Assembly: GCF_015350905.1 (NCBI RefSeq)
Contig: NZ_JADKRZ010000002.1
Span: 310,001-374,000 of the forward strand
DNA length: 64,000 nucleotides
Direction of reading: 5' to 3'
From: Curtobacterium sp. VKM Ac-2865
GTDB lineage: Bacteria; Actinomycetota; Actinomycetes; Actinomycetales; Microbacteriaceae
Shown here in pieces: positions 1-64,000 of this stretch. The notes below the pieces were generated by a model. It saw only the letters and a list, made by a program, of their open reading frames with translations. It did not search any database and was not told where the DNA came from. The translations under genes and the position numbers were made by a program. How positions within the stretch are numbered: position 1 is the stretch's first letter; every line of letters starts with the position of its first letter.

Positions 1-31
1 CGTAGCTCCCGAAGTGATGCGGATGAGCAAG

Positions 32-65
32 AAGAGCCTGCCCACGAGATCTTGGGCAGGCTCTT
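32..65 (-). terminator. Intrinsic terminator of the SDR gene
   Basis: A perfect 12-bp stem (AAGAGCCTGCCC at 32-43 with GGGCAGGCTCTT at 54-65) encloses a 10-nt loop just beyond the stop of the leftward SDR gene. There is no long T-run, which is common for terminators in high-GC actinobacteria. Confidence 0.7.
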
Positions 66-79
66 CGGGGTCGGTGCCC

Positions 80-793
80 TCAGCTTTGGAGGCCACCGAA
101 CGCCGCAGGGATCTCCTCAGGAGGGAGTGTCAGGAGCTGCTTCATGTCACGTCCGGTGTCGTCCACGATGATCTCGTAGCGACCTGCTTCCAGCTGGTCG
201 TAGACCGCGTTGACGGCGAAGTCTGCCTCGATCATGGCGACCAAGCCCACGAACTCGGTAGACATCTCGGTGCGGACGAAGCCGAGCACGGTGTCTACGA
301 CGTGGATGCCCTGCGGGAGCAGTTCGCTCCGCATCGAGTTCGTCGCGGACCACATCGCTGCTTTGGATGCACTGTAGGAGTGGAGCAGTGGCATCCAGGC
401 TGCAGCAGACAGGACGTTCAAGACCGTCCCGCCGCCACGAGCGGTCAGGACGGGCGCGAACGCCCGGGTCATCAGGACCGGGCCCCAGAAGTTGGTGTCC
501 ATGTCGGCGCGGATCGCGGCGATGTCACCAGTAGCGAAGGGAGCGTGGTTCGCGATGCCGGCGTTGTTGATCACCAACGTCACATCGTCGGCAATCTGAG
601 CCGCGTCGAGGATGGTCTGCTCATCCGTGACGTCGATGCGCAGCGGGACGACGCGCGGATCATCCCAGGTTCCCGGCGTGCGCGATGCGGCGTAGACCTT
701 CGAGGCGCCTCGCGCGAGGGCCTGCTCGAGGAAGACTGCCCCGAGGCCGCGATTGGCCCCGGTGATGAGGACCGTGCTGTCAGCGATGTTCAT
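80..793 (-). CDS. Short-chain dehydrogenase/reductase (SDR family)
   Basis: The 237-residue protein is a classical SDR oxidoreductase, probably cytoplasmic and NAD(P)-dependent. The N-terminal nucleotide-binding motif TGANRGLG is at about residues 11-18, the structural NNAG motif is near residue 80, and the catalytic YSASK (YxxxK) is near residue 147, so all core residues are present. The ATG at 793 was chosen because it puts the Rossmann motif at the usual distance from the N-terminus; a longer frame upstream is Arg-rich and does not look like an SDR. The substrate cannot be told from the sequence. It is a single gene with its own hairpin terminator. Confidence 0.85.
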   Translation of the reverse strand: MNIADSTVLITGANRGLGAVFLEQALARGASKVYAASRTPGTWDDPRVVPLRIDVTDEQTILDAAQIADDVTLVINNAGIANHAPFATGDIAAIRADMDTNFWGPVLMTRAFAPVLTARGGGTVLNVLSAAAWMPLLHSYSASKAAMWSATNSMRSELLPQGIHVVDTVLGFVRTEMSTEFVGLVAMIEADFAVNAVYDQLEAGRYEIIVDDTGRDMKQLLTLPPEEIPAAFGGLQS

Positions 794-961
794 GACCGTT
801 CCCGTCCGTCTCCGGAACCGTTTCCACAGACGGAACAATGCTCCGCTTAAAGACCATCGCCACACCAGCGTGGTTTCACTGAGGTTCGCTCCCCGCCACC
901 AGTCTCGATGGGCGATCGGCTATCGGACGCTTCGAGAGCGGCCCTCTGGCAGGGTGGTCAG

Positions 962-1690
962 ATGCCCAACCGCTTTGGCGATGACCTGACCCGACTCCAG
1001 GAGATCAATCTCGTCCAGGAGTCCGATTCCGCAAAGCACCTGCTCGCCTACGGCATCCGAGCCCTCCGAACCGCGGCGTTCATAGAGACGACTAGGGACC
1101 CGATCATGACGATGCTCTCAATCGGCATCGAAAAGATGCTCAAGCTCGGACTGGGACTCCTGCACGTCGAAGTCCAGGGTGCGTGGCTTCCGGCTCGCGT
1201 CCTCAAGAGCGACTTTCGGCACGACCTCATCAAAATGGAAGGTCTCCTGCGTGAAGCAATCCGCGACCGCAGAGCACGAGCAACACACGTTGCCTTCGTC
1301 GATCAAGCACTCGCGGAAGTAGATGCGGATCCTGTGTGGCCGTCGCTCGTTGCGGCGCTGAACCGCTATGGCCAGGAGGGCCGCTTCTACTACCTCGATG
1401 CGCTCGCTGAGAACCCGCAGCGTGAAGAGAGCCCTCAAGCGTTCTGGGATGCAGCGGAGTGCGTTGCTCGCGACAATGATGAAGCGATCAGCGAGCTCTT
1501 CCAACGGATGCTGGGTGACTTCTCGCTGTCGGATGAGTTCGCACGGTCGTTGAATGGTCGCATGGCAGAAAGCTTGCAGCGATTCTGCGACCTTTTGACT
1601 ATGTCGGCTGTGCAAGGCGTGCTCGGCACTCGAGGCAAGGCCTGGGGGCATGACTTCAAAAGTGTTGGGCGCCAGGTCGCTGGCGACTGA
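962..1690 (+). CDS. Hypothetical helical protein
   Basis: I do not recognise this 242-residue protein. The ATG at 962 follows a good ribosome site (AGGGTGG), so I preferred it over an in-frame GTG at 908. The sequence is predicted mostly helical and soluble, without signal peptide or membrane segment. A stretch at about residues 53-100 (GIEKMLK followed later by FRHDLIKMEGLL) has the spacing seen in some HEPN-like helical bundles, but I see no RxxxxxH active site, so this is only a hint. It stands alone in the accessory arm between the SDR gene and a leftward hydrolase gene. Confidence 0.6.
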   Translation: MPNRFGDDLTRLQEINLVQESDSAKHLLAYGIRALRTAAFIETTRDPIMTMLSIGIEKMLKLGLGLLHVEVQGAWLPARVLKSDFRHDLIKMEGLLREAIRDRRARATHVAFVDQALAEVDADPVWPSLVAALNRYGQEGRFYYLDALAENPQREESPQAFWDAAECVARDNDEAISELFQRMLGDFSLSDEFARSLNGRMAESLQRFCDLLTMSAVQGVLGTRGKAWGHDFKSVGRQVAGD

Positions 1691-2055
1691 ACTCCGCCCC
1701 ACAAATCGATCAAGCTGATGCGACTGCGCGACACGAGCAGGAACGTGCTTCGCTCCGTCCTGTCCAGCTCTCGCAGGACGGATTCGAGCAGAGCGGGGAT
1801 CGAGGTGAAAGCCTCGCAGGGCGCTCGAGGGAGGTGTGCAGCGCGAACAACCCGCCGCCTAGTGCCATGCTTCGCTGGCATGGTCACGTCTCGACGAGGT
1901 GTGTTCCGACTCGGCTTTTAGTGAACCGCTACCGCAGGTGTGGCAGCCTGAGGCATGAAATCGCCCCCAGGAGCAACGAGCGCGCCGGGAACGTCCGCGT
2001 TGGACGCGGAGGCTCGGCTGAGGCGTCATGTGGGCACGGAAGTTGTCGCGTTTGA
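1691..2055. other. Gap without a convincing gene
   Basis: This convergent interval between the rightward 242-residue gene and the leftward hydrolase gene has only short frames of poor quality. A small hairpin (CCATGC at 1865-1870 with GCATGG at 1878-1883) could be a terminator. I see nothing else. Confidence 0.4.
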
Positions 2056-3273
2056 CTACGCCATCAGCCAAGCGAAACGGACATCGTTCGCGACTGCGTT
2101 TTTCTGCCAGGTCTTTAGCTGCACAAATCGCTTATGGCTCGTGTCGAGCAGGTACAGCGCCGAGCGGCGCGGCCGGTGAATCCACGGCAGCTGCGGAGTG
2201 CGATTTTCACTGAGTGGCAGGTGATTTGCCTTTCGGTGAAGGCGATCCGCCGCTACAACCAGATCGCGCGCGGTACGGAGATCCAGAGCTCTTCCGACGT
2301 TCCGCTCGATCGCGGACCAGCTTTGCGCGCTGCGTTCGATGACCGGCACGTGCATCAGCACGAGAAGTTTGACGCGAAGACCTCGCTCGATAGCGTCGAG
2401 GACGACATTGCCGCCGTGACTGTGTGCGTAAACCGTGTCGAGTGCGTCGAGGCCGTGCCGCGCGCACCATGTCAGCAGGTCCGTAGTCCCCTGTGCTCGG
2501 GCGACATCGCTGAAACCTGCCGTCCAGCGCACGTAGTCCCGGCCGGCATAGAGATTGCGCGACGCGTGTCGGCGGACGTGCATCGACAGGTCTGACCCTG
2601 GGTCGTACCAGCGCTTCTTCGCGGACGTGAGTCGAGCGAACGTCCCGTGCACCATGACGCTGCAAGCCCCACGGGCGTCGTCGACGCTGTCGTCTGGGGG
2701 CCCGTCCTTGCTGTCCGCCTCAGCGTGATCGTCAGTACCGGACTCATCTCCCGCCGAGTAGTCTACTCCGGGCTTACCAACCACGAGGCCGCCGAGGGCC
2801 GACACCGTGGCGACGACCGAGTCGCGCGCGGCCTGGAGAACGGCTTGAACGGTTTCTTCACGGGTTCTGCCCAGCGAATGCAGGACCGCGGCGGCGACCG
2901 TTCTCACTAACTCGTCGTCGTCAGCCAACGACATGTTCATCAATGCCACGGCGGACCGCGCCGAGGAGAACGTCGCGATGTTTGCCAGCAGGCGGTCGGC
3001 GTCGGATCCGACCTCGTCGCCGGGACGCGCGACTAGGAACGGCTCATCAAGCTGGCGGGGCGTTGCAGCCATGTCAGCAGCCAGTCCGTACTGCCATCCG
3101 GACGGTGCTGAACGAGCGATCAATCCCAGCGCCGCCCGCTGTAACCAGTCAAGGGAACGAATCTGCGCCTCCGCCGTCAACGCCCTCGGTTTCGGCGTTG
3201 TCTGCAAGAGTGGATCTTCTGGATCGACGAAGCCCGCAGTCGGCAGGCCCGCAAGCGAGAATCCGATTAGCAT
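2056..3273 (-). CDS. Alpha/beta-hydrolase-like protein
   Basis: The 405-residue protein has a helical N-terminal part (about 1-160), an acidic low-complexity linker (about 168-200) and a C-terminal region that looks like an alpha/beta hydrolase. In that region VMVHGTF (206-212) resembles the oxyanion-hole HG, AHSHGG (283-288) is the nucleophile elbow with Ser285 as the likely nucleophile, and a late His in the DTSHKRF segment could complete the triad. The start is placed at the ATG at 3273 because it overlaps the stop of the upstream small gene (TGATG), a coupling arrangement; an in-frame start 75 nt earlier also exists. No signal peptide is visible. Substrate is unknown; lipase/esterase-type activity is inference. 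Confidence 0.65.
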   Translation of the reverse strand: MLIGFSLAGLPTAGFVDPEDPLLQTTPKPRALTAEAQIRSLDWLQRAALGLIARSAPSGWQYGLAADMAATPRQLDEPFLVARPGDEVGSDADRLLANIATFSSARSAVALMNMSLADDDELVRTVAAAVLHSLGRTREETVQAVLQAARDSVVATVSALGGLVVGKPGVDYSAGDESGTDDHAEADSKDGPPDDSVDDARGACSVMVHGTFARLTSAKKRWYDPGSDLSMHVRRHASRNLYAGRDYVRWTAGFSDVARAQGTTDLLTWCARHGLDALDTVYAHSHGGNVVLDAIERGLRVKLLVLMHVPVIERSAQSWSAIERNVGRALDLRTARDLVVAADRLHRKANHLPLSENRTPQLPWIHRPRRSALYLLDTSHKRFVQLKTWQKNAVANDVRFAWLMA

Positions 3274-3608
3274 CAGTTGCGTGCTTCGCTCACCCGCGTC
3301 GCGGGCCCGCCATCGCCGCGAAATGGAATGCGCGCTGAACTCCGCCATCTGTCGCTCGCCCCTCCGGGAGTTGGAGACTCCCCCTCAACGGAGACCGTAT
3401 CGGGGATCTCGACCGGGCACGCTTCGCGGAGCTCCTGATGTCCGGTGAGGACGTCACCTGAATCAGCAACCAAGGTGAGCGCGTCCTTCCACACGTTGCG
3501 GAGAGCCCGCAGCGCCGGTCCGACGGAAGGACGGTACCCGCGGTGAATGAGAACATCACGCCGCGCTGCTCGGACCTCACGGGCAGAGCTATGAATCGCT
3601 CGTCCCAT
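3273..3608 (-). CDS. Small hypothetical protein coupled to the hydrolase
   Basis: This 111-residue frame ends in a TGATG overlap with the hydrolase-like gene, so the two are probably co-translated. The protein is basic at its N-terminus and has a central segment (about 28-70) of mixed helix character; the last 35 residues are low in complexity. I recognise no family. An alternative is that the hydrolase begins upstream in its own frame and this is a shadow frame. Confidence 0.4.
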   Translation of the reverse strand: MGRAIHSSAREVRAARRDVLIHRGYRPSVGPALRALRNVWKDALTLVADSGDVLTGHQELREACPVEIPDTVSVEGESPTPGGASDRWRSSARIPFRGDGGPATRVSEARN

Positions 3609-3724
3609 GGTCAGACGGCGTAGCCGCGGACTGGATGATCCGCGGTGCTCGCAGTCATCGTGAGTTGGACGGAGTGGTGGCGACCCAGACCAGAAGGACT
3701 GGATCCGCTACCGGCCAGCCCCAG

Positions 3725-3954
3725 CTACCGGGCAGGCGAGCGGTCCGCGGGATGCCGAGACAGCACGGCAGTGAATACACCTCCGACCAAAAGGACCAGA
3801 CCAACGCCCGCGATGAGGGACTCGCCAATCGCGTTCGGAGCATCGAGAACCGCATGCTCGTCGAACCAGGTCCGAGGATCGCGCCGTCGAAGTTGTCGAT
3901 GATGATGATGACCAGTCCCAGGAGAGCCGAAACCCGAGCCCACAACCGCTGCAT
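3725..3954 (-). pseudogene. Frameshifted small two-helix membrane protein
   Basis: Two overlapping leftward frames each hold half of what looks like one ~75-residue membrane protein. The frame starting at 3954 gives an N-terminal hydrophobic helix (VSALLGLVIIII, then DNFDGAILGP). The neighbouring frame then supplies WFDEHAVLDAPNAIGESL and a second helix (IAGVGLVLLVGGVFTAVL). The switch falls at about 3865-3875, where a single-base indel would join them. It is either a genuine frameshift or a sequencing error. Confidence 0.45.
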
Positions 3955-4048
3955 GCATCAGAGCATGGCTGATGGAACCGCAGCGCTGCTGAGAGCGCGT
4001 CGACGGCCAGCCAGCGCGGCAAGGAAAGCAGCTACGACTCTTGACGCG

Positions 4049-4744
4049 TTAAGGACGCGTCCGCTGTTCGCCTCGCCGTGCTCGTTTTCCGATGATCTTC
4101 CTGGCATCGGCGGCGAAAGCATCCCAGAACGGGGCGAGCCGGTGGTTATGGAATGCCGCCCGGTACACTTCGTCGTCGAACGCGGCGTTCGCGTACGCAG
4201 CACGAAGCCCGTCAAGAAACGCGATATTTTGCGTCTCCTCTGCTCGGGCGAGGACGCGGTCCTTATCCTTCCGACGATTGCTGTGCCCGTCGGGCGAGTA
4301 GTAGCCGCGATCGAGGTTCAGACGGGCGACGACGGTTCGGGCCCGGCTCTCCATCTCCGGTGGTCCGACAATGGTGAGGACATCGAGGGCACGTTTCACC
4401 GCTCCCAGCTCCTGGTCGATATCGGCTTTGAGCCCGAGGACTTCGGGGTCGTCCTTCGGTTCGTAGTCCGTGTCCATCCGCGGGGCGGACACGCGTCGTC
4501 CCCGCAGCTCGATGACGTCGTACGCATCACGGGTAGCCGTCATGAACGTCACGTACGCCTCCCGCCGCTTCTCCCGGAGCCATCCCTCGTGCTCGCGCCG
4601 ATTCGTCGCACGCGCCACGTAGAGGGCCGCACCCGCCGCCAGGAGGGCCCCCAGGCCAGCGACAGCCGGGGCGAGCCACGTCTCGACACCGGAATTGCTG
4701 GACACGCTCACGACAGCCGCTGAGGCGAAGGCAGACAAGTTCAC
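4049..4744 (-). CDS. Membrane-anchored hypothetical protein
   Basis: The 231-residue protein (GTG start at 4744) has one N-terminal membrane helix (about residues 24-46, WLAPAVAGLGALLAAGAAL) followed by a charged, mostly helical cytoplasmic or extracytoplasmic domain with many Arg, Glu and Asp residues. No catalytic motif is recognised. The frame stays open upstream to 4927, but that extension is basic and of low quality, and the GTG places the helix near the N-terminus. It is monocistronic and diverges from the PhzF gene. Confidence 0.6.
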   Translation of the reverse strand: MNLSAFASAAVVSVSSNSGVETWLAPAVAGLGALLAAGAALYVARATNRREHEGWLREKRREAYVTFMTATRDAYDVIELRGRRVSAPRMDTDYEPKDDPEVLGLKADIDQELGAVKRALDVLTIVGPPEMESRARTVVARLNLDRGYYSPDGHSNRRKDKDRVLARAEETQNIAFLDGLRAAYANAAFDDEVYRAAFHNHRLAPFWDAFAADARKIIGKRARRGEQRTRP

Positions 4745-5055
4745 GCGCCCGATTCTGCCGTTGACCGCCCTCGAACGGCAGCGGGCTCGGTGAACGGCGA
4801 GCCGGTGCGCCCGTCGCCCTTCTTCCTCAAATGCGTGTTGAGACGGGGCTCGCCGCTTGTTCTCGCCCTTCGGCGGCCCAAGTAGGGACGATGCAGGTTG
4901 CCGAGCCTGGCCGAAACGGATCCTCATGAGTTACAGATTTGGGCTAGAGCTCGCGCTTCGCCAGACGGCGGCTGAAACCGCCGTCCGGAAGAATCGGGCC
5001 ACCGGGACCGAATTGGCGCTCGTGCCCGAATCGGGCACTTCGATAGAACTGGAGG
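4745..5055. other. Divergent intergenic region
   Basis: About 310 bp between the leftward membrane-protein gene and the rightward PhzF gene. I see no gene; the only clear structure is the short palindrome just upstream of the PhzF start. Confidence 0.4.
5022..5038. promoter_or_regulatory. Palindromic operator candidate upstream of phzF-like gene
   Basis: GTGCCCGAATCGGGCAC is a perfect inverted repeat with 7-bp arms and a 3-nt centre. It ends 17 nt before the PhzF start, where a repressor dimer could block transcription. No regulator gene is adjacent, so the role is inference. Confidence 0.35.
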
Positions 5056-5886
5056 ATGACCTCACTTCCGGAGATCCTGCGGTTCCGCGCCTTCACCACC
5101 TCGAGCGAGGACCCGGCGTCTGGCAATCCGGCCGGGGTGGTCCTCGGCGCGGAAGAGCTGTCCAGCGACGAGATACTCGCGATCGCCGCCGACCTCGGCT
5201 TCAGCGAGACGGCGTTCCTCTCGTCGGTCACTCCCGGCTCGGCGCGGATCCGGTACTTCACCCCGCGCGCGGAGATCGCGTTCTACGGTCACGCGACGAT
5301 CGCATCCGGTGTGGTGCTCGCGCGACGCGGCGCGGGCCCGGTGGTCTCTCTGACGACGAACGCCGGCGCAGTACCCGTGGAGGTTCAGCACGACCGGGCA
5401 ACGCTCATCGCTGTCGACACGGCGGTCGAGCCGCTCGAGCCGGAACTACTCGACGAGTTGCTCGCCGCGCTCCGACTGGACCCCGAGGATCTCGACCCAG
5501 CGCTTCCGCCGGCCTTCCTCCGCGGCGGGAATCCTCACCCGATTGTTCCTGTCCACGCGGGTGTGCTCGCCCGCCACGACGGCGACGCGGTGCTCGCCCT
5601 GCAGGACCGCGAAGGCTGGGACGGCACGATCCCGGTGGTGCACCGCGCGAGCGCGACGCACTTCGTGAGCCGTAATCCGTTTCCGCGAGGCGGCATCCGC
5701 GAGGATCCGGCGACCGGCTCGGCCGCGGCCTCGCTCGGGGAGTATCTGCGGACGGGCGGCCACGTCGCTCCGCCCACCGAGATCACCGTCGAGCAAGGCG
5801 CCGAGACGGGCCGACCGTCACTGATCTCGGTGACGATCCCGGCGACGGGCCGAATCCGCGTCAGCGGAACGGCAGACGAGCTCTAG
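5056..5886 (+). CDS. PhzF-family isomerase/epimerase-like protein
   Basis: This 276-residue protein matches the PhzF family of paired-domain isomerases, whose best-known member isomerises a dihydro-hydroxyanthranilate in phenazine synthesis. Visible family hallmarks are GNPAG (23-27), the catalytic glutamate in FSETAF (Glu51), YGHAT (78-81) and the second-domain DPATGSA near residue 220. Length is as expected. No other phenazine genes are present, so the substrate is unknown. A GGAGG lies directly against the ATG with no spacer, so translation may instead use a nearby non-ATG codon or a leaderless mRNA. Confidence 0.85.
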   Translation: MTSLPEILRFRAFTTSSEDPASGNPAGVVLGAEELSSDEILAIAADLGFSETAFLSSVTPGSARIRYFTPRAEIAFYGHATIASGVVLARRGAGPVVSLTTNAGAVPVEVQHDRATLIAVDTAVEPLEPELLDELLAALRLDPEDLDPALPPAFLRGGNPHPIVPVHAGVLARHDGDAVLALQDREGWDGTIPVVHRASATHFVSRNPFPRGGIREDPATGSAAASLGEYLRTGGHVAPPTEITVEQGAETGRPSLISVTIPATGRIRVSGTADEL

Positions 5887-6039
5887 CAGAAGGAGCACCC
5901 TCGTTCTCGGTCACTTCCATCCGAACGGTGGCCGCGAGAGGCCAGATCGGGGGGGAGAACTCTCGGCCGCTACCGCCGTCAGCATGGGGATCCGTCAGCG
6001 GACGCCCGAAGCGGTGAGTTGAAGGCAAGCCGGCTGAGC

Positions 6040-6375
6040 AGGAGCGCCCACAATCAGAGCGACCTACCCCCCCCCCCCCCGAGAACCGCCTCGCGCGGGG
6101 TCGATCGCACCTTCCGAGCTGTGCCTGCCTGTCGTCGCTCCAGGACGCGACGCCACTGCAGTACCAACCCAGCAGCGTCGGCGCCGTTCCGAGCGCCAGA
6201 GCGGAGCGCTGGGAGGAACGCCTGGGTGACGGCGATGAGCACGAAGACGTTGGCTTCGTAGGCGGCGCGGAGTTGCTATGTCGACGTCCCCGTGATGTCC
6301 TCACCGCCCGGGTCCACACGGGCGTTGTTGACGAGGATGTCCAGGCTCCGACCGCAGATCCTCTTCGCAATAACC
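6040..6375 (-). pseudogene. Remnant of a second SDR gene
   Basis: Leftward reading gives LDILVNNARVDPGGEDITG ending at a stop near 6284, and then, after a break, AAYEANVFVLIAVTQAFLP near 6200-6265. These correspond to the consecutive NNAG and Nvxgxxxxtxaxlp segments of an SDR, so the gene is broken by stops and frameshifts. The N-terminal Rossmann motif and the YxxxK are not found. The rest of the ~670-bp interval after the PhzF gene (5887-6553) holds no intact gene. Confidence 0.55.
6067..6080 (+). repeat. C14 homopolymer
   Basis: Fourteen consecutive C residues lie inside the SDR remnant. This is very unusual in the rest of the window and is a slippage-prone tract or a sequencing/assembly problem. 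Confidence 0.8.
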
Positions 6376-6553
6376 GTCCGGGTAGCACCCGACGTTTGAA
6401 ACATCGGGAGCGATGGTCAAGAGTTCCAGAGAAGCAGACAAGCAGCGACCAGGGGCAGCGATGTGCCCATGCGCTAGGGTCTCGGATCGTCGTGTGCTCG
6501 ATATCTTTGTCCTGCTGTCCGTCATCGACTTGCGGTAGCTCGAGAGGAGCCTC

Positions 6554-7999
6554 ATGCACGAAGCCAGCATGCCCTCAGCGACTGGCGTCAGGATCGCGGG
6601 CGACCGCTATCAGTGGATGCATGCTTGGAGCGCGTGCCTAGATCTCCTCACGGATGCTGAAGACCCCACGTCTCTCAATCCCGGGGTCGCTGTCGGGGTG
6701 GAAGCGGCTGGCCTTGTTCCGCTCGACGACGTCGTGTATTACCGCGCAGCTCCACCGCACACCTACTGGCAGGTCAAGTGGGCGGTCGATGGCACATCTC
6801 CGGTGAACCTGGACTACGTGTCAAGAAAGGGTCTGCTGAAGCGGATCCGGGAACGCTGGTCTGAGATCACCTCGTCCGGCGAACCAGCCGAAGTGATACT
6901 CGTATCGCCGCGCGAAGTCGATCCGTACGACGAGCTGGCGTCCCGTCGAGATGCAAGGACCGGCAAGTTAGTCCCACGTGGCGCGGCAGAGCACCCCGTT
7001 CCATTGCGAGCATCACGGGACGCTTGGTCGGCGGCAGCTGACACATCCACCGAAGGGTTGCTCGCACTGCTCAGCGACATGCGCTTCGAAACCGGAGTCG
7101 ATGAGTTTCGGATCCGCCAGACGATCCAGTTGAAGATGCGAGCTTGTGGTTTACGCAGCGAGAGTAGCGACGTCGAAGCCGCGATCTCTTGGATCGAGCA
7201 GCAGGTCGTCGCCGGCCAGCGATACATCGAGCTCGCGGCAGTGACGGCGTATGCCGAAACTATGCGCCGGTCCGAACCCTGGAGTCGAATTTCGATCGCG
7301 ACGCTTCAGGTTGACCCGAACAGCCGAACCGCGCGCGCGGCCGTCGACTGGAACGGACGGATGGACGGAAATGGGGTCCCTCACGCCACCGTTGCACCGA
7401 AGGCGCCGCACACCTGGGCAGAGCTGGCGGCCGAGCTCGACGCGCTCCGCGCCGACGTCGCGCCAGCACAACGAATTCTCATCTCGGGGACAATGCGTCA
7501 AGCAACCGGATTCTATGTCGGATCTGTCTTTCGGCGCGTCCTCGGGTACGAGGTTGCCATCGCACAGGGCACCAAGCTTTGGACGAGTGAGGCTCGGTCG
7601 ACGCCATATGTGCCCGACGTTAAACTGCTCGAGATAGGAGCGGGCGATGAACTTGCGATGCTCACGTGCGTATCTAATGGCGCAGCCGACAACGATGTGC
7701 GCGCCTACCTTGAGAAACACCAACCGTCCGTCGGACGCCTCCTCATCGTCAGGCCCAAGGACGGGGTTACCGGGTTAACCGCCATCCCCGACGCGGAAGC
7801 GGCGGCAGCATACGCGCAAGCGGCCCTTACGACGGTCCGCAGCCACGCTCCCAGAGGGAAAGTCGTCCACATGTTCCAAGCTGGTCCGCTTGGGCTATCC
7901 GTCCTCCTCGGGCATTACTGGAATCGGGTCGCTCCTACTGCAGTATACGAGCACCTCGGCGGGCGCGATTACGAACGCGCCTTCGATGTTCAAGGGTGA
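6554..7999 (+). CDS. cap4: CBASS effector: nuclease-SAVED protein (Cap4-like)
   Basis: The 481-residue protein has the two-domain layout of Cap4 effectors, which degrade DNA after binding a cyclic oligonucleotide. The N-terminal domain carries the restriction-nuclease-like signature Glu50, Asp58-Asp59 and Gln73-x-Lys75 (VEAAG...LDDV...WQVKW), as in DUF4297-type nucleases. A helical middle follows, and from about residue 300 the C-terminal SAVED sensor domain, ending in the typical HMFQAGPLGLSVLLGHYWN segment and the AVYEHLGGRDYERAF tail. The start at 6554 has a good ribosome site (GAGAGGAG). It precedes the CD-NTase gene by 478 bp on the same strand, where effectors more often sit downstream or directly adjacent. 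The assignment rests on motifs and on the CD-NTase/E2/E1/JAB neighbours. Confidence 0.82.
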   Translation: MHEASMPSATGVRIAGDRYQWMHAWSACLDLLTDAEDPTSLNPGVAVGVEAAGLVPLDDVVYYRAAPPHTYWQVKWAVDGTSPVNLDYVSRKGLLKRIRERWSEITSSGEPAEVILVSPREVDPYDELASRRDARTGKLVPRGAAEHPVPLRASRDAWSAAADTSTEGLLALLSDMRFETGVDEFRIRQTIQLKMRACGLRSESSDVEAAISWIEQQVVAGQRYIELAAVTAYAETMRRSEPWSRISIATLQVDPNSRTARAAVDWNGRMDGNGVPHATVAPKAPHTWAELAAELDALRADVAPAQRILISGTMRQATGFYVGSVFRRVLGYEVAIAQGTKLWTSEARSTPYVPDVKLLEIGAGDELAMLTCVSNGAADNDVRAYLEKHQPSVGRLLIVRPKDGVTGLTAIPDAEAAAAYAQAALTTVRSHAPRGKVVHMFQAGPLGLSVLLGHYWNRVAPTAVYEHLGGRDYERAFDVQG

Positions 8000-8477
8000 A
8001 ACGTCACCGAAGGGACATGAGCCCGACATCGAACGACGGACCGCGGCAAAACCGAGTGAGGTGCTCATCAGCAACATCCGCGTAAATTCTTCAGTTCAAC
8101 GCCCCTCAAGGCCGAAGCTCACTCCGAGCCACACCGATGAATACTGCCTGTCGTAGCACCCCAGGTCAATCTATCCACTTGAATTCCCCTGCGCACCCAT
8201 GGCGAATATTGGTTAAACCGCGTAGCGGCCAGTGAGGAAGGACCCGAGCATGCCCTTCCAGTTGGTTTCAGATGCGTCTCCGAGGGTGGTCGGATGGTTG
8301 GTGAAGTCGAACAGGATTCGCAACTCAGGGCGACCAGACGCTGGCGGCTCACGAACGCCTCGCGAATCCCAACTCGTTTCGATGCGGCCATGATCGCCCT
8401 CCTCGCTCGAACTCCGTGAACTGTCGGTGATTGGCAGTAGCCTGAGCTCACCACCAGCTTCCACCCGAGGAGTGCAC
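8000..8477. other. Gap between effector and CD-NTase genes
   Basis: No intact gene is visible. A leftward remnant (see 8213-8398) lies in the middle. TTGAAT at about 8179 and GAATAT about 19 nt later form a weak candidate promoter. The distance suggests that the CD-NTase operon has its own promoter. Confidence 0.4.
8213..8398 (-). pseudogene. Possible RelE/HigB-type toxin remnant
   Basis: The leftward frame ending at 8213 contains VREPPASGRPELRILFDF and then ETNWKGML. This order resembles the KELRPGS...RILFAFDP...GDKxGNWKxW core of phage-derived HigB-like toxins, with a deletion in between and the C-terminus lost. No intact antitoxin is next to it. The similarity is from memory of the family pattern, so confidence is low. 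Confidence 0.25.
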
Positions 8478-9431
8478 ATGAGTGTCCTGGATTCTTTCGC
8501 CACTTTCCAGACCGTGGTCAACGCGGATCCCGATCAGGTGACCGAAGCGCGCCGGCGTCGCCGGCTCTTCGAGGCCGCCTTCAGCACCGAATCAGACGTA
8601 ACCGAGCTCGTCCCGTCGGGATCGCTCGCACGTGGCACGCATAAAGCTCCCATCCACGATGTGGACCTGATCGTCGTCTTTGACCCCGAGGCGCACAGTT
8701 CTTGGGGTCAAGACGGAGACTCGGCCGAGGACGCGCTCGAGTATGCGGGCTCCGCTGTCAACCGTCTCCTGGGAGCAACCTACGGGACCGCCGGTCACGA
8801 AGTCCGCCTGGCGAAGCCCCGAAACCACGCAGTGAAGTGCTTTCTCGATGATCCCGAGGCAGAAGACGCTTTCACCGTCGACGTGATGCCGGCGCTCCGC
8901 CAGAACAATGGCTTCTTGATCCCCGAAAAGCTCTCGAAGCGGTGGATCACGGCAGACCCTGAGTACCTGATCGCTGAGGCAGCCCGAAAGCACGCCGAGT
9001 GGCGCCAGTACGCCGGCGCCGTGCGCATGCTGAAGTACTGGGCGAGCAAGCAGTCCTTCAAGATCAAGTCTCTGGTGATGGAGGTTCTTGCGCTCGACCA
9101 CCTCCCAACGACGTCCAACCGGTCGGCCGCCGTCCAGAGCTTCTTCACAGCCGCCGCCTATCACGTCGAATCCGGCCTGACAATCGAGGACCCAGCGGGG
9201 CTTTGCGGACCAGTCCAGCCGGACCTGGACACGGACCAGTTGGCTGAGGCACTCCGCTCTGCGGCGCAATCGGCAACCAGTGCGGGAACAGCTCGAAGCA
9301 ACAACGATGAAGCGGCAGCGAGCCGACACTGGCGCGACATCTTCGGCGATGCATTCCCCGAGATCGCTGCGATTGGCGTCGCGGCCACGCCGGACCGCCC
9401 CCGGACCGTAAAGGACAGCCCGCAGGGATGA
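8478..9431 (+). CDS. cdnD-like: CBASS cyclic-oligonucleotide synthase (CD-NTase)
   Basis: The 317-residue protein is a nucleotidyltransferase of the cGAS/DncV-like type that makes a cyclic nucleotide signal upon phage infection. The GS motif is at Gly48-Ser49 (PSGSLARGTH), the metal-binding pair at Asp61-x-Asp63 (IHDVDLIVVF) and the third Asp at 135 (FTVDVMPAL); the helical OAS1-like half follows. The ATG at 8478 has a clear GAGGAG ribosome site and fits the conserved core better than the upstream frame. The chain ends in Ser-Pro-Gln-Gly: a C-terminal glycine is what the Cap2 E1/E2 machinery conjugates in type II CBASS. The stop overlaps the E2 gene start (ATGA). The clade, and so the nucleotide product, cannot be decided here. 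Confidence 0.85.
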   Translation: MSVLDSFATFQTVVNADPDQVTEARRRRRLFEAAFSTESDVTELVPSGSLARGTHKAPIHDVDLIVVFDPEAHSSWGQDGDSAEDALEYAGSAVNRLLGATYGTAGHEVRLAKPRNHAVKCFLDDPEAEDAFTVDVMPALRQNNGFLIPEKLSKRWITADPEYLIAEAARKHAEWRQYAGAVRMLKYWASKQSFKIKSLVMEVLALDHLPTTSNRSAAVQSFFTAAAYHVESGLTIEDPAGLCGPVQPDLDTDQLAEALRSAAQSATSAGTARSNNDEAAASRHWRDIFGDAFPEIAAIGVAATPDRPRTVKDSPQG

Positions 9432-9979
9432 CCCGACCCGATGACGGAGGTCGCAGCAGCTGGCTCGACTGGGATCCGGCCCGACTGCGCCGCGACACTC
9501 AGGAGCTTGCGCTGTACGCGCCGGACCTCGCCTTCCGACGCGACGCCAACTTCGAATTTGGGGCGTGGGGCGGGACTGTTCCGATCTGGCCGTTCGAGCG
9601 TCCCGCGCCGGAAAGGCTTCGCACCCTCGTGCCCGAGCCCCTTGAGATCATGTTGGCCTACCCACCCGCGTACCCGGTCGTCAGTCCTAGGGTCTACCCG
9701 GTGAGCCCGGCACCCGAGCTGATGGAGATGTCCGAGTCCATTTGGCATGTGGCTCCAGCGGGAACGCTGTGCCTTCTTCAATCAGAAGGCTTCTGGGACC
9801 CGAGGAGCAGCATCACCGACATCATCGCGAAATGCGCCGGTTGGCACATCGAGTACGCACTTATGCGCCTCCAGCTCATCGAGCGGATGACGGAGCGAGG
9901 CATTGCGGAGGATCCGACGCTCGATGCACTCATCGACAGGGTGACGAGCGAAGCATCGGAAGATCAGAGCAACGGATGA
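9428..9979 (+). CDS. CBASS E2-like conjugating protein, separate gene
   Basis: The 183-residue protein is a ubiquitin E2-like fold. The conjugation motif is visible as His107 and Cys115 (WHVAPAGTLCLL), followed by a FWDP segment (122-125) and a C-terminal helix, as in bacterial E2 domains of Cap2. In most type II CBASS loci this domain is the N-terminal half of Cap2; here it is its own gene, joined to its neighbours by 4-nt ATGA overlaps at both ends, so co-translation with the CD-NTase and E1 is likely. By analogy, Cys115 would carry the CD-NTase C-terminus as a thioester before transfer to a target. Confidence 0.82.
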   Translation: MTRPDDGGRSSWLDWDPARLRRDTQELALYAPDLAFRRDANFEFGAWGGTVPIWPFERPAPERLRTLVPEPLEIMLAYPPAYPVVSPRVYPVSPAPELMEMSESIWHVAPAGTLCLLQSEGFWDPRSSITDIIAKCAGWHIEYALMRLQLIERMTERGIAEDPTLDALIDRVTSEASEDQSNG

Positions 9980-11289
9980 GCGGGCCATTCATTGCCCTGG
10001 TCTCCGACGCCGTCCGGCTGTTAAGGAATGCGAGCGCCACAGGCGGACTGATTCGATTAGGGTATTCCGAACCGGACCTTCGATACACGGTCAATGGGGT
10101 CGAGATCGCTCGAGATGCGGTGGTGGACGTTCGCATCAATCGCGAGTACGAGGCGCTGAGCTGGGGAGACGCGGACCGCTGGGGGCAGTGGTCGTCCAGC
10201 GCAGACCCAGCACTCTGCGCGACCTACCTACAACTGATTCGACGACCAACCGGCTACGTCCGGCTAGACGAGCTACGGCGATACGTCCCCGGTCTCGAGG
10301 ATCCAGGGAACGGCCACGGTTTGCTCCTGCTGCGGCACGACGAGATCCCAGCCGAGCTGGCCAGCCTCGGAATGCCGGATTTCACGGGCTGGATTCTCGA
10401 CCGGAATGGTGCTGCTCCGTTTCAAGTGCACGCCGAACCCGACGCGTTAGGCGCGATACAACTTGGCACAGGCTGGCCGCTCCAGGGCCTTCAGAGCAAT
10501 ACGGTCTCCGTCATCGGAACAGGTTCGATTGGAAGTGCCGCCACGCGCGCGTTGGCTGACGTTGGGATCGGCACCATCAATCTGATCGACCCAGACCGAC
10601 TTCTTTGGCATAACATCGTCCGGCATCAACTTGGTCCAAGCGCAATCGGCCGGTACAAAGTTGATGCCCTCGCGGACGCGCTGCGCGATCGTTCCCGTCC
10701 AAACGCCGCTACCGGATCGACCTCGTACCGCACTCACCGAGTGGATGCTGTCGAGCAAGCCGCGGATCTTTTCCCCCTCATTCACCGCGCGCAAGTTGTG
10801 CTGTGCGCAGCGGACGGTATCGCCCCGAGGCGAGTCGTCAATCACCTCGCCCGACTCGCAGGAACGCCCGCGATCTTCGCGTGTGTGCTCGACGACGGCT
10901 CCGTCGGCGAGATTTTCCGCTCGAGGCCAGGCACGAAGTTCGGATGCCTTCTTTGTCATCGCGCTTGGCTCGCAGAACAAGGGTGGATGGATCCCGAAGC
11001 AGACCAGGAGTTGGCCTACGGGACCGGCACCAGTCACAAGCCGATGACCGCAGTGCCGTCGGATCTCCAGCTCATCGGACAGCTGGCCGCGCAAATAACT
11101 CTCGCAACGCTTCTCGAATCACGGCACGGTAGACCGGGGGCAAGCCTCCCAAACGAACACGCAGTCATTGGCCTTCGTCCGACCGCCGACCTTGGAGGGC
11201 CGTTCAACGTAGCCCACGCCGGCGAGGTCCGCTGGGCGTCCGTCCCTCCGCCCCGCACCGATTGCCCGACATGTTCTCTCGCAAATTGA
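9976..11289 (+). CDS. cap2 (E1 part): CBASS E1/ThiF-like activating protein
   Basis: The 437-residue protein is an E1/ThiF-family adenylating enzyme. After about 170 N-terminal residues of unassigned fold comes a Rossmann motif GTGSIG (181-186), an acidic ribose-binding site in INLIDPD (Asp205) and the RHQLG segment. Two CxxC pairs (Cys324/Cys327 and Cys430/Cys433) probably hold a structural zinc. Other cysteines (277, 303) are candidates for the thioester residue, but I cannot assign it. The ATG at 9976 overlaps the E2 stop (ATGA). With the E2 gene it makes up the two halves of a split Cap2, expected to activate the C-terminal glycine of the CD-NTase. Confidence 0.82.
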   Translation: MSGPFIALVSDAVRLLRNASATGGLIRLGYSEPDLRYTVNGVEIARDAVVDVRINREYEALSWGDADRWGQWSSSADPALCATYLQLIRRPTGYVRLDELRRYVPGLEDPGNGHGLLLLRHDEIPAELASLGMPDFTGWILDRNGAAPFQVHAEPDALGAIQLGTGWPLQGLQSNTVSVIGTGSIGSAATRALADVGIGTINLIDPDRLLWHNIVRHQLGPSAIGRYKVDALADALRDRSRPNAATGSTSYRTHRVDAVEQAADLFPLIHRAQVVLCAADGIAPRRVVNHLARLAGTPAIFACVLDDGSVGEIFRSRPGTKFGCLLCHRAWLAEQGWMDPEADQELAYGTGTSHKPMTAVPSDLQLIGQLAAQITLATLLESRHGRPGASLPNEHAVIGLRPTADLGGPFNVAHAGEVRWASVPPPRTDCPTCSLAN

Positions 11290-11756
11290 CGCTATCATTG
11301 CCGTCTTTACGCATCGAAAGATCAGCGTACGACAGTATTCTGCACGAGTCCGCAGTATCTCCGGTCGGTATCGAAACGGGGGGCATTCTCCTTGGTCATG
11401 ATACTGGCACCGAGATTCTGATAACTTTTGCGGGGGATCCAGGCCCAAAAGCGTTCCAAGCGCCGAACCGATTTCTCCGGGACGGCGAGCATGCTTCAGC
11501 CTTAGCGGCATCCGCCTGGGACCATGACAGGTCGCTGTGGATCGGCGAATGGCACACTCACCCGCGAAGTGCCCTGGAACCGAGCGCTGTGGATCTACGC
11601 ACGTACCGCAAACACACCAACGACCCTGATCTGTCCTTCGAGCGGTTCGTCTCAATCATCGTGCGTCCACGCAATGCAGGTTCCTCGCTTGTGGGATGGG
11701 TGATTGACGAAGCGCTCTATCGAGTTCCGCTGGAGATCGCTTGCGGAGAGCGGTAA
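11262..11756 (+). CDS. cap3: CBASS JAB/JAMM peptidase (Cap3-like)
   Basis: The 164-residue protein has a complete JAMM metalloprotease signature: Glu38 (GIETGG), His98-x-His100 (EWHTHP), Ser108 and Asp111 (SAVD), with the normal spacing, so it should bind zinc and be active. In type II CBASS, Cap3 removes the CD-NTase from its conjugates and so opposes Cap2. The gene overlaps the 3' end of the E1 gene by 28 nt; a second ATG at 11271 is an equally good start. A 14-bp palindrome (AAAGCTGCAGCTTT, 11755-11768) touches the stop codon and may end the operon. Confidence 0.85.
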   Translation: MPDMFSRKLTLSLPSLRIERSAYDSILHESAVSPVGIETGGILLGHDTGTEILITFAGDPGPKAFQAPNRFLRDGEHASALAASAWDHDRSLWIGEWHTHPRSALEPSAVDLRTYRKHTNDPDLSFERFVSIIVRPRNAGSSLVGWVIDEALYRVPLEIACGER

Positions 11757-11830
11757 AGCTGCAGCTTTCGAACCTGAAGCCGACACGCATTCAGCTACCT
11801 CGCTTGCATGGTTCTAAACCCAGACGAGAG

Positions 11831-12001
11831 TCAACCTGCCGATCGCCGCGTCGTTTCCAGCACGACGCAGGCAAGGCCGGCGACGAGCGCGACGATCAGC
11901 ACGACGAAACTCGCCCCATGACTTGTCGGATTGAGGATCCGCACCAGCAGCGCGAACGCGATCACAACGACACCGACCACGGTGAGACTCCGAGCAGACA
12001 T
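11831..12001 (-). CDS. Small two-helix membrane protein
   Basis: This 56-residue protein consists of two membrane helices (about 6-25 and 33-50: LTVVGVVVIAFALLVRIL and FVVLIVALVAGLACVVL) joined by a short polar turn. A TTG at 12013 would add four residues. No family is recognised. It is probably co-directional with the next small membrane protein gene. Confidence 0.6.
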   Translation of the reverse strand: MSARSLTVVGVVVIAFALLVRILNPTSHGASFVVLIVALVAGLACVVLETTRRSAG

Positions 12002-12085
12002 GGGGCGAGTCAATCAGACGGGCGCCGTCCGATAAACGGTCGTCCACCGGACACATCCATGGTCCTTGGCGTCTGCTGACCCCTG

Positions 12086-12316
12086 TTACACGCGAGATCG
12101 GCCTCTGCTTGACCACGAGAAGAGCCAGGCCACGAGCAGCAAGATGACACCGACAAAGGGGAAAAGGACGCCGACTACCAGGTTCCATCGGCTTACGAGC
12201 AGAACGACGCCGACCACCAGCAATACGCCGCCGATTAGCAGGTCCAAACGCGCACGATGTGGCGGATCCGCAGAATCGCTCGAAGGCTTCATCGCATACA
12301 CGGTACCGGGCAGCAC
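12086..12316 (-). CDS. Small two-helix membrane protein
   Basis: The protein has up to 76 residues, with a short soluble N-terminus and two membrane helices (LLIGGVLLVVGVVLLV and LVVGVLFPFVGVILLLVAWLF). The start may be the GTG at 12316 or the ATG at 12292. It is distinct in sequence from the 56-residue protein downstream. Function unknown. Confidence 0.6.
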   Translation of the reverse strand: MLPGTVYAMKPSSDSADPPHRARLDLLIGGVLLVVGVVLLVSRWNLVVGVLFPFVGVILLLVAWLFSWSSRGRSRV

Positions 12317-12352
12317 GACGTCCGATAGCCGATGGGCTATCGAGACGCGGGA

Positions 12353-12757
12353 TCAGCGCAGACGCACGAGGCCGGCGTGGGTGGGTCGGAAGCCGCAGGC
12401 CCCCTCGTAGAAGGGCACCATGTCCTCGCCGTAGTCGACGAACAACCACTCGCAGCCGGCGGATCGGACCGCGTCGACGGCGTAGCGGACCACCGCTGTT
12501 CCAAGGCCCCGATGTTGGTAGGTCGGATGCGTCTTCGTGTCGATGAGAAACGCATGGTCTGCACCATCCCAGGCGACGTTGACGAAGCCGACCAGCTCAC
12601 CACCGGGGGCTCTGCCCGCGACCCAGCCCAGGGAGTGCGGACTTATCCGGTCCCACCAGCCGGGTTCGGGTGACCCTCCATGAGCCGCGGTGAGGCCTGC
12701 TAGCTCGTCGTCACTGATGATCGAACGCCAGGTGAGCGTCACGTCGTTGTGCTGCAT
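12353..12757 (-). CDS. GNAT-family N-acetyltransferase
   Basis: The 134-residue protein has the GNAT fold order: N-terminal beta/helix, the DTKTHPTYQHRGLGTAVVR acetyl-CoA-binding segment with the Q/R-x-x-G-x-G signature (HRGLG) in the middle, and the typical PFYEGACGFRPT near the C-terminus. It probably transfers an acetyl group from acetyl-CoA to a small molecule; the substrate is unknown. The ATG at 12757 has a GGAGC site upstream. Length is near the family minimum but complete. Confidence 0.85.
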   Translation of the reverse strand: MQHNDVTLTWRSIISDDELAGLTAAHGGSPEPGWWDRISPHSLGWVAGRAPGGELVGFVNVAWDGADHAFLIDTKTHPTYQHRGLGTAVVRYAVDAVRSAGCEWLFVDYGEDMVPFYEGACGFRPTHAGLVRLR

Positions 12758-12811
12758 CGTCCCAAGCTCCCACGAGGAGGCTGAGTTCGCCAGGCACCGC
12801 TGGACGATCGG

Positions 12812-13651
12812 CTAACGAGACGGGTGGTGATGCTTCCGGGCAGCGATAGAGAACATCATTGGCAAGCGTTCGTTGCCGTCAGCAAGCGCGTAACCAGCCG
12901 GCGTCTTGACGAGATTCGGAATGGGCTCCCATGGCATGGCGGTGTATTCGTGGAAGGCTTCGATTTGAAGCCCCGCAGCCAAAATCGAGGTGAAGATTTC
13001 GTCCAGGGAGTGGGGCCACTCGTACGTGGTTCGGTTCGTGAGAAGGGTGTCGCTCGCGTACGTGGTCCCGGAGTCGAATCGTTGGGCTTCGCCCGCTCCG
13101 AAGTACGGCTCGGTGACGACGAGGGCGGTGTCTTGTCGGTCGTATTGGAGGGTCATGACCATGGGGTGTGCTTCGTAGAGGAAGAACAGCCCGCCCGGTT
13201 TCAGGAGCCGTTCGACGGCGCGCGCCCACATGGTGAGGTCCGGGAGCCACGCGAGGACGCCGACGGTTGTGTAGACAACATCGAATTGCCGGCCGAGCTG
13301 ATCGGGGGCGTCTTCGTTGGATGTTTGGACGAAGGACGCATCGACGCCGGCCCGAGCAGCAAGCGAGGTGGCTGCTGCGATCGCGTCACCGGAGAAGTCG
13401 GTGCCGACGACTCGTGCCCCAAGCCTGGCGAGGCTGATCGAGTCAACCCCGATGTGGCATTGAAGGTGCACGACGTCGAGCCCGGTGAGAGACCCGTCGG
13501 GGAGGTGGGGAGCCATGACCTTGGCTTCGAACATGACCCGGTTGGCGGAGGGGTCGTCGGCGAACTCAGCCGCCTTGTAGGCGACGAGGTGATCTGAAAC
13601 TCGTTCGTCCCAGTTCGCCCGGTTCGTCTCGATCTGGTCATGAGTGGACAC
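12812..13651 (-). CDS. SAM-dependent class I methyltransferase
   Basis: The 279-residue cytoplasmic enzyme has a class I methyltransferase core: motif I is the variant LDVVHLQCHIGVDSISLA (about 58-75), motif II VVGTDFS follows, then FDVVYTTVGVLAWLPDL and LLKPGGLFFLYE. The HLQCHxG form of motif I is typical of a family of uncharacterised actinobacterial and firmicute methyltransferases. The GTG start at 13651 follows a GGGGG stretch. Substrate unknown. It is in the same direction as the GNAT gene 54 bp downstream and may share a transcript. Confidence 0.8.
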   Translation of the reverse strand: MSTHDQIETNRANWDERVSDHLVAYKAAEFADDPSANRVMFEAKVMAPHLPDGSLTGLDVVHLQCHIGVDSISLARLGARVVGTDFSGDAIAAATSLAARAGVDASFVQTSNEDAPDQLGRQFDVVYTTVGVLAWLPDLTMWARAVERLLKPGGLFFLYEAHPMVMTLQYDRQDTALVVTEPYFGAGEAQRFDSGTTYASDTLLTNRTTYEWPHSLDEIFTSILAAGLQIEAFHEYTAMPWEPIPNLVKTPAGYALADGNERLPMMFSIAARKHHHPSR

Positions 13652-13981
13652 GGCAACCCCCTAGTGAATGAGCAAAGCCGAGCAGCTTCCCAGAACGCTC
13701 CGCAGGCCGCAACACGTGCAAGGGGAAGGAACGGGAGTCCCATCCCAGTAGGCGATCGGCAGCCGGACTCGGCAGCGTCGCGAACGCGGGTCAATGGCTA
13801 GGACCAAGGCCGCTGCATCGCTGAGGTCGTCCCACTCGCGCTGGCTGTTGGGAGCCTTCGTCTCACATAGATGTTCCGCGATCTTTCGCACTGAAGGTGC
13901 GTGAGGCGGACGTGTCACGCGAGCTGCCCGGCCCTGGCCTTTCGGGCAGGACCCTGGCGACGCCCGCCCGCGCGGACGGCG

Positions 13982-14010
13982 ACAAGTTGTGTGCGGAGGA
14001 GACAACTTGT
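13982..14010. promoter_or_regulatory. Inverted repeat in the 13652-14124 gap
   Basis: ACAAGTTGT (13982-13990) and ACAACTTGT (14002-14010) face each other across 11 nt, upstream of the leftward methyltransferase gene. It may be an operator. The rest of this ~470-bp gap shows no convincing gene; a 114-residue leftward frame there is Arg/Pro/Ser-rich and I do not believe it. Confidence 0.3.
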
Positions 14011-14124
14011 GTGTGAAGTGAAACAGGTTGTCGAACGCCTCGCTACGTATCCAGAGCTAGGACCGACTCGTGATGGATCGCCTGACGCGGGCTGCGTCGA
14101 GACGGCGGCCGATCGCAGGCGTGG

Positions 14125-14499
14125 TCAGATCGGCACCGAGTCGAACCGCTCGTCGATCTGCGGGTCGTAGAGCGGGAGATGCAGCGCCGCCATCGCCTGG
14201 ATGACCAGGTTGTACTGCTCTCCTGACATCCACGAGCAGCTCACGGTGACGCTCTCGGGCGAGTAGCCGGCATCGATGCTGGCGCGCTGGTCCGGCGAGA
14301 AGAGCATGGTCTGTTCGCCGCCGTCGGCGCGACGGGCCTCGACCGTCCAGTCCGGGAACGCCACGATGAGCGCCTGCTCCGCCGCGTCGAGGTCGAGCAG
14401 ATCGAGCCCCGCGACCGGCTTGCCCTCCATCAGGGCCTCGTACACAACGCGAGCGTCGAGGAGCTCGCTCGTTCTCCAGAACACGAACTGCTGGCTCAT
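14125..14499 (-). CDS. Hypothetical soluble protein
   Basis: This 124-residue acidic protein starts at an ATG with a strong ribosome site (GAGAGGGAG). It has no signal peptide or membrane helix and looks alpha/beta. The first 40 residues (QQFVFWRTSELLDARVVYEA) are reminiscent of small immunity- or antitoxin-like proteins only in size and charge; no family is recognised. Confidence 0.65.
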   Translation of the reverse strand: MSQQFVFWRTSELLDARVVYEALMEGKPVAGLDLLDLDAAEQALIVAFPDWTVEARRADGGEQTMLFSPDQRASIDAGYSPESVTVSCSWMSGEQYNLVIQAMAALHLPLYDPQIDERFDSVPI

Positions 14500-14670
14500 C
14501 GCATCTCCCTCTCGGCGGCGTCCACAGACTCCGCTCCCACCATGCCACACCCGGTCGATGAGCACCGCAGACCTCGACGCACAGCTGAGCGAGATCTTCG
14601 AGCACCGCCGTCGGGACGACATTGCCCCGACCAACGCCGCCGGGAACGCGACACATGGCAGGGTTGCGTC

Positions 14671-15081
14671 ATGCAGGCGGGCGGAAGCGGGAGCCGGGTT
14701 CCGGCATGGGGTGAGCGGTCTGCTGTGTCGATTCGACGTCGCGGCTCTGCGTGGGCAGTATCAGGCATCGTCGTCGCCGCGACGGGGCTCACGGCAGCAC
14801 TGATCGGCGCGGTGCTGGGGGTGTCCGCGCTGCTGGGCAGTGGTCTCATCCATGCCGCCAGCCAAGGGGAGGCCGGTCACGGGCACCTGTTCAGGGAGAT
14901 CACCCGGATCGGTGGCTTCTATGTCGTCATGCCGTTGGCCGTGATTGCAGTGGCGTGCACGGTGACAGCGTGGCGGCGTACGCGTGCGCCGGACCGGTCG
15001 CGTGCGACGACGGTAGTTGCAACCGTCTTGACCTCATGTCTGGTGCTGGTGTCGCTGGTCACAACCCTGATCGCGAGTTGA
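14671..15081 (+). CDS. Three-helix membrane protein
   Basis: The 136-residue protein has three or four membrane helices (about 28-60, 82-100 and 114-134), including GLTAALIGAVLGVSALLGSG and FYVVMPLAVIAVACTV. The N-terminus is basic. The ATG at 14671 was picked because upstream sequence in frame is Arg-rich and implausible. Function unknown. It diverges from the 124-residue gene. Confidence 0.6.
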   Translation: MQAGGSGSRVPAWGERSAVSIRRRGSAWAVSGIVVAATGLTAALIGAVLGVSALLGSGLIHAASQGEAGHGHLFREITRIGGFYVVMPLAVIAVACTVTAWRRTRAPDRSRATTVVATVLTSCLVLVSLVTTLIAS

Positions 15082-15221
15082 CGGATCGGCCCGACAGCGG
15101 CACCCCCATGAGCCCAGGACGCTCCTCCCGAGGGCGGTAGGGCGATATGGCCGTCCGCGCTTCTGTCTCGGACACGATGGGTGGCAGTCGGACAAGTGAG
15201 CTGGCGGACGACAACAGTTGC

Positions 15222-16589
15222 CTACTGCGGCATGTCCACGAACCGAGAGAACATCCCGTGGAACGCCACCGTGATGGTGTCGGTCGGCCCGTTGCGGTGC
15301 TTGGCCACGATGAGGTCGGCCTCACCCTGCCGCGGGTTGTCCTTCTCGTACGCCGACTCGCGGTGCAGCAGGATGACCATGTCGGCGTCCTGCTCGATGG
15401 AGCCGGACTCACGCAGGTCGGAGATCATCGGCTTCTTGTCGGCACGCTGCTCGGGCCCACGGTTCAGCTGGGACAGGGCGATGACGGGGACCTGGAGCTC
15501 TTTCGCCATGAGCTTGAGCGCACGCGAGAACTCGGAGACCTCCTGCTGGCGGCTCTCGACCTTCTTGCCCGAGGTCATCAGCTGCAGGTAGTCGATGACG
15601 ACGAGCTTCAGGTTGTGCTGCTGCTTGAGGCGACGGCACTTCGCACGGATCTCGACGAGCGTCATGTTGGGGGAGTCGTCGATGTAGAAGGGGGCGTCGT
15701 TGATGCGCCCGCGGGTCTGCGCGATGGTGGTCCAGTCGCGGGAGTCCACGGTGCCCTTGCGCATGTTCTGCAGCGGCACGCTGGTCTCGGCGGAGAGCAG
15801 ACGCATCGCGATCTCGGCACGCCCCATCTCGAGCGAGAAGAAGGCAGCCGTCTGGTTGTGCTTCAGGGCGGCCGCGCGGCACAGGTCGAGCGCCAGGGTC
15901 GACTTGCCGAGTGCGGGTCGGGCGGCGACGATGATCAGCTGTCCGGGGTGGAAGCCGTTCGTCAGGCCGTCGAGCTGGGCGAACCCGGTGGGCACGCCGG
16001 TCATCTGGCCGTCGCGGCCCTTGGCGGCCTCGATCTCGTCGATGGCGGCGGAGATGGCCTCGGTCAGGGGGACGTAGTCCTCGGTCTGCACGCCGCCGGC
16101 GACGTTGTAGACCTCGGCCTGGGCGCTGTTGACGAGGTCGGTGACCTCACCTTCCGACGCGTAGCCCATCTGCACGATGCGGGTGCCGGCGTCGACCAGG
16201 CGACGCAGGACCGCCTTCTCGGCGACGATCGAGGCGTAGTACCCGGCGTTCGCCGCGGTCGGCACCAGGCTCGTCATGCTGTGCAGGTACTCGGCGCCGC
16301 CGGCACGGGACAGCAGCCCGGTCTTGGTCAGCTCGTCGGTGACGGCGATGACGTCGGTCGGCTCGCCGTGGGAGTACAGCGACAGCATCGCGTCGAAGAT
16401 GACCTCGTGCTTGGGGATGTAGAAGTCCACGCCACGGGCGGTCTCGATGACGTCGGCGACGGCGTCCTTCGACAGGAGCATGCCGCCGATGGTCGACTGT
16501 TCGGCCAGCAGGTCGTGCGGCGGAGTGCGCTCCATGCCACCGCGCTCCGAGTACGTCTGCGGTGCCGGGTCCAGATGCGCGATCGACAC
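15222..16589 (-). CDS. dnaB: Replicative DNA helicase DnaB
   Basis: The 455-residue protein is the hexameric replicative helicase. The helical N-terminal domain begins with PPHDLLAEQSTIGGMLL, and the C-terminal RecA-like ATPase domain has Walker A ARPALGKST, Walker B LVVIDYLQLM, and the QLNRGPEQR and RESGSIEQDAD motifs. The GTG at 16589 has a GAGGAG ribosome site; the longer frame upstream is not needed. No intein is present. It is transcribed toward the accessory arm, and its upstream region holds a cluster of DnaA-box-like sites. Confidence 0.95.
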   Translation of the reverse strand: MSIAHLDPAPQTYSERGGMERTPPHDLLAEQSTIGGMLLSKDAVADVIETARGVDFYIPKHEVIFDAMLSLYSHGEPTDVIAVTDELTKTGLLSRAGGAEYLHSMTSLVPTAANAGYYASIVAEKAVLRRLVDAGTRIVQMGYASEGEVTDLVNSAQAEVYNVAGGVQTEDYVPLTEAISAAIDEIEAAKGRDGQMTGVPTGFAQLDGLTNGFHPGQLIIVAARPALGKSTLALDLCRAAALKHNQTAAFFSLEMGRAEIAMRLLSAETSVPLQNMRKGTVDSRDWTTIAQTRGRINDAPFYIDDSPNMTLVEIRAKCRRLKQQHNLKLVVIDYLQLMTSGKKVESRQQEVSEFSRALKLMAKELQVPVIALSQLNRGPEQRADKKPMISDLRESGSIEQDADMVILLHRESAYEKDNPRQGEADLIVAKHRNGPTDTITVAFHGMFSRFVDMPQ

Positions 16590-16689
16590 ACGTGCTCCTC
16601 TTGTTGTCCGTACGGGCCGCCCCCGCAAGCCAGTCCTACCCCGAGCAACCGACATCCCCCGGTCGCGCGCTCACCGTACGGGGTGCAAG

Positions 16690-16852
16690 TTATCCCCAAC
16701 AACTGCCCCTGTGGACAACTCTGTGGAGGACTCGCGGAACACGCCGAGAACCCGTGTGGAGAACTGTGGACAGACATGTGGAAAAAGGGGCGGAAGAACA
16801 TACGTTCGACCGCTTGACCTGGGCTTTTGGTTTCCACACTGTGTGTGGACAA
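16690..16852. promoter_or_regulatory. DnaA-box-like cluster upstream of dnaB
   Basis: Within the 590-bp gap 16590-17178 are TTATCCCCA (16690-16698), two TGTGGACAA (16710-16718 and 16844-16852, exact complements of the actinobacterial box TTGTCCACA), and several TGTGGAGAA/TGTGGAAAA variants. The remaining part of the gap (16920-17178) is a degenerate run of GGAACCGAC-type repeats with no gene. Confidence 0.55.
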
Positions 16853-17178
16853 CCGTGCTTCAATGTGCGCTTGAAGGTTCCCGATTTGACGTCGTCACGG
16901 TGGGAAACGACTTGACAAACCGGTTCCTGAGCGGAGTGTTCCCTGCTGGCTCCCAGGGAGCGCGACCGCCCGCGGATGGTAACCAGCCAACGCAGCGCAC
17001 CCCGAGCCTCCAGGCCGCAAGCGGCGCAGACCAGACCGGAACCGACGAGACGGAACCGGGCCGGAACCAGGGCGGAACCGACCCGGACACGCCCGGCACC
17101 ACCGAAACCAGAACCGCAACCGACAAGCGACCAGCCAGAGACGAGGAGCCAGAAGCGACAAGCGACGACGAGCCGGCC

Positions 17179-20100
17179 TCAGCCGGCCAACACCGCGCCC
17201 GCCCCCACGCCCGCGCTCCCCGACCGCGTCGTCGCCCGCACCACCGGCACCTGCAGCGTCGACGCGATCCCCGTCCCCAGGTGCACCAGCGCCGACCCGG
17301 GCACGATCCGCGACGAGATCGACGACCGCGAGATCCGCACCCCGATCAGGTCTCCGGCCAGGGTGTCCTGCGGCGACAACAGGGCCCCACGACGGTTCTT
17401 CTTCGCGTCGACCTGCCACCCACCGAACCCGGCTGCGAGCCCGGTCGTGTTCCCCCCGAGCAACAGCCCCTGCCGGTTGTCCACAGCGGCCCGGCCCCAG
17501 TCGCGCAGCCACCGCGCGGCCGAGCAGTCGATGAGCAGCTCCCCGTCGTCGACCACGAGCACGAGCGGAGTCCCGTCGGGCGTGAGCACGGGGGACAACT
17601 CGTCCACAGTGACGTCGTCGCCGGTGAAGACCGCACGGACGCCCGGCAGCCCGGCGAGGTCCCGCACCGGACCCTGCCGGGGCGCGACGACCACGAGCGA
17701 GGTGCCTCCGACCAGCAGCGACCGCGCCATGGCGGCGAGCATGGTGGACCGACCGGAACGTGACGGCCCGGCGACCACGAACGTGCCACCACCGGTGGCG
17801 AAGTCGACGGTCTGGAGCTCCATGTCGTCACCCCCGATCCCAGTTACCGCTACCAGTGGTGCGAGCGACGGCGCGGATTCGAGTGCCAGCGCGGCGTCGA
17901 GGTCCAGGTCCTTCGGCAGCGCGTCCACGCGGAACGGTCGAGGCGCCGGCGGCACCGGGAACGCATTCCGCACCACGGCAGCGAGGTCGCGCACGGCTGC
18001 CGTCTGCCCCTGCCCGGACACGTCGGTGCCGAGCGTGGCGAACTGCACCTCGATGCCCGAGTCGGCGCGGAACCCACGGCCGGCAGGGATCGACGCCGGC
18101 AGCTTCCGGTGGTTGATCCCGCCGAGCGAGTAGTCGAGCCGGTCGGTCAGGCGCAGCACGATCTTGTCGTCGGTGAGCGTCGACATCCGCGACGACATGA
18201 GCGTCCGGTCGCCGGAGATGACGACGTGGATGCCAGCCGCGGCTCCGTCGCGGAGCATCGACTGGATCGCGTCGGTCAGGGCTCCGCCGTCCACCTCGCC
18301 GAGGGAGGTCGTGAAGTTCTCCCACCGGTCGATGAGCACGAGCACGTGCGGCAGCCGCTCACCGGGGGCGGCGAGCAGCCGCTGCTCGGTGATGTCCGCA
18401 GCAGAGGCGGCGGCGATCAGGTCGTGCCGCCGGGCCATCTCCCGGGTCAGCCGGTCGACCAGCCGGGTCGCGCGTTCGACCTGCGTCCGCTGCACGACGC
18501 CACCGCAGTGCGGCAGGTGCTGCAGCGACGCGAGTGCGCCGTTGCCGCAGTCGATCGCGTACAGGTGCAGGTCCGACGAGGAGACGGACTGCGCAGCCGA
18601 CGCGGCGATGCTCCGGAGCGCGGTGGACCGACCGGACCCGGGCGCCCCCACGACGTACTGGTGGGTGAAGCGGTCCAGGTCGATCTCCGCCGCGCGCTGC
18701 TCCTGCGTGTCCGGCAGGTCCTCGACGCCGAACGGGAACCGCAGGGTCTCCGTCGACGCCGCCAGCGACCGGCGCGTGCCGACGGAGGCGGACGCCACTT
18801 CGGCGAGCGGCAGCAGCTCCGGCAGCGGGGCCAGCCACGGGCTGTGCAGGGGTCCGATGCCCAGCCGGTCGCGGGCGTCCGCCATCGCCTGCACCAGGAC
18901 CGACAGGTCGGTCGCCGCCGACGACTGGTCGCTCTTGGTCGGTCGGGCAGGTGGTGCGGTCGCGAAGTCGCGCCAGTCGAGCACGCGGACGAACGGGAGG
19001 CTCGTGGCCGGGTCCTCGTCGCCGGCCCACCGACCGCCGACGCGCGCCGACTGGAAGGGCACCACGGAGGAGTGCCCGAGGCGCGCGTAGGCCCGCCCGG
19101 GGACGCTCTTCGGGATCCGGGCCGCGTCGGCGACGTCGATCACGTCGGAGCTCTCGCCGGTGTCCGTCATGCGGAGCGCCACGCGCAGGTTCGTGTTCGC
19201 GCGGATGTCCGGCCCGACCACGCCGCCGGGGCGCTGCGTCGCGAGGATCAGGTGCACGCCGAGGGACCGGCCGCGCTGGGCGATGCCGATGAGCCCCGCG
19301 ACGAAGTCGGGCAGCTCGGTGACCATGGCGGCGAACTCGTCGATCACGATGACGAGTCGCGGCATCGCCTCACCGGCACCGCCGCGGGCCAGGTGGGTCT
19401 CGTGGTCCTCGATGTCCTTCGCGCCGGACGCGGCGAGGATGTGCTCGCGCCGGGTGAGCTCGGCGCGCAGGGAGCGGAGCGCGCGCTCGACGAGGTGCTG
19501 GTCCAGGTCCGTGACGAGCCCGACGGTGTGGGGCAGCTCCGACGCCACGCTGAACGCCGCACCGCCCTTGTAGTCGACGAGCACGAAGGTCATCTGGTCC
19601 GGGCGGTTGGCCAAGGCGAGCGACGCGACGAGGGTCTGCAGGAACTCGGACTTGCCGGAGCCGGTGGTGCCGGCGACCAGGCCGTGCGGGCCGTCCTTCA
19701 CCAGGTCGAGGGCGAACGCGCCGTCGATGCCCACGCCCACGACGGCCGAGGTGGTGGCCTCGCGCGAGGTCCAGCGGTCGGCGACGAGCGCCCCCGACGG
19801 CTGCGGCAGGTCGACCACGTCGAGCAGCCGTGCGGCGTCGGGCACCAGGCCGTCGCCGTCGGAGCCGCTCGTGTCGCGCAGGGGAGAGACGGCGCGGGCG
19901 ACGGCGTCGTACCAGTCGTCCTCGACCCGGTCGGCGAGCACGAGCTCCACGGGGGCGGCGAGCTGGCGGCGCAGCACGAGCTCGGTCGCGGTCCGGTGCG
20001 TCACGGTCGCGACGCACTCCTCGGGCAGCTGCCACTCCTCCTCGTCGATGCAGACCAGGCGGATGCCGCACGCGGGCCCGTCGCGGAGCAGTCCCACGAC

Positions 20101-21621
20101 GCCGGGCATGGCACGAAGGCGACGGGCGCCGTCGAGCACGACGACGATCTCGGGCGAGAACCGCGGCCGCATCGACCCGTTCTTCGTCCGCTCGGCCTTC
20201 CGCTCCGCGAGCACCTGGCTGAGCTCGGCCAGGCGACGGCCGATCGTGTCGCCGTCGGCACCGATGAGCGCCAGGGCCTCTTGTCCGTTCGTCGGGCGGA
20301 GGTGGGGCAGCCACAGGGTCCACGCCCACGCCGGCACGTGCTGCTGCGCGGTGAGCACGACGAACTGCACCTCGCGCGGGCTCTGCGTGACGGCGAGCTG
20401 CCCGAGCACCCAGCGCCCGAGGTCGCGGGGCAGGTCCTCGGCACCGGCGATCCCGAGCACGCCGACCTCGGCGAGCGGCACGGTCACGGGGACGCCGCGG
20501 GTGATCCGCTGCTCGTCCGCCAGGCCGTCCAGGTCGCGGTCGTCGTCCACAGTGACGGTCGACGGCAGGTCCCCGACACCGATCCGCACGTGCAGGTGGT
20601 CCGCGTCCGAGGGCCGGCGCTCCCAGAGGCGACGACCGGGCGTCCCGGCGACGACCCGGAGCGACGCCGCGTCGAGCGCGGAGGACCGTCGCTCGTCCCG
20701 CTCGGCGAGCACGGCCCGGGCGATCGCGGCCTCGAGCGCGGCGACCCGTTCCCGGTGCTCCGCGGTCTGCTTCCGGTGGCTCTTCTTGCCGGTGCGCCGG
20801 GCCGTGACGGTCTGCCCGACGACCATGATCGGGGTCATCGCCGCGAACAGCAGGTAGAACGGCGAGTGGAACACGGTGGCCATCACGATGCCGAACATCG
20901 CCGGCACGAACACCATGATCCAGGGGATCGCCGAGCGCTGCGGCGGGACCGGCGGCTTCGGGATCCGGAACTGCGTCGTCAGGAACGGCGGCAGCAGCCT
21001 GGGCGGCCGGTTGAAGTCGAGCTGGCCGGAGTCCGGCGGCTGCAGCAGGAGCCGGTCCGCCACGGCGACGGGTCGCACGGTGAGCACGCTGGACCCGAGC
21101 CGGACCAGGGCGCCCGGTTCCCAGACGACCCACGCGTCGCCGATGGCCTCGTCCTCGAGGGTCGCGACCACCTCCGCGGTGTCGGCCGCGGGGTGCGCAC
21201 GCGGGGACAGCCGGAGGGTGACGGTCCGGTCGAAGGCGACCCGAGCCTCCAGGCCGGGGTGGTCGGCAGCCGGCGCGCCGACGGCCGGGGCGCCGTCCGC
21301 GACCAGGGCGATCCGGACGTGGCCGGGCGCCAGCCGGCGTTCGCGACCGGCACCGACGCCACCGGCGACGAGCAGGTGGACGACGCCGCGCTCGACCTCG
21401 GGGCGGTCGGTGCCGTGGACGTGCAGGACGGCACCGTCGACCAGCCCGCTGCGCGCGAACGGGACGTCGCCGTCGGACGCGTCGGACGGCATGGGTGCGC
21501 TGCCGGTGCGTCGCGCCAGGGCGTCGACGACCGATCGCATGGGGGTCTGGCCCGGTGCGTCGACGAGGACGTCGGAGGTGGTGCCGACGACGTCGTCGAC
21601 GACGGTGACGACGACGCGCAT
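17179..21621 (-). CDS. eccC: Type VII secretion ATPase (EccC/EssC, FtsK/SpoIIIE family)
   Basis: The 1480-residue protein is the membrane ATPase of a WXG100 secretion system. The N-terminal ~200 residues look like FHA-type domains, as in EssC. Two membrane helices (about 232-250 and 253-270) follow, then three FtsK-like ATPase domains. Domain 1 has a canonical Walker A (GTTGSGKSE, 651-659) and Walker B (LVIVIDEF). In domains 2 and 3 the Walker A lysine is replaced by arginine (GAPGSGRST 992-1000; GPSRSGRST about 1285-1293). The ATG at 21621 overlaps the upstream stop (TGATG). EccB, EccD and mycosin genes are absent nearby, so the machine is either minimal or completed elsewhere. Confidence 0.9.
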   Translation of the reverse strand: MRVVVTVVDDVVGTTSDVLVDAPGQTPMRSVVDALARRTGSAPMPSDASDGDVPFARSGLVDGAVLHVHGTDRPEVERGVVHLLVAGGVGAGRERRLAPGHVRIALVADGAPAVGAPAADHPGLEARVAFDRTVTLRLSPRAHPAADTAEVVATLEDEAIGDAWVVWEPGALVRLGSSVLTVRPVAVADRLLLQPPDSGQLDFNRPPRLLPPFLTTQFRIPKPPVPPQRSAIPWIMVFVPAMFGIVMATVFHSPFYLLFAAMTPIMVVGQTVTARRTGKKSHRKQTAEHRERVAALEAAIARAVLAERDERRSSALDAASLRVVAGTPGRRLWERRPSDADHLHVRIGVGDLPSTVTVDDDRDLDGLADEQRITRGVPVTVPLAEVGVLGIAGAEDLPRDLGRWVLGQLAVTQSPREVQFVVLTAQQHVPAWAWTLWLPHLRPTNGQEALALIGADGDTIGRRLAELSQVLAERKAERTKNGSMRPRFSPEIVVVLDGARRLRAMPGVVGLLRDGPACGIRLVCIDEEEWQLPEECVATVTHRTATELVLRRQLAAPVELVLADRVEDDWYDAVARAVSPLRDTSGSDGDGLVPDAARLLDVVDLPQPSGALVADRWTSREATTSAVVGVGIDGAFALDLVKDGPHGLVAGTTGSGKSEFLQTLVASLALANRPDQMTFVLVDYKGGAAFSVASELPHTVGLVTDLDQHLVERALRSLRAELTRREHILAASGAKDIEDHETHLARGGAGEAMPRLVIVIDEFAAMVTELPDFVAGLIGIAQRGRSLGVHLILATQRPGGVVGPDIRANTNLRVALRMTDTGESSDVIDVADAARIPKSVPGRAYARLGHSSVVPFQSARVGGRWAGDEDPATSLPFVRVLDWRDFATAPPARPTKSDQSSAATDLSVLVQAMADARDRLGIGPLHSPWLAPLPELLPLAEVASASVGTRRSLAASTETLRFPFGVEDLPDTQEQRAAEIDLDRFTHQYVVGAPGSGRSTALRSIAASAAQSVSSSDLHLYAIDCGNGALASLQHLPHCGGVVQRTQVERATRLVDRLTREMARRHDLIAAASAADITEQRLLAAPGERLPHVLVLIDRWENFTTSLGEVDGGALTDAIQSMLRDGAAAGIHVVISGDRTLMSSRMSTLTDDKIVLRLTDRLDYSLGGINHRKLPASIPAGRGFRADSGIEVQFATLGTDVSGQGQTAAVRDLAAVVRNAFPVPPAPRPFRVDALPKDLDLDAALALESAPSLAPLVAVTGIGGDDMELQTVDFATGGGTFVVAGPSRSGRSTMLAAMARSLLVGGTSLVVVAPRQGPVRDLAGLPGVRAVFTGDDVTVDELSPVLTPDGTPLVLVVDDGELLIDCSAARWLRDWGRAAVDNRQGLLLGGNTTGLAAGFGGWQVDAKKNRRGALLSPQDTLAGDLIGVRISRSSISSRIVPGSALVHLGTGIASTLQVPVVRATTRSGSAGVGAGAVLAG

Positions 21622-22544
21622 CAGGCGCGCAGCTCCTCGACGACGGTCGCGTCGTCCTCGACCGGCACCGCGGCGACGGTCGACAGCAGCTGGTCCACCC
21701 AGCGGACCACGCCGAACTCGTCGGAGACGAACGTGCCGTCGCGACGGCAGTCGAGCGTCCAGCGCGCCAGGGGGTCGGGGCTCATGGACAGGGCGGCCCA
21801 GCGGCCGCCCGGCCGTTCCAGCAGGCGCGCGAGTTCGCGTCCCTCGCTGCCGCCGGGCACACCGTGGACGACCAGGAGGCCCGGGGTCGCGTCCGCCGCG
21901 ACGGCCGCCACTGCCTCGCCCACGGACACGGCGTCGGCCGGCCCGAACTCGCCGCCGCGGATCCCGACGGTCAGCACCGGGGTGCCCACCGACCAGGGGT
22001 CGGTGCGGACCTGGTCCACGATCCGGCGCGCGACCGCGGCACGGGCCGTGCGGTCGCCGTCCAGGGCGACGAAGCCGGAGGCGCGGCGCAGGTCGACCAG
22101 GACGGCACCGTCCTGGTCGCTGCCCAGCCCGACGACCGTCGCGAACTGCGTCGACGGGGTCTGCCCGAGCGGCACGGCCTGCAGCGCCCACATCGGGGCC
22201 GACCACGAGCGGCCGTCGGGAGTGGTCTGCCACGGTTCCGGCGGGGCGACCGTCGGCGACGCGAGGTCCAGGCGCACGGTGGGGCCGACCACGGCCCGGA
22301 CGAAGCCGGGGAAGCCGACGCGGGCGACGGTGCACGACGCTTCGACGCTGCGGAGCACGCGGTCGGTGGCCCAGGCGGCGCCCTCCTCGCGCCGGGGCAG
22401 GTCTGCCCAGGCAGCGGCGTCCGAGACGGGCCGGCGGCGGTGCGCGATGATCGTCGGCACGACGAAGGCCAGGGCGCCGAGGAACAGCACCACCGACATC
22501 GTCAGCATGAGGTGGGACTCGGGGTGGGAGAGCGACCAGTTCAT
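21621..22544 (-). CDS. T7SS-associated membrane protein
   Basis: This 307-residue protein has a single N-terminal membrane helix (about 13-34, MLTMSVVLFLGALAFVVPTI) and a large soluble domain of alternating hydrophobic and small residues that reads like an alpha/beta fold. It is stop-start coupled with eccC (TGATG) and 4-nt-overlapped by the preceding gene, so it is part of the same operon and probably the same membrane complex. I do not recognise the family. Confidence 0.75.
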   Translation of the reverse strand: MNWSLSHPESHLMLTMSVVLFLGALAFVVPTIIAHRRRPVSDAAAWADLPRREEGAAWATDRVLRSVEASCTVARVGFPGFVRAVVGPTVRLDLASPTVAPPEPWQTTPDGRSWSAPMWALQAVPLGQTPSTQFATVVGLGSDQDGAVLVDLRRASGFVALDGDRTARAAVARRIVDQVRTDPWSVGTPVLTVGIRGGEFGPADAVSVGEAVAAVAADATPGLLVVHGVPGGSEGRELARLLERPGGRWAALSMSPDPLARWTLDCRRDGTFVSDEFGVVRWVDQLLSTVAAVPVEDDATVVEELRA

Positions 22545-23422
22545 GCGGCTCCTCCGAGCTCGGCCAGGCGGCGTTCGAGGGTGGTCGGCTCGGTGCCGGG
22601 GACGTCCGTCCAGCGGAAGGTCGTCATGATCGCGTCGAACAGGGCGACGAGGGCGTCGGTGAGGTGGTCAGTGGTGTCTGGGTCTGGGTCTGTGCCGGTG
22701 GCGCCGGTGGTGCCGGCGCCGGTGGTGCCGTTGCCGTTGCCGTTGGTGCCGGCGCCGGCCGTGCCGTTCGGCTTCGCGGCGCTGATTGCGGAGAAGGACA
22801 TGACGACCCAGCGGCCGGGGCGGTGGGGGACCGGGATCGTGTAGACCACCTGGCGGTCGTCGACGACGGGCAGGTCGTCGCCGAGGCCGGGGAGCTCGGC
22901 GCCCGGGTCCACGCGCCGGATGACGGTCTCGGTGCGGGCAGCGATGCCGCCGTCGACCTCGCGGATACCCGGGTCGTCCTCGTCGTGGCGGGTCGGCAGC
23001 GCGTCCGCGAGGACCTGCGCGATGACCTGCTCGGGGGGCTGGTCGGACTCGTCCTCCACCTCGGTCTCGATGATCGAGACGGGGGGCGTGTACCCGTCGA
23101 CGGGCTGCACGGCGAGGTAGACCGCGTTCGCGCCGTTGTCGCCGGCCTCGACGACGGTCGCGGTCAGGCGCTTCCGCATCTCCTGGCGCAGGGGTTCGGC
23201 GCGGTCGCGGGGCAGGTCGTCCGGGAGCGCGCGGGCGATGACGTCCCGGACGATCGCCGCGAGTTCCTGCCGGTCGTCCTCGCGCGCGGGGAGCCGGGCC
23301 CACCCGGGCGGGACCACCATGAAGAACGAGGCCGTGGGGTCGGTGCGCGGCACGTCGGTGGTGTCGGCGGGGGTGGTGTCGGCGCTGTCGGTGTCGGTGT
23401 CGGTGCGGGTGGTGTCGCTCAT
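22541..23422 (-). CDS. T7SS-operon soluble protein, possibly PsbP/Mog1-like
   Basis: The 293-residue protein begins with an Asp/Thr-rich disordered tail (1-30), then a core starting FFMVVPPGWARLP, and later YTIPVPHRPGRWVVMSFSA; a Gly/Thr/Asn-rich linker (about 215-250) precedes a C-terminal helix ending FDAIMTTFRW. The PPGW...SFS...LFDAIMxTFRW order resembles PsbP/Mog1-type domains of actinobacterial secretion loci; this is inference. It overlaps both neighbours by 4 nt. Confidence 0.7.
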   Translation of the reverse strand: MSDTTRTDTDTDSADTTPADTTDVPRTDPTASFFMVVPPGWARLPAREDDRQELAAIVRDVIARALPDDLPRDRAEPLRQEMRKRLTATVVEAGDNGANAVYLAVQPVDGYTPPVSIIETEVEDESDQPPEQVIAQVLADALPTRHDEDDPGIREVDGGIAARTETVIRRVDPGAELPGLGDDLPVVDDRQVVYTIPVPHRPGRWVVMSFSAISAAKPNGTAGAGTNGNGNGTTGAGTTGATGTDPDPDTTDHLTDALVALFDAIMTTFRWTDVPGTEPTTLERRLAELGGAA

Positions 23423-24048
23423 GCGGAGACCTCGTTCTTGACGGCGGCGAGCAGGTCGATGAGCTCGTCCCCGAACACGGGGACGACGTCGAGGTCCCGG
23501 GTGCGCCAGAGCACCCGGGTGTCGACGGGGGTCGTGGCGTCAGCGGTCGCGAAGCGTTCACGGCGGACGGCACAGACGGTGGCCCAGATCGCGCCGTCGT
23601 CGTCGAGGTCGTACCGGGTCACGACGGGCCCCTCGCCACCGACGTGGTCGGGGAGCTCGTCGACCGCCGGACGCTCGACGGGCAGGCCGCCCTCGGCACC
23701 GGCGAGCTCGAGCAGCCCCGGCCCGTCGGACTCGGCCATGCCCACGGACACGACGACGGGGAGCGGCCACCGGTTCGGCACACCGAGACCCGCCACCAGC
23801 CGCTCACCCCCGTCGAGCGCAGCGCGGAACTCGAGCAGCGTGTCGAGCGCCGCCTCCGGGTCCACCTCGGGCCCACCGTCGAACACCCGCTGGTCGGCCG
23901 GGGTGTCGCGGTCGACCTGCGCGATCGCCGCGAACAGCTCGAGCGCCCCCGCGCGCCAGACCGGGGTGACGTCGGCCGTGCCGGGCACGACGAGCCACTG
24001 CGGGACCTCGACGTCGATGCGCGAGGTGAGGACGGGTGTTGCGCTCAT
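23419..24048 (-). CDS. T7SS-operon hypothetical protein
   Basis: The acidic soluble protein has about 209 residues (an ATG at 24057 would add three). It has alternating strands and helices, no membrane segment and no recognised motif. It lies between the effector-like gene and the PsbP/Mog1-like gene and overlaps the latter by 4 nt. A chaperone or recognition role for the secreted cassette proteins would fit the position but is not shown by the sequence. Confidence 0.65.
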   Translation of the reverse strand: MSATPVLTSRIDVEVPQWLVVPGTADVTPVWRAGALELFAAIAQVDRDTPADQRVFDGGPEVDPEAALDTLLEFRAALDGGERLVAGLGVPNRWPLPVVVSVGMAESDGPGLLELAGAEGGLPVERPAVDELPDHVGGEGPVVTRYDLDDDGAIWATVCAVRRERFATADATTPVDTRVLWRTRDLDVVPVFGDELIDLLAAVKNEVSA

Positions 24049-24079
24049 GGGCTCCACTGCTTGTCGCGTCGGACCGGGG

Positions 24080-25534
24080 TCAGACGGTGATCGGGTGCTT
24101 GACGGCGGACCAGTCGTCGGTCCACGGCCGCTTCGTGTCCGCGCCGTCGCCCACGGGGTTCAGGACCAGGCCGGCGATCGAGTAGTTCCGACCCCAGACG
24201 CTCAGCCCACCGTTGACGTACGTGTGCCACTTCGGGGCGGTCCCGACGACGGCGCCGAACCCGTTGGCGCCGCCCCACTTGCCGAGGTCGTTGCGCAGGA
24301 TCTGGAAGTCGACACCACCGATGCGTTCGGCCCAGCCAGTGAAGCCCTTCTTGGTGAACAGGTCGGAACCGAACTGTTTCGAGATGGTGGCCCAGTCGTT
24401 CTTGATCGTCGTCCCGACCTTCGAGATGTTCCACCAGTTCGGGTTGTCCTTGAACTTCCCCAGCAGGTCCTCCATCTTGGCGATCCCGTTCTTCGTGACG
24501 GCACCGTCGAGCTGGTCGGCGTACTTCAGGTCGCCGTACGCGTCGTCGAGGCTCTTCGTCTTCGACAGCCACCCGCCGATCGCGTCGTTCCGCAGCTTCG
24601 CGATCTTGCCGAGGTCGACCTTCGTGGCGTTCTGCACGGCGGTCTTCCCCGCGGTGATGCCCTTGCTGAGCGCGACCGACGTGGCCTTCGTGATCCCGAC
24701 GCCGACGCCGAGCGTGACGACGCCGACCACGGCCATGACCAGGTCGAAGACGTTGCCCTCGCCGAGCGCCGTCAGCCCGATCTGCGCCACCAGGCTGACC
24801 CCGGCCGCCACGGCACCCATGATCGCGAGCACCCCGACGCCCGGGATCAGGATCGCGAGCGCCGCCAGGGCGATGCCGATGTACGTGAAGATCTTGACGA
24901 TCATCTTGAGCAGCTTCGAGAAGAACGCCTTGATCTTGTCGCCGAGGGTGTCGTGGAGGCCGTCGTGCCAGCCCTCGCGGATCGTCGACGCTGCCGCCTT
25001 GCCCGCCGCGTTCAGCGCGTCGACCGCCCGACGCAGCCGGGCCTTCGCGGCGTTCGCGCTGTCGTCGGCGGCGGTCGCGGCGCGGTGCTTGGCGTCGATC
25101 GCGCCCTGCTCGTCGGCGGTCAGCGGGGGAGCGTCCTGGGCCCGGCCCTGCGACGGGTCGGCCATGCCGCTCGCCTGCGACCCGGCAGCAGAGGCGTCCT
25201 CCGCGTCTCGGAGTGCCGCAGCGGACTCGCTCAGGGCGTCCTCGAGGTGCGGCACGTACCCGGTCAGGGCGTCCTTGATCGCGACGTAGCGACCGGCCAT
25301 CTTCTCCAGGGAGGCCCCGACCTCCTTGCTCTTCTTCCGGACGGCGTCGGCGGTCTCGCCCTTGAACTGCGACTCGTCGCCGTCGCCGATGCTCTTGAGG
25401 GTGCTCGCCTCGCTCGTGATGGCGTCCGCGATCATCGTGTAGTAGCTCACCAGGCTCTGCACCACGGGGACGTCGGCCACGACCGGGTCCGACCCCTCAC
25501 CGAGCAGTGCCCAGTCACCGCCGCGCGCCGGCAT
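24080..25534 (-). CDS. T7SS cassette 1: large LXG-like membrane/effector protein
   Basis: The 484-residue protein has a helical, Ala/Asp/Lys-rich N-terminal half (1-205) like the LXG/WXG-type targeting regions of type VII substrates, then three membrane helices (about 214-236, 237-256, 263-282), then a ~200-residue C-terminal domain. The first ~235 residues are about 80% identical to the cassette 2 protein, and the rest has diverged, though PNWW and WHxYVxGG motifs remain in both. The start is coupled to the upstream WXG-like gene (TGATG at 25534). No recognised toxin motif or linked immunity gene is seen. It could be a secreted toxin or a structural membrane part of the system. Confidence 0.7.
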   Translation of the reverse strand: MPARGGDWALLGEGSDPVVADVPVVQSLVSYYTMIADAITSEASTLKSIGDGDESQFKGETADAVRKKSKEVGASLEKMAGRYVAIKDALTGYVPHLEDALSESAAALRDAEDASAAGSQASGMADPSQGRAQDAPPLTADEQGAIDAKHRAATAADDSANAAKARLRRAVDALNAAGKAAASTIREGWHDGLHDTLGDKIKAFFSKLLKMIVKIFTYIGIALAALAILIPGVGVLAIMGAVAAGVSLVAQIGLTALGEGNVFDLVMAVVGVVTLGVGVGITKATSVALSKGITAGKTAVQNATKVDLGKIAKLRNDAIGGWLSKTKSLDDAYGDLKYADQLDGAVTKNGIAKMEDLLGKFKDNPNWWNISKVGTTIKNDWATISKQFGSDLFTKKGFTGWAERIGGVDFQILRNDLGKWGGANGFGAVVGTAPKWHTYVNGGLSVWGRNYSIAGLVLNPVGDGADTKRPWTDDWSAVKHPITV

Positions 25535-25845
25535 CAGTGGCCCTGCCCGTCGGTGGCCTGCGACTCCGTCGTCAGCTTGTCGTGGAGGTCCTGGTCGACG
25601 GCCGTCCAGTTGTCGGCGGCCTTCTGCACCTTGTCGTGCAGGTCCTTCACCGCGCCCTTCATCTTGTTGCGGTGGATCTTCCAGTCGCCGGAGAAGTCGT
25701 GCATCGCCTTCTGCACGTCGTGTTGCCCGTACACCTGGTCGAGCTCCCGGTCGTCCGACCGCTGGTGCTCGAGCTCGTCCGAGATGTGCTGCAGCTTCGT
25801 GGCCGAGTCCTCGAGGACGGCCTTCGTGATGATGAGGTCTGCCAT
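25534..25845 (-). CDS. T7SS cassette 1: WXG-like small protein
   Basis: This 103-residue, nearly all-helical protein has the helix-turn-helix size of ESAT-6/WXG100 proteins, with the turn marked by FSGDWKI (Trp at about 54). It has no signal peptide. It differs from its cassette 2 paralogue mainly at positions 29-38 and 72-100. It probably pairs with the large protein that follows, to which it is coupled by TGATG. The ATG has a strong GGAGCACCC ribosome site. Confidence 0.8.
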   Translation of the reverse strand: MADLIITKAVLEDSATKLQHISDELEHQRSDDRELDQVYGQHDVQKAMHDFSGDWKIHRNKMKGAVKDLHDKVQKAADNWTAVDQDLHDKLTTESQATDGQGH

Positions 25846-25932
25846 GGGTGCTCCTGGTCGGTGAACGGGATCGGAACCGGCTCGGTCCCGGTGCCCGTCG
25901 TGGTGACGGGGACCGGGACCGGTGCGGTGTCG

Positions 25933-26226
25933 CTACTTGATCGCGTTCGCGAGCTCCTGGTCGGTCTGCTGCAGTGCCTCGGCGGCCTTGTTCAGGTACG
26001 TCGACATGCCCTCGAGACCCTCGATGGTCTTCGTCGCACCGTCGTTGAACTCCTGGTACGAGCTGCCGAAGGCGACGGAGGACTGGTCGGTGACGTAGCC
26101 ACCGGTGATGAGCGAGTCGACCAGCGACTTCAGCTCACGCAGCTTCGAGGTGATGTCCTGCTCACCGTTCACGAGTCGGGTCGCGGCGTCCTGCATCTCG
26201 CCGTAGGTCACGTTCAAGTTGGGCAT
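25933..26226 (-). CDS. T7SS cassette 1: WXG100-family protein
   Basis: The 97-residue helical protein is of the WXG100/ESAT-6 type. The WXG position is replaced by GGYVTDQSS (42-50), followed by AFGSSYQEF and a long second helix. The protein is identical, residue for residue, to the cassette 2 copy; the DNA differs at only about two positions, both silent. It begins at an ATG with a GGAGCTGG site. A 290-bp gap upstream (26227-26516) separates it from cassette 2 and may hold its promoter. Confidence 0.85.
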   Translation of the reverse strand: MPNLNVTYGEMQDAATRLVNGEQDITSKLRELKSLVDSLITGGYVTDQSSVAFGSSYQEFNDGATKTIEGLEGMSTYLNKAAEALQQTDQELANAIK

Positions 26227-26516
26227 TGCCAGCTCCTGTCGTTCGTCCGTGGCCCCGGTCGAGGCACTGACAGGAGGTTATTCCGGGGTGGAACGACTTT
26301 GCGGGGTACATTTCACCGTCGAGACACCGGATGCAACTGCACTCTGATGTGCACATTCCAGTACACCGCCGCGGGCATCGGGTCGAATCGAACTGATGTT
26401 TCGATGTCAGTACCGGAGAGTATCCATTGCTACCCGCGTGTCGCGCGCGCGTCTTCCGGACCAGGTGTCCCCCGTTGTGTGGACCTCGGAGTACCCGGGG
26501 AGCGACGCCGCGACGG

Positions 26517-27935
26517 TCAGAACCCGTGCACGAGTGCGCCGGAGGCCTCCTTGTAGCCCGGCACGCGCTCCTGGTCCGCGCCCCACCCGGTCGGCTTGAT
26601 GCCCTGCCCGTACCCGAACGTGTTGATCCAGCTCGCCACCACACGGCCACCGGCGACGTACTTGTGCCAGGCCGGCAGGGCCGCGATGTCGACGCCGTGG
26701 TCCCGCTTCATCGCGACCTTCATGGCGTCCATCTCGATCTGCCGGTCGACGCTGAACAGTCGGTCCGACCGCCAGTCGCGCTTCACGAAGACGTCCTTGA
26801 TCTTGCTCTTGTCCTCGGTCCACAGCGCCTTGTTCGGGTGCCACCAGTTCGGCTTCTCCTTGAAGCCACCGAGCGTGTTCTTCGTGATGGTGTCGACCCG
26901 CACGTCGTTCAGGCGGTTGATGTGCCGGTCGATCGTGCCGACCGTGCGCGCCGCGGTGCTGTCGTTCAGGGCGTTCTTGACGTTGATCGCGCGGACGTCC
27001 TGCAGCTTCTTGACCTTGTCGAGGTTCGTCTTCGCGAACCCCTGCATCCCCTTGCCGAGCCCGGCGGTCTTCGCCACGGATGCGGCCTTCGTCATGATGC
27101 CGCCCACGCCGACGAGCACGAGTCCCACGGCCGAGGTGATCACGTCGAGCCAGGAGCCCTCACCCATGCCCGCGAGCGTGATGTTCGCCACCAGGACCAC
27201 GGACGCGGCGACGGCGGCCATGAACGTGAGCATGCCGACGCCCGGGATCAGGATCGCCAGGGCTGCCAGGGCGATGCCGATGTACGTGAAGATCTTGACG
27301 ATGATCTTGAGCAGCTTCGAGAAGAACGCCTTGATCTTGTCGCCGAGGGTGTCGTGCAGGCCGTCGTCCCAGGCCGCGCGGATCGTCGACGCTGCGGCCT
27401 TGCCGGCGCCGTTGATGCCGTCCACCGCGCGTCGGAGTCGGGCGACCGCGGCGTCGGCGCTGTCGGACGCGGCGCTCTCGGCGCGGTGCTTCGCGTCGAT
27501 CGACCCCTGCTCGTCGCTGGTGAGCGGCGGGGCGTCCTGCGCGCGGTTCTGCGACGGGTCCGCCATCGACGCGGCTCGTGCGCCGGAGGCCGAGGCGTCC
27601 TCGGCGTCGCGGAGTGCTGCGGCCGACTCGGACAGCGCGGTCTCGAGCTCGGGCAGGTACCCGGTCAGGGCATCGCGGATCGCGTCGTAGCGGCCGGACA
27701 TCTTCTGCAGGGACTCCGCGACCTCCTTGCTCTTCTTCCGCACGGCGTCGGCGGACTCGCCCTTGAACTCCGCGGTGTCGCCGTCCCCGATGCGGTGGAG
27801 CACGTCGGCCTCGGCGCTGATCTCCTGCGCGATCGTCGTGTAGTAGTGCACCAGGTCCTGCACGGTGGCGACGTCGGCCACGACCGGGTCGGACGACTCG
27901 TGCAGCAGTTCCCAGTTGCCGGCGCGGGCGGGCAT
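26517..27935 (-). CDS. T7SS cassette 2: large LXG-like membrane/effector protein
   Basis: This 472-residue paralogue of the cassette 1 protein has the same helical N-terminal region (1-205), the same KIFTYIGIALAALAILIPGVG membrane start and a divergent C-terminal ~200 residues. PNWW and WHxYVxGG are retained, but the surrounding sequence and the tail (VPGYKEASGALVHGF) are different. This pattern of fixed N-terminus and changing C-terminus is that of polymorphic secreted proteins. The start is coupled to the upstream WXG-like gene. Confidence 0.7.
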   Translation of the reverse strand: MPARAGNWELLHESSDPVVADVATVQDLVHYYTTIAQEISAEADVLHRIGDGDTAEFKGESADAVRKKSKEVAESLQKMSGRYDAIRDALTGYLPELETALSESAAALRDAEDASASGARAASMADPSQNRAQDAPPLTSDEQGSIDAKHRAESAASDSADAAVARLRRAVDGINGAGKAAASTIRAAWDDGLHDTLGDKIKAFFSKLLKIIVKIFTYIGIALAALAILIPGVGMLTFMAAVAASVVLVANITLAGMGEGSWLDVITSAVGLVLVGVGGIMTKAASVAKTAGLGKGMQGFAKTNLDKVKKLQDVRAINVKNALNDSTAARTVGTIDRHINRLNDVRVDTITKNTLGGFKEKPNWWHPNKALWTEDKSKIKDVFVKRDWRSDRLFSVDRQIEMDAMKVAMKRDHGVDIAALPAWHKYVAGGRVVASWINTFGYGQGIKPTGWGADQERVPGYKEASGALVHGF

Positions 27936-28246
27936 CAGGCGGCCTGCCCCTCGGTCGGCTGCGACTCGGTGGTGAGCTTGTCGTGCAGGTCCTGCTCGAG
28001 GGCGGACCAGTGCTCGACGGACTTCTGCATCTTGTCGTGCAGGTCCTTCACGGCGCCCTTCATCTTGTTGCGGTGGATCTTCCAGTCGCCGGAGAAGTCG
28101 TGCATCGCCTTCTGCACGTCGTGCTGGCCGTAGACCTCGGTCAGCGCACGGTCGTCCGACTTCTGGTGCTCGAGCTCGTCGGAGATGTGCTGCAGCTTGG
28201 TGGCGGAGTCCTCGAGGACGGCGCGCGTGATGATGAGGTCTGCCAT
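27935..28246 (-). CDS. T7SS cassette 2: WXG-like small protein
   Basis: The 103-residue helical protein is about 85% identical to the cassette 1 copy and keeps the FSGDWKI turn. Changes cluster in two surface patches (about 29-38 and 72-100), which could be where it fits its own large partner. The stop overlaps the start of the large-protein gene. Confidence 0.8.
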   Translation of the reverse strand: MADLIITRAVLEDSATKLQHISDELEHQKSDDRALTEVYGQHDVQKAMHDFSGDWKIHRNKMKGAVKDLHDKMQKSVEHWSALEQDLHDKLTTESQPTEGQAA

Positions 28247-28321
28247 GGGTGCTCCCGGTCGATGCGGTGGAGGACGACGGGCGCCCGGGGTCGCACTCGC
28301 GCGAGACCCCGGGCGATCCGA

Positions 28322-28615
28322 CTACTTGATCGCGTTCGCGAGCTCCTGGTCGGTCTGCTGCAGTGCCTCGGCGGCCTTGTTCAGGTACGTCGACATGCCC
28401 TCGAGACCCTCGATGGTCTTCGTCGCACCGTCGTTGAACTCCTGGTACGAGCTGCCGAAGGCGACGGAGGACTGGTCGGTGACGTAGCCACCGGTGATGA
28501 GCGAGTCGACCAGCGACTTCAGCTCACGCAGCTTCGAGGTGATGTCCTGCTCACCGTTCACGAGTCGGGTCGCGGCGTCCTGCATCTCGCCGTACGTGAC
28601 GTTCAAGTTGGGCAT
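28322..28615 (-). CDS. T7SS cassette 2: WXG100-family protein
   Basis: This is the first gene of the locus in the direction of transcription. The 97-residue protein is identical to the cassette 1 WXG100 protein. The ribosome site is an AGGAGC before the ATG. Upstream (28616-28775) no further gene is found, so the operon promoter is probably here. Confidence 0.85.
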   Translation of the reverse strand: MPNLNVTYGEMQDAATRLVNGEQDITSKLRELKSLVDSLITGGYVTDQSSVAFGSSYQEFNDGATKTIEGLEGMSTYLNKAAEALQQTDQELANAIK

Positions 28616-28775
28616 GTGCGTGCTCCTGGTCTCGGATTTCGTTCACCTCCGGTACTGGAGGCCGAGACGAACGTACCGAGCGTTCCACCGCGGGACGAGG
28701 TGGTTCGACGCCTGTTCACCGACCGTTCCACGGTCAGACGCGACGGCGCAGACGCGACCGGACGCCGGACGCGAC

Positions 28776-28985
28776 CCCTCCAGGAACGACGGAAGGCGGC
28801 CCTCCGTCTCGTGTGGGAACACAGCACCCGCCGGACGGAACCCTCCAGGAACGACGGAAGGCGGCCCTCCGTGTCGTGTGGGAACACAGCACCCGCCGGA
28901 CGCGACCCCTCCAGGAACGACGGAAGGCGGCCCTCCGTGTCGTGTGGGAACACAGCACCCGCCGGACGGAACCATCCGGGAACGA
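28776..28985. repeat. 65-bp tandem hairpin repeats
   Basis: A unit of about 65-66 bp (starts at 28776, 28841 and 28907, with a degenerate copy at 28972) is repeated three to four times. Each unit contains ACGGAAGGCGGCCCTCCGT, an imperfect hairpin, and GTGGGAACACAGCACCCGCC. The hairpin arms match the left arm of the rplI terminator that follows. No gene is present between 28616 and 29040. Confidence 0.85.
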
Positions 28986-29023
28986 CGGAAGGCGGGCCTC
29001 CCGACTGGGAGACCCGCCTTCCG
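28986..29023 (-). terminator. Strong terminator after rplI
   Basis: An 11-bp outer stem (CGGAAGGCGGG / CCCGCCTTCCG) and a 5-bp inner stem (CTCCC / GGGAG) with a 4-nt loop lie 17 bp beyond the rplI stop. The hairpin is nearly symmetrical, so it may also act on the other strand. Confidence 0.85.
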
Positions 29024-29040
29024 ACGGAACAGACGCTGTC

Positions 29041-29493
29041 TTACTTGGCGGCGACGACGTTCAGCGAGATCGTCGCGACGATGTCCTCGCGCAGACGCAC
29101 GGTGGCCTCGTGGTCACCGACGGTCTTGATGGTCGCGGGGACCTCGACCTTGCGCTTGTCGAGCGAGCCGACGCCCTGGGCCTCGACGGCCGAGGCGACG
29201 TCCGCGGGACGCACGGAGCCGAAGAGACGGCCGTCCTGGCCGGCCTTGACGGTCAGCTGGATGGTGGCGTTCTCGAGCTTCATCTTGAGGTCCTGTGCCT
29301 CTTCGATGGTGGCGAGTTCACGCGCAACGCGGCCGGCACGGATGGCCTCGACCTGCTTCTCGCCGCCCTTGGACCACGCGACAGCGAAGCCCTGGGGGAT
29401 GAGGTAGTTGCGGGCGTAGCCGTTCTTGACGTCGACGACGTCACCGGCGGAACCGAGGCCGGAGACCTCGTGGGTGAGGATGAGCTTCGACAT
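29041..29493 (-). CDS. rplI: 50S ribosomal protein L9
   Basis: The 150-residue protein has the L9 layout: N-terminal RNA-binding domain with [20 protein letters not shown], a long connecting helix, and the C-terminal domain with [18 protein letters not shown]9 binds 23S rRNA at the base of the L1 stalk. It is the last gene of the rpsF-ssb-rpsR-rplI operon, 14 bp after rpsR. Confidence 0.97.
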
Positions 29494-29507
29494 GTGTCGA
29501 CCCCCGA

Positions 29508-29765
29508 TCAGCGGCCGGAGCCGGCGTAGGGGAGGAGCGCCATCTCACGGGCGTTCTTCACGGCACGGGCGATGAGACGCTGCTCCTGGACGGAGACACC
29601 GGTGATGCGACGGGCGCGGATCTTCCCACGCTCCGAGATGAACTTGCGAAGGGTCGCAACGTCCTTGTAGTCGATGACACCGACCTTGATGGACTTCGCG
29701 GGGGCGGCGTTCTTGCCGCCCTTCCCGCGAGGCTTGCGGCGGTCGCCGCTGCTCTTTCCAGCCAT
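29508..29765 (-). CDS. rpsR: 30S ribosomal protein S18
   Basis: The 85-residue basic protein has the S18 core ([19 protein letters not shown], then [19 protein letters not shown]). It binds S6 on the small subunit platform. No CxxC zinc motif is present, so it is the zinc-free form. It lies between ssb and rplI. Confidence 0.97.
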
Positions 29766-29812
29766 TGTGTTTTTTCCTTAGGAGAAGAAGTAGTTGTTCG
29801 TCCGCTGAGGGA

Positions 29813-30406
29813 TCAGAACGGGGTCTCGTCGTCGTAGGTGCCACCGGGGGTCGACCACACGTCGTTCCCCTGTGCCCCACCACCCTGCTGGCCACCCTGC
29901 GGCGACCACGGCTCGTCGGAGCGTCCACCGCCGGCACCAGCGTTGCCGCCGCCACCGCCGTTGCCGCCACCGGCGTTGCCACCGAAGTTGCCGCCGCCAC
30001 CGGAACCGCCGCCGACCTGTCCACGACCGCCGCCACTGCCACCCGCTGCACGGGTGATCTGGGCGGTCGCGTACCGGAGCGACGGGCCGATCTCGTCGAC
30101 CTCGAGCTCGATGCTCGTACGCTGCTGGCCCTCACGGTCCTGGTACGAGCGCTGACGGAGACGGCCCTGCACGATGACGCGCGAGCCCTTCGTCAGCGAC
30201 CCCGCGACGTGCTCGGCGAACTCGCGCCACACACTCGCGCGGAGGAACAGCGCGTCGCCGTCCTTCCACTCGTTCGCCTGACGGTCGAACGTGCGAGGGG
30301 TGGAGGCGATGGTGAAGTTCGCCACAGCGAGCCCGTTCTGCGTGTAGCGCAGCTCGGGGTCAGCAGTGAGGTTCCCCACCACCGTGATGACGGTTTCGCC
30401 GGCCAT
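29813..30406 (-). CDS. ssb: Single-stranded DNA-binding protein
   Basis: The 197-residue SSB has an OB-fold domain (1-115, starting [17 protein letters not shown]), a Gly-rich flexible linker (about 118-175) and the acidic C-terminal tip DDETPF, which in SSB proteins recruits replication and repair partners. It sits between rpsF and rpsR as is usual in bacteria. Confidence 0.97.
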
Positions 30407-30409
30407 CGG

Positions 30410-30802
30410 TTACTCGGCGCTCGCGGTCGCGGGAGCCGGCGCAGCGGCTGCCGAAGCGGCCTTGCGAGCGGCACGGGCCTCGTCGCGCTGCTTCTGGGCG
30501 GCAACCTGTGCCATGCCCTCTTCGGCGCGGAGGACCTTCGTGCGGAGCACGGCCTCGGAGAGGCCGAGCTGGCGGTCCAGCTCCTTGGCGGAGTCGGCGG
30601 ACGACGTGAAGTTCACGACGGCGTAGATGCCCTCGGTCTTCTTCGCGATCTCGTAGGAGAGCCGGCGACGGCCCCATACGTCCACGTTGTCGACGGTGCC
30701 ACCGTCGTTGCGGATGACCGCGAGGAACTTGTCCAGGCTGGGAGCGACGGTGCGCTCATCGATCTCGGGGTCGAGGATCGCCATCAGTTCGTACTGGTGC
30801 AT
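30410..30802 (-). CDS. rpsF: 30S ribosomal protein S6
   Basis: The 130-residue protein has the S6 fold ([28 protein letters not shown]) with an Ala-rich C-terminal extension of about 35 residues. The ATG at 30802 has a near-perfect AAAGGAGGTGG ribosome site, which rules out the longer frame. It is the first gene of the operon; ssb begins 3 bp after its stop. Confidence 0.97.
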
Positions 30803-30999
30803 GCGGAACCCACCTCCTTTGGTCTCGAACGGCTCCGGGCGGTTCCCGGAACAGGAGGGTTGATGCGTGCGTGCCGATGCGCAGGTGCGCGGGCACAACC
30901 CCGCAATCCTACCTGACGGCCTGGAGGCCCGCTACCGGTGTGTGGACAGCTCGCCTCACGCAGATGGCTGGTCCCGGAGCCAGGGCCGGGCTCGGCCGG

Positions 31000-32433
31000 T
31001 CAGGACGCGTCGCGGGATGCCCACCAGGCGCGCAGGCGCTCCTCGGCGAGCTCCGCGCCGAGGGGGCCCTCGTCCATCCGGGCCTCGAGCAGGAACCGGT
31101 AGGCGTCGCCCACGGCACGGCCCGGCGGGATGTCGAGGATCCGCATGATGTCGTCGCCGGTCAGGTCCGGCCGGATGGAGTCGAGTTCCTCTTGGTCGGC
31201 GAGCACGGCGATCCGGGCCTCGAGGTCGTCGTACGCGAACGCGAGCCGGTCGGCCTTGCGGCGGTTCCTCGTGGTGACGTCGGAGCGCGTGAGTTCGTGC
31301 AGCCGCTCGAGCTGCGGGCCGGCGTCCCGCACGTACCGTCGGACGGCCGAATCGGTCCAGGCACCGTCGGTGTACCCGAAGAAGCGCAGGTGCAGCTCGA
31401 TGAGCCGGCTGACCGCGGCGATGGTGTCGTTGTCGAACCGCAGTGCCCGCAGCCGCTTCTTCGCGAGCTTCGAGCCGACCAGGTCGTGGTGGTGGAAGCT
31501 CACGGCGCCGGCGGGCTCGAGCTTCCGGGTCGCCGGCTTGCCGATGTCGTGCAGCAGCGCCGCGAGCCGCAGCACGGTGTCGGGGGCGTCCCCGGCGTGC
31601 CGTTCGTGCTCGTACCCGATGGCCTGGGTCAGCACCGTGAGGGAGTGCTCGTACACGTCCTTGTGGTGGTGGTGCTCGTCGATCTCGAGCCGCATCGCGG
31701 GCAGCTCGGGCAGGAAGAGCTCGGCGAGCCCGGTGTCGACGAGCAACCGGATGCCCGGCACGGGGTCGTCCGTGTTCAACAGCTTGACGAGTTCGTCCCG
31801 GACGCGTTCGGCGGAGACGATCTCGATCGACGGGGCCAGGGACGTCATGGCCTGCTCGACCTCGTCGGACACCGTGAAGCCGAGCTGCGAGGTGAACCGC
31901 GCCGCACGCATCATCCGCAGCGGGTCGTCGCGGAAGGACACGGTGGCGGACTGCGGCGTGCGCAGGCGTGCGGCGAGCAGGTCCTCGACCCCGCCGTGCA
32001 CGTCGACGAGCTCCCGACCGGGCAGTCGGAGCGCCATCGCGTTCACCGTGAAGTCGCGGCGCAGCAGGTCGTCCTCGATGGTCTCGCCGAACGCCACCTC
32101 GGGCTTCCGGGTCTCGCCGTCGTAGACGTCGCTGCGGTACGTGGTGATCTCGACCTGCTCGCCCTGCACCCGGGCGGCGATCGTGCCGAACTGGCGGCCG
32201 ACATCCCAGGTGGCACTCGCGATGGGCTCCACGATCCGCAGCACGTCGTCGGGCCTGGCGTCCGTCGTGAAGTCGAGGTCGGTCACCGGTCGTCCGAGGA
32301 AGGCGTCCCGCACCGGACCCCCGACGAGCGCGAGTTCGTGACCGGCGGCGGCGAAGGCGCGTGCGAGCGCCGCGACGGGCGCGGTGGCTGCGAGTGCGTC
32401 GAGTCGTTCGACGGCCTGGGCTACGGACTGCAT
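31000..32433 (-). CDS. cca: CCA tRNA nucleotidyltransferase
   Basis: The 477-residue enzyme (start at 32433; an ATG at 32448 is also possible) adds CCA to tRNA 3' ends. The class II nucleotidyltransferase head has LVGGPVRDAFLGR and the metal-binding DLDFTTDA, then the RRDFTVNAMAL motif; an HD domain with LLHDIGKP follows at about residue 300. In Microbacteriaceae this gene is next to DUF6049/murJ, as here. A TTGTCCACA DnaA-type box (32468-32476) lies in the short divergent region. Confidence 0.93.
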   Translation of the reverse strand: MQSVAQAVERLDALAATAPVAALARAFAAAGHELALVGGPVRDAFLGRPVTDLDFTTDARPDDVLRIVEPIASATWDVGRQFGTIAARVQGEQVEITTYRSDVYDGETRKPEVAFGETIEDDLLRRDFTVNAMALRLPGRELVDVHGGVEDLLAARLRTPQSATVSFRDDPLRMMRAARFTSQLGFTVSDEVEQAMTSLAPSIEIVSAERVRDELVKLLNTDDPVPGIRLLVDTGLAELFLPELPAMRLEIDEHHHHKDVYEHSLTVLTQAIGYEHERHAGDAPDTVLRLAALLHDIGKPATRKLEPAGAVSFHHHDLVGSKLAKKRLRALRFDNDTIAAVSRLIELHLRFFGYTDGAWTDSAVRRYVRDAGPQLERLHELTRSDVTTRNRRKADRLAFAYDDLEARIAVLADQEELDSIRPDLTGDDIMRILDIPPGRAVGDAYRFLLEARMDEGPLGAELAEERLRAWWASRDAS

Positions 32434-32555
32434 GACGTCCTCGATCATCCCAGATGGACGCCGCGGGTTGTCCACACCCCTGGCGCGCACGCGAGGCTCT
32501 CATGGTCGTGCCTCATACACTCGTCGAGGTCCGAACCGATCACGGGCCCCACCGC

Positions 32556-35500
32556 ATGCACATTCTCCGCTCCTCGCTCGCCGCCGCCGCGACAGCCCTC
32601 GTCGCCCTCGGTCTCGTCGTCACGCCTGCGTCCGTGGCCCCGTCGCAGGCGGCCACCGAGCCGACCGCGACGACCCGTGTGGCCGCTCCCGCTGCCGGCG
32701 ACGGGGGCACGGCGAGCATCGAGGTCGTCCCTGCTGACCGCGGCGTCCTGCGGCCGGACGAGCCGCTCTCGCTGACGGTCACGGTGACGAACGACACCGA
32801 CGCCGACCTGCCGACGGGCATCGCGAAGTTCGGCATCTACCGCGTCTACGCGGGCACGCGCGACGTCCTCACCGACTGGTTCAAGGAGACCAGCACGACC
32901 GGTTACCCCGGCGCACCGATGGGCTCCGTGGACGTCCCGGTGGTCCCGGCACACCGATCGGTCACCCTGAGCGACGTCGAGCTCATCCCGGGCAACGTGG
33001 CGCTCGGCGGGTACACCTCCTTCGGCGCCCGGAAGATCTCCGCGGACTACACGGCCGGGTCGACGTCCGCCATCGACCGCACCGCGATCACCTGGTACCC
33101 GAACTACGAGCAGACCCCGGTCGGGGTGTCCGTCGCGATGCCGGTCACCATGCCCGCGAACGCCGGCGGGCTGATCCCTGCCGGTGACCTCGCCGCGGCG
33201 ACCGCGGTCGACGGCACCCTGTCGCAGCAGCTCGACGCCGCACAGGACCACAACGTCGCGCTCGGCATCGACCCGCGCATCATCGCGTCCATCCGCATCC
33301 TCGGGGAGAACGCACCGTCCTCCGCCATCGCCTGGCTCGACCGCCTCGAGCGGATGCGCAACGAGACCTTCGCGCTGTCCTGGGCCGACGCCGACGTCAC
33401 CGGGCTGCGGCAGGCGGGGTCCGACGAGATCCTCGCGCCCATCTCCCTCGACCAGTCCGTCAAGGCCGAGAACTTCCCCGGCGCCAGCACGCCGAGCCCC
33501 ACCGGCACACCGAGCACCACCGGAACGCCGACGCCCGGGGCGAGCGACACCCCCGCGCCCACCCCGTCCGTCGCCCCCAGCGACGGCGCCACCGCGGCCC
33601 CGGGCGCCCCGGCGGACACGACCCTCCCGACCACCGCGTCCCTGCTCGACTTCCCGTACACGATGTCCTCCGTCGCCTGGCCGACCGAGGGCACCGTCGC
33701 GACCGACGACCTCCCCGCCCTGCGGAAGGCCGGCACGAAGTCCACCATCGTCGCGAGCAGCAACACCTCGGCCGGCGGGGACACCACGATCGCCGCGTCG
33801 GAGAAGATCGGCGACGACCACGTCCTCGTGTCCGACCAGGGCATGTCGACGCTCCTCCGTGACGCCGCCACCGCCACCACGCAGCGCGCCTGGTCGAGCG
33901 CCATGAGCAAGCTCACCGCGACGCTGGCCACAGCCTCCCGTCAGGGCAGCACGAGCAGCCCCGTCCTCCTCACCCTGGGGCGCTCGTGGCCGACGGACTC
34001 CACGCGTCTCAGCGAGGCCCTCGACGCCCTCGAGAGCACCCCGTGGGTCTCGCCCGCCGACCTCTCCACGACCGCGGCGACGACGCCCGGCTCGCTCACC
34101 CTCGCCAGCGCCTCCGACGACGACGCCCGCCTCGCCCAGCTGCGGCGCATCGTCCGCTCCGCCGACGCCCTGACCGACTTCGCCTCCGCGGTCGCCGACC
34201 CGGCCCAGCTCACGGCCCCCGCCCGCCTGGCGGACCTGGCCGCGGCCTCCAACGCCTGGCGGTCCGACCAGGACGGCTTGGTCGCCGCCGTCGACGCCCG
34301 CGTCGCGAGGACCGACAAGGTCGTCGCGAGCGTCGGCATCCTCAACGGCAGCAGCATCCTGCTGCTGGGGGACCGGTCCTCACTGCCCATCTCCATCCGG
34401 AACCGGTCGGCGTACCCGATCACGGTCTTCCTGACGGTCCAGCCGTCGAACTCGTTCCTGCGCATCGAGAAGAACGCCGTCAAGGTCACGGTGCAGCCGG
34501 ACTCCTCGAGCCGCGTCACGTTCCCGGTGACCTCGGTCGCCAACGGCAAGGTCGAACTGACCATGGCCCTCACGACGGCCACCGGGGTCCGCGTCGCCGA
34601 CCCCGAGGTCGTCGAGATCAACGTGCAGGCCCAGTGGGAGAGCTTGATCACGGCCGCCGCCGCGATCGCCGTCATCCTGATCTTCGGCCTGGGGATCTTC
34701 CGCAACGTCCGTCGCCGCCTGCGGCGCCGCCGCAACGGCGAGGCCGACGAGCCGCGGGAGGACCCGAACCGGCTGTTCGTCGCGGACGCGCCAGGAGCGG
34801 AGCCGTGCCGAACGGATGCGTCCGCAACGGAGCCGTCCCGGGTGGACGACCGGACAGGAGGCCCTGAGCAGGTCCCCGGGGCCGCCACCGCCCTCGCCAC
34901 GGCCGGCTCCACCGCCACCCTCGCCGAGGACGGCGGCGACCGTCTCGACGCCGCGATCGCGCGTGCCGGAGCCGTGTCGAGCCTCCAGGCCGACGACGAC
35001 CGGACCGACCACCCACAGGAGCCGACGATCAGCACCCAGCCCCAGCCGTCGGCCGCAGCGCCCGTCGCCCAGCGCAGCCTGGGTCGCGCGAGCGCCATGC
35101 TCGCCGCGGGGACGATGATCTCGCGCGTGCTCGGCTTCGCGAAGACCTTCGTGCTCGCGTACGCGATCGGTCAGACGCACTCCCCGGCGGCCGACGCCTT
35201 CGCGGTGTCGAACCAGATCCCGAACAACATCTACGCGCTCATCGCCGGCGGCCTGCTGTCGGCCGTGCTGATCCCGCAGATCGTCCGCTCCATGAAGCAG
35301 AACGCCGACGGCGGCGTCTCGTACGTCAACAAGATCGTCACCCTCGGGGCCACGGTGTTCCTCGTGATCACGGTCGTGGCGACGGTGGTCGCACCGGTGC
35401 TCGTGCGCCTGTACGCATCGCAGGCCTCGGACGGCAAGGGCTTCTCGCCGGAGCAGACCGACCTGGCGGTCGCGCTCGCGTTCTGGTGCCTGCCGCAGAT

Positions 35501-36695
35501 CCTCTTCTACGCGCTGTACTCGCTCCTCGGTGAGGTCCTCAACGCCAAGCAGGTCTTCGGGCCGTTCACCTGGGCACCGCTGATCAACAACGTGATCGCG
35601 ATCGCCGGCCTCATCGTGTTCATCGCCCTCTTCGGCGGCCGCGTGGAGAACTCCGGCGTCGACACCTGGACCCCGCTGAAGATCGCCGTGCTCGCCGGCA
35701 GCGCATCGCTCGGCGTGCTGGCGCAGGCGGCCTTCCTGCCGCTCTTCTGGCGTCGGGCGGGGCTGACCTTCCGCCCGGACTTCCGCTGGCGTGGTGTGGG
35801 CCTCAAGGCCACCGGGACGGCCGCGGGCTGGCTGTTCGCGATGATCCTCGTCACGCAGCTGGCCGGCATCGTGCAGTCGCGTGTGGCGTCCCTCGGCACC
35901 GGCAGTGCGGGCAACGCCGTGCTGCAGAACGCCTGGCTGCTGTTCATGCTGCCGCACTCGATCATCACCGTGTCGATCGCGACCGCGTACTTCACCCGGA
36001 TGACCCACGACGCCGAACGCGGCGACCTCGACTCGGTGCGCCGGAACCTGTCCCTGTCGCTCCGGATCGTCGGGCTGTTCACGGTCTTCTCGTCCGTGGC
36101 GCTCATCGTCGTCGCGGTGCCGTTCGGCCGGATGTTCGCGCGGGACTTCGACGGCGCTCTGTCCATCGGCGCCGTGCTGCTGGCCTACATGCCCGGCCTG
36201 GTGCTGTTCAGCATGCTCTTCATCATCCAGCGGGTGTTCTGGGCCATGCACGACCACCGCACGCCGTTCCTGATGCAGCTCGTGCAGTCCGGGCTCTTCG
36301 TGATCGGCGCCCTCGCCGTCACCGCGCTCCCCGGCAGTGCCATCGGCGTCGGGGTGGCCGCCTGCACGACGCTCGCCGGCACCGCGCAGACGATCGTCGC
36401 CCTCGTGCTGGTCCGTCGCCGCCTCGGTGGCATGGAGGGCGCCGTGGTCACCCGCTCCCACGTGCAGTTCGTGATCGCCGCGCTGCTCGCCGGCGTCGCC
36501 GGACTGCTCGTCGCGAACTTCTTCGGCACGTTCTCGGCCGACGGCTTCGCGATGGCGGACTTCACCAGCGCAGCCATCACCGTGGTGCTCTCCGGCGCGG
36601 TCATGGTCGTCGTGTACTTCCTGGCCCTGGTCGTCGCGAAGAACGGCGAGATCACGAACGCCGTCGGCCTGCTGCGTTCGCGCCTCGGTCGCTGA
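32556..36695 (+). CDS. murJ: DUF6049 protein fused to lipid II flippase MurJ
   Basis: A single open frame codes for 1379 residues. Residues 1-32 form a signal peptide (SSLAAAATALVALGLVVTPA), 33-690 a secreted domain of the DUF6049 type with a Pro/Thr/Ser-rich linker (about 305-350), and 695-716 a membrane helix followed by RRRLRRRR. After a ~110-residue linker without Met, a complete MurJ-type MATE/MVF flippase (about 835-1379) starts LGRASAMLAAGTMISRVLGF and has its multi-helix core. In relatives these are usually two neighbouring genes. A GTG at 34842 could start MurJ separately, but it lacks a ribosome site. MurJ moves lipid II across the membrane for cell-wall growth. The first start (ATG 32556) is favoured for the signal peptide; ATG 32502 has the better ribosome site. 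Confidence 0.85.
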   Translation: MHILRSSLAAAATALVALGLVVTPASVAPSQAATEPTATTRVAAPAAGDGGTASIEVVPADRGVLRPDEPLSLTVTVTNDTDADLPTGIAKFGIYRVYAGTRDVLTDWFKETSTTGYPGAPMGSVDVPVVPAHRSVTLSDVELIPGNVALGGYTSFGARKISADYTAGSTSAIDRTAITWYPNYEQTPVGVSVAMPVTMPANAGGLIPAGDLAAATAVDGTLSQQLDAAQDHNVALGIDPRIIASIRILGENAPSSAIAWLDRLERMRNETFALSWADADVTGLRQAGSDEILAPISLDQSVKAENFPGASTPSPTGTPSTTGTPTPGASDTPAPTPSVAPSDGATAAPGAPADTTLPTTASLLDFPYTMSSVAWPTEGTVATDDLPALRKAGTKSTIVASSNTSAGGDTTIAASEKIGDDHVLVSDQGMSTLLRDAATATTQRAWSSAMSKLTATLATASRQGSTSSPVLLTLGRSWPTDSTRLSEALDALESTPWVSPADLSTTAATTPGSLTLASASDDDARLAQLRRIVRSADALTDFASAVADPAQLTAPARLADLAAASNAWRSDQDGLVAAVDARVARTDKVVASVGILNGSSILLLGDRSSLPISIRNRSAYPITVFLTVQPSNSFLRIEKNAVKVTVQPDSSSRVTFPVTSVANGKVELTMALTTATGVRVADPEVVEINVQAQWESLITAAAAIAVILIFGLGIFRNVRRRLRRRRNGEADEPREDPNRLFVADAPGAEPCRTDASATEPSRVDDRTGGPEQVPGAATALATAGSTATLAEDGGDRLDAAIARAGAVSSLQADDDRTDHPQEPTISTQPQPSAAAPVAQRSLGRASAMLAAGTMISRVLGFAKTFVLAYAIGQTHSPAADAFAVSNQIPNNIYALIAGGLLSAVLIPQIVRSMKQNADGGVSYVNKIVTLGATVFLVITVVATVVAPVLVRLYASQASDGKGFSPEQTDLAVALAFWCLPQILFYALYSLLGEVLNAKQVFGPFTWAPLINNVIAIAGLIVFIALFGGRVENSGVDTWTPLKIAVLAGSASLGVLAQAAFLPLFWRRAGLTFRPDFRWRGVGLKATGTAAGWLFAMILVTQLAGIVQSRVASLGTGSAGNAVLQNAWLLFMLPHSIITVSIATAYFTRMTHDAERGDLDSVRRNLSLSLRIVGLFTVFSSVALIVVAVPFGRMFARDFDGALSIGAVLLAYMPGLVLFSMLFIIQRVFWAMHDHRTPFLMQLVQSGLFVIGALAVTALPGSAIGVGVAACTTLAGTAQTIVALVLVRRRLGGMEGAVVTRSHVQFVIAALLAGVAGLLVANFFGTFSADGFAMADFTSAAITVVLSGAVMVVVYFLALVVAKNGEITNAVGLLRSRLGR

Positions 36696-36800
36696 CCCTC
36701 CAACTGGAGCACCGGACGCTGTCCGTTCACGGGCCGTGTGGAATGCCCCACGGCTACCATTGGTTGACCCGGTCAGTACGCAACGGAAGGGCAACCAGGC

Positions 36801-37787
36801 ATGCGCCAGCTCATCATCATCGGTTCCGGCCCGGCCGGGTTCACCGCCGGCATCTACGCCGCTCGAGCCCAGCTCAAGCCGCTCATCGTCGCGTCCAGCG
36901 TCGAGACGGGCGGCGAGCTCACGAAGACGACCGAGGTCGAGAACTTCCCGGGCTTCCCCGAGGGCATCCAGGGCCCCGACCTCATGATCAAGATGCAGGA
37001 ACAGGCCGAGCGCTTCGGCGCCGAGGTCCTGTACGACGACGCCGTCAAGGTCGAGCTCACCGGCGACGTCAAGCGCGTCACCGTCGGCTCCGGCGAGACG
37101 TACGAGGCCCTCGCGGTCATCTACGCCACCGGCTCGGCCTACCGCCAGCTCGGGCTGCCGGACGAGGAGCGCCTGTCCGGCCACGGCGTCTCGTGGTGCG
37201 CGACCTGCGACGGCTTCTTCTTCCGCCAGAAGAACATCGCCGTCGTCGGTGGTGGTGACTCCGCGATGGAGGAAGCCACCTTCCTGACCCGCTTCGCCGA
37301 CAAGGTGACGGTCATCCACCGCAAGGACACCCTGCGCGCGTCGAAGATCATGCAGGACCGCGCGGTCAACGACCCGAAGATCGAGTTCGCCTGGAACAAG
37401 GAGGTCGTCGGGATCTCCGGTGCCTCTGCGGTCGAGGGCGTCACGCTCAAGGACACCGTCACCGGTGAGACCTCGGAGCTCGCACTCGACGGCCTGTTCA
37501 TCGCGATCGGCAACGACCCGCGCGTGCACCTGGTCCACCAGCAGCTCCAGCTCGCCCCCGAGGGCACCATCGCCGTCGAGGGCCGCACCTCCCGTGCCGT
37601 CGGCGTCCCCGGTGTCTTCGTCGCGGGCGACGTGCTCGACCACACCTACCGTCAGGCCATCACGGCTGCCGGTTCCGGTGCCGTCGCGGCGCTCGACGCG
37701 GAGAAGTACCTCGCCGACCTCGACGACGCCCTGACGGCGCCGGCCGAGGGCGAGGCCCCGGTCGAGCCCGTCACCATCTCCGCGTAG
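36801..37787 (+). CDS. trxB: Thioredoxin reductase
   Basis: The 328-residue flavoenzyme reduces thioredoxin with NADPH. FAD-binding GSGPAG (8-13), the redox-active CATC motif (in WCATCDGFF, about 133-138), the NADPH-binding GGGDSAMEEA and the C-terminal GVFVAGDVLDHTYRQAITA are present. trxA follows 59 bp later and forms the partner gene. Confidence 0.96.
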   Translation: MRQLIIIGSGPAGFTAGIYAARAQLKPLIVASSVETGGELTKTTEVENFPGFPEGIQGPDLMIKMQEQAERFGAEVLYDDAVKVELTGDVKRVTVGSGETYEALAVIYATGSAYRQLGLPDEERLSGHGVSWCATCDGFFFRQKNIAVVGGGDSAMEEATFLTRFADKVTVIHRKDTLRASKIMQDRAVNDPKIEFAWNKEVVGISGASAVEGVTLKDTVTGETSELALDGLFIAIGNDPRVHLVHQQLQLAPEGTIAVEGRTSRAVGVPGVFVAGDVLDHTYRQAITAAGSGAVAALDAEKYLADLDDALTAPAEGEAPVEPVTISA

Positions 37788-37846
37788 GGAATGCGGCGGC
37801 ACACGTCGCCGTTCCACCCACTGAACGACTTCTCGAAGGAGTACAC

Positions 37847-38173
37847 ATGTCCAACGCCAAGGCAGTCACCGACGCCACCTTCTCGGACGAGGTCCTGAAG
37901 TCCGACAAGACGATCCTCGTCGACTTCTGGGCAGAGTGGTGCGGCCCCTGTCGCGCCGTCTCGCCGATCCTCGACCAGATCGCCGAAGAGCACGCCGGCA
38001 AGATCGAGATCGTCAAGCTCAACGTCGACGACAACCCGCAGTCGGCCATGAACTACCAGATCACCTCCATCCCCGCGATGAAGGTCTTCAAGGGCGGCGA
38101 AGTCGTCAAGACCGTCATCGGCGCCAAGCCGAAGCCGGCTCTCGAGGCCGACCTGGCCGAGTTCCTCGCGTAG
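37847..38173 (+). CDS. trxA: Thioredoxin
   Basis: This 108-residue thioredoxin has the WCGPC active site (in DFWAEWCGPCRAV, about 28-36), the cis-Pro TSIPAM loop and normal length. It reduces cytoplasmic disulfides and is recycled by the trxB product encoded just upstream. The ribosome site is GAAGGAG. Confidence 0.97.
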   Translation: MSNAKAVTDATFSDEVLKSDKTILVDFWAEWCGPCRAVSPILDQIAEEHAGKIEIVKLNVDDNPQSAMNYQITSIPAMKVFKGGEVVKTVIGAKPKPALEADLAEFLA

Positions 38174-38191
38174 GCACTCCCGCACGCTCGG

Positions 38192-38227
38192 ACGCCCCGT
38201 CCTCCATTCCATCGGAGGGCGGGGCGT
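38192..38227 (+). terminator. Terminator after trxA
   Basis: ACGCCCCG-T-CCTCC (38192-38205) pairs with GGAGG-G-CGGGGCGT (38214-38227), one mismatch in the stem, 8-nt loop. A second GC-rich stretch (38249-38278) repeats the right-arm sequence GGGGCGTTCGTCTGTCCCG. Confidence 0.7.
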
Positions 38228-38374
38228 TCGTCTGTCCCGGCCGGAGCGGCGGGGCGGGGCGTTCGTCTGTCCCGCCCGGAGCGGTCCACGTGTTCAGGAT
38301 CGGCCTGCGACACACACCCGGGGTTCGCGGACTCCATGTCGTACTGTGGCGGAACCCCTCTGAACGGAGAACCG

Positions 38375-39679
38375 ATGACGAACGGCAACAGCCTCGACCC
38401 CTGGTACGACTCCTACGCCCAGCGCACGGCTGGTCTGAGCGCCTCCGAGGTCCGAGCCCTGTTCGCCGTCGCCTCGCGCCCTGAGGTCGTCTCCCTGGCC
38501 GGCGGCATGCCCTACGTCTCCGCGCTCCCGCGTGAGCTCGTCACGGGCTCCCTGGACCGTGTGATGGCCGAGGACGCCGCGATGGCGCTCCAGTACGGCA
38601 GCGGACAGGGCCTGCGTTCCCTCCGCGAGCACATCGTCGACGTGATGTCCCTGGAGGGCATCCGTGCCAGCGCCGAGGACGTCGTGGTCACCACGGGGTC
38701 ACAGCACGCGCTCGACCTCGTCACGCGCCTGTTCATCGACCCGGGCGACGTCGTCCTCGCCGAGTCCCCGTCGTACGTCGGCGCCATCGGGGTCTTCCGG
38801 TCGTACCAGGCGGAGACCGTCCACGTGACGACCGACGAGAACGGCCTGGTCCCCGAGGCGCTCCGCGAGACCATCGCGAACCTGCGAGCCGCTGGCAAGC
38901 GGATGAAGTTCCTGTACACGATCCCGAACTTCCACAACCCCGCCGGCGTCACGATGAGCCGTGAGCGCCGCATCGAGATCCTCGACATCTGTCGCTCGAA
39001 CAACATCCTCGTGCTCGAGGACAACCCGTACGGCCTGCTCTGGTTCGACGAGCCAGCACCCCAGGCCATCCGGTCGATCGACGACGAGGGCGTGGTCTAC
39101 CTCGGCTCGTTCTCGAAGACGCTCGCGCCGGGCTTCCGCGTCGGATGGGCTCTCGCTCCCCACGCGATCCGCGAGAAGCTCGTGCTCGCCAACGAGTCCG
39201 CCGTCCTCGCTCCGAACTCGTTCGGCCAGTACGTCGTCAACGCCTACCTCGACGCCGCTGACTGGCGCGGGCAGATCGACACCTTCCGTGGCATCTACGC
39301 CGAGCGCCGCGACGCCATGTTCCAGGCCCTGGGGGAGTTCCTGCCCGACCTGAGCTGGACACGCCCCAACGGCGGTTTCTTCGTGTGGCTGACCCTGCCC
39401 GAGTCGCTCGACTCGAAGGGCATGCTGCCCCGCGCGGTGAAGGAGCTCGTGGCGTACACCCCGGGGACCGCGTTCTACGCCGATGGTCGTGGTGGCCACA
39501 ACATCCGCCTGTCGTTCTGCTACCCGACGCCGGAGCAGATCCGTGTGGGCGTCAAGCGTCTGGCGAACGTCGTCAACGACGAGCTCGAACTCGTCGAGAC
39601 GTTCGGCGCCACGACGCGGTCGAGCAGCACCGCTCGGCAGACGTCGTCGGTCAGCGCGCCGCCGCCGAACATCTCCTGA
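38375..39679 (+). CDS. PLP-dependent aminotransferase (2-aminoadipate/AAT-I type)
   Basis: The 434-residue enzyme belongs to fold-type I aminotransferases close to MocR-type and 2-aminoadipate aminotransferases. Key segments are LAGGMPYVSALP, TTGSQHALDLV, the IPNFHNPAGVTMS motif, EDNPYGLLWF and the PLP lysine in GSFSKTLAPGFRVGW. The ATG at 38375 (ACGGAG site) places the first helix correctly. The substrate cannot be told. In this family of bacteria the gene lies between trxA and a parAB block, as here. Confidence 0.88.
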   Translation: MTNGNSLDPWYDSYAQRTAGLSASEVRALFAVASRPEVVSLAGGMPYVSALPRELVTGSLDRVMAEDAAMALQYGSGQGLRSLREHIVDVMSLEGIRASAEDVVVTTGSQHALDLVTRLFIDPGDVVLAESPSYVGAIGVFRSYQAETVHVTTDENGLVPEALRETIANLRAAGKRMKFLYTIPNFHNPAGVTMSRERRIEILDICRSNNILVLEDNPYGLLWFDEPAPQAIRSIDDEGVVYLGSFSKTLAPGFRVGWALAPHAIREKLVLANESAVLAPNSFGQYVVNAYLDAADWRGQIDTFRGIYAERRDAMFQALGEFLPDLSWTRPNGGFFVWLTLPESLDSKGMLPRAVKELVAYTPGTAFYADGRGGHNIRLSFCYPTPEQIRVGVKRLANVVNDELELVETFGATTRSSSTARQTSSVSAPPPNIS

Positions 39680-39722
39680 CCAGCACTTTCCGTAGAACAT
39701 CGCAGTACCGGAGGTCCCCGCC

Positions 39723-40685
39723 ATGGCCGAGCTCACTCGCCGTCACGTCGTCGTCGTCGCCGGGGGCATCTCCCACGAGCGCGACGTCTCGCTCCGCTCC
39801 GGACGCCGGGTCGCGGACTCGCTGACCGGGTACGGCTGGCAGGTGGACCTGCGCGACGCTGACGCCTCGCTCCTGCCCGCCCTGGCGGACACCCGCCCGG
39901 ACGTCGTGTGGCCGGCCCTGCACGGCGCCTCCGGTGAGGACGGCGCGCTGCGCGGCATCCTGGAGGCTCTGGACATCCCGTTCGTCGGCTCACGGTCGAC
40001 CTCGGCCCGGTTGGCATGGGACAAGCCCACCGCGTCGGCACTGGTCGCCAGGACCGGCGTCAAGACCCCACGGTCCGTCACGCTGTCGCACGACGTCTTC
40101 CGCGAGCTCGGCGCCGTGGGAGTCCTCAAGAGCATCGCGGGGGAGCACCCCGTGCCCCTGGCCGTGAAGCCCGCCCGTGGCGGCAGTGCCCAGGGTGTCA
40201 CCCTCGTGGAGGACGTCGACGATCTGCCTCGTGCCATGGTGACGGCCTACACGTACTGCGACGACGTCGTGGTCGAGCAGCTGATCCGCGGGACAGAGGT
40301 CGCCGTCGGCATCATCGACACCGGAGACGGCCCTGTCGCGCTCGCGCCGGTCGAGATCGTGCCGAAGAACGGGTTCTACGGGTTCGAGGCTCGGTACAAC
40401 GCCGGTGAGACCACCTTCTACACGCCGGCCCGCCTGTCGCCGGACTTCGCTGCCGCCGCCGCTGCTGCCGCCGTGGCTGCCCACGAGGCACTCGGGCTCC
40501 GCCACATCTCGCGTGTCGACCTCATCATCGACGGCGCCGGTACACCGTGGTTCCTCGAGGCCAACGTGCTGCCAGGACTGACCGAGACCTCACTGGTTCC
40601 GCAGGCACTGTCGGTCTCGGGCTTCGACCTGGGATGGACCTACGCCGAGCTGGCCGAGCAAGCCATCCGCGACCACCAGGCCTGA
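39723..40685 (+). CDS. ddl: D-alanine-D-alanine ligase family protein
   Basis: The 320-residue ATP-grasp enzyme has the N-terminal VVVAGGISHERDVSLRSGR, HGASGEDGALRG, the AVKPARGGSAQGVTLV nucleotide loop, EQLIRGTEVAVGI and the metal-binding RVDLIIDG...FLEANVLPGLTE. All core ligase motifs are visible, so activity is expected. It makes the D-Ala-D-Ala end of peptidoglycan precursors. A second ddl usually exists in actinobacteria elsewhere; that one may be the housekeeping copy. GGAGG ribosome site; 40-bp palindrome after the stop. Confidence 0.85.
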   Translation: MAELTRRHVVVVAGGISHERDVSLRSGRRVADSLTGYGWQVDLRDADASLLPALADTRPDVVWPALHGASGEDGALRGILEALDIPFVGSRSTSARLAWDKPTASALVARTGVKTPRSVTLSHDVFRELGAVGVLKSIAGEHPVPLAVKPARGGSAQGVTLVEDVDDLPRAMVTAYTYCDDVVVEQLIRGTEVAVGIIDTGDGPVALAPVEIVPKNGFYGFEARYNAGETTFYTPARLSPDFAAAAAAAAVAAHEALGLRHISRVDLIIDGAGTPWFLEANVLPGLTETSLVPQALSVSGFDLGWTYAELAEQAIRDHQA

Positions 40686-40688
40686 CGG

Positions 40689-41309
40689 ATGCCCAACAGG
40701 CGCAGTGTTCCACGTGGAACACTGCGCCTGTTGTCGTTTTGCGGCGTCACGGCTGCGGGGGTCCTGGTCTGGGCTGAGGTGGTCCACCGTCGTTCGAGCG
40801 GGCGCGGCTTCCCGGAAGGGACAGGGACACCGCCGCCACTCGGTTCCGCCGGCGTGATCGTCGTCCTCGGCGTCGCGAACCGTGGTCAGCGGGCGAACCT
40901 CGTCAACCGCTGGCGCGCCCGGATGGCTCTGCGATCTGTTCCGGTGGGGGCACTCACGACCATCGTCACCAGTGGTGGTGCGGTCCGTGGTCCGGTCCCG
41001 GAGGCCACGCTGGTCGCCCGACACCTGCGTGATGTCCTCCTGTGGCGCGGACCACTCGTCGAGGAGACCACAAGCCGTTCCACGTGGAACAACGTGGCGA
41101 ACGTCATCCCCGAACTCGAAGACGCCGACTGGATCATGCTCGTGTCGAACAGCCTGCACGCAGAGAAGGCCCGGGTGTACCTCAGACGCCAGCGCCCAGA
41201 TCTGGCTGATCGACTCGTCCGCGCTGCTGACTACCGCGTCGGAGAGATGACCCTCATCAAGCCGATCCTGACCGTCATCGGTCTCCTGAAGCTCCGAACG
41301 CTCCGCTGA
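40689..41309 (+). CDS. YdcF/DUF218 family protein
   Basis: The 206-residue protein has the DUF218 (YdcF) fold: GVIVVLGVANRGQRANLVNR, TIVTSGGAVRG, PEATLVARHLRD and the DWIMLVSNSLHAEKARVYLRR segment. E. coli YdcF binds SAM, and relatives act at the envelope. Residues 15-30 may form a short membrane anchor. The 5' end lies in the palindromic parS, so a downstream start is possible. A second parS is embedded in the coding region at 41076. Confidence 0.75.
   Translation: MPNRRSVPRGTLRLLSFCGVTAAGVLVWAEVVHRRSSGRGFPEGTGTPPPLGSAGVIVVLGVANRGQRANLVNRWRARMALRSVPVGALTTIVTSGGAVRGPVPEATLVARHLRDVLLWRGPLVEETTSRSTWNNVANVIPELEDADWIMLVSNSLHAEKARVYLRRQRPDLADRLVRAADYRVGEMTLIKPILTVIGLLKLRTLR
40694..40733 (+). terminator. 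parS: 40-bp perfect palindrome: ddl terminator with parS site 1 at its centre
   Basis: The 40 bp from 40694 to 40733 are a perfect palindrome (arms of 20 bp with no loop). The central 16 bp (40706-40721, TGTTCCACGTGGAACA) are a parS site, and the right arm runs into TTGTCGTTTT, so RNA made from ddl would fold into a long hairpin followed by a T-rich tail. The sequence also codes for residues 2-15 of the YdcF protein if its start is at 40689. Confidence 0.8.
41076..41091. promoter_or_regulatory. parS: parS site 2 (inside ydcF-like gene)
   Basis: CGTTCCACGTGGAACA has the 14-bp palindromic parS core GTTCCACGTGGAAC. ParB binds such sites near oriC to form the segregation complex. Confidence 0.9.
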
Positions 41310-41334
41310 CGGGCGTCGCAGCATGAGTACGAGG

Positions 41335-41350
41335 CGTTCCACGTGGAACA
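41335..41350. promoter_or_regulatory. parS: parS site 3
   Basis: CGTTCCACGTGGAACA, in the gap between the ydcF-like gene and parB. Confidence 0.92.
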
Positions 41351-41498
41351 TCGGCTCCATGGCCCCGGGGTCGGCCCCAAAGCCGGCTGCTGTGGATGCC
41401 GAAGCGTCCGCTGAGGCCTCGGGAGCCCACGAGTGAGCCAGGTCATACCGCGACTAGATCCGTGCCGTCAGAGGCCGCGTGGACGGCTTCTGAAGGGA

Positions 41499-41514
41499 TG
41501 TTCCACGTGGAACG
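41499..41514. promoter_or_regulatory. parS: parS site 4
   Basis: TGTTCCACGTGGAACG, only 6 bp from the parB stop codon. Confidence 0.92.
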
Positions 41515-41519
41515 CTGCC

Positions 41520-42497
41520 TCAGGCTCCGAGGTCAGCCGCCCCGAGCTCCTCGAGGATGCGGTTCAGGTCCGCGGCATTGGCGAAGTCGATCGTCACGCG
41601 GCCCTTCCGTGTACCGACGGCGATCCGTACACGGGTGTTCAGTCGGTCGCCCAGGCGCTCGGCGACGTCCGAGAAGTGCGCCTCGCGCTTGTTGGGCTGC
41701 GCGGGCGCCTTCTTCGGCGCTCCCTGCACGAGCTGCTGCGCAAGGGCTTCAGCCTGCCGCACCGACAGGTCCTCGTTCACGATCTTCTCCGCCATGTACT
41801 CCATCGCCTCAGCGTCGGGCGCTGCAAGGATGGCGCGGGCATGCCCGGCCGACAGCACACCCGCAGCCACCCGGCGCTGCACGGGGGAGGGGAGGCGAAG
41901 GAGTCGGATGGTGTTCGTGATCTGGGGGCGCGAGCGTCCGATGCGCTGCGCGAGCTCTTCCTGCGTGATGCCGAAGTCCGCGAGCAGCTGCTGGTAGGCC
42001 GAGGCCTCTTCAAGCGCGTTGAGGTTGGCGCGGTGGAGGTTCTCCAGCAGAGCGTCGCGGAGCATCGCGTCGTCTGGGGTGTCCTTGACGATCGCGGGGA
42101 TTGTGGCGAGCCCGAGCTCCTTCGTCGCCCGCAGACGCCGCTCGCCCATGATCAACTCGTACTGCGGATCCGTTCCCGAAGCACCTTCGAGCGGTCGCAC
42201 CACGATCGGCTGCAGGACGCCGATCTCGCGGATGGAGTGCACGAGCTCCTGCAGCTCTTCCTCGCGGAACTCCTTACGGGGCTGCTGCGAGTTCGGCACG
42301 ATGTCGAGCGGGTTGAGGTTCGCCAGACGTGCACCAGGAACCGCCACGAGGTCTTCTGCGGTGGCGCCGTCGACCACCACGGATGCTCCGGTCCCGCCGG
42401 TGGGGAAGAACACGTCAACGGGCCGGTCCTGCTGGTCCGCGGCCGTCGGGATCAGGGCGCCGATACCTCGGCCGAGTCCGGTGCGCTTGGGTGCCAT
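41520..42497 (-). CDS. parB: Chromosome partitioning protein ParB
   Basis: The 325-residue CTP-dependent DNA clamp has an N-terminal GLGRGIGALIP ParA-interaction peptide, the ParB/CTPase domain (PNSQQPRKEF, GVLQPIVVRP, YELIMGERRLRA), the helix-turn-helix that reads parS (ITQEELAQRIGRSRPQITNTIRLL) and a C-terminal dimer domain. The ATG at 42497 overlaps the parA stop (TGATG). It loads at the nearby parS sites. Confidence 0.96.
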   Translation of the reverse strand: MAPKRTGLGRGIGALIPTAADQQDRPVDVFFPTGGTGASVVVDGATAEDLVAVPGARLANLNPLDIVPNSQQPRKEFREEELQELVHSIREIGVLQPIVVRPLEGASGTDPQYELIMGERRLRATKELGLATIPAIVKDTPDDAMLRDALLENLHRANLNALEEASAYQQLLADFGITQEELAQRIGRSRPQITNTIRLLRLPSPVQRRVAAGVLSAGHARAILAAPDAEAMEYMAEKIVNEDLSVRQAEALAQQLVQGAPKKAPAQPNKREAHFSDVAERLGDRLNTRVRIAVGTRKGRVTIDFANAADLNRILEELGAADLGA

Positions 42498-43390
42498 CAG
42501 TGCTTTGCTCCTCGTGCTGCGATCTCCGCCGCCGCTTCCAGGTAGGACAACGACCCGGAGGAGTTGATGTCGTAGGCCACGACGCTCTGGCCGTAGCTCG
42601 GGGCTTCGCTCACGCGCACCGATCGGGGGATCATCGCCTTGAGCACCTGGTCTCCGAAGTGCTCGCGGACGTCGGCCGCTACCTGGTTCGCCAGGTTCGT
42701 CCGACCGTCGTACATCGTGAGCAGGATCGTCGACACCTGCAGGTTCGGGTTCAGGTGGCGTTCGATGAGCTCGATGTTCCGGAGCAGCTGGCTGAGGCCC
42801 TCGAGTGCGTAGTACTCGCACTGGATCGGGATCAGGACTTCCTTCGCAGCGACGAAGGCGTTGATGGTCAGCAGGCCGAGTGACGGCGGGCAGTCGATGA
42901 AGACGTAGTGGTACGGCTCGTCCAACGACTCGAGGTACTGGTCGAGTGCCGTCCGCAGCCGCTGCTCACGAGCGACCAGCGACACGAGCTCGATCTCGGC
43001 TCCTGCGAGGTGGATCGTTGCCGGCACACACCAGAGGTTCTCGGACTCGGGAGAGCGCTGCACCGCATCGGCGATCGGCGCTTCGTCCACGATGACGTCG
43101 TAGATGCTCGTGACGTCGGCCTGGTGGTTGACCCCCATCGCCGTCGATGCGTTGCCCTGGGGGTCGAGGTCGATGACCAGGACGCGGGCGCCTCCGCGCG
43201 CGAGGGCCGCCGCGAGGTTCACGGTCGTCGTGGTCTTGCCGACGCCGCCCTTCTGGTTGGACACCGTCAGGATGCGGGTCTTCTCCGGCAGAGGGAACTG
43301 CTCCGACGCTATCGCACGGCGGCGGCGAGTCAGGTCAGCGATCTCGCGAGCGAGCGGTGTCGACGCGTCGTAGTCGGTCGATGAACTCAA
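42497..43390 (-). CDS. parA: Chromosome partitioning ATPase ParA
   Basis: The 297-residue protein has the deviant Walker A of ParA/MinD proteins (VSNQKGGVGKTTTTVNLA, about 45-62), DLDPQGNAS and the FIDCPPSLGLLTINA motif. It drives origin segregation with ParB. The start is a TTG at 43390. A parS site lies 24 bp upstream. Confidence 0.95.
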   Translation of the reverse strand: MSSSTDYDASTPLAREIADLTRRRRAIASEQFPLPEKTRILTVSNQKGGVGKTTTTVNLAAALARGGARVLVIDLDPQGNASTAMGVNHQADVTSIYDVIVDEAPIADAVQRSPESENLWCVPATIHLAGAEIELVSLVAREQRLRTALDQYLESLDEPYHYVFIDCPPSLGLLTINAFVAAKEVLIPIQCEYYALEGLSQLLRNIELIERHLNPNLQVSTILLTMYDGRTNLANQVAADVREHFGDQVLKAMIPRSVRVSEAPSYGQSVVAYDINSSGSLSYLEAAAEIAARGAKH

Positions 43391-43413
43391 CGAGTGCCTC
43401 TTCCCCGGTTCGA

Positions 43414-43429
43414 TGTTTCACGTGGAACG
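43414..43429. promoter_or_regulatory. parS: parS site 5
   Basis: TGTTTCACGTGGAACG, between rsmG and parA. It is the only one of the five with the classical TTTCACGTG half and has one mismatch between arms. Confidence 0.88.
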
Positions 43430-43474
43430 CGGGGCGCTGCACACGATCCCGAGGGACCTCAGCGCCGCGCGGCG

Positions 43475-44125
43475 TCAGTCAACTGTAGCCCGGAAGACGC
43501 GGGTGGTTTCCTCGACCACACCGACGCCGAGCTCGAGCACCTCGACGTTCTCCAGGCGCTTCCGGAGGATCACCTTGCGGGCGGCCGCGACCTCGTCATC
43601 GACGCGCGCGCCCTTCATGAGGATGAGCTCGCCGCCAGACCGCACGAGTGGCACCGTCATCGGGATGAGCTTGGAGAGGGCACTCACGGCCCGAGCGGTG
43701 ACCTGATCGAGCACCAGGTCGTCCGACACGTCCTCGGCCCGTGCACGCAGCACGGAGACGTTCTCGAGACCCAGCCGCGCGGCCTCGGCGGTCAACCACT
43801 CGACGCGGCGCTCCATGGGTTCGATCAACGTGAAGGTGACGTCCGGACGCGCGATCGCCAGGACGAGGCCCGGCAACCCTGCGCCCGAACCGACGTCACC
43901 GACATGGCCCCCTGCCGTCAAGAGCGGTGCGACCAACGCAGAGTTGAGGATATGTCGCGTCCAGAGGCGGGGAAGCTCGAGGGGTCCGATGAGACCCAGT
44001 TCCTCACCGCGGCGCGCGAGTTCGTTCGTGAACGACCGCGCGACGTCGATCCGGTCGCCGAACAGCGCCGACGCTGCCGCCGGCTCAGCCTGCAGCACGG
44101 GCGCGTCGACGGCGTCCGTCGTCAT
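43475..44125 (-). CDS. rsmG: 16S rRNA (guanine-N7) methyltransferase RsmG
   Basis: The 216-residue enzyme methylates G527 of 16S rRNA. It has LWTRHILNSALVAPLL and the SAM-binding HVGDVGSGAGLPGLVLAI motif followed by FTLIEPMERRVEWL. It overlaps the jag gene by 4 nt (ATGA), as part of the rpmH-to-parB operon. Confidence 0.95.
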   Translation of the reverse strand: MTTDAVDAPVLQAEPAAASALFGDRIDVARSFTNELARRGEELGLIGPLELPRLWTRHILNSALVAPLLTAGGHVGDVGSGAGLPGLVLAIARPDVTFTLIEPMERRVEWLTAEAARLGLENVSVLRARAEDVSDDLVLDQVTARAVSALSKLIPMTVPLVRSGGELILMKGARVDDEVAAARKVILRKRLENVEVLELGVGVVEETTRVFRATVD

Positions 44126-44664
44126 CGGGTGATGACCGTGTGACGGTCGCGACCCTCGCCCTCGGACTCCGAGTTGAAGCCCTTCTCGGCGACCAGGTCG
44201 TGCACGAGCTTGCGTTCGTACGAGGACATCGGGGGCAGAGCAGCAGTGGCGGAACCGGCCTCGATGCGCTCGACCGCCGTGTCCACGAGGCGCTGGAGCT
44301 CCTCGGCGCGGGCGTCTCGCGACCCACCGACATCGAGGATGAGCCGGCTGAACTCGCCGGTCTCGGCCTGGACGGCGATGCGCGTGAGCTCCTGCAGCGC
44401 GGTCACCGTGTCCGGCTTCGCGAGGACCCGCAGCGCGTTCCCCTCGTCGGTGACGGACAGGTAGACGCGACCAGCGCGCTCCTCGATCTCGATGTCACCG
44501 TCGAGGTCGCAGATGTCGAGCAGTTCCTCGATGTAGTCCGCAGCGATGTCCGCTTCGTCGCGCGTCTCGTCGTCGAGGTCCTCCTCGACGCCGTCGACGG
44601 AGACGCTCGGGGTCAGATCACCCTCGGCTGGCTCGACTGCTGCGGCGGTGTCCTGCTCGGTCAC
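44122..44664 (-). CDS. jag: Jag/KhpB-like R3H RNA-binding protein
   Basis: The 180-residue protein has an acidic N-terminus, a KH-like domain (ADIAADYIEELLDICDLDGD) and a C-terminal R3H domain (PPMSSYERKLVHDLVAE, then ESEGEGRDRHTVI). It binds RNA and accompanies YidC in most Gram-positives. The GTG start at 44664 overlaps the yidC stop (GTGA). Confidence 0.92.
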   Translation of the reverse strand: MTEQDTAAAVEPAEGDLTPSVSVDGVEEDLDDETRDEADIAADYIEELLDICDLDGDIEIEERAGRVYLSVTDEGNALRVLAKPDTVTALQELTRIAVQAETGEFSRLILDVGGSRDARAEELQRLVDTAVERIEAGSATAALPPMSSYERKLVHDLVAEKGFNSESEGEGRDRHTVITR

Positions 44665-45647
44665 TTGGTCTTCCCGTTCTTCTTCGAGCGCTGCTTGCCG
44701 ACCGGCTGCTGGCGTTGCGTCGTCGTGATGCGCACGGCTTCCATCTCAGCGGCTCCCGCGCCGGCTCCGGCCTCGGCGAGGATCCCTGCGGGCGTCCCAC
44801 GGCGCTGGGCCTTCTTCGCGAGGCGGACCTCGCGAGCCAGCGCGGCTTCGGAGCCCGGCGTCGGCATGCTGCGGATGACGAAGTACTGCTGCGCCATCGT
44901 CCAGAGGTTCGACGCGAGCCAGTAGAACATGACGCCGAGGGGGAACGACAGACCCGAGATCACGAAGATCAGGGGGAGCACGTACAGCATCATCTTCTGC
45001 TGGCGGTACATCGGAGACTCCTTGGTCTCCGGCGACATGTTCTTCGCGACGAGCTGCAGCTGGGTGACGAACTGGGATGCCGTCATGACCACGATCATGA
45101 AGCCCGCGATGATGCGGACCTCCCACCCGGAGGCGTTCGTGAAGGTCTCGTGCAGGGGAGCACCGAAGAGGGACGCGTTGCCGAACTCCCTGGCCAGGTC
45201 GTTCGTCAGCAGGCCGATGCCGGTCTTGTTGATCTGCGCCTCGTGCAGCACCGAGTACAGCGAGAAGAAGATCGGCATCTGCAGCAGGAGCGGCAGGCAG
45301 GAGCTCAACGGGTTGGTCCCGGTCTCCTTGTACAGCGCCATGGTCTCGCGGGACATGGCCTCGCGCGAGAACTGGTCCTTCTTGCCCTTGTACTTGTCCT
45401 GGATCTTCTTCAGCTGCGGCGCGACCTCGAGCATGCGGCGCTGCGACTTGATCTGGCGCACGAAGATCGGGATGAGTGCGGCACGGACCACGAAGGTCAG
45501 GAAGATGATCGACAGGACCCAGGTCAGGCCCGCTGCGGGGTCCAGGCCGAGGTTCTCGAAGATCCAGTGGAAGCCGACCAGGATGGCGGAGACCACCCAC
45601 TTGAGGGGCCAGAGGATCGTTCCGATGAGGTCCATGAGGACGGTCAC
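44661..45647 (-). CDS. yidC: Membrane protein insertase YidC
   Basis: The 328-residue integral membrane protein inserts membrane proteins alone or with SecYEG. It has the conserved YidC/Oxa1 core: WVLSIIFLTFVVRAALIPIFVRQIKSQRRM with the pore arginine, NPLSSCLPLLLQMPIFFSLY, and the last helices ending in WTMAQQYFVIR, followed by a basic tail (KQRSKKNGK). The GTG at 45647 overlaps the yidD stop (GTGA); an ATG four codons later is also usable. It lacks the large periplasmic domain of Gram-negative YidC. Confidence 0.95.
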   Translation of the reverse strand: MTVLMDLIGTILWPLKWVVSAILVGFHWIFENLGLDPAAGLTWVLSIIFLTFVVRAALIPIFVRQIKSQRRMLEVAPQLKKIQDKYKGKKDQFSREAMSRETMALYKETGTNPLSSCLPLLLQMPIFFSLYSVLHEAQINKTGIGLLTNDLAREFGNASLFGAPLHETFTNASGWEVRIIAGFMIVVMTASQFVTQLQLVAKNMSPETKESPMYRQQKMMLYVLPLIFVISGLSFPLGVMFYWLASNLWTMAQQYFVIRSMPTPGSEAALAREVRLAKKAQRRGTPAGILAEAGAGAGAAEMEAVRITTTQRQQPVGKQRSKKNGKTK

Positions 45648-46075
45648 GCCTTTCGAGTGCGCTGGGGGAACAGCACCGGGCGGAGGGTGCCGACCGGTGA
45701 CTGCGACTGCTGCTGAACCGGGGCGAGCACGAACCCGAACCGGTTGACGGTGTGGGGCTCGCGTCGTGCTGGGACGTCGTCGATGCCGCCGGCGGCCCAG
45801 GGGTTGCACCGGCCGATGCGCCAAGCGCCCATGGCGGTCCCGCGTACGACGCCGTACTGCTGGATCGCCTCGAGCGCGTAGCGCGAGCACGAGGGGTGGT
45901 ACCGGCAGACGTTGCCGTAGAGCGGGGAGATCACGGCGCGGTAGGCACGGAGCACGACCACGCAGACGTTGCGCGGGAGCAACACGAGGAACCAGAGCAC
46001 ACGAACGACCCAGAGCGCACGAACCGCTTGGGTCCGAGGTGAACTCTGGGTCCGCATCGCGAGCGTCCGGTTCAT
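45644..46075 (-). CDS. yidD: Membrane protein insertion efficiency factor YidD
   Basis: The 143-residue protein holds the YidD core (LRAYRAVISPLYGNVCRYHPSCSRYALEAIQQYGVVRGTAMGAWRIGRCNPWA, cut here into its known C/P/S-rich motif, about residues 35-90) with its conserved cysteines, behind an amphipathic N-terminus. It overlaps rnpA (ATGA) and yidC (GTGA). Confidence 0.93.
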   Translation of the reverse strand: MNRTLAMRTQSSPRTQAVRALWVVRVLWFLVLLPRNVCVVVLRAYRAVISPLYGNVCRYHPSCSRYALEAIQQYGVVRGTAMGAWRIGRCNPWAAGGIDDVPARREPHTVNRFGFVLAPVQQQSQSPVGTLRPVLFPQRTRKA

Positions 46076-46422
46076 GCTGCCTTCTCCACACCGCGCGCGA
46101 ACGAGCGCGAGACGTCTTCGAGCAGGGTAGGCCACGTGGCCTGCGCAGCGGCTGGCAGTGCGCGAACCACCACGTCGTGCCCGGTCGGCACCGTGACCAG
46201 CAGCTCGTGGGCGATGCCCTTGAACCGACGCCGCAACAGGTTGCGGGTCACCGCGTTGCCGACCGTCTTGGCCACGATGAACCCGAAGCGTGTGGGCGCA
46301 TCTGGTTCGACGGCTCGCCGGACCACGGAGACGACGACGTTCGGCGTCGCGACCCTCCGGCCCCGACGCACAACTGCGCGGTAGTCGTCACCGCGCACGA
46401 TGCGGTTCGCACGAGCGAGCAC
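46072..46422 (-). CDS. rnpA: Ribonuclease P protein component
   Basis: The 116-residue basic protein assists the RNase P RNA in cutting tRNA 5' leaders. It starts ARANRIVRGDDYRAVVRRG and carries the RNR-type signature VGNAVTRNLLRRRFKG. The GTG at 46422 gives the usual length and N-terminus; the frame stays open for another 27 codons that look non-coding. Confidence 0.92.
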   Translation of the reverse strand: MLARANRIVRGDDYRAVVRRGRRVATPNVVVSVVRRAVEPDAPTRFGFIVAKTVGNAVTRNLLRRRFKGIAHELLVTVPTGHDVVVRALPAAAQATWPTLLEDVSRSFARGVEKAA

Positions 46423-46551
46423 GACGTCACCGACCCGTCCGACGACGCGGTCCGTGACACCGACGGCGCAGCGAAGCGCCGCCCGGGTGGACACGAGGTC
46501 CACTCCGGAGCGGCGCGATCGGCTGCACAGCCGGACCAGCGTGGAGCTGGA

Positions 46552-46689
46552 TCAGGCGGAGAGCTCGGTGCGGCCCTTGGCGCGACGTGCGGCCAGGATG
46601 CTGCGGCCCGCACGGGTGCGCATGCGGAGACGGAAGCCGTGCTTCTTGGCGCGGCGACGGTTGTTCGGCTGGAAGGTGCGCTTGCTCAT
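46552..46689 (-). CDS. rpmH: 50S ribosomal protein L34
   Basis: This 45-residue gene reads [18 protein letters not shown], then [21 protein letters not shown] and RTELSA, an unmistakable L34. It is the first gene of the leftward operon and diverges from dnaA. An AGAAGATC stretch precedes the ATG. Confidence 0.97.
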
Positions 46690-47194
46690 GATCTTCTCCA
46701 CACGGCTGCTCGAGGCGAGCCGTCACGAATGGGTTTGGTTGAACCAGGTGGGCGCGACCAAGGGGCCGCTGTCAACTTGTCCACGGTACGTGACAGGGGC
46801 GAGCAGGTCAAACCCCGATCGGTGAGCCCAGCGTCCTCCGATGCCGCATCCGGGTTCTCCACATTGGGGACAACTTCCGTTCGGTGAGAGCGCCCCCGGT
46901 CCTTTACAGTTGGGTGATCGATCGGCCTGAGGCCCGCCACGACAGGGGAGTACCCCCGACCTGGCGCCCCGGGCGATCGTGGACAAGACTGTGGACAACC
47001 CTGTGGGAAGCCCGCGGCACAGCAGCGTCGAGGAAGCCGCCCTGAACCACGGACGACTCGCCGGCACCAGTGTGCTGCCGCGCGGTCCCACGCCCTCCGC
47101 GGTACGTCCTGCGACCCGGACGACAGAACCCGGACGACAGAACGCGAACGACCGACCCGAACGACCAAACGAGACCCCTGGAGACGAGCGCGAC
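46690..47194. promoter_or_regulatory. Divergent rpmH/dnaA promoter region with DnaA boxes
   Basis: This ~500-bp region carries CGTGGACAA (46978-46986) and TGTGGACAA (46990-46998) spaced by one helical turn, plus TTGTCCACG near 46778. These are probably where DnaA controls its own gene. Between 47110 and 47180 are short CGACAGAACC-type direct repeats. No gene is seen, although the dnaA frame is open from 46979. Confidence 0.6.
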
Positions 47195-48649
47195 ATGACG
47201 ATGCCCGCCGACCCCGTCGAGGACCTCTGGTCGAACGTCCTCGGGATCCTCGCCGAGGACGACCGCATCACGCCGCAGCTGCACGGCTTCCTCAACCTCG
47301 TCGAGCCGAAGGGCGTCCTCGCCGGCACGCTCTACCTCGAGGTCCCGAACGACCTGACGCGCGGCATGCTCGAACAGCGGATCCGGATCCCGATCACCGA
47401 GGCCGTCGCCCGCATCGGTGACGACTCGGTCGCGAACTTCGCGATCACGGTCAACCCGGACATGGCCTCGGAGCCCCGGGTCGACCCCGTGGTCCCCGCG
47501 TACGCCGAGCCCGTGCAGCAGCCGGTGGAACAGAGCGCCGCGCCGCGCCAGTACATCGAAGCCCCGTTCGTCCCGAGCCAGATCGACTCCCCGGGCACCG
47601 GCGGCCGGCCCGAGTCGCGGCTCAACCCGAAGTACAACTTCGACAACTTCGTCATCGGCGCCTCGAACCGGTTCGCGCACGCCGCGGCCGTCGCGGTCGC
47701 CGAGGCCCCGGCCAAGGCCTACAACCCGCTGTTCATCTACGGCGACTCCGGCCTCGGCAAGACCCACCTCCTGCACGCGATCGGGCACTACGCGGAGAGC
47801 CTCTACCCGGGCATCCGCGTGCGGTACGTGTCCAGCGAGGAGTTCACGAACGACTTCATCAACTCGATCGCGAACAACCGGTCCAACCAGTTCCAGCAGC
47901 GGTACCGCGACATCGACATCCTGCTCATCGACGACATCCAGTTCCTCCAGGGCAAGGACTCCACACAAGAGGCCTTCTTCCACACGTTCAACACCCTCCA
48001 CGACCACAACAAGCAGGTCGTGGTGACGTCGGACGTGGCGCCGAAGCACCTCACCGGCTTCGAGGACCGGATGCGCAGCCGCTTCGAGTGGGGCCTCATC
48101 ACGGACGTGCAGGTCCCCGACCTCGAGACCCGCATCGCGATCCTCCGCAAGAAGGCGCAGTCGGACCACCTCCAGGTGCCGGACGACATCCTCGAGTTCA
48201 TGGCGTCGAAGGTCTCCAGCAACATCCGGGAGCTCGAGGGCACGCTCATCCGCGTGACGGCCTTCGCCAGCCTGAACCGGACGGCCGTGGACATGGCGCT
48301 CGTGCAGACGGTCCTCAAGGACCTGATCACGCTCGACGAGGACAACGTCATCGCGCCGACGGACATCATCAACCACACCGCGGAGTACTTCAAGCTCTCC
48401 GTCGACGACCTCTACGGCTCGTCCCGCTCCCAGGCGATCGCGACGGCACGACAGATCGCGATGTACCTCTGCCGTGAGCTGACCAGCCTGTCCCTGCCCA
48501 AGATCGGGCAGCTGTTCGGCAACCGCGACCACACCACCGTCATGTACGCGAACAAGAAGATCGCCGACCTGATGAAGGAACGACGCTCCATCTACAACCA
48601 GGTCACGGAGCTCACGAGCCGGATCAAGCAGGACCGCCGGTACCGCTGA
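47195..48649 (+). CDS. dnaA: Chromosomal replication initiator DnaA
   Basis: The 484-residue initiator has domain I (EDLWSNVLGIL), a linker, the AAA+ domain with FIYGDSGLGKTHLLHAIGH (Walker A) and ILLIDDIQFLQGKD (Walker B), and the domain IV DNA-binding motif GNRDHTTVMYANKKI. The ATG at 47195 (GGAGA upstream) matches the normal domain I start; the longer open frame is upstream regulatory DNA. Confidence 0.96.
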   Translation: MTMPADPVEDLWSNVLGILAEDDRITPQLHGFLNLVEPKGVLAGTLYLEVPNDLTRGMLEQRIRIPITEAVARIGDDSVANFAITVNPDMASEPRVDPVVPAYAEPVQQPVEQSAAPRQYIEAPFVPSQIDSPGTGGRPESRLNPKYNFDNFVIGASNRFAHAAAVAVAEAPAKAYNPLFIYGDSGLGKTHLLHAIGHYAESLYPGIRVRYVSSEEFTNDFINSIANNRSNQFQQRYRDIDILLIDDIQFLQGKDSTQEAFFHTFNTLHDHNKQVVVTSDVAPKHLTGFEDRMRSRFEWGLITDVQVPDLETRIAILRKKAQSDHLQVPDDILEFMASKVSSNIRELEGTLIRVTAFASLNRTAVDMALVQTVLKDLITLDEDNVIAPTDIINHTAEYFKLSVDDLYGSSRSQAIATARQIAMYLCRELTSLSLPKIGQLFGNRDHTTVMYANKKIADLMKERRSIYNQVTELTSRIKQDRRYR

Positions 48650-49131
48650 GCACGTCGCTCGCACCGGCGACTCGCGTCGCCCAGAACATCGGTTCACCCA
48701 GCCGGGAGGCTCGCCCTCGGTCCCGACATCGGCGCGCCTGGGCGCGCGTCCACCATCTGAGACGGTTCCAGGCGGTGGTTTTCACACAGTGTGGAAAGCC
48801 TGTGGATAACTGTGGAGGACACGCCGAACGGTTGTACACAGCGATGGGGTCAACTGTGGAAACTGGGGATGGAAGTGGATAGACGAGGATGATTCATCCC
48901 GAGGGTGCCCACAGGCCGCCCACAAGTCACAACTGTGTAGTTCCCTTGCGGCGACTGGTATCCACAGAGTTGTCCACAGTGTGCACAGGCGTTAATACGA
49001 TTACTCCTGTTTATCTCCAGTGATCCCTGGGCCAACCTTGTGGACGGCGGGATGACAAGAAATCCGGCCTCCGCTGGGCTGTGCCACAATGGGGCGGCCG
49101 GACAGTCCAACCATCGACAGGGGTCCCAGCT
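48650..49131. other. oriC: Replication origin oriC
   Basis: The dnaA-dnaN interval has a perfect E. coli-type box TGTGGATAA (48801-48809), the actinobacterial box TTGTCCACA (48970-48978), GTATCCACA (48958-48966), TTGTACACA (48832-48840) and more TGTGGA-type sites in both orientations. An AT-rich stretch at 48991-49016 (GTTAATACGATTACTCCTG region) next to the boxes is the likely unwinding element. Confidence 0.92.
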
Positions 49132-50286
49132 GTGAAGTTCGAGGTCAACCGGGACGTCTTCTCCGAAGCCGTCTCGTTCGCGGTGAAACTCCTCCCACAG
49201 CGCACGACCCTCCCGATCCTCTCGGGTGTCCTGATCCATGCCGACGGGGAGCGCCTGACGCTCTCGTCCTTCGACTACGAGGTCTCGGCGCAGACCTCGA
49301 TCTCGGCGCAGATCGACGAGTCGGGCACGGTCCTGGTCTCCGGCCGTCTGCTCAACGACATCGCGAGCCGCCTGCCGAACGCCCCGGTCACGTTCTCCAC
49401 GGACGAGTCCCGGATCACCGTCACCTGCGGCTCCGCGCACTTCACGCTCCTGAGCATGCCGGTCGAGGAGTACCCGACGCTGCCGGAGATCGGGCCGCAG
49501 ACGGGTGTCATCCCCGGCGACGCGTTCTCCGAGGCCGTCTCGCAGGTGGCCGTCGCCGCCAGCCGCGACGACGTCACCCCGGTGATCACCGGCGTCCAGC
49601 TCGAGGTCAGCGACAACGACCTGTCGCTCATCGCGACCGACCGCTACCGTGTCGCGGTCCGCACGATCCAGTGGGACTCCGGCCGCTCCGGCGGCGAACC
49701 CACCGAGCCGATGCACGCGCTCGTCCCGGCTCGCACCCTGCAGGAGGTCGGCCGCACGTTCGGCTCGGCCACCACGGTGTCGGTGTCGATCAGCGGCAAC
49801 TCGGACCGCGAGCTCATCGCCTTCCAGGCCGCCGACAAGACGGTCACGTCCCTGCTCATCAAGGGCAACTACCCGCCGGTCCGCCGGCTCTTCCCCGAGA
49901 CCGTGCAGGACCACGCCGTGATCAACACGGCCGAGCTGGTCGAAGCCGTCCGACGGGTCTCCCTCGTCCTGGAGCGCGAAGCCGCGCTCCGGTTCTCCTT
50001 CACGGTCGACGGGCTCACGCTCGAAGCGATCGGTTCCGAACAAGCGCAGGCGTCAGAGTCGATCGATGCGTTGCTGACCGGTGAGGACATGGTGGTCTCG
50101 TTGAAGCCCGCCTTCCTCCTGGACGGGTTGAACGCGGTGCACTCCGAGTTCGTCCGGATCTCCTTCACCAAGACGGAGAACCCCAACAAGCCGGGCCCGG
50201 TGCTCATCACCGGCCAGTCCTCGCGTGAGGAACCGGCCACGGACGGATACCGGTACCTGCTGCAGCCCAACCTCCTGCTGCGATAG
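49132..50286 (+). CDS. dnaN: DNA polymerase III beta subunit (sliding clamp)
   Basis: The 384-residue protein is the ring clamp of the replicase. It opens with KFEVNRDVFSEAVSFAVKLLP, has the typical LPILSGVLI and YPTLPEI segments, and ends with YRYLLQPNLLLR, here RYLLQPNLLLR, as clamps do. The GTG at 49132 follows a weak GGGG site and gives the usual N-terminus. Confidence 0.96.
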   Translation: MKFEVNRDVFSEAVSFAVKLLPQRTTLPILSGVLIHADGERLTLSSFDYEVSAQTSISAQIDESGTVLVSGRLLNDIASRLPNAPVTFSTDESRITVTCGSAHFTLLSMPVEEYPTLPEIGPQTGVIPGDAFSEAVSQVAVAASRDDVTPVITGVQLEVSDNDLSLIATDRYRVAVRTIQWDSGRSGGEPTEPMHALVPARTLQEVGRTFGSATTVSVSISGNSDRELIAFQAADKTVTSLLIKGNYPPVRRLFPETVQDHAVINTAELVEAVRRVSLVLEREAALRFSFTVDGLTLEAIGSEQAQASESIDALLTGEDMVVSLKPAFLLDGLNAVHSEFVRISFTKTENPNKPGPVLITGQSSREEPATDGYRYLLQPNLLLR

Positions 50287-50356
50287 CGCAACAGTCACAC
50301 CTGCGCTGACGCGTCACTCGTGGCCCCAGCGCGACGACGAACAGAAGAAGGAAATC

Positions 50357-51241
50357 ATGGAGATCGGTCTTGTCGGCCTCGGGAAGATGGGCAACAACAT
50401 GCGTGCGCGTCTGCGCAACGCAGGGATCGACGTCGTCGGGTACGACGCCAACCCCGCCGTCTCGGACGTCGCTGACCTCGGCGCCCTCGCGAAGGCCCTG
50501 ACCGGCCCGCGCCTGGTCTGGGTCATGGTCCCCCACGGGAAGATCACCGACGACGTCATCAACGACCTCGCCGAGGTCCTCGAGCCGGGTGACCTCGTCA
50601 TCGACGGCGGCAACTCGAAGTGGCTCGACGACGAGGTGCACGCCAAGCTGCTCGACGCCAAGGGCATCCGCTACATGGACGTCGGCGTCTCGGGTGGCGT
50701 CTGGGGCCTCGACAACGGCTACGGCCTGATGGTCGGTGGCGACGCCGCCGACGTCGAGCGCGCCATGCCCGTGTTCGACGCGCTCCGTCCCGAGGGCCCC
50801 CGCGAAGCGGGCTTCTCGCACGCCGGCCCGATCGGCGCCGGCCACTACGCCAAGATGGTCCACAACGGCATCGAGTACGCGATCATGCAGGCCTACGGCG
50901 AGGGCTACGAGCTCCTCGAGGCCAAGGACCTGATCAAGGACGTCCCGGCGGTGTTCGCCGGATGGCAGCGCGGCACGGTCGTGCGCTCCTGGCTGCTCGA
51001 CCTCATGGTGCTGGCCCTCAACGAGGACCCGAAGCTCACCGAGCTCGAGGGCTACGTCGAGGACTCGGGCGAAGGCCGCTGGACGCTCGAAGAGGGCATC
51101 GAGCTCGCCGTGCCGATGCCGGCGCTCTCGGCGTCGATCTTCGCGCGCTTCGTCTCGCGTCAGGGCAGCGCGTCCCCGACGATGAAGGCCGTCGCGGCGC
51201 TCCGCAACCAGTTCGGCGGCCACGCCGTCAAGAAGTCCTAG
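50357..51241 (+). CDS. gnd: 6-phosphogluconate dehydrogenase, NAD-type (YqeC-like)
   Basis: The 294-residue enzyme oxidatively decarboxylates 6-phosphogluconate in the pentose phosphate pathway. It has EIGLVGLGKMGNNM (dinucleotide fold), DGGNSKW, DVGVSGGVWGL and the substrate-binding GPIGAGHYAKMVHNGIEY with catalytic Lys and the NGIEY motif. The short length (about 300, not 470) marks the single-domain type. Position between dnaN and recF is typical for actinobacteria. Confidence 0.94.
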   Translation: MEIGLVGLGKMGNNMRARLRNAGIDVVGYDANPAVSDVADLGALAKALTGPRLVWVMVPHGKITDDVINDLAEVLEPGDLVIDGGNSKWLDDEVHAKLLDAKGIRYMDVGVSGGVWGLDNGYGLMVGGDAADVERAMPVFDALRPEGPREAGFSHAGPIGAGHYAKMVHNGIEYAIMQAYGEGYELLEAKDLIKDVPAVFAGWQRGTVVRSWLLDLMVLALNEDPKLTELEGYVEDSGEGRWTLEEGIELAVPMPALSASIFARFVSRQGSASPTMKAVAALRNQFGGHAVKKS

Positions 51242-51272
51242 GACTTCCCGGGGCAACCCGGCCTCGGCCCGC

Positions 51273-52523
51273 GTGCACGTCGACCATCTCCAACTGACCG
51301 ACTTCCGGAACTACCGGCAGGCGGAGGTCGACTTCGCACGCGGGCCGAACCTGTTCGTCGGGCGGAACGGCCAGGGCAAGACGAACCTCGTCGAGTCCAT
51401 CGCCTACCTGTCCACGCTCGGGTCGCACCGGGTCCCGACGGACGCCGCTCTCGTGCGGCAGGGGTGCGACGCGGCGATCGTCCGCGCTCGGCTCGCGCAC
51501 GAGGACCGCAGCATCCTCGCCGAGGTGCAGATCAACCGCTCCGGGTCGAACCGGGCGCAGGTGAACCGCTCGGCGATCAAGCCGCGCGAGCTCCCGCGCT
51601 ACTGCACGAGCGTGCTCTTCGCGCCGGAGGACCTGGCGCTGGTCCGCGGCGAACCGTCCGGTCGTCGGCGCATGCTCGACGAGCTCCTCGTGCAGATCGC
51701 GCCACGGATGCAGGGCGTCATCGCCGACTACGACCGCACGCTCCGGCAGCGCAACACATTGCTCAAGTCGGCGAGGAACTCCGGCGCAAAGGCCGGGTCG
51801 CTCTCGACGCTCGAGGTCTGGGACGAGCGGCTCGTGGCGTTCGGGTCCGAGATCATCGCCGCCCGCGACCACCTGACCCGTCGGCTCGCACCCTTCGTCG
51901 CGGAGTCGTACGCGATGGTCGCCGGCGAGCGGCACGAGGCCTCGATCACGGGTGTGCTCTCCGTGCGGGGCGGCGACCCCGAGGACGCCAGCGCGACGGA
52001 CCCGGTGCTCGGCACCCCGGACGAACCCGTCACGGTCCCCGCTGCGGCCGAGGCCTTCCGGCAGGCGCTGGAACGCCGGCGTCGCGACGAGCTCGACCGC
52101 GGCCTGACGCTCGCCGGGCCCCACCGCGACGACGTGCTCTTCACCCTGAACGGGTTACCGGCCCGTGGCTACGCCAGTCACGGGGAGTCGTGGTCGTTCG
52201 CGCTCGCGATCCAGCTCGCCTCGGCGTCGATCCTGCGGGCGGAGTCGAGCCTCGGTGACCCGATCATCATCCTCGACGACGTCTTCGCCGAACTCGACGA
52301 GTCCCGGCGGGAACGGCTCGGCACCGCGGTGGCGGACTACGAACAGGTGCTCATCACCGCTGCCGTGTTCGGCGACGTCCCCGGGCAGCTCGCCGCGCAC
52401 ACCGTGCGGATCGAGGCCGGCACCATCGTGACCGACGAGACGGAGCCGAGCCGGGCCTCCAGTCCGACGACGCCGACGGAACCGGCGGCACCCGCTGACC
52501 CGACCGCAGCGGCGGAGGCCTGA
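51273..52523 (+). CDS. recF: DNA repair/recombination protein RecF
   Basis: The 416-residue ABC-type ATPase has VDHLQLTDFRNYRQAEVDF, Walker A VGRNGQGKTNLVESI (about 28-42) and the C-terminal GPHRDDVLF and ILDDVFAELDESRR (signature and Walker B). It helps load RecA at gaps. GTG start. Its C-terminal tail is Pro/Ala/Thr-rich. The stop overlaps the next gene (TGATG). Confidence 0.95.
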   Translation: MHVDHLQLTDFRNYRQAEVDFARGPNLFVGRNGQGKTNLVESIAYLSTLGSHRVPTDAALVRQGCDAAIVRARLAHEDRSILAEVQINRSGSNRAQVNRSAIKPRELPRYCTSVLFAPEDLALVRGEPSGRRRMLDELLVQIAPRMQGVIADYDRTLRQRNTLLKSARNSGAKAGSLSTLEVWDERLVAFGSEIIAARDHLTRRLAPFVAESYAMVAGERHEASITGVLSVRGGDPEDASATDPVLGTPDEPVTVPAAAEAFRQALERRRRDELDRGLTLAGPHRDDVLFTLNGLPARGYASHGESWSFALAIQLASASILRAESSLGDPIIILDDVFAELDESRRERLGTAVADYEQVLITAAVFGDVPGQLAAHTVRIEAGTIVTDETEPSRASSPTTPTEPAAPADPTAAAEA

Positions 52524-53023
52524 TGCCCAGGCCGTGGAAGCCCACCGAACCCAGCCGCGTGTACCAGCACATGAAGGCGGTGTTCGGCGACCCGGGCAAG
52601 CGCGGGGTCGACGCCCGCCGACGTCGTGCCAAGGAGATCGACGCCGACACCGTGCCGTACGGCCGCGGGCGTGAGCCGAAGGGCCTCGGCGACATCGTCG
52701 GGTCGCTCGCGGCGGAGCTCGGCTGGACGGAACCGCTGGCGCGTTCGGAGCTCTTCGTGGACTGGCCGAGCGTGGTCGGTGAGGAGCTCGCGAAGCACTC
52801 CCGTCCGACGGACATCGAGGACGGTGCACTGCTCATCCGGTGCGACTCGACGGCATGGGCGACACAGCTCCGACTGATGCGCGCGAGCGTCACGACGACC
52901 ATCGCGGAGCGGCACCCGGAAGCGGGCGTCGAGTCGATACGGGTTTCCGGCCCGGACGCCCCCACCTGGAAACGTGGCCCCAGGAGCGTCCAGGGGCGCG
53001 GCCCTCGCGACACCTACGGTTGA
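52523..53023 (+). CDS. DUF721 (DciA-like) protein
   Basis: The 166-residue protein has a basic N-terminus and a C-terminal DUF721 domain (LARSELFVDWPSVVGEELAKHS, then LLIRCDSTAWATQLRLMR). DUF721 proteins of the DciA type help load the replicative helicase in bacteria without DnaC; that role fits the place between recF and gyrB. Confidence 0.88.
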   Translation: MPRPWKPTEPSRVYQHMKAVFGDPGKRGVDARRRRAKEIDADTVPYGRGREPKGLGDIVGSLAAELGWTEPLARSELFVDWPSVVGEELAKHSRPTDIEDGALLIRCDSTAWATQLRLMRASVTTTIAERHPEAGVESIRVSGPDAPTWKRGPRSVQGRGPRDTYG

Positions 53024-55159
<2,136 letters not shown>

Positions 55160-55276
55160 TCACCGGCCTGGAGGCGCGGCGCGAGCCGCGTGCTCTGGTC
55201 CTGACCACCTGTGGTCGCGCCCGGCGCGACGAACGCCACCACGGCCTCCCGGCCGTCAGAAAGGTAGCCGAGCCAG

Positions 55277-57914
<2,638 letters not shown>

Positions 57915-57922
<8 letters not shown>

Positions 57923-58322
57923 TGTCGCCGAGAAGCTCCAGAGGAAGGCGAAGCGTCCCGTCGGCACCCGACAGGTCCGTCTGCGCCTCGTCTACCTCGA
58001 CTTCTGGTCGGTGGTGAAGCTGAGCTTCCTCATCGCCCTCGCCGGCAGCATCGTGATCGTCGTCGCCACCGCGCTGGTCTGGCTCATCCTCAACCAGACC
58101 GGGGTGTTCGAGAAGATCGACATGCTGTTGAAGGACGTCACCGGGCAGAACGGGTACTCGATCATGGACCAGTTCTCACTGGGCCAGGTCCTCGGGTTCT
58201 CGATCGTCGTCGGCATCCTCAACGTCGTCGTCGGCACCGTGCTCGGCGCGATCGTGAGCGTCCTGTACAACCTCAGCGTGCGGATCACGGGCGGTCTGCT
58301 CGTGGGCTTCACCAACAACTGA
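57915..58322 (+). CDS. DUF3566 transmembrane protein
   Basis: The 135-residue protein has two membrane helices (about 35-60, [20 protein letters not shown], and 95-118, [20 protein letters not shown]) and a basic N-terminus ([19 protein letters not shown]) that is conserved in the DUF3566 family found next to gyrA in actinobacteria. It is translationally linked to gyrA. Function unknown. Confidence 0.88.
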
Positions 58323-58397
58323 CACACCCGGCCGGATGAGGCCATCCGCTCGATTTCGTTCCCACGACTTCCTGCGGTAGGCTTTCATCCGGTCTGA

Positions 58398-58474
58398 GGG
58401 GCTATAGCTCAGGCGGTTAGAGCGCTTCGCTGATAACGAAGAGGTCCAAGGTTCAAGTCCTTGTAGCCCCACCA
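58398..58474 (+). tRNA. tRNA-Ile (GAT)
   Basis: The full cloverleaf is visible: acceptor GGGGCTA/TAGCCCC, anticodon stem CTTCG/CGAAG with GAT at 58432-58434, GGTTCAAGTCC T-arm, and an encoded CCA (58472-58474). Position after gyrA is typical. Confidence 0.97.
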
Positions 58475-58527
58475 CAACTCAACTCCCGCGTCGGAAGTCT
58501 CGACGTGGCGGCCGTCTCGGTCGCTCC

Positions 58528-58600
58528 GGGGCCTTAGCTCAGTTGGTAGAGCGCTGCCTTTGCAAGGCAGATGTCAGGAGTTCGAATCTCCTAGGCTCCA
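58528..58600 (+). tRNA. tRNA-Ala (TGC)
   Basis: Acceptor GGGGCCT/AGGCTCC with one G-T pair, anticodon stem CTGCC/GGCAG, anticodon TGC at 58561-58563, T-loop GTTCGAATC. The CCA end is not encoded. Confidence 0.97.
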
Positions 58601-58739
58601 CTCGCAACAGCCCCTGGACGGTGACCCGGTCGCCGACCAGGGGCGTTCTGCTGTCCGGGGGCGTGCCGCCCACGTCCCTGTGTGCCTGCGTGGCTGTGTG
58701 TCTGCGTGCTCGGCCGGCCGCGAGTGGTCACAACATCCC

Positions 58740-59660
58740 GCTCATGTCCGCCGAGTGGTCGCGACCGGTCGGCTGGGCGCGCAGCCATCGACGGTCTGTG
58801 GCCGGTGGGCGGGACTCGCTCGGTGTGTCGTGACCGGTGGGCGGGCCGGGAGGCTGCGGGCGGAGCTGCCACGCGCCTCCCGTCCGGTGCGTGGCCAGCC
58901 GGCGGCGGTGGTGGTGAGGTCGCAGTTCGTGTCGGGTCCGCGGGTCCGGAGGCGACACGGAGTGCGATCTCAGCGCGGTGGTTGGGCGCGAGCCGTCGGC
59001 GCGCGGCGCCGGAGGCGACTGGCCCTGACCGGTGGCGGGGTGCGAGCGGGGTGTCGCGACCGGTGGGCGGGCCGGGAGGCTCACGCCGGGGCCGCCACGC
59101 GCGTCCCGGCCGGTGCCTGGCCGGCCGGCGGCGGTGGTGAGGTCGCAGTTCGTGTCGGGTCCGCAAGGCCGGAGGCGACACGGAGTGCGACCTCAGCGCG
59201 GTGGGTGGGCGCGAGCCGTCGGCGCGCGGCGCCACAGGCGACGGGTCCTGGCCGGTGGCGGGGCCGAGCGGGGTGTCGCGACCGATGGGCGGGCCGGGAG
59301 GCTCACGCTGGGGCCGCCACGCGCCTCCCGTCCGTCGCATGGCCGACCCGGCGGCGGCGGTGAGGTCGCAGTTCGTGTCGGGTCCGCGAGGCCGGAGGCG
59401 ACACGAAGTGCGATCTCACCGCGGTGGGTGGGCGCGAGCCGTCGGCGCGCGGCGCCGCAGGCGACGGGTCCTAGCCGGCCGGCGGACGCGCGCGGGGTGT
59501 CGTGACCGGTGGGCGGGCCGGGAGGCTCACGCCGGGGCCGCCACGCGCCTCCCGTCCGTCGCATGGCCGGCCTGGCGGCGGTGAGGTCGCAGTTGGTGTC
59601 GGGTCCGGCTGCGCTGAGGCGACACGGAGTGCGATCTCACCGCGGCGGGTGGGCGCGACG
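58740..59660. repeat. Four-copy ~222-bp tandem repeat array
   Basis: The landmark GAGGTCGCAGTTCGTGTCGG starts at 58916, 59139, 59362 and (with one change) 59583, a period of 221-223 bp. Every unit also carries an inverted pair CGGGAGGC...GCGCCTCCCG around a GCCGCCACG core, and a GGCGCGCGGCGCC palindrome. The long open frames through the array are produced by the GC content and are not credible genes. No gene is found between the tRNA-Ala (58600) and 59729. Confidence 0.9.
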
Positions 59661-59678
59661 GAACGGACCCCCGGGAAC

Positions 59679-59715
59679 GACGACGGGCCCCGGCGCAGTG
59701 CCGGGGCCCGTCGTC
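59679..59715 (-). terminator. Terminator of the leftward 191-residue gene
   Basis: A perfect 16-bp stem (GACGACGGGCCCCGGC / GCCGGGGCCCGTCGTC) with the 5-nt loop GCAGT lies 14 bp beyond the stop codon at 59729. Confidence 0.88.
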
Positions 59716-59728
59716 CGAACCGGAGAGG

Positions 59729-60304
59729 TCAGGCTGCGGACTTGTCCGCGGAGTCGGAGTCGTCGGCGACCCAGAGGTCGTCGTCGGCTCGGAGCGTCTG
59801 GTACGCGGCGTAGGCAGCACCAGCGACGGCAACGACACCGACGATGATCAGTGCGACACCACCGAAGCCGAGGCCCTTCTTCTGCTGCGACGGGACGTAC
59901 TTCGCAGCGGCCTTCTTCGCGGCCTTGCTCTTCTTCTGAGCGTTCTTCACGAGCTTCTTGACGCGGGGGTCCTTCGCGAGGTCGCCCACGCTCATGACCG
60001 AACCCGCGGTCGAGACCAGGCCGGGGATGACCTCGGTCTGGAAACGGTGCGAAGCGGTCTGTGCAGCCGAGCTGGCAGCGTGGACACCCGTGGCGACAGC
60101 CGGGCGGATGCCGTTGTCGATCGCGTTCTGCACGCGGGGTGCGATGTCCTTGCGTGCTGCGTCGGCGGCGTGCGAGCGGGCCTCGGCGAGGATCTCGTTC
60201 GCGTGCTCGAGCACCTTGCGCTGCTCACCGAGGAGCGAGGCGGTCTTGCCCTTGAGCTTCTTGATCTGCTTCCGGCGCTTGCGCGGCAGTTCGATCGTCG
60301 TCAT
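59729..60304 (-). CDS. Hypothetical basic protein with C-terminal membrane anchor
   Basis: The 191-residue protein has a Lys/Arg-rich helical N-terminus (TIELPRKRRKQIKKLKGK), a long helical middle, a Lys/Ala repeat region (KKSKAAKKAAAKYV, about 140-155) and one membrane helix (GFGGVALIIVGVVAVAGAAY, about 161-182) with an acidic tail. The ATG at 60304 has a GGAGG site. No domain is recognised. The topology (soluble helical body, anchor, short acidic end) suggests an inner-membrane-tethered, perhaps nucleic-acid- or envelope-associated protein; this is inference. Confidence 0.75.
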   Translation of the reverse strand: MTTIELPRKRRKQIKKLKGKTASLLGEQRKVLEHANEILAEARSHAADAARKDIAPRVQNAIDNGIRPAVATGVHAASSAAQTASHRFQTEVIPGLVSTAGSVMSVGDLAKDPRVKKLVKNAQKKSKAAKKAAAKYVPSQQKKGLGFGGVALIIVGVVAVAGAAYAAYQTLRADDDLWVADDSDSADKSAA

Positions 60305-60420
60305 CTGGTACCTCCATCGGAACGGCGTGCCCCCATCCTGCCACCGCAGCGCCTGACAGGTCACGGAGTCGTACCTGTGGGTACCGTCTGTACGCAGGGG
60401 ACGCATGCGAGAATCGGAAC

Positions 60421-60960
60421 ATGTCTCTGCACACCGCTGTCGCAACGATCCACACGAACAAGGGCGACATCCGCGTCAACCTGTTCGGCAACCACGCACC
60501 GAAGACCGTCAAGAACTTCGTCGACCTGGCCACCGGCCAGCAGGAGTGGACCCACCCGGGCACCGGCAAGGTCTCCACCGACAAGCTCTACGACGGCGTG
60601 GTCTTCCACCGCATCATCAAGGACTTCATGATCCAGGGCGGCGACCCGCTCGGCCAGGGCATCGGCGGCCCGGGCTACCGGTTCGACGACGAGATCTCCC
60701 CGGAGCTCACCTTCCAGAACCCGTACATCTTCGCGATGGCCAACGCCGGCCTGCAGGGTGGCCGCGGCACGAACGGCTCGCAGTTCTTCATCACGACGGT
60801 GGCGACCCCCTGGCTCCAGGGCAAGCACACCATCTTCGGTGAGGTCGCCGACGACGAGTCCCGCGCCGTGGTCGACGCGATCGAGGGCGTGCCAACCGAC
60901 GGCCGTGACAAGCCCGTCGAGGACGTCGTCATCAACAGCATCGACGTCGAGTCCGTCTGA
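60421..60960 (+). CDS. ppiA: Peptidyl-prolyl cis-trans isomerase (cyclophilin)
   Basis: The 179-residue cytoplasmic cyclophilin has FHRIIKDFMIQGGDP, the GxGGPGYxFDDE segment, the MANAGLQGGRGTNGSQFFIT motif and the late HTIFGEV. Catalytic Arg (in FHRII) and Phe/Gln residues are present. It lacks a signal peptide. Position between crgA/rhomboid and gyrA is conserved in actinobacteria. Confidence 0.95.
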   Translation: MSLHTAVATIHTNKGDIRVNLFGNHAPKTVKNFVDLATGQQEWTHPGTGKVSTDKLYDGVVFHRIIKDFMIQGGDPLGQGIGGPGYRFDDEISPELTFQNPYIFAMANAGLQGGRGTNGSQFFITTVATPWLQGKHTIFGEVADDESRAVVDAIEGVPTDGRDKPVEDVVINSIDVESV

Positions 60961-60962
60961 CC

Positions 60963-61814
60963 TTGACCGACCAGGCGTACAACCCGGCGAACTACTGCTA
61001 CCGGCACCCGGACCGGCAGAGCTTCATCCTCTGCCAGCGGTGCGGACGGACGATCTGCACCGAGTGCCAGACGCCGGCGGCCGTCGGGGTGCACTGCCCT
61101 GAGTGCGTCCGCGAGCAGCGGGCGCAGTTCACGGCGAACCGTCGTGCGACCGGACCCAGCGGGTTCACGGTCGCACGGCGGCGCTTCGCCATGCTCGACC
61201 AGAAGGCCACGGTCGTCATCGTCGCGGTCTCGGTCGTGATCTGGCTGCTCGACCAGGTGTCCGGGCGCTTCTTCACGCAGCTGCTCGGGTACAACGCGTA
61301 CTACCTGCCGACGCAGCCCTGGCGGATGGTGACGTCACTGTTCGTCCACTCCGGGCTCTTCCACATCCTGTTCAACATGTGGGCGGTGTTCATCTTCGGA
61401 CGGATGCTCGAGAACATGCTCGGGACGTGGCGGTTCCTCGCGCTGTACTTCCTGTCGGGCCTCGGCGGCTCGATGGCCGTCACCCTGCTGGCCCCGACGA
61501 CCTCGGTGGTCGGAGCCTCCGGGGCGATCTTCGGCCTGTTCGCGGCGTTCTTCGTCCTGCAGCGCAGCCTCGGCTCGAACGCGGTCTCGCTGCTCGTGAT
61601 CATGGGGCTCAACCTCGTGATCGGGTTCCTCCCCGGGACGAACATCTCGTGGCAGGCCCACGTCGGTGGCATCGCGGTGGGCTTCCTGACCGGGTACGTG
61701 TTCTCGAAGACCCGCAACGTCCGGCAGCGAGGGCTCCAGATCGCCCTGCTCATCGGAGAAGCGGTGCTCATCATCGCGCTGACGGTCGTCGGCTACGTCT
61801 TGGCGCTCGCCTGA
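60963..61814 (+). CDS. Rhomboid family intramembrane serine protease with zinc-binding N-terminus
   Basis: The 283-residue membrane protein starts at a TTG two bases after the cyclophilin stop. Residues 10-52 form a B-box-like zinc finger (CYRHP, CQRCG, CTEC, HCPEC). Six membrane helices follow from about residue 77; the catalytic serine is in GASGAIFGLF and the catalytic histidine in AHVGGIAVGF. The WR motif (PWRMVTSLFVHSGLFHILFNM) is present. It cleaves membrane-embedded substrates that are unknown here. Confidence 0.93.
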   Translation: MTDQAYNPANYCYRHPDRQSFILCQRCGRTICTECQTPAAVGVHCPECVREQRAQFTANRRATGPSGFTVARRRFAMLDQKATVVIVAVSVVIWLLDQVSGRFFTQLLGYNAYYLPTQPWRMVTSLFVHSGLFHILFNMWAVFIFGRMLENMLGTWRFLALYFLSGLGGSMAVTLLAPTTSVVGASGAIFGLFAAFFVLQRSLGSNAVSLLVIMGLNLVIGFLPGTNISWQAHVGGIAVGFLTGYVFSKTRNVRQRGLQIALLIGEAVLIIALTVVGYVLALA

Positions 61815-61829
61815 CGACCTGACCGAGCC

Positions 61830-61919
61830 GCGCACCGCGAACGCCCGGCGCACCGCGAACGCCCGGCGCACCGCGAACGCTCGGCGCACCGCGAACGCTC
61901 GGCGCACTGCGAACGCCCC
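61830..61919. repeat. Five 18-bp tandem repeats
   Basis: GCGCACCGCGAACGCCCG is repeated five times without gaps (61830, 61848, 61866, 61884, 61902), with C-to-T changes in copies 3-5. It lies between the rhomboid stop and its terminator; the last copy supplies the terminator's left arm. Confidence 0.92.
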
Positions 61920-61943
61920 GTCACTGCTGTGGCGGGGCGTTTT
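61912..61943 (+). terminator. Terminator of the rhomboid gene
   Basis: AACGCCCCG (61912-61920) pairs with CGGGGCGTT (61933-61941) around a 12-nt loop and is followed by T residues. Confidence 0.85.
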
Positions 61944-61949
61944 CGTACC

Positions 61950-62110
61950 TGTGGACAACTCGGTGAGTTACACGGGTGTGATTATCCCCATTGTGGAAAC
62001 ACCTGTGGACAACTCCGGGGTCTGGGTGTGGAACCCGATGTGGAGAACGCCGACTTCTGTGGAGAACCACGATCTGAGCGGCTCCGACGGCCGTTCCCTG
62101 TGGAGAACGA
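61950..62110. promoter_or_regulatory. DnaA-box-like cluster between rhomboid gene and crgA
   Basis: TGTGGACAA occurs at 61950-61958 and 62004-62012, TTATCCCCA at 61982-61990, and TGTGGAGAA-like sites near 62039, 62060 and 62099. The mix is the same as in the cluster upstream of dnaB. No gene lies in this interval. Confidence 0.5.
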
Positions 62111-62166
62111 GAACGCCCGCCGCACCGAGGGGAGCAGCGGGCGTCGTCAGGAGATCGGGGTCGGGT

Positions 62167-62424
62167 TCAGCGCCACCGTGTGGTCATCAGGAAGCCGACG
62201 AACATGATGCCGAAGCCGACGAGGATGTTCCACGAGTTCAGCGACGGGACGGGCAGCGTGCCCTGGGAGATGTAGAAGACGATCACCCAGGCGAGCCCGA
62301 TCAGCATGAATCCGAACATGACCGGCTTGAACCACACGGGGTTGGGCTGATCGCCCGCCGTGTCGACCGAGTCGGCTCGGGTGGTCGTCCGGGCGGGCTT
62401 GGTGCGGTCCTTGTCCTTGGCCAT
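62167..62424 (-). CDS. crgA: Cell division protein CrgA
   Basis: The 85-residue protein has a basic N-terminus (AKDKDRTKPARTTTR) and two membrane helices (PVMFGFMLIGLAWVIVFYI and WNILVGFGIMFVGFLMTTRW). The NPVWFKPVMFGFM and final TTRWR are CrgA hallmarks. It links FtsZ/FtsI division proteins in actinobacteria and lies in its normal place next to the amidotransferase and the PASTA kinase. Confidence 0.95.
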   Translation of the reverse strand: MAKDKDRTKPARTTTRADSVDTAGDQPNPVWFKPVMFGFMLIGLAWVIVFYISQGTLPVPSLNSWNILVGFGIMFVGFLMTTRWR

Positions 62425-62506
62425 GGCCGGTATCCTACCGTGAACATGTGTGCGCAGGGGCTGCACAGAGCCTCTGCACGACCCTCACGAGTACGGTGAA
62501 CCGACC

Positions 62507-63151
62507 ATGACCAGGATCCTCGTCGTCGACAACTACGACAGCTTCGTCTACACGCTCAACGGCTACGTGCAGCAGCTCGGCGCGCAGACCGACGTCGTCC
62601 GGAACGACGCCTTCCCCGAGTCCGAGATCGCCGACCGGCTCGCCGAGTACGACGGCGTGCTGCTCTCGCCCGGACCGGGTACCCCCGGGGACGCCGGCGT
62701 CTCGATCGCCACGGTGCACGCGGCCATCGACGCCGACAAGCCCCTGCTCGGCGTCTGCCTGGGGCACCAGGCCATCGCCGAGGCGCTGGGCGCAACCGTG
62801 ACGCACGCCGAGGAGCTCATGCACGGCAAGACCTCGCAGGTCGACCACGACGACAGCACGCTGTTCGCCGGGGTCCCGCACCCGTTCACCGCGACGCGGT
62901 ACCACTCGCTCGCGATCGTGGACGGCACCGTGCCCGACGAACTCACCGTGACGGCCAGGACCGGCGGCGGCGTGATCATGGGCGTGCAGCACCAGGACGC
63001 CCGCGTCTACGGCGTGCAGTTCCACCCGGAGTCCGTCCTCACCGAGGGCGGGTACCGGATGGTCGGCAACTGGCTCGAGACCACCGGGCTGACCGGTGCG
63101 GCCGACCGCGCCGCGGGCCTCGGCCCGCTGATCGCGTCCCGACAGGCCTGA
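62507..63151 (+). CDS. pabA: Glutamine amidotransferase, class I (TrpG/PabA type)
   Basis: The 214-residue enzyme takes ammonia from glutamine for anthranilate or 4-amino-4-deoxychorismate synthesis. VDNYDSFVYTL, LLSPGPGTPGDAG, the catalytic Cys in LLGVCLGHQAIAEALG (about residue 84) and the HPES triad part (VQFHPESVLTEGG) are complete. No synthase component (TrpE/PabB) is nearby; in actinobacteria this origin-near copy is the PabA/TrpG-like one. Confidence 0.93.
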   Translation: MTRILVVDNYDSFVYTLNGYVQQLGAQTDVVRNDAFPESEIADRLAEYDGVLLSPGPGTPGDAGVSIATVHAAIDADKPLLGVCLGHQAIAEALGATVTHAEELMHGKTSQVDHDDSTLFAGVPHPFTATRYHSLAIVDGTVPDELTVTARTGGGVIMGVQHQDARVYGVQFHPESVLTEGGYRMVGNWLETTGLTGAADRAAGLGPLIASRQA

Positions 63152-63199
63152 AGCACCTCGGCAGCCCGGCACGGCGCCGGTCTGCCGTGGACCTGTGGA

Positions 63200-63251
63200 C
63201 CACCGGACTGGAGGCCCGTCACGGCGCCGCCACGAGCCTCCAGTCCGGTGG
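63200..63251. terminator. Bidirectional terminator between pabA and pknB
   Basis: A perfect 16-bp stem (CCACCGGACTGGAGGC / GCCTCCAGTCCGGTGG) with a 20-nt inner part containing GGCGCCGCCACG sits between the two convergent genes. Confidence 0.85.
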
Positions 63252-63282
63252 TGGTCTGGACCCGCAGCGCTGACGGGACGGC

Positions 63283-64000
63283 TCAGTTGCCGCCGTCACC
63301 GCCGTCGTCGCCGCCGCCGTCCTGACCGGGCTGGCCGCCCGTGTCACCCGTCGGTGCCGAGGGCGCCGCGGGACGGTCAGGAGCGGCGCAGTAGGTGAGC
63401 GTCACGGTGCTGCCCTGGGCGATGTCGCCGGCCGGCGCGCTCTGCTGCGTGACGGTGCTGCCGGTGCAGGAGCTGGTCGGCTGCGGCTGCACGGTGAGGC
63501 CCAGCCCGGCGAGGGTGGCGTTGGCCGTCTCGAATGGCTGCTGCTGCACGTTCGGCAGCTGCACGAGACCGTTCGACACCCGGAGGTTCACGACCGTGCC
63601 CTTGGCGTGGGCGGAGCCGGAGGCCGGGTCAGAGCCCAGGACCGTCCCCTCGGGGACGGTCGTCGAGTAGTCGGAGGTGATCGAGCCGATCTCGAAGCCG
63701 GCGGTCTTCAGGGACTGTTCGGCGTCGGCCTGGGCCTGGTTCGCCACGTCGGGGATCGCGACCTGCTCGGGTCCGAGGGAGACCACGACCCGGATGTCCT
63801 GCTGCCGTGCCACTGCCGTGCCGGAGCCGGGCTCGGTGCGGATCACCGAACCACGGGACACGTCGTCGGAGTTCTCCTCCACGCGCATCGGCTTCAGGTC
63901 GCGTCGTTCGAGGGCGCTCGACGCGGAGTTCCAGGTGGCGCCGACCACGTTCGGGACGCTCACCGACGACGAGATCGGGGCCTGGCCGGGCTGCAGGTTG
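63283..64000 (-). CDS. pknB: Ser/Thr protein kinase with PASTA domains, C-terminal part
   Basis: The gene enters from the right edge, so only the last ~239 residues are here. They contain at least three PASTA repeats (SVPNVVGATWNSASSALE, VAIPDVANQAQADAEQSL, VQLPNVQQQPFETANATL), each about 65 residues, and a Gly/Asp-rich tail (GQPGQDGGGDDGGDGGN). PASTA domains sense peptidoglycan fragments outside the cell. The kinase domain lies outside the window, and the assignment to PknB comes from the crgA-pabA neighbourhood. Confidence 0.88.
   Translation of the reverse strand, partial: NLQPGQAPISSSVSVPNVVGATWNSASSALERRDLKPMRVEENSDDVSRGSVIRTEPGSGTAVARQQDIRVVVSLGPEQVAIPDVANQAQADAEQSLKTAGFEIGSITSDYSTTVPEGTVLGSDPASGSAHAKGTVVNLRVSNGLVQLPNVQQQPFETANATLAGLGLTVQPQPTSSCTGSTVTQQSAPAGDIAQGSTVTLTYCAAPDRPAAPSAPTGDTGGQPGQDGGGDDGGDGGN

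What the first reader, a model, noticed from the sequence alone, without database searches (positions are those of the whole stretch)
8478..11756. Type II CBASS with E2 and E1 as separate, overlapping genes
The order is CD-NTase, E2, E1, JAB, with 4-nt ATGA overlaps between the first three. In known type II CBASS the E2 and E1 domains are one protein (Cap2); here the 183-residue E2 (Cys115) and the 437-residue E1 (with ~170 extra N-terminal residues) are split. The CD-NTase ends in a glycine, as needed for conjugation. So this looks like a two-chain Cap2, closer to eukaryotic E1 plus E2, and may be a scarcely described variant.
Basis: partly seen in the sequence, partly recalled or inferred. 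Interest (0 to 1): 0.75.

Follow-up and report, generated by a model that had tools for sequence, protein, structure and literature searches.

The report
Two-chain type II CBASS immune operon
A bacterial anti-phage operon carries its two ubiquitin-like attachment enzymes as separate proteins instead of the usual single fused one, in a long-lived family seen in actinobacteria, and its activating enzyme lacks the cysteine that such enzymes normally use.

Summary
In detail: CD-NTase (8478-9431), E2 (9428-9979), E1 (9976-11289) and JAB (11271-11756) overlap in one operon behind a SAVED effector (6554-7999). The split is real and old. In 60 of 60 loci with both genes, E2 and E1 are separate ORFs; 24 sampled E1s form one clade; the E1 frame relative to E2 differs between loci (27 versus 29 of 56), which argues against sequencing error and frameshifting. 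The CD-NTase ends in Gly in 57 of 57 and E2 Cys115 is invariant in 58 of 58. PADLOC already models both proteins. Nine full-text searches found no printed description, but the key type II papers were not held. Its N-terminal 160 residues do not match fused Cap2 linkers and may be a degenerate JAB domain (limited evidence). I infer that E1 adenylates the CD-NTase tail and E2 Cys115 takes it, perhaps directly.

The parts
6554..7999 (+). Cap4-like effector with a SAVED sensor domain (481 aa); nuclease by PADLOC label
   Evidence: Pfam SAVED 3.5e-20; PADLOC endonuclease effector PDLC00741 1.2e-137 and SAVED_PDDEXK 1.4e-135
7997..8391 (-). decayed remnant of a DUF6602 gene, in two frames, ending at the end of the effector gene
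   Evidence: tblastn of the L010 DUF6602 protein: residues 23-141 at 8326-7997, residues 1-25 at 8391-8317, E 1.6e-25
8478..9431 (+). CD-NTase (317 aa), active-site D61, D63, D135
   Evidence: SMODS 1.4e-10, PADLOC cyclase 3.8e-142; D61 and D63 56 of 56, D135 55 of 56
9399..9428 (+). conserved CD-NTase tail PRTVKDSPQG, the predicted conjugation end
   Evidence: terminal Gly 57 of 57, PQG 55 of 57, behind a variable linker
9428..9979 (+). stand-alone E2 (183 aa), catalytic Cys115 (9770-9772), His107
   Evidence: PDLC00860 3.1e-63; Cys115 and His107 in 58 of 58
9976..11289 (+). stand-alone E1 (437 aa)
   Evidence: PDLC00828 1.4e-157, ThiF 2.4e-20; D205, N213, R216, K228, D280 invariant; C324, C327, C430, C433 in 56 of 56
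9976..10455 (+). N-terminal domain of E1 (about residues 1-160), possibly a degenerate JAB fold
   Evidence: profile match to the JABs of the same loci, score 38.8, P 1.7e-5, shuffles at most 22.3; JABs of other systems only 23.4, no better than a 31-column match to a fused Cap2 profile, 23.5; Pfam none
10957..11088 (+). crossover-loop region of E1 (residues 328-371) without a cysteine
   Evidence: 0 of 56 split E1s have Cys at residues 328-383, nor L101 nor L045
11271..11756 (+). JAB (Cap3-type) isopeptidase, JAMM ligands E35, H95, H97, S105, D108
   Evidence: Prok-JAB 2.5e-8; the five residues in 50 of 50 full-size JABs

Best explanation
This is a type II CBASS operon of an Actinomycetota lineage in which the Cap2 job is done by two chains. 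Shown: gene identity, order, overlaps, conservation of the split, of the Gly tail and of E2 Cys115, and absence of the usual E1 cysteine. Inferred: E1 binds ATP and adenylates the CD-NTase C-terminal Gly317; because E1 has no crossover-loop cysteine, E2 Cys115 most likely takes the CD-NTase straight from the adenylate as a thioester, then passes it to a lysine of an unknown target; the JAB protein cuts it off again. Conjugation primes the CD-NTase, phage infection triggers its cyclic oligonucleotide, and the SAVED effector upstream is activated and degrades DNA. The confidence given is for the two-chain conjugation module; the direct step from adenylate to E2 is about even odds within it.
For: Profiles. 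60 of 60 loci with both genes split. 24 E1s one clade, 97/83. Four-gene co-inheritance r 0.86-0.95 over 48 loci. E1 and E2 models hit the same 2 of 299 family genomes, neither alone. Terminal Gly 57 of 57, a feature reported only for operons with Cap2 and Cap3 (PMC10097602, passages). E1 nucleotide residues invariant; JAMM ligands 50 of 50. No Cys in the E1 crossover region in 58 of 58.
Against: In B. cereus Cap2 loss of either the E2 or the E1 cysteine abolished immunity (PMC11153139, passages), so a Cys-less E1 could be inactive or use another cysteine: C277 is invariant and C303 is Cys in 54 of 56. Six of 17 fused E1s also lack the crossover Cys, so that trait is not special to the split. 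No JAB above the score cut was found in L036, L060 and L061. Contact between E2 and E1 was not tested.
Confidence: 0.72

Rival explanations
1. E1 does form its own thioester, through a non-canonical cysteine such as C303 or C277, so the cascade is a normal E1-to-E2 relay on two chains.
For: C277 is invariant in 56 of 56 and C303 is Cys in 54 of 56. In four of the six fused E1s without the usual crossover Cys a cysteine stands about 20 residues earlier (alignment), so the active cysteine may move.
Against: C277 lies three residues before the adenylation Asp280 and C303 is Ser in two members; C324, C327, C430 and C433 look like the structural zinc set (recalled from MoeB/ThiF).
Confidence: 0.28
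2. The E1 is a degenerate or regulatory subunit; E2 is charged by other means, or the module does not conjugate the CD-NTase.
For: No crossover-region Cys in 58 of 58; N-terminal domain without assigned function.
Against: ATP-site and zinc-type residues are invariant and the CD-NTase Gly tail is kept in 57 of 57.
Confidence: 0.12
3. E2 and E1 are one Cap2 protein, broken here by a sequencing error or joined by programmed frameshifting.
For: The genes overlap by 4 nt in the window.
Against: 0 of 60 loci have both in one ORF. E1 is in frame +1 in 27 and +2 in 29 of 56 loci, with overlaps of 1 to 25 nt by script-chosen starts, and the E2 part after D166 varies from 9 to 51 residues.
Confidence: 0.02
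4. The split arose by simple fission of a fused Cap2 (a question of origin, not a rival function).
For: Holding the split E1s and the fused CBASS E1s together as one clade was not rejected in the first tree (p-AU 0.226).
Against: The N-terminal domain does not match the linkers of seven fused groups (P 0.26-0.65). In the corrected tree the same test gave p-AU 0.041, post hoc, with long branches, and rows chosen by similarity to these E1s.
Confidence: 0.4

Closest known systems
Type II CBASS with fused Cap2 (E. coli TW11681, B. cereus, E. cloacae systems)
   Same: CD-NTase with C-terminal Gly or Ala, E2 and E1 activities, JAB isopeptidase, effector gene in the operon.
   Different: E2 and E1 are separate genes here; E1 lacks the crossover-loop cysteine; the N-terminal E1 domain does not match fused linkers.
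PADLOC-DB models PDLC00860 (E2, 188 positions) and PDLC00828/PDLC00829 ('E1-E2', 431 and 426 positions)
   Same: These cover the two proteins of this family (58 of 58 E2s match PDLC00860; the window E1 matches both E1 models over its length).
   Different: The label 'E1-E2' hides that the protein matched here has no E2 domain.
Bil operon / Iyer type 6d (separate ubiquitin-like protein, E2, JAB, E1)
   Same: E2, E1 and JAB as separate genes (Iyer et al. 2006, PMC1779556, section 14 read whole, Table 1 in passages; the name Bil from PMC11354881, passages).
   Different: No ubiquitin-like protein gene here; a CD-NTase takes its place.
Eukaryotic ATG7 (E1) with ATG3 or ATG10 (E2)
   Same: An E1 with an N-terminal domain plus a separate E2; Cap2 is described as resembling E2-bound ATG7 (PMC12355090, passages).
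   Different: ATG7 has a catalytic cysteine on its crossover loop (same passages); no evidence here that the N-terminal domains are related.
Iyer type 6e E1 with an N-terminal JAB domain
   Same: If the N-terminal domain is a degenerate JAB, the JAB-E1 layout matches.
   Different: Those operons carry ubiquitin-like repeat proteins; not compared directly here.

Membership tests
Type II CBASS | CD-NTase with intact active site | tested here: met
   SMODS 1.4e-10; D61, D63 56 of 56, D135 55 of 56
Type II CBASS | E1, E2 and JAB genes in the operon | tested here: met
   window. In the family, L036, L060 and L061 had no JAB above 40 bits
Type II CBASS | CD-NTase C-terminus Gly or Ala | tested here: met
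   Gly in 57 of 57
Type II CBASS | effector gene with nucleotide sensor | tested here: met
   SAVED 3.5e-20 in the window; Cap4-like 21, TIR-SAVED 24, neither 12 of 57 loci
Type II CBASS | conjugation of the CD-NTase to targets | not testable with these tools
   needs biochemistry
Cap2 | one polypeptide E2-linker-E1 | tested here: not met
   0 of 60 loci have both in one ORF
Cap2 | E2 catalytic Cys | tested here: met
   Cys115 58 of 58
Cap2 | E1 catalytic Cys in the crossover loop | tested here: not met
   0 of 58 split E1s, against 11 of 17 fused E1s and a MoeZ-like protein
Cap2 | linker ('wing') domain that holds the E2 | tested here: inconclusive
   no profile match to the linkers of seven fused groups; no structure
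Bil / type 6d operon | ubiquitin-like beta-grasp protein gene | tested here: not met
   genes overlap without room from CD-NTase to JAB; ORFs under 80 aa elsewhere were not listed
JAB (MPN) fold for the E1 N-terminal domain | sequence-profile similarity to JAB | tested here: inconclusive
   own JABs 38.8 against at most 22.3 in 200 shuffles; other JABs 23.4 over 63 columns against at most 16.8, but a fused Cap2 profile reached 23.5 over 31 columns; Pfam shows no JAB among the 25 of 30 families listed for 56 members

The most novel reading that the evidence does not exclude
A ubiquitin-like cascade with a single catalytic cysteine: a cysteine-less E1 with a pseudo-JAB head adenylates the CD-NTase tail, and a separate E2 attacks that adenylate directly. 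The conjugation machinery would then have been assembled in CBASS independently of the fused Cap2.
Probability: 0.25. Interest if true: 0.75.

Novelty: new variant of a known kind. Interest (0 to 1): 0.52.

Why it matters
Separate E1 and E2 chains let the CD-NTase cascade be taken apart step by step, which a fused Cap2 does not allow easily. A conserved E1 without its cysteine would show that a working thioester cascade can skip the E1 thioester, which bears on how ubiquitin-type enzymes arose from MoeB/ThiF-type adenylating enzymes. The E2 is annotated 'hypothetical protein' in all five plasmid records that hold it, and PADLOC labels the E1 'E1-E2', so surveys may misclassify these systems.

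Tried and rejected
Sequencing frameshift or programmed frameshift: rejected.

N-terminal E1 domain as the Cap2 linker: no match. One search ran hhalign with a faulty option, so one search repeated it locally for seven groups: linkers P 0.26-0.65; whole proteins P 0.17-0.74 except a 31-column match (P 0.024, score 23.5) to the E2 part of the L066-type profile. That score equals the 23.4 that JABs of other systems gave, so the JAB idea rests mainly on the JABs of the same loci. Pfam showed no JAB in the table (25 of 30 families shown).

Tree tests of origin: unresolved (p-AU 0.226, with two rows wrongly cut, 0.041 after correction; joining the split E1s with the L066-type fused E1s was disfavoured, 0.020 and 0.029).

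Phages: three short matches, two of them annotated moeB. Viral contigs: 94 pattern matches, no relative. tRNA in 1-25000: none. Promoter scan 6000-12500: none, terminators fewer than in shuffles. Solved structures for the E2: best 0.36 and, with the profile, 0.58 to a ubiquitin-conjugating enzyme, not significant.

Literature: answered searches listed no paper on separate E1 and E2 genes in CBASS that I could recognise; several lists were capped and I opened only eight papers, in passages or one section. Ledvina 2023, Millman 2020, Burroughs 2015 and Chambers 2024 were not held, so absence from print is not shown.
Full report
Observation. The window holds, on the + strand, a SAVED effector (6554-7999), CD-NTase (8478-9431), E2 (9428-9979), E1 (9976-11289) and JAB (11271-11756). 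The overlaps CD-NTase/E2 and E2/E1 are both ATGA. Profiles confirm each identity. The E2 is weak in Pfam (0.02, below the cut-off) but strong in PADLOC (PDLC00860, 3.1e-63). The E1 matches PDLC00828 over its whole length (1.4e-157); that model has 431 positions although its label is 'E1-E2'. So both genes were already known to PADLOC as CBASS proteins. The nearest solved CD-NTases are 6p8u, 6p82 and 6p8j (E 7.7e-19 to 1.8e-17), then E. coli CdnC 6p80 (7.5e-9).

Family. A scan of the genome collection with an alignment of six E1s gave 55 loci. By record title (my reading of the genus names) 54 are Actinomycetota. The exception, L019, is a Dehalococcoidia metagenome bin whose E1 is identical to that in L018 and L059, possibly a binning error. 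In the plasmid collection 5 of 181 matching records cover at least 80% of the E1, one of them broken (L007); the only 5 records with the E2 are the same five; all are Arthrobacter or Streptomyces. The scan patterns came from actinobacterial proteins, which biases it. In the window's taxonomic family the E1 model (E up to 1e-30) and the E2 model (E up to 1e-15) hit the same 2 of 299 genomes. In the phylum 131 of 396 genomes have some match at 1e-12, mostly to the ThiF part; 2 of 396 have a near full-length E1 and one more a fragment.

The split. With profiles on six-frame ORFs, 60 loci (window included) had both E2 and E1, and in 0 of 60 were they in one ORF. L019 and L063 lacked a detectable E2 (contig start; fragment) and L009 is a fused outgroup; these were not counted. 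Two of the 60 are exact duplicates (L017, L059), and in L007 the E1 itself is broken. Of 56 non-duplicate loci with starts set by script (window and L007 not among them), E1 lies in frame +1 relative to E2 in 27 and +2 in 29, with overlaps mostly of 14 (21 loci), 4 (16), 7 (10) or 11 nt (4). A conserved frameshift product would need a fixed frame. L101, from another genome of the phylum, is a further split locus.

One unit. Over 48 loci with all four genes, pairwise distances of CD-NTase, E2, E1 and JAB correlate at 0.86-0.95, 0 of 999 permutations as high. JAB is not universal: none above 40 bits in L036, L060 and L061. Effectors are exchanged: Cap4-like 21, TIR-SAVED 24, neither 12 of 57 loci (L002, L009, L063 and three duplicates dropped), with 7 label changes on a quick E1 tree of the 48 loci. 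Six of the 12 'neither' loci have a DUF6602 gene beside the operon.

Active sites. CD-NTase: G48, D61, D63 in 56 of 56, D135 in 55; terminal Gly in 57 of 57 and PQG in 55, behind a variable linker. The paper PMC10097602 (passages) reports that a terminal Gly or Ala is highly conserved in 1,583 cGAS proteins from operons with full-length Cap2 and Cap3 but not in other architectures. E2: Cys115 and His107 in 58 of 58. JAB: E35, H95, H97, S105, D108 in 50 of 50; JABs outside 130-190 aa (L008, L026, L043, L052) were dropped, as was L007. E1: D205, N213, R216, K228, D280 invariant; C324, C327, C430, C433 in 56 of 56, read as the zinc set by likeness to MoeB and ThiF (recalled). No E1 of 56 has a cysteine between residues 328 and 383; five have one at 384 or 406. 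L101 and L045, left out of that alignment by oversight, have none either. By eye in the alignment, 11 of 17 fused E1s (one of them from a 6A-MBL system) and a MoeZ-like protein do have a cysteine at the crossover position. The six without it (L066, L070-L074) were found by similarity to L066 and form one subfamily; four of these six have a cysteine about 20 residues earlier. Three other E1-like proteins (L102, L103, L110) lack it too. So the missing cysteine is universal in the split family but not unique to it.

N-terminal domain of E1. About 160 residues stand before the adenylation domain. They do not match the linkers of seven fused groups in local profile comparison (P 0.26-0.65). They match the JAB family of the same loci over nearly their whole length (probability 78, P 1.7e-5), while CD-NTase and E2 profiles do not (P 0.21 and 0.13). 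In one search the score 38.8 exceeded all 200 column shuffles (at most 22.3) and the reversed profile (13.8). Thirteen JABs from other systems gave 23.4 over 63 columns, above 200 shuffles (at most 16.8), but the L066-type fused profile reached 23.5 over 31 columns in its E2 part, so this second test does not discriminate. Pfam listed no JAB for the 56 E1s (25 of 30 families shown). At most it is a pseudo-JAB, and without a structure this stays a proposal.

Origin. In the corrected E1-domain tree (45 rows, 24 of them split E1s) the split E1s are one clade (97/83). Whether they share a CBASS-only ancestor with fused Cap2s is open: p-AU 0.226 in the first tree, where two rows had been cut wrongly, and 0.041 after correction; the test is post hoc and long branches are present.

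How it works. The studied fused systems link the CD-NTase C-terminus to Cap2 and join it to lysines, with Cap3 reversing it (PMC10097602 and PMC11153139, passages). Cap2 is described as an E2-bound ATG7 look-alike with a wing domain that holds the E2 (PMC12355090, passages). The conserved Gly tail, E2 Cys, E1 nucleotide site and JAMM site here argue for the same reaction on two chains. The missing E1 cysteine suggests that E2 Cys115 attacks the adenylate directly; a moved E1 cysteine is the main rival.

Comparison with the literature. Iyer et al. 2006 (PMC1779556; section 14 read whole; Table 1 in passages) list the nucleotidyltransferase operon (row 6b) with a fused E2+E1, and separate E2, E1 and JAB with a ubiquitin-like protein (row 6d). 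The searches showed me no description of separate E1 and E2 in CBASS. Passages only were seen of PMC10419184, PMC11354881, PMC13373217 and PMC13424991. The main type II CBASS papers were not held, so I cannot exclude that they mention it.

Verdict. A real, old and coherent variant of type II CBASS.

Noticed in passing
window 7997-8391 (-): A decayed DUF6602 gene lies between effector and CD-NTase and stops at the end of the SAVED effector gene, as if the effector module had replaced an older DUF6602 partner such as that seen in Curtobacterium (L010, L011).
   Followed up: partly
L010, L011, L037, L039, L041, L053: Six of the 12 split-CBASS loci without a recognised SAVED effector carry a DUF6602 gene next to the operon: a candidate alternative effector.
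   Followed up: partly
L066, L070-L074 (fused Cap2): A fused Cap2 subfamily (Deinococcus, Klebsiella, Sinorhizobium, Roseobacter, Acinetobacter, Jannaschia) lacks the usual E1 crossover cysteine and the zinc cysteines; four of the six have a cysteine about 20 residues earlier.
   Followed up: partly
L061 3573-6831 and 8222-12794: Virgisporangium ochraceum has a split system and, about 1.4 kb downstream, what looks like a second CBASS with a fused Cap2 (weak CD-NTase match).
   Followed up: no
L103 2150-5093 (-): An E1, a JAB and a weakly E2-like gene side by side with no CD-NTase profile match; this E1 is among the closest non-CBASS relatives found and also lacks the crossover cysteine.
   Followed up: partly
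window 1-16500: G+C is about 60-70% here against about 72-75% from 17 to 20 kb, in keeping with an accessory region beside a dnaB-like gene (15222-16655, -; label recalled).
   Followed up: no
L016/L017 and L018/L019/L059: Identical genes under different organism names: all four genes in L016/L017 and in L018/L059, the E1 in L019 (its JAB differs). Several are metagenome bins, so misbinning or very recent transfer is likely.
   Followed up: no
L007 and L065: Broken copies: the Streptomyces cathayae E1 is split across frames, and a Klebsiella plasmid Cap2 is interrupted by an IS5-like element.
   Followed up: no
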